A stretch of DNA of 64,000 bases from positions 27,905,001 to 27,969,000 of the forward strand of contig OY727095.1 of assembly GCA_963402885.1 (NCBI GenBank). The letters are read 5' to 3'. The stretch is from Antedon bifida. Its lineage: Eukaryota; Echinodermata; Crinoidea; Comatulida; Antedonidae. Shown here one piece after another: positions 1 to 64,000 of the stretch. How positions within the stretch are numbered: the stretch's first letter is position 1; each line of letters opens with the position of its first letter. The translations under genes were made by a program, and so were the position numbers. Below the pieces are notes generated by a model that searched no databases, had not been told where the DNA came from, and saw only the letters and a list, made by a program, of their open reading frames with translations.

Positions 1-775
1 GATTGTTAACAGAAGTACATTGAAATGAGGGAATTATTGAAAAGACAATGAACAAAATCATTAATATTGTTATCAGATTCAAATTTGAGTAAATCAATGT
101 TAAAATAACCAAGCAGAAATATTTTTTTATTTTTTTTCGATATTTTTTTAATAAGGAGTTCAAAGTTCTGTGTAAAGAAAGGAATAGAAATATCATGAGG
201 TCTATATATAGTTCCGATTATTATATCTTCTTTTCCGGTTTTAACTTCAATAAATTGAGATTCATAAAAATAGGTTAAAGGAGTTAAGTCATCTCTAATT
301 TTATAATGACACTTATTATTGATAAAAATATTGATACCTCCGCATTTATATGAACGGGGTTTGAAAACTAGTGAATAAAATGGTAAATGAATAAGTGGAC
401 TAACACAGTCCATCCAAGTTTCTGTTACCGAAATTACATCAAAGTCAAAATTAAGAGATTGAATGCAACTTGAAATAGATTCAAAGTTTTTTTGTAAGCT
501 TCTAGCATTAAAATGTATACAAGAAAAACGATTTTCAAATTAATTGTTATTGAATTTCTTTGTGAATTCACTTGGTAAATAGTAATTAGAAATATTTTGA
601 TCATTAAAAAAATTATTATCCGGGTCGATGTCGTCAAATTGACTAGCAGTTGATGAGGGTTTAAATAGATGGTTTGATAATCGATTTAAATTATCATTAT
701 TACTGAAAATTGGTGCTTCCATATAAGACAAAAACACAAAAAACACAGACAAAACACAGAACAAATACAAATTAA
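1..775 (-). mobile_element. 5' part of a CR1/jockey-type LINE, endonuclease domain
   Basis: Reading on the minus strand from about 540 down to 6 gives the start of an apurinic-like endonuclease. Seen in order are FSCIHFNARSLQKNFESI, a VTETWMD motif (catalytic Glu), IIIGTIYRPH and a FNIDLL block. This order is typical of CR1/Rex/jockey-group LINE endonucleases. The upstream stretch to about 775 carries an open frame of some 60 residues that may be the end of the leader or of a first ORF. The frame changes near 430, so the copy is probably decayed. The rest of the element lies before the window. The clade is inferred from motif style only. Confidence 0.75.
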
Positions 776-2317
776 AAGTTTAGAAAAATTGAGGTATAGT
801 AAGTAACGTGCTTGAGCGTAAAATGTAATTTTAAACTGCTCAAAATTGAGTCTCTTTATGTATAACTATGAATCAATTGATAACAGGCACAGCATTCTAA
901 ACTGCCCAGTGATGATGAAATTTAATTAAATGATTTAAATATATTCAATGCATTTAATGTAGGCCTATGGGGAATAAAATAATGATGAAGTAAAAATAAT
1001 TGATATTAGATTTAACATGAGCAAGCCAATATAGAAACACTAAATGTAATAAGTATGTGATGGAATAGCAAGCTAATAACAGTAGTAACTAATACCGTAA
1101 TGGTATAAATATACACGTGAAAATGGTTAAATCAGAAGTGTTAATTTGGAACTGATGCGCAAAAAACAGCAGATTAAACGATTATAATAAAATATATCAA
1201 TAACTATAGTTTATCAACATAGTAGGCCCTAGCGGTGAACGTAAAACATTTCGAACTCACCTCCAAGAGCCCACTCATATCCGTTGTTTTATTTTAAAAA
1301 TACACGATATAAATTGCCTTCAGCAATGTATTTTTGTATACTCCTGGTTAAATTCCCTAATCCCCCCTCAATTTCAACCCTTGTTCAAATTCAGTTTCAA
1401 CTATCATAGCCATAACACAAAAATAAATAAAATACATATTCCATTACACAAAACACTATCTTTTCAACATAACATTCAGTTTTCAGGGCCAAAATATTGG
1501 AACAACTTACCCAAATACATAACCGAATCGCCAACAAAAAAAATTTCTCATTTAAGCTAAAAAGGCATCTATTATCTACATACAATCACTGAATCCTAAA
1601 TAATATTATTCAAACTTCATTGATATTTTTAATCGGTTTCTTTTGTTTAGGTCTACTTTGGTTTTTTTGTCCTTCACAAGTTTTCGCTTTCTGGGTTTCG
1701 CCGCTCTTATTTACAATTATTTTATCACAAACACTGTACATAGAAAAGAAAGGAGAAATAAATGTTCTGAAATGAAAAAATGAAAAAAAAATGAATATTT
1801 TTGGTTGCGCTAGCAACCACGCAGCGCCATCTATCGTTGTGACGTCACACCACAGAACTTTATGTGTATTATTATATATTATTTGTAGAAATTCTGGAAC
1901 TTTTTGTCCAGAAATTTATCATTTGAGAATTTTAAACCCATTTTTAAATCTCTGCGTTCGCGTGTTATTGAGATATTAGAAAATCAAGGCCAAAGGTCAT
2001 TGCGGCCATTTTTGTACAAACTTTGCTATTATATCGAAGATAAAAATGTACGGTATCCTCCAAGCATTTTGATAACAAAATGTATTAATAATGTACATTG
2101 TTAAGACATTACATGGTGATTTTTTAGTTTTATGATAAAATACAAATAGAGGTGAAAAGTCACATAGGTCAAATTGAGATTCCTAGCGACTGGACTATTT
2201 CTAGTAATACTATTAGTGAAAATGTTATATTTGATGATTTTTAAATTAACAAGAATTTATCTGAATTTGGTATATAATGCCATATACATGTATATGTACT
2301 TATTTAATTCATTGTCA
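776..2317. other. Non-coding stretch, no gene seen
   Basis: AT-rich sequence with no convincing exon or RNA gene. A 16-bp perfect palindrome (GGTTGCGCTAGCAACC) lies at 1803-1818 at the edge of a moderately GC-richer block reaching about 2200. That block may be an old transposon, but I found no partner terminus for it in the window. Confidence 0.4.
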
Positions 2318-3150
2318 CCCGACTTTTTGCCACCTTAGTCCTTTTGCCACCTAGGCCATTTGTCACCCGGCCAATTGCCACCACCGGCCATTTGCCTCCA
2401 CCGGCCATTTGCCACCCGATATGTTGCCACAAACTTACTCATTTGCCACCCGGCCTGTTGCCATCTATAGGTCCATTGCAACTGCATTTTCCACCTTATG
2501 TCGAACTGGCGTGATTGCGTCAAAGACGCGCACGTAGGGTCTCTCTGGGATAAAATATAGGTCTATACTTTTTCCCGCCCTCAGTATAATTATTTGTGAC
2601 CAAGGTTGCAAATTCATTAAACCCTCTGGGATCCACATGCCTATGACCCTATTTTGGGATAAAAAAAATATCATCACGATGTGTAGATAATTAAGCCCTG
2701 TATTCTTGATGTTTAAATGCTGATTAAATGTTAATTAATCAGTTGTTTCGAATTTTTTATATCGAATATTGTTTTGTGACATTTAATTGAAGATGCTGAA
2801 TATCATAGCATGCTGTCCTGATGAAAATGAAAATTTAAAACAAAGCACGAAATTGGAATACTTTTTTTTTTATAAATAAAACCAAATGGTAAAAAACGTG
2901 GGCATACATGATATATATTACTTTAACAACTATCGGAAATTATCCCTAAAACCCTAAACATTTGGGTCTAAAGCATAGAAAAGCAATTTATTAAAAATGC
3001 AACACTTGAATTTGGACAACGGCGTCAATTTTAATATAATTGTAGGCCTAAAGAATTGCAAATGTTTATTAAATTTCTATTAAAATCAGATCTGGTGGCA
3101 AAAGACCGGGTGGCAAAAGATCGGTGGCAAAAGACCGGGTGGCAACATTC
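2318..3150. repeat. Foldback-like element with short-unit terminal arrays
   Basis: The left end (2318-2472) is a run of 13-17-bp units around GGCCATTTGCCACCC. The right end (3088-3150) carries the reverse complement, units of the form GGTGGCAAAAGACCGG. About 600 bp of AT-rich sequence without coding potential lies between them. Opposed arrays of subrepeats at the two ends are a known layout for foldback-type DNA transposons. The right array is also copied at about 3938-4000 by the tandem duplication starting at 2951. Confidence 0.5.
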
Positions 3151-4640
3151 TGGGTTGTAACATACTTAAGTAAAATATATCTGTGAAATAATATTTTATG
3201 ATGGCATATCATGTTTGTATCTATTTTATACTACACAGAAATGAGAATTGGCATGTTTGACATTTTGAGATTACATGAATATATAATATAGTCCTTATTT
3301 GAATGTCATTTGTAAGTAACGTCACACCAAAACAGAAACACAATTTAGGTGCAAATTTAACATTGAATGACCAGTGATAGGAGATCTCCCCTCTCTGAAT
3401 TTCGAAGGTCCGGGTGAAAAGAGATACGGGACAATTTTATAAATTCCGTGATCTATTTATACATAACCGTATTTAATTTAGTGTTCAGAATTTGTCTTGG
3501 ATTGAAACGCATGCGTCGCCTTACGCGATATCCGTGAACATTTCGTTCAGAGAGGACGCACCATCCGATAATTATCACCGAACTACCAGCTAACTTAGCT
3601 TACAATGTAATTGATTTTCGATTATTACTGTATTACCATCTGGCGGATGCAAATTAGGTTTTAATAATGTATTTTCTAAAGTAAAAATCCAAAATATTGT
3701 AAAAGGTTGAATTACTATGGAACGCCTCCTCTTCCTTCAATTTACATTCATCATGCAGTACACACCTATCATCATGTAGTACACATCCATTATGTGGACC
3801 CTAAACATTTGGGTCTAAAGCATAGAAAAGCAATTTATTAAAAATGCAACACTTGAATTTGGACAACGGCGTCAATTTTAATTTAATTGTAGGCCTAAAG
3901 AATTGCAAATGTTTATTAAATTTCTATTAAAATCAGATCTGGTGGCAAAAGACCGGGTGGCAAAAGATCGGTGGCAAAAGACCGGGTGGCAACATTCTGG
4001 GTTGTAACATACTTAAGTAAAATATATCTGTGAAATAATATTTTATGATGGCATATCATGTTTGTATCTATTTTATACTACACAGAAATGAGAATTGGCA
4101 TGTTTGACATTTTGAGATTACATGAATATATAATATAGTCCTTATTTGAATGTCATTTGTAAGTAACGTCACACCAAAACAGAAACACAATTTAGGTGCA
4201 AATTTAACATTGAATGACCAGTGATAGGAGATCTCCCCTCTCTGAATTTCGAAGGTCCGGGTGAAAAGAGATACGGGACAATTTTATAAATTCCGTGATC
4301 TATTTATACATAACCGTATTTAATTTAGTGTTCAGAATTTGTCTTGGATTGAAACGCATGCGTCGCCTTACGCGATATCCGTGAACATTTCGTTCAGAGA
4401 GGACGCACCATCCGATAATTATCACCGAACTACCAGCTAACTTAGCTTACAATGTAATTGATTTTCGATTATTACTGTATTACCATCTGGCGGATGCAAA
4501 TTAGGTTTTAATAATGTATTTTCTAAAGTAAAAATCCAAAATATTGTAAAAGGTTGAATTACTATGGAACGCCTCCTCTTCCTTCAATTTACATTCATCA
4601 TGCAGTACACACCTATCATCATGTAGTACACATCCATTAT
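2951..4640. repeat. Recent 847-bp tandem duplication
   Basis: The sequence from 2951 (starting ACCCTAAACATTTGGG) to 3797 is repeated from 3798 to about 4640 with a period of 847 bp. I noticed only about one substitution between the copies when reading them side by side, so the duplication is recent, or is an assembly duplicate. Each copy holds the right-hand array of the neighbouring element and ends inside the GTACAC minisatellite. The unit contains no gene. Confidence 0.9.
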
Positions 4641-4796
4641 CATGCAGTACACGCCAATCATAATACAGTACACACCAATCGTTATTCAGTACACACCAAT
4701 CATCATGTAGTAGACATCGGTCATCATGCATGATGATTGGTGTGTACTACATGGTGATAGATGTGTACTGAATAACGATTGGTGTGTACTTCATTT
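4596..4796. repeat. About 20-bp minisatellite folding into a hairpin
   Basis: Seven or so units of the form CATCATGCAGTACACACCAA run to about 4726. The sequence then turns round on a CATGCATG centre (about 4725-4732) and continues as the reverse complement (ATGATTGGTGTGTACT and related) to about 4794. The transcript or single strand could form a long imperfect hairpin. It ends about 120 bp before the first ZU5 exon. An open frame on the minus strand here is repeat-derived and is not called as a gene. Confidence 0.8.
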
Positions 4797-4916
4797 CATA
4801 TGAACCAGACCTTAGCCCCTACCCATGGTGGATTGATGTGCTGAATTGAAGTCTCTTATGCATTTTCCTTGCATGAATACTTACTTGTACTAAACTCTGA
4901 TATTCTTATTCTGAAG

Positions 4917-7900
4917 GTCAAATTGTGGAGTTAATAGTGGATCATAAAGGCGACACTCTTCACCTATTTAATGAAGAAATAAAGTTGGAGATAGTGCCTG
5001 GAGCAATTGATAAAGAAAAATCAGTTAACGTTTCACTAGAAACATTTTCAGAGGAAATAGACATGTCAGTATTCCATCCTCTCGAATCAATAATATCACC
5101 CATAATTAAATGTGGACCAGAAGGAACGATCTTTAACAAGCCTTGCTTACTTTCATTTCCGCATGATGCTGTAAACGAAGAGTTTTGGGATTTCACTTTA
5201 CTTGTTAAAGATCGCGTTCAAGATAAATGGAAACAAATAAAATTAGAATGTGATGAAAAGGACATTAATTTTTCTTTAAAGAAATGTCGATGTTTTATAC
5301 AATTACCACATTTCACTTTGTATGCGCTTATGGGTCGTATAAGAAATCTTTCATTTATTAAGAAGAATATAATGTTATTGACTTTTGGAAAGAGGATTGG
5401 AAATGAAGTTTATCAAATTCAAATAAGACTGTGTATGCCAGGAGATAAAAAGGTAATTATTTTTTGGTTATTAAAATGTATTTCAATTTGTTTATATTTT
5501 CTATTATATACTTACATTGAATGTTTAAAATAAAAACTTATATTAAATAGTTGCTGTATTTAAATTATTCTAATGTAAAAAAACAGAATTCTGAGCATAG
5601 GATGTTTGCATTGACTGATTACATGTTTTCATAGTATCATCTGCTTTACTGGGATCAATGTTATTTTCGGTAATCGTTCACTCATGGAACATTTGATCTA
5701 TTTCCACTTTATATACCTACGGTATGTAAAAAACAAGACCAACACAATATGTAAAGATTTATGTATTATGTATTACATTTCGGAGAAAATTTATTAATTT
5801 TAAAAACAATGTCAACCAACTCATCAAACCACTAGGCCTATTATAAAATGATTTATTTCAGAAAATAGTTAAACATCACAAACGAAACAATGAGGAGCTT
5901 CTACGAACATCTGTAGATATACTTGCTTTGTATAAGGACATGAACATTAATATTGTAGTATCAAGCCAGAAATGGAATGTTCTTCACGAGGAAGTGGAAG
6001 TAAGTAACATTTCCTACAATTTCTTACAAAGTCTATTTTATTCTTCATTTGATTTCGTATCTGGTGCCGTGCATTATTTTCTCGCATTTTCAACGATTGA
6101 CGGTACTGTACTGCTGCACACAGTCTGATTTTTGTGGTAGGCTGGAGAGGAATGCGCGATCATTTTGATGATTACAGGTATCTATTCAATCACCTTATGA
6201 AAAAATCATTCGTGATTAAGGGTCAAATGTCAATATTGACCAATCATAGAACGTACCTATAAAACCAAATAAAAACTAATATTATACAATAATTGAATGT
6301 TTTCTCATCATGTTAATCAATCATATGCAATGTAAAAGAGCACATACATCAATTTCATCAGTTGACATAAGGTCAATTTCATCAGTTGATACATACATTT
6401 TAATATGCGTATTAGGTACAGTAGTTACTAAATAGATGCAAAGTTGTCCAAACTATGATATCGATGGTTTTAAAATAATCAAATTATTTTATCAGTCAAG
6501 TTTGTTATTTCAATTTTGAATAACATAATTATAATACTGTAATTAATAAAATCAGACTGTTTAAACACATTCAAGGCAAAACGCCTACTAAAGCTCATTT
6601 ACGAGAACTGGTCATGTTGATTTTAACCAACAACAATTTTATTTTTGGAAATGACCATTGCCTCTTACCTATTTATGGTACAGCGATGGGCACAAAAATG
6701 GCGCCATCTTTTGCAATATTTATGGGACAATCTGAGGCTAATTTTCTGTACCTTCAACCTATGATAAACCACTTGTTTGGTTTAAATACATTGACGAAAT
6801 CTTCATGATCTAGACCCATGGTGAAGATAATCTAGATTCATTTCTTCTGAATATTAATTCAGCCCACCCAACTATCAAATGTACAGCTACTAAATCCACT
6901 AGTACCGTTGACTTTTTGGACACTATAGTGACCATAGAAAATACACCCAAAACTTACCTATTCCGTAAACCCACGGATAAAAATATGTATCTGCTCCCCA
7001 ACAGTTGTCATCCCTAACACTGTACCAAAAACATACCATACCCTCTGAGCAGTACGTATCAGACGTATCTGTTCTTCAGATTTAGATTTTCAGAATCGTA
7101 AAGAGGAACTAACCGGACATCTCCGGAATAGCAATTACAAGAAGAAATGTCTATAAAGAAAGCAAAATATATTCCTCGATGTCAGACACTGACGTACAAA
7201 CTACGTCAGCAAAATTCGACCAGAGTGCCATTGGTCACAACAACCACACCCTAGGCTGCCTCCATTAAAGGATATTATTGAGAAACATATGCGCATTCTA
7301 CAGAACGTCTCAGGATTGTTTTTCCAGAACCACCCATTATTGCATTTCGTGTAGATCTCCCAGCCTTCGTGATATATTAGTAAGATACAAATTTAAAAGT
7401 TAATTTAACTCTCATGACAGTCAACATTTCGGCAACTCACCTCTGCGGCAAATCTTGCAAAACTTGTTCACTGGTTGACTCTACTGAAAAATGTAAGAGT
7501 AACCAAACTGGTCGCATTTTTCGATTAATTGTCTAACCAAAAAAGTCATTTATCTCATTTATACTGTAATATTTGTGGTGTCGGGGAAAAAACCGCTCCG
7601 TATGAGAATGAAAACATTAAAACTTGATCAACCTGTAGCCGAACATTTTATTTCAGCTGGTCACTCGATTGCAAAGTTATTGCAATAGACCACGGTATTG
7701 TGTGCAATGTAACTGGTGTTATATAAATGTCATTATTGCATATAGACCACGATGTCATTATTGCATATAGACCACGATGTCAAATTGAAGACAAAGAAAG
7801 CCACTGGGAATTACTACTTAAAATCACAAAACCTTTTGGACTTATCATTAACATCCCAGATCGGTAAAATTACTCCATTGACTACCTAAATTTAAGTTTC

Positions 7901-10131
7901 AATATTAACCACCATTTAAGCTGTTTTTTAGTTTTATTCGAAAAGTGTTTATATCTACCAAGTTTATATATCTACCTTCTTCGTTTTCTACCCAACTAGA
8001 GCGTGAGCTCGCTTTGCTCGCTCATCCTCTAGGAAGTGTAGACTATGGTTCTCGGAATGATAATGACTCGGCTAACAAAGGTTTTAGAAGGATATTCTGG
8101 CCTGGACGTTTTCGGTCGGTTACCATTTATTGAAATGCTTGATATTCTTAAAACTAAACCTACTCACTAACCAGTCGACGATAATTATTTTAAGCGATGT
8201 TTTATTGGGGAGGTGTTCCGGGCGTTTATTCAAATAAATACTATCCTAATTGATATAATTAATACATTATTCCGCGACATAGTGGACCCTTTTGGCCCAA
8301 GAAGGAAGACGTTTTAGACGGCTTGCAGCATGGGCAGAAGTATCCCAGGGTCCAAACGGGACACAGATAACGCACAGTATACATAAAGTCCTGGCAGATT
8401 ACTCGGCTATCGGGGTTTCACTCGATTTAAAACAAAAACTCTTATTATCAGTTTTCCCGATGTAATTGTATATACTTAGTCCCCACAATATACTCCTATG
8501 TTTTATGAATATGTTTAATTTGATCTTTATTAATGTACTACTGTACCTTCACACTCGCGGTCCGGAAAAAAAACTTAAATGACTATCGCAAACAATGGCC
8601 AACTAAGTTGAAACCAACCATGCAGGAAGTTGCAAGCTGATTGACACTTCTTGAAATTACTTCTACAGCGCGTAGGATTAAAAATCTACCGAAGAAATCA
8701 GAAAATTTTGTTTAAAACCCTTTATAATATCTTCCTAAAAGACATTTATATAACACCAGTTACATTGCGCACAATACTGAAGACAAATGCCGTGCAACTA
8801 GCGCCTTTTTCATGCTTTTCCGGTAATTTTCCACATAATATCGGAATAGACACAATGACAATAAACAGCGCTAAGACATCTTGCGACGCGCCCATATTTT
8901 GACTTTTCTAATTTTAGCTGAATTTCATTACGTTAAGAATGTTATCAAGGTGACATCAAGTAATATAGCTCTGGATCTTTCATCCGAATTGTGTATTTGG
9001 TGAGTACTTGAAAAAGACGACCAAAAAAAGAAATTAAAGTGCATTAGACCAAGGGAAAGTGTTCTATTATCGCAAGACTCAAAACATTATAAACCCAAAT
9101 ATCACTGCTGAGAAAGAGGCGATACCGAAGCTTGTGCCCGACTTGTCAACAAGACTATGCGCAGGAAACATTTTATAACAACAGAAACGAAGAGTAAAGC
9201 AAAACCTACTACTACATTTTTATTTAAAATAGAAGAAACGAATTATTTTAATTTAAATAAAAATTACTTGAAAAACAGTATAATGAATGATTTTGTATTC
9301 GTTGAATGGGAACATATTTGAATTAACTCGGCTCCGCCTCTTCCATAAAATAATCATAAGTTAAATTCTTACATTACATAATTTTCAAACTACTAGTAAT
9401 TATTTGCATGATCTAATCTTAACTTAAACAAATAGAGGCACATCTACAACCAGGATATATTGTGATGTTTTTAGTATGCCTACACTTTATAGACCTAATA
9501 AAATAATGTTTGAATAAAGATTTGAATTACAAATTAATTGAGTTTATACTTTGGCCTACCCATGACACAAAAATGAATATATATATGGTCTTTGGTATGA
9601 TATAAACAGTTTTAAAATTATTGGTATAAATAGTATTTTTTGTTGATATGATATCAAATATTTATACAGTTATGTTAATTACTGTAACAAAACAGTACAT
9701 TGAAATTACTATCAGTATAAATTACACAAAATATAATAGTTATTATTCACCACAGCAGTTATTTGAATCAACTATAGAGCCTTGAAGGTGACATTTTTAT
9801 TCTTTTTTATTCTATATTTCTTATAGACTATCACAGCTGGATACCTTTGGCGTCAAAGCCCAGAAAAGACATTTTATTTAACAAGAAATGATCCATCAGA
9901 AAATCTCTTAAGGGCAACAGTATCACTGTCACAGGATTCAAATGATATTCCGGAAGTACAAGTATCCTGTAAGTATAGTAATTGAAAGCAAACATTTATG
10001 ATGTAAGGGTTAGGTTGTAATTTTACCTGTCTTGGACTGTAATAAAGCGCATCATAATAACCAAAAAAAAGTTAAATTATTTAATATGTTATTTGTTACA
10101 GGTGATATTCGGGAATCAAGTTCAAAACCAG
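4917..10131 (+). CDS. ZU5-UPA module 1 (four exons, partial gene)
   Basis: The exons are 4917-5452, 5862-5999, 9827-9968 and 10102-10131, all with AG acceptors and GT donors. Phases 1, 0, 0, 1, 1 join without a stop to about 281 codons. Exon 1 is a ZU5 domain: IKLEIVPGAI, then FHPLESIISPIIKCGPEG, then CLLSFPHDA. It runs into the start of a UPA domain (ALMGRI, then GNEVYQIQIRLCMPGDKK). Exons 2 and 3 finish the UPA (LLRTSVDILALYKDMNI, then YLWRQSPEKTFYLTRND). ZU5-UPA pairs occur in UNC5, PIDD and ankyrins as signalling or scaffold modules in the cytoplasm. Exon 1 begins at an acceptor in phase 1, so coding sequence must lie upstream, but none was recognised in the window. No death domain or stop follows exon 4. 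Its phase fits the exon at 32370, so this may be the N-terminal half of one larger gene. Confidence 0.85.
6572..7995 (+). mobile_element. Penelope-like element copy 1, decayed
   Basis: The reverse transcriptase signature GTAMGTKMAPSFA lies at about 6681-6720. It is followed by a YRKPTD-type block (LFRKPTDKNMYLLP, about 6960-7000) and the remnants of a C-terminal GIY-YIG endonuclease at about 7430-7860. The stretch aligns end to end with the copy at 44.7 kb. The frame is broken many times. A 25-bp unit (GTCATTATTGCATATAGACC and five more bases) is doubled at about 7729-7780. It lies inside the intron between the UPA exons at 5999 and 9827. Confidence 0.85.
7996..9826. other. Intron sequence with unplaced repeat fragments
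   Basis: This is the rest of the intron before the exon at 9827. A palindromic block (GAGCGTGAGCTCGCTTTGCT) begins near 7997. A segment near 8215-8300 (GGGGAGGTGTTCCGGGCGTT) resembles a DNA-transposon end, without a partner that I could find. No coding exon was recognised. Confidence 0.4.
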
Positions 10132-10617
10132 GTATATTATACTTATATTTACAGGATTGACTATCTAAATGTCTTTTTAACTGCATTTCTTATCACCACT
10201 TTTTTTGTGAAACTGAAGTAGAACATTCAAATATAAATAAAAATAAAACTAAGTTTCTAGTTGATGATGATGATATTAGGTGCACATGCATTTTGTGTAC
10301 ACTGGAACTACGTTTTATAGTCCTTATCCGAGAACACTTACCATGAGACCGACTACGGATTGTGCGTTTGGCCACTAACTCAGAATACTGTGACGTTGTG
10401 CATGTAAATCTGATCTAAAGAAGTAATTTAATGACAAACAATATACTAAAATGTGTTTTTTTTCTCAGACACACTTTTAAAATTTAAGAATTTTCATTAA
10501 TATAAAATGCTTAATTTAAAAAAAAAAGAAATATGTCTTACTTATGGCGTAACAATTTTAATTGTTGTTCTTTTTACTTCACTGTACTTTTTTTTATTGT
10601 ACAGTATAAGAAATAAC

Positions 10618-11608
10618 GGGTGTCACGAAACCTGAGATCACGAAAGCTAAGACCCCATAAGACCTAAGATCACGAAACCTAAGACCCAAGACCTAAAGAT
10701 TACAAATTCTAAGATATACGACAGCTTAAAAACGACAGCCCGTTGAGTAAATACTAATTAATTCAACTAACTTTATTCTGAATACCTTAATGCACCTTAG
10801 AATTAGGTCTCATAAGTACTTTTATGAAAGAGATTCACATAAAAAGTAACTAATAAATACTTGGTATTACTTTAAAAACGTGTTTCTTGCACACTTTCGC
10901 ATACTCAACTTTCAATATTTTTGTTTCTATGGAGCGCCAAAAGAGCAACAAAAATAGAGGGCTAAAAACTCGATGGAATGCGTCTACATTTAACGCATTT
11001 ATTGGTGAAATGCACGTTTAATTTGTTCGATATATTTTGTCAATTTGTCAATAAAAATGCTGTAATATGTTACTGCTGATACTTTTCTATTATCAAAGAA
11101 TATTAATCGATCTTAAAATCAGCATCACTACTTGCACTAGGCCTAGTCATAAGGGAGACCTAAGGGGATATAATGAATTTGTCGATTTTATTCTCAAAGT
11201 TAACGAAACCGTGTAAAGTATCAACAGTAACGTTTTATTTGTATTGACAAAATATATTGAATTGAACATGATTATGATTAGATGGATTCCACATAGTTTT
11301 TAGCCCTCTATTAATGTTGCTCTTTTGGCGTTCCATAGAAACAAAATATTGAACATAGAGTATGCAAAAATCGCATGAGAAAAACGTCTGTAAAATCATC
11401 AATTTATTTAAAGAAGTTATTGTTATTTTATTGATTCTTTTTCATCTAATTCTAAGGTGTGGTATTTAGGATAAAGTTGGTTAACAAATTTAGAGTTAAA
11501 ATACAAGGCAGGTGCGAAACTATTGGTAATCTTAGGTCTTGGGTCTTAGGTTTCGTGATCTTAGGTCTTAAGGGGTCTTAGCTTTCGTGATCTTAGGTTT
11601 CGTGAAAC
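10618..11608. mobile_element. Foldback (long inverted repeat) element
   Basis: The left terminus (about 10620-10705, TCACGAAACCTGAGATCACG onward) matches the reverse complement of about 11526-11607 over roughly 80 bp at about 95% identity. Further inside, 10890-10975 pairs with 11290-11365 (GGCTAAAAACT, and CGCCAAAAGAGCAAC). About 10760-10815 pairs with 11445-11480. Nearly the whole ~990 bp therefore folds on itself. There is no coding capacity. The element abuts the broken 3' side of the Tx1-like LINE at 11626. A 17-bp inverted pair (TTGTATTTTAACTCTAA) at about 11490 and 11609 flanks its right terminus. Confidence 0.8.
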
Positions 11609-13807
11609 TTGTATTTTAACTCTAAACTTACTCTTATATATATAAAACTTTAGTATTGACAAAAGTAAATTAATCCTATTGGATGGTGTTTTACTAAAAA
11701 GCAGTTCACTTCCCGATACACATATGCGAATATCAAGATTTCGAGAACACCATTGAAAAAAAAATTGCTTATCCATCTACTGATATTACATTTACAGAAT
11801 AAATAATAAACTGTTTGTCTTCTAATGTTACAAAAGGAACAGTTATCTTCGTCGATGTACTGTACTTAACTGTACTGTTAATCTTAAGGTAAACTTTAGT
11901 TGTGAGGATACTGTTGTTAAGTCCATATTGGAACCATCGTAATTTTATGTTGTCGGTCACATTAAACGTTGCAACATTAATTCCTTCCCATTCATGTTCC
12001 GAGAATTCAACATTTAAGATTTTACCCCACTTTTGTTTAGCTTTACAGTTACAGTCTTTGTTTTGAATAAACTTACTATAGAAAGCTTTACATCCTGTTT
12101 GGGGTTTGGTTATGGTTTCAAGTATGGGTAAATTTATTGGGTTTTGTTATTTAGTATTATTTTCTGTACCCAAAGAAGGGTATTTAGTTATAATTGCATC
12201 AATTAATCCATAGTATTTAAGGAAATTATTTTTTTCACCTTATAGTGTGTTTTGTTTTCATAACTAAGCAAGGTTCCTCTATCCGAGATTAAATCATTTA
12301 TGAACCTTACGCCACACTCATAATAATTGGTGTAAAAAATTGGAAAGTTATTGATTAGAATCGAATCATTCAACCATATTGGTTCTTTTAGTACATTACA
12401 GTTTGCAGATGCTGTTGAATTATGAATAGCAATAAACTCGGACCATGAATGGAGAAAATCTCTCCAGAACAAATTGTTCATATTTTTCGACAGCCTCTGA
12501 ATCGTGCATGAGCCGTATTCAAAGATTGATTCAGTTTTTTTACCATAGCATATTTTGTTAAAAACTACATTGAGAATTCCAGTGTTGTTACGAATTCTTC
12601 GCATCCAACTGCCTTTATGTAACTGAAGATATCAATCATGTTAATTCCGCCATCCTTATAGTCTCTAATTAGCTTATTTCTTTTGATTTTATCCTTTCCC
12701 TTCCAGACAAAATTAAAAAACATCCTATTAAGTTCACTTAGATAAGCTGTAGTAGGGTTTGGCAACATTGTAAAAATATAATTAAGTTTTGATAATATTA
12801 GAGATTTTAACACAGTTAATCTTCCCAACACAGTAAGATTTATCTTACGCCACACATTGATAGTAGACCTAATTTTACCCGTAATCTCTTCAACATTTAT
12901 TTTAGTCATTTTGCTTATTTCTAAGTCAAATGTAACACCCAAAAAATAAAAACGGCCTTTATCACACCAGTCAAGATTTGAATTAGTATTAATTTGTTCA
13001 CTCGAGAACTTTTTAAATCCAAACCATATTGCTTTGGATTTATAAATGTTAATTTTTAAACCAGACATCTTTTCAAATTTTGAAAGTGTACTCATGCATT
13101 CAGTAAGTGATTTGTGTGAGCCGTCCAGAAGAAATTCAGTGTCATCTGCATATTGTAACATTTTAATCTCAGAGGTATCAATTGTTACTCCTTTAATATT
13201 AATATTTTGGCGTACCATTATTTTTAGAATTTCCACTCCCAGAAAAAATAGGTATGGAGATAGCGGATCGCCCTGTCTGCAACCTCTTTCAATATTGAAG
13301 AAGAGATATTCGTGTAAAAAAGTCTACACCATTTCTTAAGAGTTGGTCCAAAATTAAAGAAGGTCAAACACTTATCAATAAATTTGAACGCCAGGGAATC
13401 AAAAGCGTTCTCGAAATCTACCAGTAATACGAGGCCAGGTAGGTTTTGATCGTCATAGAGTGAGAGGATATCATATAAAATACGAACATTTTCTCCAATA
13501 TATCTACCTTTTATAAATCCCGCTTGGTTTTCATTAATGATATTTGGAAAGACAGATTTTAGCCCCTCTGCTATGGCCGATGAAGCAATTTTGTAAGCAA
13601 CATTTAATAAAGATATAGGACGCCAATTTTTTAATTCTTTTCTTGATTTATTCGCCTTTTGGATTTAATTAGAGTGATTGCTCCCTGTTTTTGAGTGACT
13701 GAAAGGTTACAAGTTTTAAAGCCATATTTCAAGGAACGAAAAATTCAGACGTAAAGCCGTCTGTTCCAGGTGATTTGTTGTTTTTCATTTTATTGAGTGC
13801 ATTTTGT

Positions 13808-15395
13808 CTTTGTCTTTGATGCTGGACCGTATCAAAAGCTTTTGAATAGTCAATAAAGCTCATATATAGCGGACGGTTAAATTCAATAGCTCTTTCCATT
13901 GTATTTCTAATATTTGCTATTTGGTCTCTTGTACCTCTTCCTTCCACAAAACCTGCTTGTTCTTGAGGAATTTCACGACGAATGTATTGTTTAGTTCTCT
14001 CAACAATAATGTACAGCATAATCTTACTCGCGTGTGATATCAGAGAGATAGTCCTATTGTTTTTGCATTCTCTTGTATCTCCTTTCTTGGGGAGCGGTAT
14101 AAATATTGATCTAGCCCAGTCAGTTGGCCAGCTCTTATCGGTCCATATCAAGTTACATTATGCATTAAAGTGATACCTTCATCCCCTGTCTCCTTAAGAA
14201 GCTCAGCTGGAATATCATCATGTCCCGGTGTTTTCCTATTCTTAATTTTCTTTATTGCAAATTCCACTTCTGATCTTAGTATATTTGGTTCAATTGCTTT
14301 TGTAACTTGATCGGCATCTTTACTATCATACAACCTTTGACAATATTCTTTCCACCTATCCTTGATTTGGTGACTCTCAGTTAGAATCGCACCGTCCCCA
14401 TCTTTAACAACATTTAATTTTACAGCCCTCTTGCCAGTAATTTCTTTCAAGGCTTTGAAGAAATCTCTAGAGTGATTGTTAACAAAATGCGATTCAATCT
14501 CCCTGCATTTTCTTTCAAGGAAGGTCCGTTTATCTTGTCTAGTAACACGTTGGATACTTCTTCTAAGATGTTTATATTGACTGCGGTCTCTCTCATTGTG
14601 TAAACCATTTGGTTTTATTTGCCGCCTCACATCTGCCAGTGCAACCACCTTGTCCGATATCCAAGGGGCTCTGCATTTCTTTAGTTTTGGTAAATTTTTC
14701 CGAACTGCTAATGAGATTGCATTTTTTGTCAACTCCCACAATTCATTCGGTTTCCATGTTTTTTTCCTTTTTAAGAATTACCTTAAAAGAGTTTCTGACT
14801 TCAGCTCGATATTGGTCATGTATTTGTTTAACATCATATCTGCGTGGTAGAACGTCTCGTTTTACTATCTTTAGTTTGCAACGGATTTCAGCAGTTAAAA
14901 GTTGGTGATCTGAGCCGCAGTCCGCTCCTGGGTACGTTTTTGCCACTTTGACACTTGATCTCCACCGATGTCTAATCAAAATGTAATCTATTTGATTTCG
15001 GTATTTTGCATCTGGTGATACCCAATTATATAGTTGTCGTGGATGCTGTTGAAATAATTTATTTGTTAAAACCAGGTCATTCTCAATGCAGTAATCCACC
15101 AGTTTTTCACCTCTCTCGTTAAGATGGCCAAGCCCAAACCTTCCCATTGCATGATTCTTCTCCAGGTTACTTCTTTGGGGTTTTATTACCGTAATAGTTT
15201 CGTGGAGTTCTTGGTAAAAATAATTAATTATCTTCTCATCTACTGAAGAGGTTGGCGCATACACTTGAATTATTGAGATATTGACTGGTTTTGCTTGAAG
15301 ACGAATGGATATTATTCTGTCACTGATTGGGTTATATCCAAGAACAGATTTTGCAGATTGTCCTGACATTATAAAACCAACTCCGTTACGCCTTA
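13808..15395 (-). mobile_element. Internal RTE-clade LINE segment inside the Tx1-like LINE
   Basis: The minus-strand reading gives an RTE-type endonuclease (VYAPTSS, GRFGLGHLNERG, NQIDYILIRHRW, GADCGSDHQLL) from about 15369 to 14743. Next comes the RTE linker (ITGKRAVKLNVVKDGDGAIL). RT motifs follow (IPLPKKGDTRECKNNRTISL, IPQEQAGFVEGRGTRDQI, FIDYSKAFDTVQH), ending near 13810. The segment has neither the 5' start nor the 3' end of an RTE element. Its edges fall directly in Tx1-like ORF2 sequence, replacing about 23 bp present in copy B. One open frame runs from the RTE palm across the junction into Tx1-like sequence (NALNKMKNNKSPGTDGF). Confidence 0.85.
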
Positions 15396-15878
15396 CTCAC
15401 TCTCAAGCTTTTGAGACTCTTCTTCTGAAACTTTTTCGAAGTTCTGGTTTGTTATTAATACGTTTAAATCTATTTGCTCTATATCTTTTTTTTTGTATAA
15501 AGAACTGTAAAAATGCTCAACTTCCTTTATTATAAGTTTATTGGCCAATATAATTTTTTTCTCTTCATTTATTAATTGGTCTATTAATTTGTTCGTAAAG
15601 TTAGTTTTCTCGAGACCTAAGACAAATTTAGTTGGCTTTTCAGCCTCTTCTATCCACTTAGCATGAGATCTAATAAATGCCCCCATTAGCTTTTTGTTTC
15701 GAATGTCTTCTAGGCGTGCTTTTTTCGGTCAATTCATTTACTCTGTGTTCTGTGGCTGTAATATCTAATGTTTGTTGTGCGAGATCGTTTTCCATCTCTT
15801 CTATGTTATTAATTAAATCTTTTTCCAAATTACGAAGGGCTTTATTTTTTCTTGAACTATATTTTATTGTACCTCCAC

Positions 15879-16315
15879 TAGTCCGGACAATGATACACAA
15901 ACTCGTGGTAGTTGCTTTAACCGTTCTTTATTCTTCGGTAAAGTCTGAAACACAAATAAACTCAATGAAAACACGGACAAGGCAGCACAGCTGCGTGTGC
16001 AAACAACCCCAAAATACAGCGTAGCAGATACATACAGTCAAACTACTACAAGAGGGCTAGTCAGGCTTATGGCCAATTAGCCGATCGAAACTCTTAACTG
16101 AATAGCCTAACAAATAATTTTAATATCTAAAGTCTAGAACATTAACACAACTTAAAGGTTATAAAACGTACGTAGTACTCCCACGTCTCACTGTCAGAAA
16201 TAAGAAAAATACAGTATCTACTACTAGATAGTAAGCGTGATATCTTGCTGACAATTCTGTGTACAACCAAAACAAATATTTACGTCACCAACGTCAAAGT
16301 TCGAAATCCGAAACA
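15879..16315 (-). repeat. BEL/Pao 3' LTR
   Basis: About 437 bp, matching 22010-22449 at roughly 97%. On the plus strand it runs from TAGTCCGGACAATG to TCCGAAACA. A purine-rich stretch (minus strand GAGGCGGGAG) adjoins its inner edge, as expected for the polypurine tract. Confidence 0.92.
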
Positions 16316-18645
16316 CTCCCGCCTCGTGACAAATTGACATGAGTCACAGTACATAAAGGATTTCGAAAAATAACCACAACAAAGTGAATCTTAATTAAAA
16401 TGCAGTAATTAAATGTTCACAACTTAAGTAGTTACATAATAAAAGCATTCCTTATTTAGAAGAAAACCCGTGGTTAAGTTCTCCCACAGTTGCAATCAAA
16501 CACAACTTATGTACAGGCCTTTCCTTAATACTTATATTTGATCTTTCTACAGTTTTAATCATGGCCTTCCGAACAAGATTGTCCTTCCCTGGCTTCACAT
16601 CCACAACTATTCCCCGTCGCCAATGCCCACGTGGTGCTGCAACTCCCTTTAATCCAGGTTCCAGTACTAACACTAAATCTCCAATCTGCACATTTTCTCT
16701 TGGGTGAAACCACTTTGAACGTTGTACTAATTGAGGTGGCATATAACACATCCAACAATCCCAGAATGCATGAACACGTCGTTGTGCGATGTCGACAATA
16801 CTCTTCTGATTCGTTACCACTTCCGAGTTCGGTTGCAAGAGTACAGGTTGTCCATGTGGAAATAGAATATCATTACCAGTAATTGGCGGTGATTCAAGTG
16901 GATCAGGCCCATCCGGAAACAATGGTCGTGAGTTTATAAGATAAGTCACTTCACTCAAAATAGTCTGCCATTCAAGGGCACTAAAACGGCGATGATGGTA
17001 ATCGACTACGGCATCCAGACCTTTACGGCAACTCCTTATAAGCGATTCGACAACTCCATTCATGTGAGAAGCGTAAGGAGTATTGAACTGCCAGTCGAAA
17101 GATGTATTGGTTTTCCTGAATTCCATCTTTAATTTTAGTTCGTCCCATGATTTGATCCAATTTCTCAACTTCTGCTGAGCGCCCACGAAATTGCGGCCAT
17201 GGTCACTAAAAGCGGTTACTGGGTGGATCCCCCGCGAGCAGACAAATCGTCTCCAAGCATTAATGAATGATTCTGATGATAGAGAATCCACCAATTCCAA
17301 TGAGATAACTCGTGTGGTCATGCAGGTCATGCAGGTCACTATCAGAATGTTACCTTCAGTATTGGTATTACGAGTGAGCTTGATAGAAATCGGTCCAAAG
17401 AAATCAAGAGCTACGTTACAAAAGGGTGGTGTATGCGGATCGCCTCTAAAACTGGGAAGTTCTCCCATTTGTTGGCTAAGTAAACTCCTACGTCGAGTTC
17501 GACAGAACATACATTTGGCAGCAATATCTTTAAACAATTTGGGTCCTCCGAGTATGTAAATTCCACGTTTAAATGTGCTTGCAACAGCCACTCGGTATCC
17601 CTAATGACCAATCGTCTTATGAATATATTTGGCAAACAACTCTACCAGAAATGATCCTCTACGAAGAAGTTGTTCAGGGATATGAAGCTTGTTAAGCCTT
17701 CCTTCGACCCTTATAATACCACTCTCGTCCACTTTAGGGTTTAGCTTTCTAGTACTCCAAGCATCCAAACGATCGTTCGCGGTGCGCTGAGAAACGTAGA
17801 AGAGTGAAAATTCAGTCAAAAACAGGGTTTCTGGTCGCCTTTTTAAAATGAATCGACGACAGTATGCTATTCGGTGAACCAGCCGACTCCAATTTGACAC
17901 GGTGTTGACCAACAGGTCTTCAAATGTAGGCCTACATCTGACAGCTGTAACATAATTCGTTCTGCGCAGAGACTCCGCTGTATACTCCTTTACGACCATT
18001 TGTTTTAACTCAGGCTGTGTGATAGTCGGGTTCATAGTTTGGCCATTGGTTAGAACTTTGAAAAAGAAAATCTGGGCCTTGAATCCATTTCTGAAGGTCA
18101 CTTGGGTATATTGGCTTGGTTAACTGATCCGCTGGATTGATGTTAGAAGGGATGTAACATAAGTCATCAATAAATGTTGGAAGCGTATCCTGAATCTCTT
18201 GAACACGAGCAGACACAAAAGGTTTGAAGGTCCTGGCGGGCGACCTAACCCAAGACAGGACAACTTTCGAGTCGGTCCAGAACTTACATTGACTAACATC
18301 CCCCACCACTTCTAAGACAAGTTTAGCGAGTCGAGCCATTATAACAACCGCAGTTAACTCTAGTCTTGGAATTGATCTTTTCTTTAACGGTGCAACTAGA
18401 GCCTTTGCTATAACGTATGTCAATTTAACTCCTGCTGGGGTATCCCAACGCAGCCAGATGACAGAACCAAATGCAGCTTCACTAGCATCACTGAAACAGT
18501 GTAACTGAGGGTAAGCAATAGAATCCTCAGGCGTTAGCTGACGTGGAATTTCAAATCCCAAAAGATGATTCATCTCCTTTATAAAACCTTTCCACATAGC
18601 TGTTTGCTCATCATCAAACACGTCGTCCCAATCAAGCCTTGTAAT

Positions 18646-18850
18646 ATTGTTTTATTATGCTGGGGACCCCTTTGGAAACAAGCCTCTGGGCTTAAAGGAC
18701 CATCCCCTGCTTTCCATGCTTATTTTCTTGTCTTGTCTTGTATTTTTATATTTAATGTTTCTCTTTTTATTTCATTTACATTATACTGTTTTATATATTT
18801 GTACTGTATTTGGAAAGCAATAAATATTACTTACTTACTTACTTACTTAC
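18646..18850 (+). mobile_element. LINE 3' end inserted into the BEL/Pao element
   Basis: A ~200-bp plus-strand insert begins near TATTGTTTTATTATGCTGGG and ends with GGAAAGCAATAAATA followed by about five TTAC units. This is the usual form of a 5'-truncated CR1/L2-like LINE: a short 3' UTR with a tetranucleotide tail. The sequence on both sides is BEL/Pao pol. The clade is inferred from tail style only. Confidence 0.65.
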
Positions 18851-21800
18851 TAGCTGCCCAAATCTCCTGGAGTCCAATTTTATAACTAATGGTCACAGGG
18901 CTCAACATTCCTAATGGATCCCACAACCTGGCAACAAGACTGGAAACTTTTCTTTTGGTAAGTGGAGTCTGTTCTTCATCGAACTTATCAAGTTGAATCG
19001 TTACAGTGTCATCTAGCTTATTCCCCTATAGGATCTGAACCGGTGTTAGCCTCAGCAAGTAAACGAACGGCCATCATAGAAATGTCCGGTGCTGGTTTGT
19101 CCCCAAACGGTAAACGCAACCACTGAAAATACCTAATCTCCTTTGAGGTATCACCAAATCGCCAGACAAAACGATGAAACTTTTGATCACGCACTGATAA
19201 TGCAATCTGGTTAAACATCTTCCGAACGTCTCCAGCTACGGCAATTCCGTACTTCCGCCAGTGTAGAAAGCATGTCACAAGTGAGTTTAGGAAATCTGGC
19301 CCTTTGTGGAATCCGTCATTGAGACACAGTCCGTTAAACTTTGCAGCGGAATTCCATACAATCCGAATCTTTGTCGTCTTGTGTTGCTGATGGACAGCAT
19401 GGTGTTGAAGGTACTATCCTTCATTTCTGTCTTCACTTGGCGTGAGCTCACGCGTAAATCCATTGTCAAGGAGAGCTTGAATTTCATCATTGTATTCATT
19501 GATTTGCTTGTTTTTTAGCAACCTAGCCTCATGTGAAATCATTCTCGTCACGGCTTGTACTCTATTACAGTCTAGAGATTCAGGAAATCCATCCTTCCAT
19601 GGCATTTCCACGGTAATGCGGCCCTTCTCATTTATTTGGAGATTTTTTCTACAATGTTTGATAAACTGAGATTCAGCAATTTCCTTATCTGTACATGTAC
19701 ACAAGGTTGTTGGTTTAACTCCGATGACATCGGATGTATATAAAAGCTGGGAGTCATCCATGAAATTTACGTTTGTGATGTGGCTGATGACATTGGAAGT
19801 TGGCTTTGGAATGGTTTGTCCGATGATTGTCCAACCTAGAGCACTTTTTGCCGCAGTTGGTGATGTATCAGGATCAGTTAATGAACGTATTGTTTTCAGT
19901 GGTGTAGTAATACTTTGATAGTCGTATCCAATGAGTAAGTCAATCTCGGCTTCCTCCGCGGGCAAATGTTCTTTAACTACCGTTAAGTGAGGGTGTTCGT
20001 CAAAGATATCTTCGCCAACAGATGGGCTATCATGGGCAGGCTTTTGTACACTAATTGCAACCAAGTCGTATGCTTTCAGTTCCCGTAGTGGTCTGACTCG
20101 AAGTTGATACTTGCACTGTTTTCTTGTACGATGCCTCCTCCGGTCACACCATAAGTAAATACAAAGGGCTGTACGTTTAAGCCCAGCCTTTCAGCGGTGG
20201 AGCACTTGACCAGAGTTGTATCAGCACCACTATCAAAGAACGCAACAGCTTTCTGCCAATTGCCCTTGTTGTCTTCTACCTCAACGTATGTAGTCGGTGA
20301 GTAGCGACGGCGTTCGGCATACCTCGTCGAATTCATTTTCGAAATTGTCTGGTTTGTTGATGGAGGCAAAGATACGAATGGATTTTGACTGGGTCCTGCA
20401 ACAGTCTGACTTAGACTTGGGTTTGCTCCCGCCTGAGTTATCTGAGGTGAATTTATTGACGTTTGATCTAAATTCATGTTTGAAACAGTTTGGTTAGTTG
20501 ATGCTGGCAAATATATGAATGGATTCTGACCTAAGTTAGTTCCTACTTGGGTTTCGTGGCGTACAATTGGCCGTAGATTTGTGCTCGCTCCCGCCTGTGT
20601 TTTAGGTGACATTTGACTTTGACTGAAACCGTCTGTGTTGTTAATTCTCAAAGTGCGATTGGGTGGGCAAGCAATCAGTCGGTGGTGAAATAGCTGACAC
20701 ACAGAGCAGCGTTTTTTGTCATGTCTGGGGCATCTGAGCGCACTGTGGTTTGTACGAAAACATAGGAAACATCTTCTAGCTTCCATTATCATTAACCGTC
20801 TCTCTTCATTAGATTTTGAGTTAAAGATAGGGCACTTTATAATCAAGTGAGGTGAATGATCAGTGCAGAAAGGACAATCATCCGTGCTAGTTTCAGCACC
20901 TTTAAAATTAGATTTCGGTGGAAATTGGGTAGTATTTTCAAGTATACTAATTTGTCCTGTAATGTGATGAGTAGATGCATTTTGATCGCCAAACATATGA
21001 GGTTGCTCTCGGCGTTCCCTTGCTTCCGTTTCACTTCGTAAGAATGAGATCAAACTTGGTATTGTCGGCTCATCTTGCTTTATCTGCCGCATATATTCGA
21101 AACTTAATTCAGCATCGATTTTCTGACTCGCTAGTTCAACAACTACTGACGATGAGAGCTCTAATTCTTTTCCAAGTTCACGCATTCGTCTTGCAAAGTC
21201 TGTGAGTCCATTTAAAACAGGTCGCATTTCCTTTGCTGTTGCTGTTGCTGACTCTGAAGTGTCAGAATAACATCACGAACAATAGCTGAAGTCGGGACCT
21301 TTTCCTTCAGACGAGCCCAAGCTCCATTATCACCTTCAACCGAGCAGCAATCAGCAATATGATCTTGAATAGATTTGGGTAACGCATCACCATTGAGCAA
21401 ACCCATCAACCCATTCTTGTTCACCTTTAATACCAGCAGATTCGAAGTATTGGTCAATTCGTACATGCCAAGAATGGAAGTTTCTTGGAGATCCATCCCA
21501 CTGAGGGACTGGGAGTCCTGGTGTTTTAATCGAAGGCCGTTTGTTGTCTGAGCCGTTTCCGTTCAATTTTATTGTAAGCTTTGCCACCATTTCAGACTGA
21601 GCTTTAATTAATTTTATCATCTCTTCATCCTTTCCTGCTGCAGTTGGCTCACCCTAGGAAGAATGAGCGGTTTGCTCATTCCTTGAAACCCTTCTGTACT
21701 CTTGATATTTTTGCTCCACGTCATCAGCTGCTGACATTAGTTCTGCATGTAGACGTGTAGTAGTGTCAGTCTCATCAGGTGGTTTGACAACGTCCATAGC

Positions 21801-22009
21801 ATCAAGTAAGTCGGTTATCTTTCGAATTTTCTTTTGTATATGGTCGAATGCCACTTTAACCAGTTCCGGTTCGTCTCGGTCGAGAACACGGGTAAATCGG
21901 TCCCTTGCCCTCGTTAGATGACCTTTAAACGAACGGTGTTTGACCTCGAGCTCTTCGAAGCTGAAGTCGATGAGCGTATTTTCCTCCATTATAAGGGAAT
22001 ACACTTTAC

Positions 22010-22449
22010 TAGTCCGGACAATGATACACAAACTCGTGGTAGTTGCTTTAACCGTTCTTTATTCTTCGGTAAAGTCTGAAACACAAATAAACTCAATGAA
22101 AACACGCACAAGGCAGCACAGCTGCGTGTGCACACAACCCCAAAATACAGCGTAGCAGATACATACAGTCAAACTACTACACGAGGGCTAGTCAGGCTTA
22201 TGGCCAATTAGCCGATCGAAACTCTTAACTGAATAGCCTAACAAATAATTGTAATATCTAAAGTCTAGAACATTAACACTTAAAGGTTATAAAACGCACG
22301 TAGTAGGCCTACTCCCACGTATCACTGTCACAAATAAGAAAAATACAGTATCTACTACTAGATAGTAAGCGTGATATCTTGCTGACAATTCTGTGTACAA
22401 CCAAAACAAATATTTACGCCACCATTGTCAAAGTTCGAAATCCGAAACA
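22010..22449 (-). repeat. BEL/Pao 5' LTR
   Basis: Partner of the LTR at 15879-16315, with the same ends and orientation. It is followed by the right copy of the 5-bp target duplication and then by endonuclease sequence of the interrupted Tx1-like LINE. Confidence 0.92.
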
Positions 22450-24565
22450 TCCACGAATATTGCAAAGCAACACCTCAAAACATAGTTGGTCAATTATAGT
22501 TAGATTTAACTTATTATTCTCTGAGTCTTTAGGTGTGGTGTTGGTATAGCTTTTAATCGTATTCTCTATAATTTCATTTATGAGTGTAACATAATCTTGG
22601 TGATGGAGAAGTGAATTATTAAATTTCCAAAACCCCTTTCCTCTTTCTATACTTTTTAAATCAAGTGTTATTGTGACTATGGAGTGATCAGACTTATAAC
22701 TTGGTAGGATGTTTGCATTTGACACTAGGTGCAATAAATTGTTTGAGGTCAAAAAGTAATCAAGCCTTGCTTGTTTAAAAGGATTTTTTGATCGCCACGT
22801 ATAGCGCTTCTCGTTTGGGTTTTTTTTTCTCCATATGTCACATAGATCCAAGTCTAGCATAATTTGTTGCACAATTGTTTTAGCTTTAGGATTATTTATT
22901 ATTATTTATGTCGATAGTTAAATAGGTCTAAATTTTTATTTTGAACTAGATTCCAGTCACCGCAAATCAGAATGTAAGGGCTAGTGAATAATTCGATCAC
23001 TTTTTTAACTTCCTGATAGAAAAAAGGATCATCTTTATTAGGCCCGTAAACATTCATTATGATTAAGTCAATATCTCTCACTCTAATGTTGATCGCGATC
23101 CAATTACCATAGTTATCTTCATTTATGGAGTATTCGAAATTGTTATTTAGCAGAATGGCGACTTCCCTAGAATTTGATTTTCCATAGCTAATAAAACATT
23201 TGTGTCCCCACTCGGATTCTATTTGCATTGTTTGTGATTCTACCCAATGAACGTCTTATAAACAGTATATTGATAAGTGTTTCTCCCTCAAATAATTAAA
23301 AACGTCATTTCGTTTTTTCTTATCGCCTAGGCCTCTGCAATTGGCATTTAATGTTACTTATTATCTACCAATAAAAAGTGACTCCACTTCATTTGACAAT
23401 ATTCTGAGATAAGTTAGACCTGACTGCGTGCACAAACGACAGTTTACAGTATGTTTTATGACTAACGTTAATACATTAGGAAAATTGATATAAAACAATA
23501 GCAAAAAAGACATTTAACAACAATAACAATAATATAAAGCCTCGTCATATCTTAAGATGTTTAAATTAGAACAAACTTCCGTCCATCAGGATGAGAAGGA
23601 AAGAACCACCCCCAATACAAAATCCAAAATATTCTTTTCTCTTTATTTAATGTTTATTCCTTGTAAAGTTTTCCATTAATGTATAGACTCTCTTTCTTGA
23701 ATAATACACGATCCCCTTTTTCATAAGCAGTTTTCATAATACCTTTAAATTGCTTTTTTGAGTTTAAGTCTTTTTATGGTAGATCATCAGTGACAAAAAT
23801 ATTACTCGTTTTTTGAAGTGGGAGGAAATTATTTTATCAATAGTAATTGTACATACCTCCTCTGGGTTTTCAGAGGTTGAAGGACCTAGTATATATTTCT
23901 AGGCTAAGTACTTCATTCTCTGAACTTTTTATTCTTTTGTAATTTTCATCCACTTCAGCCATTTTCTTGTTTGATTCTTTGATAGATTTGTTCAGGTTTT
24001 CCGCTTTGACCACTTTATCCAGGCGTTCACTTTCAAAATCCAATGACAATCTGTAGTTTTCCTGCTTTTCTTCTACTTTATCCAGCCTCATATTGATAGT
24101 CTGTTGATTTGTTATACTAGTATACTAGTTAGCTTCAGTTCTTCCCGTATTTGTTCAAGCACCGAATCAACATGTTCCACCTCCGTCGTGCTGTTGCTTT
24201 GTGTGCTTGGTTTCAGGCATGCGTTCGAATTCTCCGCCGTCGCCCCATATGCGCAGTACGTTCGATTTGTGTGGATGCCTGACTCGGCGTAATGGGGTGG
24301 ACAGAGGTTGTTTCAGCCGCTTGGTTTCATGTGTAAGCCCACTGGTATCATCTGTCTGTTGGAGCCTGGCCTGGGAATTATTTCTTCCTTTCGTAGTAAA
24401 ATCAGTGATTTTATTTTTATTCTTGCTAGTAGCTTGTCTTGTTGTCGCCATTTTTAGGGAATCAATTCCTTAGTAATATGGAATATACCTGAATTTGGTT
24501 GGTTTTCCTTCCTCTCACCTGACGAGCAGAAATGCAGCACGTCTAGTCACGTTGCATGCTGGCTT

Positions 24566-24829
24566 CCGAAATTCAAGAAAATTGGTTTAGTAATAACTTT
24601 ACAAATAACAAAAATGATATGATAAAACCACAGTGATTTTTAATCATCAATCACTTTTATTCACATGAATCATACATATAAAAACGATGATTTGAAAATT
24701 GATTAAAAAAGAAAAGTAACATTTCAATATTGAAAATAAGATATAAAAGTATAATTTGAAGGGGCAGTACTGTAAGCGAATAGCTTTAAGCGTACAGCCC
24801 ATTGTAATAGTAAGAAACAATTATACTGA
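24566..24829. other. Non-coding, nothing recognised
   Basis: AT-rich sequence between the 5' end of the Tx1-like LINE copy and the Helitron-like terminus. No exon or repeat was identified. Confidence 0.4.
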
Positions 24830-24950
24830 CTAGCAGTAACCCGTGCTTCGCATGGTCTTTTTCTGCTCTATGTGGTTATTTGTATTGGGCAAGTATAATA
24901 AAAGCGCACTTTGATAAAAGTACAAATTATTAAAATAAAAACAAAGTGTA
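24830..24950 (-). mobile_element. Possible Helitron 3' terminus
   Basis: Read on the minus strand, a hairpin (24841-24855: CCATG, loop CGAAG, CACGG) is followed by a short spacer and ends in CTAG at 24830, with T as the next base. A hairpin, then CTRR, inserted before T, is the Helitron 3' signature. A related sequence with its own hairpin lies at 28001-28025. No Rep/helicase coding sequence and no 5' TC end was identified, so this would be a non-autonomous or partial copy. Confidence 0.4.
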
Positions 24951-25159
24951 TCAAGAATAAAATTCGGAACTACTGTATTTACGGCGGCCATTGGTTTTGT
25001 TATACACTATCCTTCACTTTGAAATATATGTAGACTAAAAAATGAAAGCAATACTAGATATGGAATTTTATACTTTTGACTGTTCAGACTACAAAAATAA
25101 AAGACGCTAAAGAAAAATTGTGCTATGTGAATTAGATAATGCGCGCAAACACTAACGAA
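24951..25159. repeat. Left copy of a 209-bp duplication flanking a LINE
   Basis: 209 bp (starts TCAAGAATAAAATTCGG, ends CACTAACGAA) repeated at 27549-27757 without a difference that I could find by eye. It directly precedes the truncated 5' edge of the LINE at 25160. Confidence 0.9.
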
Positions 25160-27548
25160 TCCTTTATCAAATGGTGTTCAGCGATATTAAAAAACTGTGG
25201 TAATTGTATTATAAATAATGGACATCTATCGGAATAGGGTGCCCTATTTCAGCATTCCTTTTTGTACTAGCAATTGAACCCCTCGCATGTAAGATTAGAC
25301 AATCCAATGACATTACCGGAATCGAGCTTCCGATAAATGTGTGTAATAAAAACGAAGTAAAAATATCATCATTTGCTGATGATACAACAATATTTATCGA
25401 CTCTATTCAATCACTTGACCATGCGCTTGATATCCTTGACAGTTTTGCTTGCATTTCAGGACTAAAAATCAATGCCCAAAAAAGCGACGCTCTTTGGATA
25501 GGCTCACTTGCTTTTTGCTCTGAAGAAACAGAACGAATAAAATGGAAATTACACCCTGATAATTATATTAAAATTTTAGGACTAGGGAAAATAAAATGCA
25601 ACATATAGAAAAGTCAATCAGAGCATGGAAAGGTAGACACCTATCGATGATTGGCAGGAATATTATAGTAAAAACGTTATTGGCTTCCGAATTAACATAC
25701 CTTGCTTCTACAGTTATTATACCGAACGAAATCGTAAAACAATTAAACACAACATTTTTTAACTTCATATGGAATAGAGCCGAATGTGTTAAAAGAGGAG
25801 TAATTACGTCAACTTTTAACCGTGGCGGACTAAACATATTTCACCTTCCCTCCTTTTTAACATCTATTACCCTATCATGGATTAGGAAATTAGCCGACAA
25901 CAAACAATCAATGTGGAAACATTTTGCCCTATACTTCCTAGATAAAACAGGCCTAGGTTTAAATATTTTTAAATGCAAATGCTCAATAAAACAAATGAAC
26001 AAAGAGTGTATAAAAATAATCAATTATCTTCCAGCTTTTTACTCACGACTGATCGTTGACTGGTTCAAACACAATAATTATTATATTAACCACAACGTCA
26101 TAGAGCCAATAAATGAAATTATATGGAATAATGCTAATATAACACACTACGGCAAAACGCTTTACGATCATGAATTTATCAAAGCCGGAATCTTAACGCT
26201 TCGGGACATTTACAACGTTGATGATACCTTAATTTCCTCAAAACAAATGTTAGAAAAAATCAACCACCCGAAAACATTGATTACACTTTTTTCAATTCAT
26301 AGTTGTATCCCAGCTGACTGGAAAAACGCCTTATCTTGGGACAAACTATTTGATCCTGTAATCCTTTTTAATAATGTCTGTATTGACAAATGTACTCCAA
26401 AAATTGTTAGAGAACATATTCTTTCAAAAATGTATTCATTACCAAAATGTCAAAATTATTGGGAACGGACGTTTGATAATTATAATTTTAATTGGGAAAA
26501 AATATGGCAACGAATAACAGAATCTTCCAATGAAGCTCAGTTAAATGTACTGTCATGGAAAATATTACACAACGTATACCCAACAAATAATTATCTGTTT
26601 AAAATAGGTAAATCAAACAGCAAAATGTGTAATAGCTGCAACAAAATCAGTGATATTAACCACATGTTTTACTTCTGCAAACGGGTATTTCCAATATGGA
26701 AAAAAATCGATCTAATCATCCGTTCATACCTGCAGATAGACATTACGATCTCAAACTTTCACGTAATTTGGTTTTGAATGTCTGAATAAAGTTCATATGA
26801 AAACTATTAATAATATTATAAATATTACTAAATTATGTATCTCTAAATTTGTATATGGTAATAATAACGATATCTCTCAGACTGTATACTTTGAACTAAG
26901 AATACGCAAATATCCAATCGAAATAATTAATAGAATCTTCAATAAAAGATTACCTGACATTTTTGTTCGATGATATTTGTGTATAGCCTATTTCTTCATA
27001 AAACCTTGGATTGGTATGCTTATGTATGGTATAGTTATATATGTGTTCAGGTGTTTGGTACGTTTGTATGTATGATGTATTTGTATATATATACACACAT
27101 ATATCCGTATATGTATATCGACCTATATGTGTTTATATATGTCTAATTTAAAAAGAAATTATGAATGTAAACAAAGAAAGAAACACCCAAAAAAATTGAA
27201 AATTAAGAAAAATATGTTAATTTTAGGTATATAAGATTATAAAAGAAAGAAAATGCATTAACGTTAACATGTATAAAAAATTAATTAAAGATAAATACGC
27301 ATTTTAAGTAGTATTTATTTTCAAGCAAAAGTAAGAATTAAAAAGATAAAAATTGTTAAAAATAATATAAGTATAATTTATATATATGATTATAGGCCTA
27401 AAAGAAATGAAATGCATTGATGATGACATAAAATATCAATCAATATTATCAATTGCATAAACATAATTATATTACTGGTTTTTTTTTAATATGATGTTTG
27501 TTTGAAATAAAAGTGGGATGATCCCACATAAAAGAAAAAAAAAAAAAA
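25160..27548 (+). mobile_element. 5'-truncated Tx1/L1-like LINE, second family
   Basis: The plus strand encodes the end of a LINE reverse transcriptase. FADDTTIFIDS holds the catalytic pair, followed by SGLKINAQKSDALWIG (about 25339-25560). The C-terminal region then runs 25596-26777 and, in another frame, to the stop near 26972 (RLPDIFVR). It includes a zf-RVT-like cluster (CNSCNKISDINHMFYFC). Two stretches are missing relative to a normal RT: before PISAFLF at about 25235, and between ILGL and the helix starting at 25596. The 3' UTR is very AT-rich and has AATAAA at 27507-27512. A hairpin GTGGGATGATCCCAC follows at 27513-27527, then an A-rich tail up to 27548. It differs in sequence from the copies at 11.6 and 35.8 kb. 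Confidence 0.88.
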
Positions 27549-27757
27549 TCAAGAATAAAATTCGGAACTACTGTATTTACGGCGGCCATTGGTTTTGTTA
27601 TACACTATCCTTCACTTTGAAATATATGTAGACTAAAAAATGAAAGCAATACTAGATATGGAATTTTATACTTTTGACTGTTCAGACTACAAAAATAAAA
27701 GACGCTAAAGAAAAATTGTGCTATGTGAATTAGATAATGCGCGCAAACACTAACGAA
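27549..27757. repeat. Right copy of the 209-bp duplication
   Basis: Begins immediately after the LINE A-tail and matches 24951-25159. It is interpreted as an unusually long target-site duplication. Confidence 0.9.
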
Positions 27758-28399
27758 AGTATACAATGCCAAACTATATTATTTTGGTTTTTTTTGTGGT
27801 GAATTAATTATTTGATACATACAGATAGAATAAAAAAGTTTAACATAAATCGATTGAAAAAGACATTGCTGCGGAAACACAACAATATTTAAAACCATTT
27901 GGAATTTTCTTTTCTATTTCAATGGTTTTGATATTTTACAGTTTTGTTGTGTGGGAGATTTTTTAGCTATTTGCTACTTCTGTAATTAAAGTGGTCTATA
28001 GCAGTAACCCGTGCTCCTCGCGGTCTTGTCTGCCTTAATAATCAGTTGCATGGGATGATTAAGTATAAAAGCGCAATACTGGATATGGGATATGAAAGTG
28101 ACAACCTGCATGTTGAAGTATGTCAATCAGTCGGAAGATTAAAACATTTTAATGATAAAATATGAATATAAAATAGAATAGTAAAACTACAGCTGCTTAG
28201 CGACATAAAGTGTCCGAAATTAAATGTTGCGCTCGGACTTATTTTTTTGGTGTTGATATTTTGTGGATGAACACGACACCCATTTGGATTCTTTTTATGT
28301 GTGTGTTTTTTGCTTTTTTTTTAGTTCATTTTTTTTCATGTTTTTTTATATTTTACAATTTTTTGTGAGATTTCGTATTATTTTTGTTAGTTTTGTAAT
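27758..28399. other. Non-coding, with a second Helitron-like hairpin at 28001-28025
   Basis: AT-rich intergenic or intronic sequence. At 28001-28025 the string GCAGTAACCCGTGCTCCTCG, followed by CGG, repeats the terminus seen at 24833. Changed bases keep the hairpin (CCGTG with CGCGG). Its end reads CTAT rather than CTAG on the minus strand, so the boundary is less convincing. Confidence 0.4.
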
Positions 28400-28721
28400 T
28401 TTTCAATTTTTTTTGTTGAATATGCCATTTTAATATCACATAATAGTTATTCACTTTGACCAAAAACTTGATCCAAAAAAAAAACATTTTACACCAAAAA
28501 AATGTAATTTAAAGCAAAATATACCTCAATTGTCTGGAAGACAATGGTTTTTGGTTGAAATTAACCATTTCTTTTGTCTTTTTATAAGTGAAATAATTAT
28601 TTTTGATTATTTCTTTTCTACAGAAGTGAATAACTTTATTAAAACTGTGAAATTGCCAATTCAAAATCTGATTTTATTAATCTTTATTTTTTTATGTTTT
28701 TGGGGGACAATACATCTTTAA
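28400..28721 (-). mobile_element. MITE copy (TTTAAAGATGTATTGTCCCCC-type termini), left side lost
   Basis: Ends at 28701-28721 with GGGGGACAATACATCTTTA, the reverse complement of the start of the copy at 34351. The interior matches that copy in inverted orientation over about 300 bp. The other terminus is not present. A short open frame here is incidental. Confidence 0.7.
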
Positions 28722-29004
28722 TAATTACACATGTCGCGGATTGAAATCGAACGTACTAAGCATTGATACCAATGGCCACAGCGTTTTACTGAGCCAACCC
28801 GTAATTTTCGGTGATTCTGTTCAAAGAATAGGTGTAATTAATTAAAACTTCAAAAATCATTCGATACGGTTGACTAAAGACTGTTTTTATAGCGGCCCGG
28901 CATGGTATTTGTAGATCCGGCCATGGCGGTACACAACAGAGGAGGTTGCGTAGTTTATACAGTGATATAACATGGTCGCTGAGACGTCAAATTATTGCTA
29001 TTTT
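28722..29004. other. Non-coding, nothing recognised
   Basis: Spacer between a MITE copy and the inverted-repeat element. No exon was recognised. Confidence 0.35.
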
Positions 29005-30545
29005 TGCCTTTTTTGTGTGTTTATCTATATATAAATTTACGTAAGGGCAAAATTCGGTAAATCGCGCGTTATTTCTAGAATGTTTACTCGATGGTATATG
29101 AAGTTGGTCCGTACTTTCGATACTGATTTTAACCACCTGATGTAACCCTGTTTACTAATTAAATTGAGTTAGATAATTAGTTATTGACAATTAAAACGAA
29201 TTTAGGTTCAACAATATGCCCCAAATAGGGGTGTTTTCCAATCGTGGTATACACTGTCTAATGCATGTCCATCTTGAAAAATACCCGCATACAATAATAC
29301 GAGGATGATTCGCATTTTCCTATCTCCTCCTACGATAATTGTTTTTAATGGCTGAAAACGGGTTGAACAGCTCGAGTACAGTATCATAATGTTGAAGACA
29401 GGCCGATTTTCTTTAAAAAATACTATTTTGATAGATTTAATATACGTTTATACAAATGTATTGATTTGCGATGAATGGAACATTCCAATCTTTGTTCCAC
29501 AAGTGTCTATTCCCTCAGGCGTCGTAAAGGCAAGTACTGTATACTCAAAACAGAAATTCGATCCATTTTTTTTTTCAATCTGTGCTGCAGAGGTTGGATA
29601 TAGATTTTTTTTAAACGGATAATGAGCTAGCGTTTTCAGTCACCGTATATTTATGTACAAATATTTATTATTGCAGTTAAACCACCCACATCATCACCCT
29701 TCCCTCACTGGCATGAGTAGCGTTGTAAAGCCAGTAGAGGATAGGCCTACAGTGCATCACATGCCATAAACGCAGAACAACTTTGGTGGGTAGGGTAGGA
29801 ACCAACTTAAGTATGAATTGGCTCTAAGAAACAATTGAAAACCATTAGGCCTACTAATTAAGTTGAGTTAGATAATTTAATATATATTGACGATTAAATC
29901 GAATTTATGATTTGCCCCGAATAGAGGTGGTTTTCACAAATTGTTTTACATTATATAAACATACACACGTCGTAGTGATATATCGTTACATGTACTGTAC
30001 TTTTCAATCGACTAGGACGGTGATAGTTTCAACAAGTATTAGGCCTACATCGCAATGTTTTACTGTGTTTAGTGGTATATTATTTGTAAAACATGAAAAC
30101 AATTAATATTTCGTTACTAAATGGATAAAGAATATATTTAAAAATTGTTCCTCTTTGCACCCATATCCTCTTCCCCATCCCTCAACCCTAATGTTACATA
30201 TAAAACACAAATTAAGTTTGTTTAAATTTGACTTAAACAATTGGTCTCATTTTGTGACAAGTTTCTCTTTCGGAAGTAATTCCCAGGGTGCTAATTTTAG
30301 TTGAGTACGTAAATCACAGTGTCTATTTATTCTTTTCTGTAAACAACATGTATTATTGTCCTGCGGTACGTACATTTGAAATCGCCATTTTTTTAACGCT
30401 GAAATTAGTTATGTATTCAAGAACCATCTGTGGGCACGACCTAGATGGTACGCGTGCGAAGCGACTTTATATACCATAGCGTAAACATTCTAGAAGTAAC
30501 GCGCTATTTACCGAATTTTGCACAGACATAGATGTATATATAGAT
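29005..30545. mobile_element. 1.5-kb element with terminal inverted repeats
   Basis: About 29023-29105 (GCAAAATTCGGTAAATCGCG, then TTCTAGAATGTTTAC, then GGTATAT) is matched in reverse complement at about 30465-30535 over roughly 75 bp. Inside, an ~87-bp direct repeat (CTAATTAAATTGAGTTAGATA onward) occurs at about 29155-29242 and 29857-29944 at roughly 75-80% identity. There are no transposase motifs. It is probably a non-autonomous DNA transposon. Confidence 0.6.
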
Positions 30546-32369
30546 TCGAAATACACCGGCGCTGGTGTATGATGGTTTTCAGTGGAAGAGGTGGCGGTTA
30601 AGAGGGTCTCCACCCACCTCAGCCCCCACCGTGTTGGGATTGAGTAAGGACTTTTTAAAATATGGACCTTTAATTGGCCACAATTGTATCAAAGTTTCAG
30701 CTTGGAGTCAATAGTATAAATCCATAAAAGATATTTAAATCTGAAATATACACATAGGTTGAGTCGATTTAAATGGAAAGTCGTGCCGTCTTCACACACC
30801 CTTCAGACTGCCCAAATCGTCATGCTATAATACCAAATTTAAACTTTTGCAATATTTCACTTTAAAACTATACCCAGTTTCTTTCTTGCTTGTGTTAAAA
30901 ATTATGAAAATCTAAAGACATATGAAGGTAAACTGTAGTATGACTATGTTATAATAATAATCATAATGGACATTATTGTATTGGATTTACTAATAATTTA
31001 AGAAGAAAATTAATGACTGAAAATTGCACAGTAAATCATCCTACACATGTGCTTTTAATTAAAACTATCCTAAATATAGGTTTGTGAATAAAGATTACTA
31101 TGCAACTAATTAATAATTTTTATTAAAATCACATATACTGATGTCAGTATGACTTATTGTGCAATTTTCATAACAAACATGTTAAGAGCTTCTTAATTAT
31201 AGTATTAGTTATAGATTATTATAAGTTTGTTAGTGATTCCAACAAAAAAGAGGACGAGTAAATAAAAAATAATTATGGTCATATTACGGTTACTTTGATT
31301 CGTTTTTATTGTTCAACTATGATTTTAAAATATGTAAAAAGTATATTTTACAGCAATTGTCATTCATTTACCGGAGTACTTTAAAATTGTTAAATGATTA
31401 GATTAGATTGTAATTATAATAATAAATATTAAGAAATATCTTGGTGGTGAGAGATTTAACTGTGATGTTGTTCATTAGAATATGAATAGAATTATGTATC
31501 TGTTGAGGACTAAAGTAAATATAGACATATAAACAAGGTTCTAAATATTTGTATGTTGACCAGTTTTCTAGATCTAGAAAACTCAGATATATCTGAGATC
31601 TGAGATTTCTAGATCTGAGTTTTCCAGACACCCTTTTCGTTGTTGTCAATTAATCCTTCACACAGACATGTCAATAGAACAATGTGTACTTGATTATAAC
31701 AATTGATTTACAGCATTCATTAGAAGGCCGTCGTTAAAGACATGATTGTTTGATTGGCAGCAGTGCTTTAGTATACGCGAGCGCGTTAGAAAATAATTTG
31801 ATGTCACCGTCGATACGTATTCATTTATTCATTAATCCATGGTAAGACCTAGCGGCGAAGGAGCCCGGTTAGCGTTACGAAGTCGTTAACTCTTGGCAGC
31901 CCAACTGGGTTTTTTTCAAGGACAATTTATCAATAACTAAACTTTGCCACCATCCATAAGTGTGTCTGTTAATTACCCAACCAATGAACACCAATGAAAT
32001 ACACCGGCGAATACAAATTTCTTAGATCAAATTTGAGGTCAAAGGTCACCTGATTTGCATAATAATAGACTTTTTAACTAAAAAAGATCTGACCAATTTT
32101 CTCCCTTATTAGCCATTATTTTTTTTAAGTTTGAAAATGTCTATCATTTGGTTAATATATCCATTTTTGTCGCATTTTTTACATACTTAAAATACTTTGT
32201 TTCAAATTTTTGGGGGTAGGTAGTATAATAGAACAATTGGTAAAATATACCAAAATCTCTTTTTTATATTAATTTTAACGTACGTGTACGTGGCGTTTGT
32301 TGTGCGGATAACTGTCGTCAAAGTGACGAGTTCAAATCAAAGTTCAAAGTTTTTATTTTTACTAAACAG
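30546..32369. other. Non-coding stretch before the second ZU5 gene region
   Basis: No exon was recognised, although upstream exons of the ZU5-UPA gene could hide here. A cluster of overlapping palindromes of TCTAGA/TCAGAT words lies at 31560-31625. A direct repeat of half-sites, AGGTCAAAGGTCA, lies at about 32036-32048 and matches the DR1 pattern used by nuclear receptors. It may be chance or part of a repeat. Confidence 0.4.
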
Positions 32370-35300
32370 ATTTACCAGGTACTGTTGCTGAGGAATCTCG
32401 AGTGCAATTGGAGAAGCTGATTGTTGAGGTAGAGATTGAGTGTGGTGAGTTAGGAATCATAAAATAAATCGAATTACCTATTTGTAATAAAATAATAATT
32501 AAATCAACTTAATGGTGATTGAAATGCAATTCAGAATTAGAGGGTTTATAGTATCGATTTTAGCGGATTCTTCATACCATAACCATAATACGTACATGTA
32601 AACAAAACAGTTGACAGAATGTATATTATTCACCAGAGCGGGTGGTACGAAAACAGAGACAAGAGATGGGACACTCCCAGATGGAATTATCATCAGATTT
32701 ACCAGGTACTGTCCGTGAGGAATGTCAAAGTCAAGTAGAGTGTCTGACGGTTGAGGAAGAGGTTGAGAGTGGTAAGTTAAAAATCATAAAATTAGTTGTG
32801 TTGTTAGTTAGTTGGTTAAAATTAAAAACTTAAAATGTGATTGAAATTTAGTTTCAGTATTGGCTGAATTTTCTTCACTAAAAGAATAAAAGATCTGTAG
32901 GAAACAGAACTAAGTCAGCTGCAACTAACGTCTTAATATTGCGTTGATGTGTGAGCCTCTATTTCAGGAAACCATGAAAGCAGAGCCCAATATTTTGTAT
33001 CTCATATTTTCATTTTGAAGGTCAAGTTGCGGAATTAATGGTGATAAAGAATGAAGATATAAAGTTGAAAATATATCCTGGAGCATTTGAAGAAGGAAAG
33101 GCATTTGAGGTTTCACTTGAAAATTTTGCAGACGAAACAGACATGCCTATATTTCATCCCCTTGAATCAATAATATCACCTATCATTAAATGTGGACCTG
33201 AAGGAACGATCTTTAACAAGCCTTGTTTACTTTCATTTCCTCATGATGCTGTAAACGAAGAGTTTTGGGATTTCACTTTACTTGTTAAAGATCGCGTACA
33301 AGATAAATGGAAACAAGCATTGGAGAGTGATGAAAAGGGAACAAATTTCAATTTATACAAAGGCCGATGTTATATAACTTTAAATCATTGCTGCTTTTTT
33401 ACGCTTATGGGTCGTATTAAAAATACTTTAAATGTTAAGAAAGGTTTAATGTTATTGGCTTTTGGAAAGAGAATTGCAAACGAAGTTTATCAACTTCAAA
33501 TAAGACTTTGTAGGCCAGGAGATAAAAAGGTAATTACTAATTCAAATTATATTATTTTGTTATGATATATCTTACTTTAAAATTTTAAAATACACATTTA
33601 TGTTAAAACAATTTCTTTTATAACAAAGTAGGGTGTAACTTTGAGAAAAATAAAATATATGGTCTCCCTGAAAAAAAATAATTTAACATAATTTTTGATC
33701 AATGTCACATAATATGTATTTACCTTGACCAAAAATGGGATCTTTCAAACATGCATATTTGAATAGTTTTGAGTGAGTAGTCAATCGCATGCGGAAGAAC
33801 CAAATCAAATCAATCGAATAATATTGTATGCACTATAAATTCTTTGTTAAAACATTACATGTGACATTGATCATGATGTGCTTTCCTAGACGGTTCAGCT
33901 AAAGTACAACGTCATGTGTGCCAAAACAGTAATGTCAAGTTGAAATGCCGTCTAGAATCTAGACTCGTGTACGTGGTGTGCATACAGTACTGTAATTGTA
34001 TATGTATATATATATTTCAGAAAAAAGTTGAAGAGCACAAACGACACAGAGAGCAGCTTTTACGAACATCTGTAGATATACTTGCTTTGTATAGAGACAT
34101 GAAAATTACTGTTGCAGTACCAGACCAGAAATGGAATGTTCAGGAGTCAGTGCAAGTAAGAAACATTTTTGCAATAATATGATGCAATAGATAAAGTATT
34201 TTCTATAAGACTTTCCCCACAAATGTATACAATTTTTCGGCGCAATAATAATATCACAATATGTTTGGTATCGAAATAGTGACAAATAGATTTTCAGTTG
34301 AGCATACCATGATATATATGTCCTATTTCTTTTACAATTGAGGCAATTTGTTAAAGATGTATTGTCCCCCAAAATCATGAAAAATAAAGATTTTTAAAAT
34401 CGGACTTTGAATAGGCCATTTTGCAGTTTTAATGAAGTTGTTCACTTCCATAAGAAAAAAAACGGGGGAAAAAAATTATTTCACCTATAAAAAGACAAAA
34501 TAAACAGTTAAATTACCCAAAAACTCATTGTCTTCAAGACATTTTGACCATTTTTTGCTTTAAATTACATTTTTCTCAGGTAAATAAATTTTTTTCAGAC
34601 CCAATTTTTTGTGAGAGTGAATAACTATTATGTGACATTAAAATAACATATTTAACAAAAAAATTTAAAAAAATATTTTTTTTAGGGGGAAAATATATCT
34701 TTAAATCGACACCATTTCCACATTTTGTTAAATATTGCTCTTTGTTTGAAGGTGCACAGTAGTAATTGTGGTTTGTGCTGTAATGTTTTTTTATAAATTA
34801 AAGCAGAACGATATACAGTCTAAACCTTACAACGATTAATTTGAAATGAATACGTAAACAGTAAAGTTATTAGAATAAAATCTAAATAGTTAATGATAGA
34901 CATTTAAACTACCAATTGTCTCAATTTAATATTTCATTATTCAGCAGTAATTATCAACTGCAGTGCCTTGAAGTTGCATTATATATTTTTTGTATGATTA
35001 TGATTTCGTTTTATAGACTATCACAGCTGAATACCTTTGGCGTCAAAGCCCAGAAAAGACATTTTATTTAACAAGAAATGATCCATCAGAAAATCTCTTA
35101 AGGGCAACAGTATCACTGTCACAGGATTCAAATGATATTCCAGAAGTACAAGAATCCTGTAAGTAATTGAAATGGTAAAAGAATTACAGTTTAACCAAGA
35201 CAATCTAACAACAGTATTCTGAGCTCCGGAGATCAAAGGCTTTATCTGTGGCTACACGATCAGTTCCACGACTCTTAACAGACAACGCGCGCCGCGGTAC

Positions 35301-38300
35301 CTTCTCATTTACGTACCCCTTGGTCTCTGAGAGGCGTTCGTAAATGAAACAGTTCGTAAATGAGAAGGTTCGGGAAAAAAGCGCCCTCTATTAAAATCAG
35401 TGGTAAAAACATGTCCAAACAAATTCCCTATGTAAAACTTACTGTGCATAGTACAGTAAAAGAACAAACAGTATTAAAAATACAGTATAAAACAATTAAA
35501 TTTAATATGTAAATTAACACCTTAACTGCCAAAAATATTGATATTTTTGCTTTTGTTACACACATTCTCTGTACCAAAATTCCATCGTTTACTTTTTATT
35601 ATTGCATATTTTGATACAAACTGTCACGAACTTATTCTTGAAGTAATAATATCAAATCCGTTGTGGACTGCAAATATTTACATTTTTAAGCTACTATGTA
35701 CTGTATGTGGACAGCAAGTAAAATGGAATTCCCAGAAAAAAAATAGCTACGCGACGACTGACAACAAAGTTTTAAAATATTAATAAATAAGGGTCAAGTG
35801 TTTTTTTATATCGTAAAAACATGCACAAACCAAACTAATTTTTTTTTTTTTTTTTTCAATTTTTCTTTAATACATCGCAATACAAAAAAAAAGCAGACAG
35901 AGTAAAAAAAGAAAAATTATACATAATCAATTCTCCTATATAAACACCTTCTTATAAAATAAATACAGTTGTGCACATCAAGTCAGAATATAGTGATACA
36001 AATCTATGTTACAGAAGATTATCCCAGGCACTCCACTCTTCCCATTCTTCGGCTCTATTATTAATCAAACATCTAAACTTTTTAATTGTAAAGTAATATT
36101 TTACAAAGCTTATGAGGCCGGTGGGTGAGAGGAGGCCCGAAAACTTACTCTTATATATATACAACTTTAGTATTGACAAAAGTAAATTAATCCTATTGGA
36201 TGGTGTATTACTAAAAAGCAGTTCACTTTCCGAAACACATATGCGAATATCAAGATTTCGAGAACACCATTGAAAAAAAAAATTGCTTATCCATCTACTG
36301 ATATTACATTTACAGAATAAATGATAAACTGTTTCTCTTCTAATGTTACAAAAAGAGCAGTTATCTTCGTCGATGTACTTAATAATCTTAAGGTAGACTT
36401 TAGTTGTGAGGATACTGTTGTTAAGTCTGTATTGGAACCATCGTAATTTTATGTTGTCGGTCACATTAAAAGTTGCAACATTAATTCCTTCCCATTCATG
36501 TTCCGAGAATTCAACATTTAAGATTTTACCCCACTTTTGTTTAGCTTTACAGTTAAAGTCTTTGTTTTGAATAAACTTACTATAAAAAGCTTTACATCCT
36601 GTTTGGGGTTTGGTTATGGTTTCAAGTATGGGTAAATTTATTGGGTTTTGTAATTTAGTATTTATTTCTGTACCCAAAGAAGGGTATTTAGTTATAATTG
36701 CATCAATTAATCCATAGTATTTAAGGAAATTATTTTTTTTCACCTTATAGTGTGTTTTGAAGTTTTCATAACTAAGCAAGGTTCCTCTATCCGAGATTAG
36801 ATCATTTATGAACCTTACGCCACACTCATAATAATTGGTGTAAAAAATTGGAAAGTTATTGATTAGAATCGAATCATTCAACCATATTGGTTCTTTTAGT
36901 ACGTTATAGTTTGCAGATGCTGTTGAATTATGAATAGCAATAAACTCGGACCATGAATGGAGAACATCTCTCCAGAACAAATTGTTCATATTTTTCGACA
37001 GCCTCTGAATCATGCATGAGCCGTATTCAAAGATTGATTCAGTTTTTTTACCATGGCATATTTTGTTGAAAACTACATTGAGAATTCCAGTGTTGTTACG
37101 AATTCTTCGCATCCAACTAATCTTAACTGCCTTTATGTAACTGAAGATATCAATCATGTTAATTCCGCCATCCTTATACTCTCTAATTAGCTTATTTCTT
37201 TTGATTTTATCCTTTCCCTTCCAGACAAAATTAAAAAACATCCTATTAAGTTCACTTAGATAAGCTGTAGTTGGGTTTGGCAACATTGTAAAAATATAAT
37301 TAAGTTTTGATAATATTAGAGATTTTAACACAGTTAATCTTCCCAACACAGTAAGATTTCTCTTACGCCACACATTGATAGTAGACCTAATTTTACCCGT
37401 TATCTCTTCAACATTTATTTTAGTCATTTTGCTTATTTCTAAGTCAAATGTAACACCCAAAAAATCAAAACGGCCTTTATCACACCAGTCAAGATTTGAA
37501 TTAGTATTAATTTGTTCACTCGAGAACTTTTTTAATCCAAACCATATTGCTTTGGATTTAGAAATGTTAATTTTTAAACCAGACATCTTTTCAAATTTTG
37601 AAAGTGTACTCATGCATTCAGTAAGTGATTTGTGTGAGCCGTCCAGAAGAAATGCAGTGTCATCTGCGTATTGTAACATCTTAATCTCAGAGGTATCAAT
37701 TGTTACTCCTTTAATATTAATATTTTGGCGTACCATTATGTTTAGAATTTCCACTCCCAGAATAAATAGGTATGGAGATAGCGGATCGCCCTGTCTGCAA
37801 CCTCTTTCAATATTGAAAAAATTGCTGGGGTGTCCATTAACTAGAACGCATGAAGAGATATTCGTGTAAAAAAGTCTACACCATTTCTTAAGAGTTGGTC
37901 CAAAATTAAAGAAGGTCAAACACTTATCAATAAATTTGAACGCCAGGGAATCAAAAGCGTTCTCGAAATCTACCAGTAATACGAGACCAGGTAGGTTTTG
38001 TTCGTCATAGAGTGAGAGGATATCATATAAAATACGAACATTTTCTCCAATATATCTACCTTTTATAAATCCCGCTTGGTTTTCATTAATGATATTTGGA
38101 AAGACAGATTTTAGCCTCTCTGCTATGGCCGATGAAGCAATTTTGTAAGCAACATTTAATAGAGATATAGGACGCCAATTTTTTAATTCTTTTCTTGATT
38201 TATTCGCCTTTGGGATTAGAGTGATTGCTCCCTGTTTTTGAGTGACTGAAAGGTTACAACTTTTAAAGCCATATTTCAAGGAACGAAGAAGTAGAGCACC

Positions 38301-41300
38301 CAGTTTCCCCCAAAAAATCTTGAAAAATTCAGACGTAAAGCCGTCTGTTCCAGGTGATTTGTTGTTTTTCATTTTGTTGAGTGCATTTGTAAGCTCAGCT
38401 AAGGTCAATTCACTCTCCAGCTTTTGAGCTCTTCTTCTGAAACTTTTTCGAAGTTCTGGTTTGTTATTAATACGTTTAAATCTATTTGCTCTATATCTTT
38501 TTTTTTATATAAAGAACTGTAAAAACGCTCAACTTCCTTTATTATAAGTTTATTGTCCAATATAGTTTTTTTTTCTTCATCTATTAATTCGTCTATTAAT
38601 TTGTTCGTAAAGTTAGTTTTCTCGAGACCTAAAAAAAATTTGGTTGGCTTTTCAGCCTCTTCTATCCACTTAGCACGAGCTCTAATAAATGCTTTTCGTT
38701 TCGAATGTCTTCTAGGCGTGCTTTTTTTTGTTCAATTTCTTTTACTCTGTGTTCTGTGACTGTAATGTCTAATGTTTGTTGTGCGAGATCGTTTTCCATC
38801 TCTTCTATGTTATTAATTAATTCTTTTTCCAAATTACGAAGGGCTTTATTTTTTCTTGAACTATATTTTATTGTACCTCCACGAATATTGCAAAGCAACA
38901 CCTCAAAAAATAGTTGGTCATTTATAGTTAGATTTAACTTATTATTCTCTGGGTCTTTAGGTGTGGTGTTGGTATAGCTTTTAATCGTATTCTCTATAAT
39001 TTCATTTATGAGTGTAACATAATTTTGGTCATGGAGAAGTGAATTATTAAATTTCCAAAACCCCTTTCCTCTTTCTATACTTTTTAAATCAAGTGTTATT
39101 GTCACTATGGAGTGATCAGACTTATAACTTGGTAGGATGTTTGCGTTTGACACTAGGTGCAATAAATTGTTTGAGGTCAAAAAGTAATCAAGCCTTGCTT
39201 GTTTAAAAGGATTTTTTGATCGCCACGTATAGCGCTTCTCGTTTGGGTTTTTTTTTCTCCATATGTCACATAGATCCAAGTCTAGCATAATTTGTTGTAC
39301 AATTGTTTTAGCTTTAGGATTATTTACATGTCGATAGTTAAGTAGGTCTAGATTTTCATTTTGAACTAGATTCCAGTCACCGCAAATCAGAATGTAAGGG
39401 CTAGTGAATAATTCGATCACTTTTTTAACTTCCTGATAGAAAGAAGGATCATCTTTATTAGGCCCGTAAACATTCATTATTATTAAGTCAATATCTCTCA
39501 CTCTAATGTTGATCGCGATCCAATTACCATAGTTATCTTTTTTAACATCATTTATGGAGTATTCGAAATTGTTATTTAGCAGAATGGCGACTCCCCTAGA
39601 ATGTGATTTTCCATAGCTAATAAAACATTTGTGTCCCCACTCGGATTCTATTTGCGTTGTTTGTGATTCTACCCAATGAACGTCTTGTAAACAGTATATT
39701 GATAAGTGTTTCTCCCTTAAATAATTAAAAACGTCATTTCGTTTTTTCTTATCGCCTAGGCCTCTGCAATTGGCAGACATACATTTAATGTTACTTAACA
39801 TCTACCAATAAAAAGTGACTTCATTTGACAATAATCTGAGATAGGTTAGATCTGACTGCGTGCACAAACGACAGTTTACAGTATGTTTTATGACTAAGGT
39901 TAATACATTAGGAAAATTGATAAAAAAAACACAAGCAAAAAAGACATTTAACAACAATAATATAAAGCCTCATCATATCTTAAGATGTTTAAATTAGAAC
40001 AAACTTCCGTCCATCAGGATGAGAAGGAAAGAACCACCCCCAATACAAAATCCAAAATATTCTTTTCTCTTTATCTAATGTTTATTCCTTGTAAAGTTTT
40101 CCATTAATGTATAGACTCCCTTTCTTGAATAATACACGATTCCCTTTTTCATAAGCAGTTTTCATAATACCCTTAAATTGCTTTTTTGAGTTTAAGTCTT
40201 TATATGGTAGATCATCAGTGACAAAAATATCGCTATCCTTAAGGCAACTCCTAGCCATCTTTAGAATATCTGTGCGATCTGGTCGGGCTTGAAATCGCAC
40301 AATGATATGCCTTGGCTTGGGTCCTTTTCTTCCTATTCGATGGGCATTTTCAATGGGTACCCGTTTTTTGAAGTTGGAGGAAATTATTTTATCAATAGTA
40401 ATTGTACATACCTCCTCTGGGTTTTCAGCTATGCCACCAAACCTTAGGTTGAAGGACCTAGTATATCTTTCTAGGCTAAGTACTTCATTCTCTAAACTTT
40501 TTATTCTTTTGTAATTTTCATCCACTTCAGCCATTTTCTTGTTTGATTCTTTGATAGATTTGTTCATGTTTTCCGACGCTTTGACTACCTTATCCAGGCG
40601 TTCACTTTCAAAATCCAATGACAATCTGTAGTTTTCCTGCTTTTCTTCTACTGTATCCAGCCTCATATTGAGAGTCTGTTGATTTGTTAGAATAGTATCT
40701 AGCTTGTTGTTGATTAAAGTTTGATTTGCTTTCATAGTTGTTTCCAATGAAAGAAAGGTTAGCTTCAGTTCTTCCCGTATTTGTTCAAGCACCGAATCAA
40801 CATGTTCCACCTCCGTCGTGCTGTTGCTTTGTGTGCTTGGTTTCAGGCATGCGTTCGAATTCTCCGCCGTCGCCCCAGCTGCATCATCATTTGCATATCT
40901 GACACATTCCATATGCGCAGTACGTTCGATTTGTATGGGTGCCTCACCCAGCGTAATGGGGTGGACAGAGGTTGTTTCTCCCGCTTGGCTTTCATGTGTA
41001 AGCCCACTGGTATCACCTTTCTGTTGGAGCCTGGCCTGGGAATTATTTCTTCCTTTCGTAGTAAAATCAGTGATTTTATTTTTATTCTTGCTAGTAGCTT
41101 GCCTTGTCGTCGCCATTTTTAAGGAATCAATTCCTTAGTAATATGGAATATACCTGAATTTGGGTGAAAAATTCCTCTCACCTGACGAGCAGAAATGCAG
41201 CACGTCTAGTCGCGTTGCATGCTGGCTTGAATAGTTCTACTAAGTTCAAACTAAATTTTAGTATGGTCATCGTAGCTAGCCTTTTTGCATTTCGCGATCA

Positions 41301-43635
41301 ACCTTTGTTTTTTTCAAAACATGTGCAGGGTGCTCTCCATGCACTCCAGCAGTGTGGGGATGATGATATCCTGACCACTAGCTTAGGCCTAGACTAAGCG
41401 GCCTAGGCAACTTTTAGAAATAAATCGTGGATCGTTTTTAATAAGCTTTGCTTTAGTTATGAAGTAATTGTAATTGTTTTGGGATAGTTTAATAAACTAA
41501 GAAGATAATAAATTCATAGGTATGTAAAAGTTTTATTATATTACTGATGACGTCATCGTTCGAACGGCGTTCGTAAAATAGAAGTTTCGTAGTTGAGAAG
41601 TATGTAAATGAGAAGGTCGACTCATATTACAGTTTATTGTTATTTGTAGCAGCCAGACATAAGATCAGAGGACTGTTACGAGTTCCTATTCAATCCGATC
41701 TCAGTGTCCTGCTGTTAGATTGCCTTGGTTTAAGTAACCTAAAGTCTACATTTATGATAAAATACAAACAAATCACATCATTCATAAAGTACATTTATCT
41801 TTGCAATTGAATGCAATAAAGGTCACGATAATAACCAAATAATATGTTTTGAATTCTGTTAAAAACTATTAAATATGTTATTTGTTACAGTTGATATTCA
41901 AGAATCAAGTTCAAATACAGGTATAATATATTTATTTTTTGGACTACATAATTAGGTTGATTTTTTGTAATTTTTTAAACACTTTTTTGTAAATGCTTGA
42001 ATCACTTTCTACAATTTATGAAGAACTTACTGTTGCCTTTCCACAACTACTTATTTAAATATGTATAGTTGCTTTCCTAACATGTATTTTCCATTAAATG
42101 AGTGATATGAATTCAAGTATGCACTAAGTACGAAGTTAACAAATCAAATGTATGCTTTTCATAATATTATTATTTATTAATAAATATTTATTTCAGATCC
42201 GCACACATCAGAAGGTGATAGGTAATTATTTTAATTATTACTACATACACGTATGTCTGTGGGTTCATTGTATTATATTGATGTTTATAATGCAAAAAGT
42301 CCTTAGGTTAAACTGCCTAACTACTGAAAAAAAGGTCTTCCTAATTTTGCCAGATTTTGTATTTGACCATTTTAAGGGAAATTCATGTTTTTTCGTCTTA
42401 ATTTCTATTACAAATATTTGATTTATGTACAATTAACCATATATTATATTAACAGTTTGTTTGATATCATTTTCAGTCATTTTCAATCACACCCCGCACT
42501 CGGGCGATTTTCAAAAACATAAATCCTTCCCAGTACAAATTCCGGTTATGCTGATATTCCATTCCATAACCCCTCTGACAGTTTTCGCAGATTAAAATAT
42601 TATATTATATAATTCAAATACCGCTGAATTACCTCTGTCTCAGCATTCTTTCCCTCTCCCCCATTCCAGCCACAACGAACCTTAACTCCTCCCCTGGACA
42701 GTTCAAATGTAGTAAATGTTCCCAGTATAATTCCAATCATGTTGTACTTCATTAGCTTCAAACGCCAGTATCTCCACTCCAATCACCCCTCCCAGCACAC
42801 ACCGCACTTAGTGACGTGTTTAAAACGTTCCCAGTACAAATTATGAGCCATCACTCCTATAACCGGTCAGTGGCAATTTTCCTAGTTTAAAACATTCCCA
42901 AGGCTATAGATATTCGGTTCGGTTAATTCCATTAAGCCTAAACCCCATTCCCAATCTCCCAACCCCTTCCCGGGGATAATTAAAATACTTTAATCATTTT
43001 GGGTCATTTTAATACCACGTATGTATGCAAAAAAACATTATTTTGTATAACGAAAAAACATCCAAATTGTGGAGAAATGGGGTACTTTGACCCCATTTTG
43101 GCCGCTAACTTGGATCCAAGATGGCGGATAATTTTCAAATTAATTAATTGCGGTAATTTTGATACCCCGTAAGTAGATGTGTGCAGTAACAAATAATTGT
43201 ATAACGAACAAACGTACAAATTTTCTCACTTATAATATAGATGTATTTATTTCTAGCCTGAGAGAAAGGATACATACATTGGTCAAAGGTAATTGTACCT
43301 TCCGTTAATTTTAATCAAGTCCCGAGTCTATATAATTGAATGCATTATAGACTAGGTCCTAAATTATGAATGTATTTAATGACAAAATGGAAGAAAAGAA
43401 AACATGTTTAAAACAATTGTTGATGTCCCTATCAAAATTGAATGAACACAAATAAATCATAACGGAACCTTATAATCTAATCTTCATACAAATTAAAACG
43501 GCTTATATTATGTTTTTTGTTTTGTTTTTGTTTTTTTTTCCAGAGAACTGTGGCTTGATAATTTGCTGTATTTTTGTCGTAGTATTTGCATTATTGAGTT
43601 TGTTTATATATTATATCATTTTCATGAAGCATTAA
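32370..43635 (+). CDS. ZU5-UPA protein with C-terminal membrane anchor (nine exons, 5' incomplete)
   Basis: The exons are 32370-32444, 32637-32771, 33021-33529, 34021-34155, 35017-35158, 41891-41920, 42197-42221, 43257-43288 and 43544-43635. The second could instead start at 32697. Together they give 1175 nt, open in one frame to the TAA at 43633-43635, about 390 residues. The order is two related acidic exons (DLPGTV repeats), ZU5 (IKLKIYPGAF, FHPLESIISPIIKCGPEG), UPA (NEVYQLQIRLCRPGDKK, RTSVDILALYRDMKI, YLWRQSPEKTFYLTRND), then a short linker. The last exon encodes one ~23-residue hydrophobic helix (LIICCIFVVVFALLSLFIYY onward) and ends MKH. This predicts a cytoplasmic ZU5-UPA protein anchored by its tail. 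Family members usually have a death domain instead. Upstream exons are missing or belong to the module at 4917-10131, whose last phase matches. Confidence 0.85.
33668..33745 (-). mobile_element. Fragment of the ~350-bp MITE
   Basis: Interior sequence (TGTCACATAATATGTATTTA, then CCTTGACCAAAAATGG) matches the middle of the MITE copies at 28.4 and 34.35 kb. Both ends are missing. It lies in the intron after the ZU5 exon. Confidence 0.45.
34351..34703 (+). mobile_element. MITE, complete copy
   Basis: Starts TTAAAGATGTATTGTCCCCC and ends GGGGGAAAATATATCTTTAA, giving imperfect ~20-bp terminal inverted repeats bounded by TA or TTAA. It is 353 bp, non-coding and AT-rich. Related pieces lie at 28.4, 33.7, 51.8 and 58.2 kb. 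It sits in the UPA intron between 34155 and 35017. Confidence 0.75.
36009..39801 (-). pseudogene. LINE ORF2: endonuclease and reverse transcriptase, frameshifted
   Basis: The endonuclease part (39801 to 38662, 379 residues) begins MLSNIKCMSANCRGL. It shows LQDVHW, NVYGPN, ICGDWNLV and YKSDHSIVTITL, matching the metal-binding and catalytic blocks of APE-type nucleases. The RT part (38408 to 36009, 799 residues) shows NKSPGTDGFTSEFF, LIPKANKS, NWRPISLLNVAYKI, NQAGFIKGRYI, FENAFDSL, GCRQGDPLSPYLF and YADDTAFLLDG. A C-terminal Cys/His cluster follows (CSFCNIRRETVYHLFCKC). The two parts are in different frames. The ~85-codon linker between them (38410-38690) is readable in yet another frame, so at least two small frameshifts separate them. 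The rest appears undamaged, which suggests recent loss of function or sequencing error. Confidence 0.88.
40082..41116 (-). CDS. LINE ORF1 protein (L1 ORF1p-like, RNA-binding)
   Basis: 344 residues starting MATTRQATSKNKNKITDF. Residues about 1-95 are polar and probably disordered. About 105-220 form a heptad-rich coiled coil (LEQIREELKLTFLSLE, then MRLDTVEEKQENYRLSLDF). About 221-310 look like the RRM of L1 ORF1p (FNLRFGGIAENPEE, NAHRIGRKGPKPRHIIVRF). The end (LKDSDIFVTDDLPYKDLNSK, then RVLFKKGSLYINGKLY) looks like the C-terminal domain. L1 ORF1p trimers bind the element RNA. No internal stop is seen, whereas the copy at 23.6-24.45 kb is damaged. ORF2 starts about 280 bp downstream. Confidence 0.85.
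   Translation of the reverse strand: MATTRQATSKNKNKITDFTTKGRNNSQARLQQKGDTSGLTHESQAGETTSVHPITLGEAPIQIERTAHMECVRYANDDAAGATAENSNACLKPSTQSNSTTEVEHVDSVLEQIREELKLTFLSLETTMKANQTLINNKLDTILTNQQTLNMRLDTVEEKQENYRLSLDFESERLDKVVKASENMNKSIKESNKKMAEVDENYKRIKSLENEVLSLERYTRSFNLRFGGIAENPEEVCTITIDKIISSNFKKRVPIENAHRIGRKGPKPRHIIVRFQARPDRTDILKMARSCLKDSDIFVTDDLPYKDLNSKKQFKGIMKTAYEKGNRVLFKKGSLYINGKLYKE
41255..41559. other. Interior of the TIR transposon, non-coding
   Basis: The part of the ~1.1-kb TIR element to the right of the inserted LINE. No coding signal was seen. Confidence 0.4.
42480..43220. repeat. Degenerate tandem repeats in the ZU5-UPA intron
   Basis: From about 42500 to 42990 a loose repeat recurs around TTCCCAGTACAAATT and CACCCCTCCCAG words, at intervals of roughly 100-190 bp. 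From about 43006 to 43220 a ~140-bp unit occurs twice (AATACCACGTATGTATGC, TTTTGTATAACGAA; then GATACCCCGTAAGTAG, TTGTATAACGAAC). Between the two lies GACCCCATTTTGGCC. Copies are diverged and no function is evident. Confidence 0.45.
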
Positions 43636-44706
43636 AAATTGGCAGTAAGCTACATGTATCTACCAAATATATAATGTTAACTGACAAGAATGAAAATTGC
43701 TGTATGAAATACTTGACATCTGGTAGGTTTAGCAAGCTTACGAATTTGATTTGATAAAAACTAAAGGTCAAAAAATATAATTTTTTTAATGACGTTTTAA
43801 ATGAATCCTTTAATACATTTTTGACATAATAATACTGTACATATGTGAATTACGCACCAACACTATTTATAGGGACAGGAGCGACATTACTACAGGTGAC
43901 TAAACGTATTTAATTAGTTACGGTTTCGTATTCAAGTTAAAAGGGAACAAAAATGTAGGTACTGACTAAATGAGTAGCATGATTAAGGTGTTATCGCTTT
44001 ATGTACGATTAGATCGGATGAACTTGTAATTTGTAATATTTAATTAGACTTAACTTAAGGTAAATAATAATATAGTAACATGTATAAAATAGTTATATTT
44101 TGTTATGTATATTCGTAGGTACGTTATATAATGAAAGAATAATTTACCAGTTAAGGTAAACGGCATAGATTAATTGTAACATTTAATGGCATAGTGTGTA
44201 TTGATATGGAAATTAGTTTTCGATGTAATTGGTTATGAAGTTGCTGTGTAGACCACTTGAAAAGACATATTGTGACACCGGCGCACAGTGAGCCAAAATC
44301 TATTCAAAATGTGCCAAAAGTACAAAATGGGTGATGTGAAAATTATGTTTTGGTTTGATGAAGAAAACATCCTAAATTATAGGCCTACTATTTTGTGTCA
44401 TAAAGCGATGAAAACACCGGTTAAAACAACGACCGTTAAGTGCGCCAGCGGTGATGTTCATGTTTTGGCAAAAGCCTGCATTATAATTTTCGATTAAATT
44501 GCTTCCTTGGTGTTGCAAATAATTGCAGATGAATTTAGTATCAATGTAAAGCTTAGGATTGCTTGAAATGGTGATATTAAAATCAATGCAGGAATCACTC
44601 GAAATCCTAAATAATATACTGGTTTAACAAGAAATTAAATTATGGGTGGATTTTTAGAATTAATGTTCTTTGTCTGATGTGTTTATATATATTACAAACA
44701 AATTCC
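43636..44706. other. 3' flank of the ZU5-UPA gene, non-coding
   Basis: Probable 3' UTR followed by intergenic sequence. I did not find a clear AATAAA in the first several hundred bases after the stop. A short open frame near 44288-44497 shows no recognisable domain. Confidence 0.4.
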
Positions 44707-46740
44707 AGGCAAAACGCCTACTAAAGCTCATTTACGAGAACTGGTCATGTTGATTTTAACAGGCACAAAATGGCGCCATTTTTTGCAAATTTATTTATGG
44801 GACAGTTTGAGGCCAATTTTCTGTCCCTCCAACATAATAATGGTTTAGATACATTGACGACATCTTCATGATCTGGACCCAATTAGGAATCTTTTCTTCT
44901 TAATATTAATTCAGCCGACCCAACTATCAAATTTACAGCTACTAAATCCACTAGTAGGGTTGATTTTTTGGACACTATATTTACCATAGAAAATACACCC
45001 AAAACTTACCTATTCCGTAAACCCACGGATAAAAATATGTACCTGCTCCCTAGCAGTCGTCATCCCCGACATTGTACTAAAAACATACCGTACAGTCAAG
45101 CATTACGTATCAGAAGTATCTGTTCTTCAGATTTAGATTTTCAGAATTGTACCGAAGAACTAACGGGACATCTCCAGAATAGAAATTACAAGAAGGAATA
45201 CATCGAAACTGCTATAAAGAAAGCAAAAGATATTCCTCGATGTCAAACACTGACGTACAAACCACGTCAGCCAAATTCGACCAGTGTGCCATTGGTCATA
45301 ATGTAACAATCTGACCATCAGGTCAACAACCCTTTTTCACTATTTCTCCCTACTCCATCTATTAACATTCCTAGTGGTTTCTTCCTATCCCTAGGTACTC
45401 TTTTGTTCACTCTCCTATAACCCACATCCTTAATCAATTACTGTTTCCTCATCATCATGGAATGTTCCCTTTACTAAAAAGTCCCCTCTCAGTACATGCA
45501 TATTAATTAGGACCGTTCCTTAAATATGGATTACTGGTAGGAAGGAAAGAGAAGAGCTTGATAGAATAAAACGTTTATAATAGAGAGAAGAAAACGTATG
45601 TGATATAGTCAAAACAGACTGTATTACTTTGAATATTGAAATAAACTGTATCTGGACAAAACCATATTTACTGTTTGTACATTCTTTGACTGTGTGAAAT
45701 CCTGCCGCTGAGACTATATGATAATATAGTAACGGATAGGCTACACTAATCCTAGGTTGCCTCCATTACGGGCTATTATTGTGAAACATGCCCATTCTAA
45801 AGTCCACAGAACGTCTCAGGACTGTTTTTTTCGGAACCACCCATTATTGCATTTCGTATACCTCCCAACCTTCGTGATATATTAGTCAGATCCAAATTTA
45901 AGAGTGAAATTAACTCTCATGACAGCCACAATTTGGGCAGTCACCTTTGCGGCTCTTGCAAAACTTGTTCATTGGTTGAATCTACTGAAAAATTTAAGAG
46001 CAACCAAACTGGCCGCATTTTCGGATAAGACAATCAATTAATTGTCTAACCAAAAACGTCATTATCTCATATACTGTAATTTTTGTGGTAAACAGTACGT
46101 CGGGGAAACAAAAAAACACTCTCCCTATGAGAATGAAACAACACAGATCAGCTATCAAAACATTAAAGCTTGATCAACCTGCAGCCGAACATTTTAATTC
46201 AGCTGGTCACTCGATTGCAAATTTCAGAGTTATTGCAATAGAACACGATGTCAAATGGAGCGACAAAACTCGCAAAGACAAAGAAAACAACTGGGAATTA
46301 CAACTTAAAACCAGAAAACTTTTTGGACTTAACATTAGGAACATACTCCCAGATCGGTAAAATTATACCATTGACTACCAAAATTTAAGATTCAATATAT
46401 TAACCACCATTTTAGCCTTTTTTAGTTCAATTTCAAAATTGTTTATATCTCTACCAAGCTACCTTCTTTGTTTTGTACTCTTATTCAGTCTCCACCCACC
46501 TTTCAACACCCTGTATCTTTTGTTATATTTCTTTTATTACTGTCCACCCAGGCAGCACTTAGTTCTTATGCTATGACTTTATCCAAATTCCATCACTTGC
46601 ACTGATGAAGGGCTAGTGTTGCTCGAAAGCTCTGCTAACTTTTCTGGCTGTTTTATTTTATCGTTTTGATTTAGCTTTTCGCTTTTTTTGTATCTCCATT
46701 GTGATCCAGCCACTGATACCCACAACAATGTCATTTTTAC
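44707..46740 (+). mobile_element. Penelope-like element copy 2
   Basis: It starts with the same sequence as copy 1 (AGGCAAAACGCCTACTAAAG). RT motifs are FRYIDDIFMIW (about 44850) and TVDFLDT-like VDFLDTIF, then LFRKPTDKNMYLLP (45010-45050). Towards the 3' end lies a GIY-YIG endonuclease with its Cys motif (CNFCGKQYVGET at about 46075). The downstream helix (PMRMKQHRSAIKTLKLDQPA, then AAEHFNSAGHSI) follows to 46360. An RT plus GIY-YIG is the definition of Penelope-like elements. A ~450-bp stretch at about 45305-45745 is absent from copy 1 and looks like an insertion. The copy is not intact. A terminal repeat with a hammerhead-like core follows at 46600. Confidence 0.88.
46560..46740 (+). ncRNA. 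Hammerhead-like ribozyme core in the Penelope terminal repeat
   Basis: CTGATGA (46602-46608) is followed by a short stem-loop (GGGC, seven-base loop, GCTC) and CGAAA, then GCTCTGCTAAC. CUGAUGA, stem II and GAAA form the conserved hammerhead core, and Penelope terminal repeats are known to carry such ribozymes. The matching copy at 63.5 kb has GGGC/GCCC, so the pairing of stem II is kept (G-U against G-C). Stems I and III are short and I could not settle their pairing by eye. Confidence 0.5.
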
Positions 46741-47938
46741 AGTAATATATATATATATATTAAATTACTGAAAAATGACAATGCTGTGGGATATATATTA
46801 AAAATGCTTCCGGTTGTGTTTCGTAAAGTCCCTATTATTATGTATATAGACGATGAGTAACGAGTCAATTTAGAAACTGCATTGTAAGTAGTTGCATTTT
46901 GTAATTTTTCTTCGTAATTATTGGTAGTTTATTGTAATAATTATTATGGTGCCGTAATAAACAAAACAAAATTTACTTTACGGTAATTACAGCGTACTCG
47001 GTAGACTCTTAACGTAAAGAACGTGTAAAAATAGCATATATCCAGGGGAGGATCCAGGATTTTGTGAAAAGGGGTGTAACTGTAGAGAGTCGACACCAAC
47101 TCAGCCCACCATGGTTGGGGCTGAGTTGTACAAATCGTTCGTGCGCGCCCCAGCTCGCTGTATAAGTACGATACACGCGTCGATATCATGTTACATCCAG
47201 GGACCAAAATGCATTTATTTTTATCTACATACAGTCTGCACGCACAGATTCTTAAGTTAATATAATTTATTGCGTAATATAATACGAAATATATACTGTA
47301 GTCTGTAACTGTTTTTAATCCTTTTTTTTAAATTCCCTTTCTTTTCTTTTCCTTTCGTTTTTCTTCTTTTGTTATTGACATAACATAGGTATTATTATGA
47401 TTCTGCAGCATATTTTAAATTACTATACCGAATTATTTGTCATATTTAAATGGAACATGATTGGAAATAGCACAACGTTTAATAGCATTCACTACTCTCG
47501 CATTGCATTCAATTACGCCGTCAGTGATATTACATTATAGAGTTATGTTTTTTTTTGTAAGTTTCGCCAAGCACCAGAAAAAAATACAAGACTTACTTAA
47601 ATTAACATGTAGTGTTGAATTGTCTACTAAACTTCAACTTAATTTTTTAAAAAAACGTCTCACTCCGAACCCTAAATATAACAAAATCCAGAATTGATGA
47701 TTCAAGTCCAAATTCCGCTGTTACCATCGTACCGATTTAAAACTGAATCATGATGTACCAAAAATGGTTAAAATAAACGATTAAAATCTGTGTAATAAAA
47801 ATCGTTAAAATTTACACATGTCACAGTTACTGTCGCTTTCTGGTTCCTTTCTCAGTTACTATTAGATTTCGGTATCAACTAACATTACCGTTGCCACATA
47901 ATTAAGCCCTAACTAATTGAAATTCATATTCACATAAT
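46741..47938. other. Intergenic, with (TA)n and a repeat fragment
   Basis: A short (TA)n tract lies at about 46746-46762. At 47040-47170 a GC-richer block (GGGGAGGATCCAGGATTTTG) looks like a transposon fragment, without identified ends. No exon was recognised. Confidence 0.4.
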
Positions 47939-47945
47939 CTATACT

Positions 47946-49146
47946 TTATTCATGTATAGCATGGATTTTAGACTGTCGCCTAGTTTTCTTTTTAGGAGAA
48001 AAAACCTCGGTAACTGAAAGTTCTTTGTTAATCGTTTGCGGGTCCTTCCATCGCAAATAACGCGCTTTTTTAGCCTCATGAAAAGTATCGTCAGAATCTG
48101 GCAACAGGTGAATGGTTCGCAAACCGCCATCGGGAGCATATTTATTTTGATCAAACCATAAGGTTGGATTGGCTACTATGTCCGCTACATTTGTGTTCTG
48201 AATATTAGTATGCGGATCGGACATGATGTTTAAATTGGTCTGAGTATTCTCAATAACATCGTTATTAGTATGCGCAGCATTGTCCATTGGTGCTCGAGAA
48301 GGTTCACTCACCAACGGCGATGCCTCATTTCTCCGTGAAGAATATGGAGAAGTGGCTGTGTTATTAGGAATTGGTACACTAAAAATCGACGGTAATGTCT
48401 TCAAGTTGTTTGACACTTTTTCCTGATGTGACATTCTTCGTCTACTATCATAATTGTTTGGTATTCCTTTATAAGTAGAAGGTGCATTGCTAGAAGTTGT
48501 GGTGTGTTTCAGACCTTCTGTCAAATCTGCGACACGTGCTACTAACTTCTGTTGCTTCCTTGACATTTCTTTTAATCGTCGTTGGCTAATTGTCTGCTCG
48601 CGGCTACTTTCTTTTTTAATAAGTTGCATCTTTTGGTCATATTCCCTCTGCAGGGGTGTTGATTTTTGGGATAATTGCTTTGAATTGAAATGAATAGATG
48701 GCAATGAAGAGTCCGTGGTTGTAACAAGTTCTTCCGACATATCATTGTCTGCATCTTGAGGCTTACCGGCGGCACGTCTTCCATGCGTATAACGACCAAA
48801 CCGATGATGCTGCGAGCGACGAACGATTGCCCGATTCCCATTCATATATTGTCCTTTCGTTCGTACTTTTTGGAGCTCTTTTTGAAGCAACATCTGTTCT
48901 CTACGAATTGTATCCAAGTGCATTTTTTCTATTCCTCGCTCTCTGTCTAAATCATTCTGCAAATTTCGATTAGCAAACGAATTTTTTGCTTTCGCTCTGT
49001 CTTGGTTTCTAAAGATGTTAGAGGAAATATCCGACTCTTTGTTGTATCGATTCATTGTATACGCGGTCGTCATATTAATAAGATAGCTATAATTTGATTT
49101 TCATAAATACAAATCCGATTTCTTTGTATTTCTAGGCCTGTATTAT
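47946..49146 (-). CDS. Unrecognised coiled-coil protein, 375 residues, last coding exon
   Basis: A minus-strand frame of 375 codons runs from ATG 49073 to TAA 47946. An in-frame TGA 39 bp upstream supports this start. A TTTCAG acceptor at 49152-49147 suggests a spliced 5' UTR. The protein is polar and basic. Residues about 40-75 (LDRERGIEKMHLDTIRREQ, LLQKELQKVR) and 150-190 (QKMQLIKKESSREQ, RRLKEMSRKQQKLVARVADL) have coiled-coil character. The middle is Ser/Thr/Asn-rich, and the end is KKARYLRWKDPQTINKEL followed by a basic patch KKKTRRQSK. There is no signal peptide or membrane segment. The N-terminal helix faintly recalls CCDC190-type proteins, but I do not claim homology. The stop codon lies inside GAATAAAG (47945-47950), so a poly(A) signal overlaps the end of the frame. 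Confidence 0.75.
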
Positions 49147-49228
49147 CTGAAAGATATAAACAAAAAATGTTAAGTGTTAACAAAATATTGTTTGAGTACC
49201 TTATGCAGCCTATTACGGCACAAACTAA

Positions 49229-49541
49229 ATAATAATAATAATAGTTAATAATAGTTCATTCTTATATAGCGCATATAAGCAAGCTCTCAATGCGCTGAAC
49301 ATTATTACCCCAGTCATTTCCTGATCAAACACCTATGGAAACATACTCCCATATATGCAGCTAGTAATCAGCGCAAAGTTGTGTCTGATCTAACCGGGTA
49401 CCCATTTATACACCTGGGTGGAGAGAGGCAAACGTAAGTAAAGTATCTTGCCTAAGGATACAAGCAATGCGGCGAGAGTTGGATTCGAACCTCGGTCTAA
49501 CGATCAGTAGTCGAACGTCCAACACACAGCGCCACACGCCC
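49229..49541 (-). mobile_element. tRNA-derived SINE
   Basis: On the minus strand the head (49541 downwards, GGGCGTGTGGCGCTGTGTGT) contains a B-box-like GGTTCGAATCC at about 49484-49494. A ~200-bp body follows (CACCCAGGTGTATAAATGGG, GGTACCCGG). It ends with a CTATTATTATTATT-type tail at about 49229-49245. A tRNA-like head, unrelated body and simple-repeat tail define a tRNA-SINE. It lies upstream of the coiled-coil gene, in the same orientation, probably within its 5' intron. Confidence 0.75.
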
Positions 49542-50395
49542 TTACTAAAAACCTAACTTTAGCAAATTAATACCATCATTCAATTTGATTCAAGACCAGA
49601 TGATGGCGTTGCAGATAAAAGGAGGCGGAGGTAAATAAATTAATAACAGTAAAATTCCATTATAAAATTTAAATACAGTACAAATAAACATATATTCATA
49701 TTATATCATTGCTAAAGCTTCAGACAAATACATTTAAATACATCAAAACAAAAAAGAAAGACAAATTAAACTTTCTATTTTGAGGTTTGAAGATTAATAA
49801 ATTAAGTCCTTTGACCATGCTGGATACAAATGATTTTTCAAAAACTTTCAGTTCTGAATATCTGAGTGAGTTTAGTGTGTTTTTAGGTATTGGGTTTCTG
49901 AAAAAGAAGAGGGCATTTAGTTTGAAGAAAACAGCGGATTGTAATTTTCACATTTCAAACATTGTATTTTCCAATGTTACGGTACCTTACTGTGGTGTCG
50001 TATATGGTTTAGTTGTTATGTGACTAGTGGCCATTGTTTCGTGATAATAGACGAAGAAATTGTATAGATACAGTGCAAAGAATAAATATACTTTGGATAC
50101 GACACTTCCCAATTTAATGCATAGAATAGGAGGAATAACAACAAGACATAGTTATCTGTGTCAGAAGAAACTTTTGCTAATAATGTAAGTTACCTGATTG
50201 TTTCTCGTTCTATTCGCTATTTCCGCATGATGTGCAATTTCGTCAGGTCAACAATCTATCTACATTGACAGAGAGTAGTTCAAAAACGTTGTGATCGTCG
50301 GAAAAACAGTTTGAAATGTTTACATTAATTAAATGTCAACATTTTATAATCGTAAATAGGGCTAAAATGGAGTTATTCTGTAATAATATGCTCAC
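49542..50395. other. Non-coding, probable 5' intron of the coiled-coil gene
   Basis: AT-rich with no exon seen. A 78-codon plus-strand frame near 49787 has no domain and is taken as chance. Confidence 0.4.
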
Positions 50396-50450
50396 CCTCA
50401 AATTCTTCGAGATCCACCCATGGAATGAAGATGTGCCGTTCGACATACCG
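50396..50450 (-). other. Candidate 55-bp exon
   Basis: On the minus strand a TGTCAG acceptor (ending 50451) and a GTGAGC donor (from 50395) bracket 55 bp. One frame reads RYVERHIFIPWVDLEEFE. Another starts ATG and reads MSNGTSSFHGWISKNLR. It could be a 5' exon of the coiled-coil gene or belong to another transcript. Splice-site quality is fair, and no homology is recognised. Confidence 0.35.
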
Positions 50451-52125
50451 CTGACATTGTAAAATAATATAATTATTGATCTAATCTTAATTCGCGAGTA
50501 ACTTATCTTTTTGCACATATTTTAATTAATTTACTTTTCAATGTCAGTATAAAAAATTCCTATATGTCTAAGTAACGAGAACCTAGTCACCGACTTATCT
50601 GTGTTCATTACTTTGCTTATCAACCTACGTGCCATATTATCCAAGAACTTAGGAACGCTTCCTTTGACTCCCAAAAATCTCTTCACATGAAGCAAACACT
50701 CAAAAGGGCCTAAACACACACCTTTCAGAGATATTCTGTTAGGGTGTTAGGTTATCCTATTCATTAAGCATAACTAAACAACCTTTGGATTCTATTTATC
50801 ATGCTCGTAATCTTAATTGACGTTTTATTGACGATGTCGTTATATACAATTGAGTATGGGGGTTTACCCTAGTAGGCCGATACCATGTCTGTCCGTATTT
50901 GAATTATGGGCGAACTTATGTAAAAATAACGTTGCAGATAGAGAACAGGCGCAACCACATTGTGATTTGCCCTCTGAGATTTTAAGAATCGCAAGATAGA
51001 CCTACCCTCAGTAACTATGCCTGCCCTAATACTGGTATTGTCAAATTTAGTCATTTGTGATGTTCTTAATGCCAGCCCTTGAAGAAAATGTAGTGAACCA
51101 AATCCGTAGCCCGTCTAATAGAAACAACGGTGGAATTCGTGTTCGTGAACGTGTTATGCTAACTTTCAGTTACATGACAATAAACATAAATACTGAATAT
51201 ACTTAGGCCTACTTACGTCAATTGTGTAAGTCTCTACAAAATAGCAAGTCACGCACGTATAGCTACCAGTAATAAAGTCGGTTGTAAATTCATTTTCCCT
51301 GCTTAAATGAACGGACTTGCAAATAGATATCTTATATCCGTTTATTAAGTCAATAAATTATACGTTTTATTCTTAGGCCAATATCTTTTGTATTGGCCTA
51401 ACTTTTTTTTGATCGATTTTACGAGCCTTGAACAACTTACGTCAGTGAGCTAGTGCTCCGGGTAAAGAGATTGTTTTATGATGGATGTAGACAAATGAGG
51501 ACTTAACACATACCTAACAGATCGATACGATTTCCGCCCAACGTGTTTTAAATCGAAGTTGTCTACATGGGGTTTATGTTTTGTTTAACCATCTATAAAC
51601 AGGATTCCTGACTTACAAATTCAAGCTATAAAACGTTAGTACCACAGCACGCGGTGTATAATAGAACTCAATAAGTTTGTAGGTATTATTTTTAGTAGCA
51701 AAGTGTTTTCATGGCCATTTTCATTATCATAACCAATCTAAAAGTCATTAAAGATTATACCTTTTCTTCCTGAAAATGGAGGTTTTAAATACTTTGTTTA
51801 ATTGAATATGCTTTATGTCTATATGTTATAATGTTTATTTATTATTCACTTTTACCAAAAATTTAATCGAAAAAAAAAATTTATTTTGTTTTCTACGGAA
51901 GTGAATAACTTGATTAAAACTCCTAACTGGCCTATTCGGTGTTTTTTTTTTCATGTTCTTGAATTATTTTACTTGAGATTGATAATTATCATCAAAATAA
52001 TCTGTATTATTCTGTTGCACATTGATTGACATAAACGTATACTTCACAAAATCATACATTAAATATTATATGATTAGGTTTATTGATATAGTTATCAATA
52101 TCATTATGAATCAATTGTATTTAGC
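50451..52125. other. Non-coding stretch
   Basis: No convincing exon. A diverged MITE piece lies at about 51825-51975, matching the interior of the 34.35-kb copy (GAAGTGAATAACTTGATTAA). Confidence 0.4.
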
Positions 52126-52371
52126 ACCTGTTATCTAAAGTAGAGAATTATGTTTACATTATTAAGATGGATAGTTTGAGACACGAATAACCCACGCTTG
52201 GTTACCCCTATACCTGTAAGTTGTAAAAGCAGCTAGTTGACCAATGACAGGCAACAATTCGACTAATTCACCGCTTGTGATTGGTCATATTGTATTCAGC
52301 TATTGTTATCTAAAGGTGAGAATTGTGTTCACGATTAATTATCAAAAAGGATAGTTTGAGACACGAAATCG
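52126..52371. repeat. Direct repeat, two units about 175 bp apart
   Basis: GTTATCTAAAG(T)AGAGAATTxTG and GGATAGTTTGAGACACGAA occur at about 52130-52188 and again at 52306-52366. A short inverted pair between them (GTTGACCAATGACAGG and TTGTGATTGGTCATA) resembles the termini of the MITE at 53.3 kb. Confidence 0.5.
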
Positions 52372-53154
52372 TTTTACTCAAAATCCTGAAAACTTTACGA
52401 TACTAATCTAATAAATATAAATCCGGTTGTAATATTGTTAATATCATTCAAGGCAGCACAGAATCTGCCCTTTTTTTACCTCTCTCTTTGTCCAATAAGC
52501 TACTGGGGTTTAATAATTTGCCAACATTAACATAATAAAATGTTATCCACCTCAGTTATTAGAAGGAATAAACTATACAGAAGAAGGTGGCAATTAGATT
52601 ATGAAGATGGCACAACATCAACAGGCGTTTAGCATTATACAGAATAGCTAAAAACCCACCATAAGAATACATATAAAATTCTTTTATATTTTATTCAATG
52701 ATTTTCTCTTTATATATACAGTAACCCTATTAAGTTTCTATAGAAAAAAACATTTCAGAAACTGATATGTATGTGAATAACAGCCATCATATTCTGTTTA
52801 GGATAAAGTGTCCTTATGAATATCAAATAGGCTTTTCATACACGAGTAACCATGACACCATGACGCTATCAGAAATCGGAGCTTTTGTTATAGATGTTAA
52901 TAATAAAAGGTATTAATTCATTGTAATTTATAGAACGGTGTTTGATTACTGCAAACATAAAAGGTCTAGCAAGGATTGATAAAAAATTATTTTAAAAAAG
53001 TGGAATTTTCTAGGTAAGCTTTTACTTACAATAGTGTAGGCTATATGGGGGAAATCAGAACTATACTTTACGGTCTTGAGTAAAAGATACACCCTTACCC
53101 TAGCCTATGCGGCCTTGTGAACCGCTTTTGATGAGATATGCCAATAGGACTCTG
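52372..53154. other. Non-coding stretch, nothing recognised
   Basis: AT-rich sequence without exons or identified repeats. Confidence 0.35.
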
Positions 53155-53315
53155 ATGCTTAGTACCCATAGGACGACGCAACGCAAACACGTAAGCACAA
53201 ACCCCAGCGATAATCAATCGCTTGTGATTGGTCAAATTACTTACATTGTGCTTATGTCCTATTATATAATGTTAACCAAGCTGAAATTCTCATCTAGAGA
53301 CGCAACGCAGGGTAT

Positions 53316-53472
53316 AGCTTGGTTCCCACTCGGCCGTAAAGCAAGGACGTATCGCAACTCAAGTGAGTTAACCAATGACAAAGCGTCAGTTAGTATAATA
53401 ATTTGCTTGTGATTAGTCAAATCATTTGCGTTGCGCTACATCCTTGCGGTAAGTCCGAGTGGGAACCAAGCT
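53316..53472. mobile_element. 157-bp MITE with 18-bp perfect TIRs
   Basis: AGCTTGGTTCCCACTCGG at 53316-53333 is the exact reverse complement of 53455-53472. Pairing continues inwards (GCAAGGACGTA with TACATCCTTGC, CGCAA with TTGCG). A related inverted pair lies just upstream at about 53167-53268 (ATAGGACGACGCAACGCAAA against TGTGCTTATGTCCTAT), so two family members sit side by side. Confidence 0.8.
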
Positions 53473-53473
53473 T

Positions 53474-55059
53474 AAAGGCTGACCTGAACCAGCGTTTAGA
53501 ACTGCTTTAACCGCCTCTTTGAAGTTTGATTCGTCACCAAAATGGGAAACTAATATTCACGAACGCTATTTCATTGTTTACTTCTCAAATTTGTGTAGCC
53601 CTGTAAATGGATCCAAAGATAATAATTAATAGTAGTCTCAATTGTATTTCAAACAATGTCTTTATTGTTGGTACTGATCATTTGGTGCATGCGACATAAG
53701 AAATATCTTGTTAGAAAGAACAGAATGGAACAAGATTAAAACTATACTAATATTTTTGCAGTTATAAAATATTAATGGTAGAATTTACTATAGAAATTTA
53801 GTTATAAACTATTTATAGCTCCATCAGGTAAAAGTTAATATTTGAAAATCAAGTTTCTTTGCTCTTTTACCGCTCTCTTCGCATGGATTGAAACAGCATC
53901 AAAATCCAATAGAACGTTGGTCAGTCAGCCAATTGTCGGCATATGGATTGCAACCCCTCCCCTCTATTCAAGATAGCCTAATATAACTCTAAACATATTT
54001 GTTTCAGGAAATTGTATGTCCATAGATCTACTCGTAAATCTTCTAATTGTAACCCTGTGTTATTATTCTTTGATTGTTTTTTATGATGGGTTACTTTTAG
54101 AGTACGGGTTTCTATTAGAAGATTTACGGTATACATCACTGATGTTTATTAATACCTCTGTGTAGAATAGGCCTCCTAAAGCGACTTGAGATCGGCTTTC
54201 TGCGCGCGCACTCAGTGTATACGTGCGGCCTATCGAAATGTGGTGGCCCTCATGATAGATACTATATTTGGAGCAAGAAGGTCTGTTGGTATAGGTTTTG
54301 ACTGACAACCTCTGTGTTGATATTCTAAAAAAGCTATAAACATCGACACTTATAAGCCCTCAAACAACACCCATTAACACTACATGTCAACTGCGAGCCA
54401 TTGTTTACCCATGAAAGGCGGTATTTACCAAGGGATTAAGCCGACTGTAGGCATACCCCATCAATCCAAATATCAATCCCCATTTTACGTCAATCCCCCA
54501 TAGGCTACAATCAATAAACAGGCTTTATGACAACCGCACGATGCCTGAATTAACGTATAAAGTACACGCACTTATACTGCTCAAAGTGATTTATGAATTG
54601 ATAATGCTTTTAACTATTAAAGACATTTTAGTTATTGATTGTTATGTTGTCCTTCCACCTTTGCCTTCAGTGTATTGTGTTCGCCAAATAAGCGTAATTA
54701 TTCATGAAATACACGTTCTACATTTAGTAATTACCTGTTATAATAAATAACATGATTATTGAATGCACACACCTGGTAAGTTTACCGTTAGTCCAACGTG
54801 GCCACGTGAAACAAGCCTGAGTCTTTCTCAAGCGCTAATTATTGAACCTTTCTTATTATTGCATTGTGATGTGACACGGACATAACTAGTTTTAGGCTAA
54901 ATACGGTTCACGCCATTAAAAACACTGTGTGCAAGAACTAACGACATGTCCATGCCCTTAAACAGTTACACGCGGCATTTTCGTGCAAGGACTATTATAA
55001 TGTGACTACCGAAATGCCATTCTCCGATTTGTTTTATTCTACCAGAATCCAGACATAAA
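53474..55059. other. Non-coding stretch
   Basis: No exon or RNA gene was recognised. Short open frames near 54081 and 54541 have no domain or splice support. Confidence 0.35.
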
Positions 55060-55102
55060 AGAGATATAAAATACAGCCTAAAAAGCTGTATTTTATATCT
55101 CT
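55060..55102. repeat. Perfect 18-bp hairpin
   Basis: AGAGATATAAAATACAGC (55060-55077), a seven-base loop, then its exact reverse complement (55085-55102). It may be a tiny palindromic transposon remnant. It is too short and AT-rich to call as a microRNA precursor. Confidence 0.75.
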
Positions 55103-56645
55103 GGTCAGCTGATAGCGGACAATGTCGTCTGGTTTCTCACTTTCTACGATTCAAGTAAATTATAGGCCTACTGTATATAAAGGAAATAGATTCATCCGTG
55201 TCAATTTTGATAAAAAGTTTCAAACGAACAATAACCGGGGTAGTGAAGAGTGAAATTATTACACTATATAACCATGGACCTATCTAATGTATAGGACCAT
55301 TCTATAACGTTCGGTTCTGATGATAATTTTTAAAATACGCAGATTTTCAGTAATCTATTCTATAAGTTGTGCCAATCTCGTATTTTCGTTCTAAAATTCC
55401 CGGTGATTTTATCACTCTGAGTATTAAATACGTGGTAAGGAGGCCTACCTGTGTTATTAATATTAGTACTGAATATGAACAGACGTGTATCTATCCTTCA
55501 AAAACAAAACCCCATAGTGAACGGTCCAAGTTAACTTTGTGACGGTTCCAATCACATTAAATGGAAAAGGCCTGAAGCGATTTATTAATACACCCTGAAT
55601 GCCAGACAAATCGATGTACTTCCACCATCATAATGAAATAATAATAGGCCGCACACTGTTGAATAATAATTACAGTGTAAACACATAATGTAATGTTAAA
55701 TAACTCACCGTAGGTCCAAGAGGTTCATGGACACATGTTCGCTACAATAATCGATCGTCAACACAATGAACTGCTAAACTTAACATTCAGTCTCTGACAA
55801 AGATCATGGAGCAAGATTAACCCAAATTCCCAATGGACAGTTTAGACTTCGATATCGAAAATAGTCTTGTATTAAAACGGCAGTGACACAATCTGTATCT
55901 GTAGCCTACTATGTAGCCTGATGGCAACAATGGAACTAATTCGCTCTTGTGTTTGATTATATATTGTAATACCGATCGCGACGGTTGCCAAAGTGAAGTT
56001 TTAACTCGGTGATAAAATAGATAGTAACCAAGGCTTAAAGTCTATTGAACTCGTTCAGTCTGCCGTAACGAGCGCCATCTGCGGTATAATTAAAGTTAAA
56101 CCAAGGAGCCTAAATTGGTAAATAGGTACGATATAGACTGCAATCTAGAAATGTATGATCATATACTTTGTTAGAAATAAACATTTTACTATAAATGTTT
56201 TTATAATAATGTTGCATATACACTTTTCATTTTATATTATAAAAGCAATCCCGTTTTCCCATCTGTATACTGTAGGTAGGCTACATTCACACTTCTCTTT
56301 CACGGAACGGAAGACAGTTAAGCGATGGGAAGTCATAATAATACAGCATACAGATTTTAACGAACCAGTGTGAATACAGCTTTATCCAAGAATGGCACGC
56401 GGATTGCGTGTAATTATTATATCTGAATTAAATTTCTCGGGTTATATATTTACAGATCAGCATTATTTTTGCTGACAGTATACAAGAGGTATAACTAAAA
56501 GTTTTTAAATAGTAATAAAGTACGTATGTCTAAGTTCAAACGTTAATATATTATCAGATAAAATCATAATCACGTCGTATAAACTGCTAAACAAAGATAT
56601 TGACAAGTATTTAAAACTAGCCACATAGGGGAATCCCCTATTTTT
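55103..56645. other. Non-coding; possible untranslated first exon ending at 55709 (minus)
   Basis: On the minus strand, CCTACG followed by GTGAGT at 55709/55708 is a near-perfect donor. The upstream 300 bp have no long frame and could be a 5' UTR exon of the coiled-coil gene at 48-49 kb. This is a suggestion from the donor alone. Nothing else was recognised in the stretch. Confidence 0.25.
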
Positions 56646-57180
56646 TAGGGAAAACATTGTAATCTTTGAGTTTGTAGTGGTCAAGTTGTCAATGATAAGA
56701 AGATAAGATAAGATATTTTGTCCTTGATTCAACATACAAGTGGTAAGTGCCATATTTACGTGTGGGGTTACAATGGTTGGAATGTTTATGTCTACTTTTA
56801 TGAGGGACCGGACTGTAAAGGATAAGTTGAATTGATTAGGTATAAACTTGTTGACAAATATTTGACAGTTATAGCCAGCCCGTCCGCCTAGGAAATTCCC
56901 ATCGAATGTGAAAACATTGTAATCTTCGAGTTTGTAGTGGTCAAGTTCATGATAACAAGAGTACTTGGCCCTTGATTCAACATACAAGTGATAGTGGCAT
57001 ATTTACATGTTGGATTCAATGGTTGGAATGTATGCTTACTATCTCTAATTGCCAATATAGGGACCGGACAGAATAAATCTATTGACTTGAATAATTAAAT
57101 GTATTGTATAAAGTTGTTAAAATTCAAATTATTGACAGTTTGCTCACACGCTTGGGAAATATCCGCGGAATTTGAATGAG
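56646..57180. repeat. Two tandem units of about 262 bp
   Basis: GAAAACATTGTAATCTTTGA at about 56650 recurs at about 56909. Both units continue through AGTTTGTAGTGGTCAAGTT, CTTGATTCAACATACAAGTG, CAATGGTTGGAATGT and GGGACCGGAC. Unit identity is around 80%. It is a small satellite or a duplicated repeat. Confidence 0.7.
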
Positions 57181-57424
57181 TTTAGTTGAGTCAACATCTA
57201 ATTGAGATAGTGACTTCTGTATAGTATGCCAACAGTACTGAACGACCCAGAAAACAGCGGACAAATAAAATAATATGAGGATTTTTACATACAGAAGATT
57301 TTGCGATTTTACACATTGTTTCTTTCATTATCGGGAAAGTACAGTAATTGTCGATATAACGTTCGTCCTTCATCTCTACCGTCATTAAAAAATGAATATG
57401 AAATGCACGGAAATTGAGGGCGCT

Positions 57425-57875
57425 ATGCTTTGCCTAAATACGCAAATCATGCCAAAATACGCAAATTGAGGGCGTTTTGCTTTGCCAAAATACGCAAATT
57501 CGTGCCAAAATACGCAAATCATGCCAAAATACGCAAATTGAGGGCTTTGCCAAAATACGTAAATCATGCCAAAATACGCAAATTGAGGGCTTTGCCAAAA
57601 TACGCAAATCATGCCAAAATACGCAAATTGAGGGCTTTGCCAAAATACGCAAATCATGCCAAAATACGCAACTTGAGGGCGCTATGCTTTGCCAAAATAC
57701 ACAAATCATGCCGAAAAGCACAAATCTTCTTTGCCAAAATACGCAAATCATGCCAAAATACGCAAATTGAGGGCGCTATGCTTTGCCAATATACGCAAAT
57801 CTGCTTTGCCAAAATACACAAATCATGCCAAAATACGCAAATCTGCTTTGCCAAAATACGCAAATCATTCGCTCC
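57425..57875. repeat. Minisatellite with a 15-bp core
   Basis: About 19 copies of CCAAAATACGCAAAT are separated alternately by CATG and by TGAGGGCTTTG, giving a ~45-bp higher-order unit in the middle. Because 45 is divisible by three and the unit lacks stops, up to 167 codons stay open on both strands in several frames. These frames are treated as by-products of the repeat. Confidence 0.92.
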
Positions 57876-58600
57876 TACTGTAAAGAGGCCCGAAAAAACA
57901 AGTATTGGCTTAGCAAGAGGTACAAAAACTTAGCCGTATACTTTACTATCATAATGTTCATATTTATTGTGATACTCAAGCTCTAATTCACTGTGTTATA
58001 TTTATTTTACAGTTTTGATGAAAATGTCTATTAAACTGTTAGTAATGTTAAGAATAGTAATCTTAATAGTAAAAATAACAATAAAGAAAATAATACAGTA
58101 TATATTTATATAGCATGATGCTCACCAACCCCACTCGCATTTTATTGTATGTACCGGTGTTGTCCCATAATTTGTAGTTTTAATGCAAAAAATACTCCGA
58201 AAAATAACGTTTACACTTAAATTACAGTTTTTCAGGTATAATTTTTGTCGATCCAAGTTTGGTAAAAAATAAGTCAAAAACAACAACAAAATATTTGTTC
58301 AGGGGGACAAAATATAATATCTTTTTAAAGACGGTAACATTATTTATGTCGAGGAATGAAATAGAGATACTTGAAAGAGGAGAATGAGGGTGACTATTGA
58401 GGTGATATCGGGTGATCCGGTTGGTCGTGGGTCCGAGATTTAGCTATTACCTTATCTCAATGCAAATGAGAATCCAGTAAAATACACAAAGTAGTGATCA
58501 GTGCCATCCCACTCGTATATACAATGAAAATATTTGAACCTAATGATGATGGTATACTGTGCATGGTAAATGTCAGACAAGATGATGCATAGCCCATGAC
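57876..58600. other. Non-coding, with a MITE fragment
   Basis: A piece at about 58165-58330 ending GGGGGACAAAATATAATATC resembles the right half of the 34.35-kb MITE. No exon was recognised. Confidence 0.4.
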
Positions 58601-58609
58601 ATATTGATA

Positions 58610-58740
58610 ATAAAGACTGGCGATGGCAATCGAGGTAGATGATAAGAATGATGACGATGACGATTTATGATAAACATGACGGCGATGATGACGTGGCGAT
58701 GACGCTGATGATGGCCTAAATGACGAATCTCATCATCGTT
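58610..58740. repeat. GATGAC-type simple repeat
   Basis: Imperfect GATGAC/GATGATG trinucleotide-like run (GATGATGACGATGACGATTT, GGCGATGATGACGTGGCGAT). Confidence 0.7.
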
Positions 58741-60035
58741 TTAACGTCATGGTTCTAATACTGATAGACGTTTTCGCGGACATGTTCATTAATAAGCTGT
58801 TTCATAGCGGTAGCTTTAGTATCTAAGGCTGACAGTTTTGCGAATTTGTAAACTCGGCTATAATGTATAGGTCCCAGCTGCTGGACACAAAAAACGTCTG
58901 GGAAAAGAGAGTCTATAAGGGCTCACGGTTGAACGATTTTGGATTTTCGCCATTTGATTGGTTGACGCGAATCAACAGACTATGGAAGAATGTTATCACT
59001 TGTACCACCTGAAGTCACGTTGTCTCTAGAGGGTATTCAGTTGCATGCCTACAGTACAGGTTGAGGTCACACACAAACAGGCTACAGCACGTTGAAGTTC
59101 AAAATCATAAATTAATCAAAAGAACAATGATTAATGTTAAAATGTCGAGCGGCTTTTTTTGTACGAAATATTTCTTGTTATACTTTACTATTACTTGTTT
59201 ATCGCCCCTCTCCTACTAATGCAATAGTCTAAACACAAACGCATTCAACCATGGCGATAAGCGACAACAGATTGATCACGTTTTATTAGGGGATTTCCCA
59301 TTTGGCCTTGTACTTTACCGTTGTTTAGACGTATGAGATGATCCCACGGCTTATTCTAGTACAGTACTGTTTATCTCCAATAGTCATATTTCTATATACC
59401 AAATTTGTAATGAAGAAATGTTTGCAGCCGTCTATGTAATTCATACATACAAAGAGGTAGGTGGTTTAAAGTTCAGGAAGTCAAAACGTTTGGTTGTTTT
59501 AAGTTGTTCCCTTGTTAAATATTAGACTAGATCATTCACATGGAGGTATAGAATAAATCGCCGATGAGCTATGCTTGACGCGATTATAAGATCATGTTCC
59601 GAATATGAGCAATGTTTCTATAACTTGACAGTATGATTTATATAGAATAAATCATGTTGATACCTCTATGATTAGACCATAGCTAGAGTTTTGAGTTGAG
59701 AATGTTCAAGGATTCTCGACATTTAGTTGTTCAACGTGAACAACGTTAAATATTCGATTCCTTCCATAATTAATCCGACCAAGCTGAGTTTGGCAATGCC
59801 ATTGTTCACTGAACAATAGAATAGAATATATTTCATATGATAGGAATTATAATAAAACACTCCTACTGAGCCACTGGATAAACTATGACACACATACTTA
59901 AGAAAGACAAACAATGAAAGGTATTTTACCATTTTATTGCGGCCTGACTTGTATAGCTAACTGTATCAGGGACTTCTCTGACTGTATTAGCTACATTGAT
60001 ATCAATATATTCACACGACATTTTTGTATTTACAG
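58741..60035. other. Upstream region or first intron of the transporter gene
   Basis: No exon was recognised. The first recognised transporter exon starts in phase 1 at 60036, so an upstream coding or leader exon may lie here or further left. Confidence 0.35.
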
Positions 60036-62301
60036 TCATGGTTTCCTGTGGACGCAATCTTATCGATTTTGCAAATGTCTTAAAAGCATTCATTGGCAGT
60101 TTTTACCTTACTATTGCTTATTGGTTCAGCCAGTGTGGATTAGCTGTGAGTATACTGTAGAGTTGTACCCTGCTTACATTGATATAAAATACCTCAATAG
60201 GAGAGAGTAGTGTTTAACTGTGATTAACAATAAAAATAATAATAAATTTGGACTTTTAAGCGCAGGCCATACCATGATTGTGTATGTTCAGTTCATTTAA
60301 TTACTTTTACCATATGTACGTTACAGTACTGTCATAATAACACAAAGTAAACAAATGAATGTAAAAAAAAAGAATTGAATGAATTGCAGAGTCTATTGCG
60401 TGCCTGGCTTACCTGGATAAACCGATAGCCCTTTCCTCGAAGAGCGAGATATAACTCGAAAAGTAGAAATTTTCATTGAACAACCCTCTCCACAAATGGT
60501 ATAGTCCATAATCTATGCCGCAGGTGGGAACCTTTTGAATATTAATTTAAACTGTATTCATTATTTGTTATGGTTTTTTTTACAGTTAGGTCTAATATGT
60601 ATCGTAGTAATAGCCCTAGCAACAGACTATTGCACTAATTTAATGATTGTATGCAAGTATGAGATTATTGATAGACTGACAAGAATTGATAAAGACGAAC
60701 AAGATATAACGACTGAAGAAAAGGAACATCATAACAAGGAACGTGAAAGAATTGGCCGAAATCTTACTTATGCAGAAATTGCAAAATTTAGTTTAGGAAA
60801 GAAAGCCTTGTACGTTGTCAACGCTGCACTTTTCATAACCCAATTTGGATACACAGTTCAATATATAATATTTCTTGGAAACACTGTACAATCTTTATTT
60901 CCATTTGGTGATAAACCATATACAAATACTAGCAATGTTACAGATGATGGAGGTCTGTATCCGGTGGTGGACAATGCCAGAGTAACTACTTCACCAACAT
61001 ATAACCTAGTCGTTCTTATACCAATTCCTTTTTTTATGGTGTGTTCGTTGTTACGAGATGTCCGTAATTTGGCACCAATAAGTTTGACTGGAAATGCTGC
61101 AGTAATTTGTGGATTTTTCGCAATTCTTGGGATTATTTACAATGGTAAAGTATTGTTTTTTATAGGGGACCATGTTAAAAATACTTCAGTTACTGCTGAG
61201 ACTGCTTGTTAAAATTAACTTAAATCGAAATGTAGTTACTTCAGTAACCGCAGTAGAATGATATGGACTTGTGTCCCTTGAACACGCCTCCTTTGTTTAT
61301 CTTCTAATTAATTAATCAGGAAGGAAATGCTAACCTTACCAATTAAGTCAACAGTTCATGCTAGTTCAAGAAACTTTTGTACATTACTTTCTATCAATAC
61401 CATCATGTATGTTTTAATCTTGTCTCTGTCAAGAGGCAGTTCCTGTTGTTACTGTCGTCTGACCACACCCACTTAGTCTTATCTTCATTTATTTTTTGTG
61501 ATTGATTTACGATTTTCGAATTATTTTTTTAAATTAGATTTTCATGTTGCTGATGAAATAGAATACTTTAAATGGGCAACTCTACCTATGTTATTTGGAG
61601 CAGTGTCAGGGGCATTTGAAGGCATTGGCACGGTAAGTACAGCAAGCTAGGGGGTCAGCACTGTATATAGCAAGCTAGGAGGTCAGGCAATAATCTGCTG
61701 AATAATGGTGCCCTAAATATAGTAATTTTCAAAACAAAATAAGTTGGCTCAGTCATAAAATGACAAATTATATTTAACAAAATATTCTCGGTACACAGTA
61801 TTTATATAATGATAGCCATATTCTGTAATACAGTGTCACATAGGTATTACATGTGACGTCTGTATATAGGCCACACGATGATACTGTACAATACCATGCA
61901 GATACAATGAGATAATCGAATGTATTTTATGACTTGAGAGTCAATAGTGGAACTACAGTATATATTTTGTATCATTCAAATGATACTAGATTTCAAAAAC
62001 GTCATTGCATTGCAGGTGATCCCGGTTGAGGCTAGCATGGTAGGAAATCGACACATGTACCCATACTTCCTACACTTGACAATATGCATTCTAGCCCTTA
62101 TCCTATCGTCTTTAGGAATCTCTGGCTACCTAAGGTATGGACATGCAACACAGCAGATTATTATTGCAAATCTTATTGAAGAGAACGATTCCATCTTTCT
62201 TACTATTATCTACACTTTAATATGCGTAAGTGTGATGCTTACATACCCGCTAGAGCTGTTCCCTGTCATTGAGGTTATAGAGAACGCACTCTTTTTACCA
62301 G
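60036..62301 (+). CDS. AAAP/SLC36-like amino acid transporter (four exons, 3' incomplete)
   Basis: The exons are 60036-60145, 60586-61144, 61538-61632 and 62016-62301. Phases fit (0, 1, 0, then 1 at the last donor), giving about 349 codons from the ATG at 60038. Exon 1 holds the first helix of the amino acid/auxin permease family (FANVLKAFIGSFYLTIAYWF, then SQCGLA). Exon 2 adds helices LGLICIVVIALATDYCTNLM, ALYVVNAALFITQFGYTVQY, LVVLIPIPFFMVCSLL and AVICGFFAILGIIY, with an NTSNVT glycosylation-type loop. Exons 3-4 contain the hallmark GAFEGIGT/VIPVEASM, then ICILALILSSLGISGYLRYG and LTYPLELFPVIEVIE. These proteins move amino acids, often with protons, across plasma or lysosomal membranes. The last two or three helices are missing and no matching exon was found before 64000. 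ATG 60038 would leave an unusually short N-terminus, so an upstream exon is likely. Confidence 0.9.
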
Positions 62302-62454
62302 GTATGTTTGCTCAATTAAATGCTTTTATAATAAATTATAAAAATGTGGAATAAATTAAACAATTTATTACTGAAATCACATAGGTTTATCGCAAATAGC
62401 GTGCGCGATGCTAATGGGAAGGGTGTAGGAGCAAACGTCACAACGCGTACGTCG

Positions 62455-63180
62455 TCCCTATTTTGGGCACAGCACTTCCCCATCGTGGACAGAAATTTCC
62501 CCATTTTGGACAAATTGGATTTCTCAATATATATTGGACAGCTTCCCTATTTTAGACACAGTACTTCCCCATTCTGGACAGACATTTCCCCATTTTGGAC
62601 AAATCGGATTTTTCTATTTTGGACAGCTTCCCTATTTTGGATAACACTTCCCCATCCTGGACAGAAATTCCCCATTTTGGACACGATATAGCGCCACCAC
62701 TTCCCCATTCTGGACAGAAATTTCCCCATTTTGGACAAATCGAATTTCTCTATTTTGGACAGCTTCCCTATTTTGGACAGCACTTCCCCATCCTGGACAA
62801 AAATTTCCCCATTTTGGACACGATATAGCGCCACCACTTCCCTATCCTGGACAGACATTTCCCCATTTTGGACAAATCGAATTTCTCTATATTGGACAGC
62901 TTCCCCATTTTAGACACCATTATAGCGCCACCTATCGCTTTTGTCCTTTTTCTGGACAAAATATTTCCCCATTCTGGACAGAAATTTCCCCATTTTGGAC
63001 ACGATATAGCGCCATCCTGGGCAGACATTTCCCCATTTTGGACAAATCGAATTTCTCTATATTGGTGGACAGCATCCCCATTTTAGACACCATTATAGCG
63101 CCACCTATCGCTTTTGTCCTTATTCTGGACAAAATATTTCCCCATTCTGGACAGAAATTTCCCCAGTTTGGACAAAATTC
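62455..63180. repeat. Minisatellite of TTCCCCATTTTGGACA units in the transporter intron
   Basis: More than 20 variants of a 16-21-bp unit (TTCCCCATTTTGGACAGAAA, GGACAGCTTCCCTATTTT) are interspersed with GATATAGCGCCACC. A larger ~170-bp repeat is visible: GCGCCACCTATCGCTTTTGT occurs near 62926 and 63099. All six frames are largely open, giving repetitive open reading frames that are not genes. It starts about 150 bp after the fourth transporter exon. Confidence 0.92.
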
Positions 63181-63529
63181 ACCAACCCCTCTCTGATTTG
63201 TTGTATACGTACGCGCCGTGACGTTTTGGTCTCAAACCCTTCCCATCATTCATTGTTCAATGACTTTCCTTGCTAAATCAAGCTATTTCCGATATTAAAA
63301 CCTTATAGACACAAGTTTGTTATTGTACTGTATCTAAATGTCACGATAACCTTGAACTCCTATAAAACTGCCATACGTTAAATACTACCAAATATGGTAC
63401 TGTAATTCTTTTTTGTCTTGTGGTTCATTCAACTTTTATTTCCATATATACAGTACATTTCTCTTAACATAGTTATGTACTATAGTATATCACTTTATAT
63501 ATTCTAACCTTCCCATTGTGTTTACAACT
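63181..63529. other. Non-coding, nothing recognised
   Basis: AT-rich intronic sequence after the minisatellite. Confidence 0.35.
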
Positions 63530-63720
63530 CATATGCTATGACTTTATCCAAATTCCCTCACTTGCACTGATGAAGGGCTAGTGTTGCCCGAAAGCTCTGC
63601 TAACTTTTCTGGCTGTTTACTTTATCGTTTTGATTTAGCTTTTCGCTTTTTTATTTGTATCTCCATTGAGATCCAGCCACTGATACCCACAGCATTGTCA
63701 TTTTTTTCAGTAATTTGCCT
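63530..63720 (+). repeat. Solo Penelope terminal repeat with hammerhead-like core
   Basis: Matches 46565-46745 over about 180 bp (ATGCTATGACTTTATCCAAA, CTTGCACTGATGAAGG, AAGCTCTGCTAACTTTTCTG, GATCCAGCCACTGATACCCA). Here stem II of the hammerhead-like core is a perfect GGGC/GCCC. No Penelope coding sequence adjoins it on the left, so it is a solo terminal repeat or a strongly truncated copy. A (TA)n tract follows at about 63729. Confidence 0.8.
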
Positions 63721-63934
63721 TTGGATTCATATATATATATATATATACTTTGACATAATTTCTTATTAACAACTTCTTATAAACAAAATTTTTTTGAAAT
63801 TATCCAATGTTTTCATATATATTTTCTTATTCATTCTTAATGTTTCAATTAATTCCATTAACATGTATATTATTTTATTCTATTAACATTTGTTTTTAAT
63901 CATGCACACTTGTTTTCTTTTTGTGTTCATCTTT

Positions 63935-64000
63935 TTAGTCGCGTGGACGCGACTCTATAGTTCACTATGTCGGTCTGTCTGTCTGTCTGTCTGTCTGTCT
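63935..64000. repeat. Palindrome followed by a (GTCT)n microsatellite
   Basis: AGTCGCGTGGACGCGACT is a 7-bp stem with a four-base loop. It precedes TCTATAGTTCACTATGTCGG and a (GTCT)n run that leaves the window. The combination looks like the end of a dispersed repeat. Confidence 0.7.

Follow-up and report, generated by a model that had tools for sequence, protein, structure and literature searches.

What is the role of a ZU5-UPA protein that ends in a predicted membrane helix at the place where many of its relatives carry a death-fold domain? ZU5-UPA modules act as the switch in the PIDDosome and in the CARD8 and NLRP1 inflammasomes, and the question was raised by a gene in a stretch of 64,000 nucleotides from Antedon bifida, the whole of which is here called the window. 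A sequence-only reading had joined nine exons of this gene in phase, and this was confirmed throughout, with in-frame joins, canonical GT-AG splice sites, exact exon boundaries and all nine exons open:

32370–32444, forward strand: exon A, 75 bp, phase 1 to 1, reading DLPGTVAEESRVQLEK...
32697–32771, forward strand: exon B, 75 bp, phase 1 to 1
33021–33529, forward strand: ZU5 exon with the start of UPA, cleavage-site motif HCC
34021–34155, forward strand: UPA exon U1
35017–35158, forward strand: UPA exon U2
41891–41920, forward strand: mini-exon m1, 30 bp, with homologues in locus L033 and tandem unit 1
42197–42221, forward strand: mini-exon m2, 25 bp, with homologues in loci L033 and L034
43257–43288, forward strand: mini-exon m3, 32 bp, with homologues at four other loci of contig C8
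43544–43635, forward strand: terminal (TM) exon encoding a hydrophobic helix, MKH and a stop, with homologues at four other loci of C8

An in-frame ATG lies at 32666, upstream of exon B. The three mini-exons form, as had been proposed, a linker between UPA and the last exon, the encoded end of which reads ...KENCGLIICCIFVVVFALLSLFIYYIIFMKH before the stop and thus consists of one hydrophobic helix with three further residues.

The assignment of both ZU5 and UPA to the spliced product held for ZU5 with Pfam (PF00791, E 6.5e-14, 52.4 bits against a cut-off of 21) and for UPA with a family profile, but not for UPA with the Pfam model alone, which made no call on this single, too diverged sequence. 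The profile was built from seven members (the window protein, its tandem copy and five paralogous loci) and aligned to the ZU5-UPA structure of UNC5B (3g5b) with an E of 3.1e-14, spanning profile positions 10–243 of 259 (234 positions). The only other PDB matches at E 1 or better were two ZO-1 ZU5 chains, and because no chain of CARD8, NLRP1 or PIDD was matched at that level, the likeness to FIIND rests on the cleavage motif and its position. Genome-wide, the Pfam UPA model matched at just 4 places, a figure not taken as a count because UPA is split over exons. A structure prediction for the ZU5 exon, made from the two window sequences, had a mean pLDDT of 32 and was set aside.

The tail has a mean Kyte-Doolittle hydropathy of 3.15 over 19 residues, followed by MKH. 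When all 155 pyrimidine-rich acceptors on the two strands of the window were read in the needed phase, no other one led to a short terminal exon with a mean of at least 3.0, a cut chosen with the value of 3.15 already in view; a looser scan passed other frames, up to 2.98 within the LINE-like insert listed below. Scanning for short hydrophobic terminal exons after UPA in the window and the first 20 paralogous loci was unspecific, with many unrelated frames of at least 2.0, and the tail KENCGLIICC was absent from those 20 loci in that scan. When the DNA of the TM exon was searched against the whole genome, it was found in five places, namely the exon itself and four others at 14.06–16.29 Mb of C8, with 86–88% identity to the window's exon over about 60 bases. 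With m3 and TM from L033 as the query, each of these four loci showed m3 and then TM, at 98–100% identity (one of the TM matches covering 57 bases only), and the corresponding exons of the window were 87–90% identical to the same query. Two of the four loci were examined in detail. In L033 the order was m1, m2, m3, TM, splice sites were present and the mini-exons had the same lengths as in the window, and L034 had m2, m3 and TM, the m1 search pattern used finding nothing there. The two tails, reading SLKESIQTFAKENCGLIICCIVVVVLAYKHWK in L033 and SLKESIQTFVKENCGLIICCIVVVVLAYIWAL in L034, are shorter than that of the window, with 15–19 hydrophobic residues. The four other tail loci are recent copies of each other and not independent events. 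Between the window and L033, dN was 0.12 and dS 0.41 for codons 1–17 of the TM exon, as compared with 0.35 and 0.19 for the linker, all on small counts. A chance joining of exons was rejected because tail exons with splice sites recur at paralogous loci. The ZU5-UPA-TM layout had also been called unfamiliar, and indeed we found no description in the open-access literature of ZU5 and UPA together with a tail anchor or C-terminal transmembrane segment; however, the layout is not unique in this genome, where four more m3 and TM tails occur.

The window holds a tandem copy of the ZU5-UPA unit, and the intron between U2 and m1 of the membrane-tailed gene holds an insert:

4917–5452, forward strand: ZU5 exon of tandem unit 1, motif HFT, 72% identical to the other ZU5 exon of the window
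5862–5999, forward strand: UPA exon 1 of unit 1
9827–9968, forward strand: second UPA exon of unit 1, with almost the same sequence as U2 at 35017–35158
10102–10131, forward strand: mini-exon m1 of unit 1, 30 bp, sharing 25 of 30 bases with m1 at 41891
36009–41134, reverse strand: LINE-like open reading frames in the U2-m1 intron, an insert absent from the tandem copy

That intron is 6,732 bp long, and a doubt had been raised about the splicing between 35158 and 41891. In the tandem unit m1 starts 133 bp past U2, so that the 6.7-kb intron would reflect the insertion of this element, which we take to be of LINE type, and the short intron of the copy appears to answer the doubt. Comparing the two ZU5 exons gave a dN of 0.17 and a dS of 0.34 (overall dN/dS about 0.5), with one 30-codon block lacking any amino-acid change, from which the exon is considered to be under constraint. 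The block around the cleavage motif had a dN of 0.44, exceeding the dS of 0.35, as was also the case for U1 (0.19 and 0.13). The two U2 exons differ at about three sites (dS 0.03) and, by eye, their flanking introns soon cease to align, which looks like exon-sized gene conversion.

Other elements were noted in the window in their own right. Just upstream of the tandem ZU5 exon, at about 2940–4630, roughly 850 bases seem by eye to be present twice in tandem, and at about 10620–11600 there are, again by eye, inverted arms rich in words of the cctaagatcacgaaacc type, resembling a small inverted-repeat element. The repeats at 6563–7499 and 44696–46000 are related (about 84% identical, with a short piece at 97%), and their frames resemble those of Penelope-like elements. 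An open frame of 384 residues, many of them polar, at 47946–49100 on the minus strand, is possibly an exon of an unrelated gene.

At the border of ZU5 and UPA, HF[S/C/T] was found in all of the 24 paralogous loci analysed and, as HFT, in the tandem copy, while the membrane-tailed protein has HCC there, which is not of the [H/S]F/S type. In the profile alignment the Phe of the family motif falls on a Leu of UNC5B, and as UNC5B Leu-677 is the residue equated with CARD8 Phe-296 in the accessible text of PMC3210808, the family motif sits at the expected position of a FIIND-type cleavage site. The same text gives HF/S as the self-cleavage site of PIDD and SF/S as that of CARD8 and NLRP1, with a change of Phe to His abolishing or severely impairing cleavage in PIDD, Nup98 and CARD8 (PMC3210808). 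We infer that self-cleavage of the HCC protein is poor or none; it may persist, since some intact relatives likewise have Cys as the third residue of the motif, but on its motif the membrane-tailed protein is probably cleavage-impaired.

The family behind this protein is large. ZU5 matches in the genome at E 0.001 numbered 82, counted exon by exon, and a search with the product located ZU5 exons at 51 places (E 1.1e-31 or better), of which 41, including the two of the window, are on C8. The 24 paralogous loci (L009–L032, 9–10 kb each) contain several near duplicates, such as L019/L020 and L022/L025. Exons of death effector domain (DED) type lay downstream of ZU5-UPA in 15/24 loci, where downstream means after ZU5 for L021, L022, L029 and L031, in which U2 was not found, and where the examined stretch may end too early in the loci lacking such an exon. 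They lay upstream of ZU5 in 7/24, whereby we rejected a uniformly C-terminal placement of the DED; five loci had them on both sides, seven on neither, and L022 and L025 upstream only. A stop closes the downstream DED exon in L010, L012, L015, L026 and L028, and in others, for example L011, L013, L016, L017 and L018, the exon continues into a donor-like GT. As for their identity, one DED exon passed the Pfam cut-off (E 6e-10) and three others fell below it (1.2e-4 to 0.022). A profile of eight DED sequences had PEA-15 as its best PDB match (E 0.005), with FADD at E 0.14 and above, ranked after two designed TPR proteins, and phmmer with one DED exon gave no match in PDB. The best reading is that the membrane-tailed protein belongs to a large expanded ZU5-UPA gene family, many members of which appear coupled to DEDs.

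The sequence-only reading had placed the helix where a death domain would be expected. The helix is there, but the domain found at that place in the relatives is a DED (15/24 loci). Within the window, tblastn with three DED exon queries gave nothing better than E 1.2, none of the best 150 of 631 and best 150 of 429 genome candidates for DED exons fell there, and neither did any of the best 150 of 241 genome places for Pfam Death; a hidden DED in the window was thus not supported by tblastn or by the genome-wide DED matches listed. The DED expansion as such is very large, with 631 and 429 first-look candidates for two exon types on C8 (mainly 14–17 Mb) and other contigs. Separately, contig C12 has death-domain and ZU5 exons (7330409–7330648 and 7331338–7331613), with the death domain about 0.7 kb upstream on one strand, an exon order that suggests Death-ZU5-UPA genes in that cluster.

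With a rough probability of 0.38, we propose that this predicted tail-anchored and probably cleavage-impaired protein captures UPA-DED fragments derived from its relatives and keeps them at a membrane. The tail would be inserted in the membrane with ZU5-UPA toward the cytosol, and relatives with an intact motif would self-cleave between ZU5 and UPA in the manner of PIDD, CARD8 and NLRP1. Loss of their N-terminal part would free UPA-DED fragments able to assemble through UPA, and the membrane-held HCC copy would pair with these via UPA and ZU5 contacts, holding them inactive as a tethered trap or brake. The predicted build is trap-like because a cytosol-facing ZU5-UPA would sit on a membrane, with ZU5 still attached and with no death-fold domain found in the window. 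There are mammalian parallels, as far as the accessible parts of the cited papers go. Full-length NLRP1 that resists cleavage inhibits the ASC assembly driven by the C-terminal fragment (PMC11760013), NLRP1 in its autoinhibited, DPP9-bound state keeps UPA-CARD sequestered through pairing of one UPA with another (PMC8081665), UPA-CARD is freed by loss of the N-terminal part of NLRP1 or CARD8 (PMC8081665, PMC7794386, PMC11760013), and UPA lowers the assembly threshold of CARD8 from 15 to 0.25 uM (PMC7794386). The recurrence of the tail, the downstream DED exons of the relatives, the HCC motif and the constraint on the ZU5 exon also speak for the proposed trap. Against it count the excess of dN over dS in U1, around the motif and in the linker, the shortness of the other tails and their origin as recent copies, the lack of profile matches to CARD8, NLRP1 or PIDD chains at E 1 or better and the partial dependence of the mammalian trap on DPP9, and capture between paralogues through ZU5 and UPA is an assumption here.

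It is nearly an even chance that the nine exons are the C-terminal part of a longer gene starting in or before the tandem unit at 4917. Such a gene would encode a cleavable ZU5-UPA (HFT), a non-cleavable one (HCC) and then the tail, and cleavage of unit 1 would leave UPA1-ZU5-UPA-TM on the membrane; this would fit either a trap or an activating platform, and its odds are not exclusive of the other readings. Since the block Z-U1-U2, m1, A and B share phase 1 at both ends, a single gene could comprise the tandem unit, A, B and the remaining exons of the nine-exon gene. In L026, furthermore, U2, m1 and the next ZU5 exon lie within about 1.5 kb, four ZU5 exon pairs lie 3.4–5.7 kb apart on the same strand, and L033 has A/B-type exons between m1 and m2. 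On the other hand, 22 kb separate 10131 from 32370 in the window, and the ATG at 32666 could begin a shorter, single-unit protein. Three of the four other tails lie 20.7–23.4 kb downstream of a ZU5 place and the fourth has no ZU5 closer than about 82 kb among the matches listed. Two of the four have a HEPN_DZIP3 exon between the ZU5 place and the tail:

C8:14066135–14066476: HEPN_DZIP3 exon, 5.6 kb upstream of a tail
C8:15723291–15723635: HEPN_DZIP3 exon, 6.2 kb upstream of a tail

The region C8:14060300–14085639 has, in order, two DED exons, ZU5 (HFS), UPA, an m1-like exon, HEPN_DZIP3 (about 9.8 kb from UPA), m1, A/B-type exons, m2, m3 and TM, a series that may form one gene.

The main rival to the trap, which we hold to be rather doubtful, has the same anatomy and the opposite sign, such that the tail would concentrate ZU5-UPA on a membrane platform where its UPA aids the assembly of UPA-DED partners. 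The tail-anchored adaptor MAVS is comparable in spirit. The effect of UPA on the CARD8 threshold (PMC7794386) argues for this platform, since a membrane would raise local concentration further. Against it, the tblastn search with DED exons found no death-fold domain of the protein's own in the window, and ZU5, which restrains UPA in NLRP1, probably remains attached given the HCC motif. Also unlikely is a FIIND-type switch that became a membrane device in this lineage with the UPA side tail-anchored, whose self-cleaving copies would release DED-ZU5 from the membrane, as the exon order at C8:14.06–14.09 Mb might allow, the window copy being a locked, DED-free brake or dock. If true, the polarity would be opposite to that of CARD8 and NLRP1, with the effector carried by the N-terminal fragment of a FIIND held at the membrane. 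It is distinctly improbable that the gene is a degenerate or non-functional copy, a former DED gene now lacking both its DED and its cleavage site and carrying a LINE-like insert. The insert in the U2-m1 intron, the altered motif and the excess of dN over dS in U1 and near that motif would suit such decay, but the nine open exons with canonical splice sites, the overall dN/dS of the ZU5 exon, the recurrence of the tail at other loci and, on small counts, a stronger protein-level conservation of codons 1–17 of the TM exon than of the linker all speak against it. That the C-terminal hydrophobic stretch is a GPI-attachment signal or exposed degron and not a membrane span, as its terminal position after small residues (NCG) and the shortness of the other tails might suggest, is very improbable, as the ZU5-UPA modules of known proteins are cytosolic and the hydropathy mean suits a full span.

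Returning to the proposed trap, its setting can be compared with known systems. Marine invertebrates have described expansions involving DED, TRADD-N, HEPN and FIIND, among them DED-type genes with HEPN, FIIND or ZU5-UPA as fusion partners (PMC8195603), and the present family resembles them as a lineage expansion of DED genes fused to ZU5-UPA and HEPN; it differs in that the accessible text of that paper describes no ZU5-UPA with a C-terminal membrane helix. The findings indicate that ZU5-UPA-DED genes have expanded greatly in an echinoderm, and COX1, with AAA read as Asn at conserved positions, fits the echinoderm genetic code. With a natural family whose output domain is replaced by a membrane anchor, one can ask how UPA acts when no death-fold domain follows it and at which cellular sites ZU5-UPA switches reside, and the many intact self-cleavage motifs of the genome provide internal controls for asking if cleavage-impaired copies act as brakes. 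As in CARD8 and NLRP1, in which FIIND is followed by CARD, ZU5-UPA lies near the C-terminus, and the relatives share with these proteins a self-cleavage-type motif at the same place and, in 15/24 loci, a death-fold domain after it, albeit DED instead of CARD. The window gene differs in having a membrane helix in place of that domain and HCC instead of SFS. With PIDD (LRR, ZU5 twice, UPA and death domain) the relatives share the HF/S-type motif and possibly more than one ZU5 unit per gene, whereas the window gene has a membrane tail, no LRR seen and no death domain. MAVS likewise has a single C-terminal helix with few residues after it, but carries its own CARD, unlike the window gene, for which no death-fold domain was found in the window. 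Finally, the ZU5-UPA pair had been regarded as cytoplasmic in known proteins, which is true in general but needs the qualification that UNC5 receptors are membrane proteins, with the tether on the N-terminal side of ZU5; UNC5CL is likewise anchored N-terminally. UNC5B is the best structural match of the family profile and UNC5 proteins also keep ZU5-UPA tethered to a membrane, but they end in a death domain, whereas the window gene carries its tether at the C-terminus.
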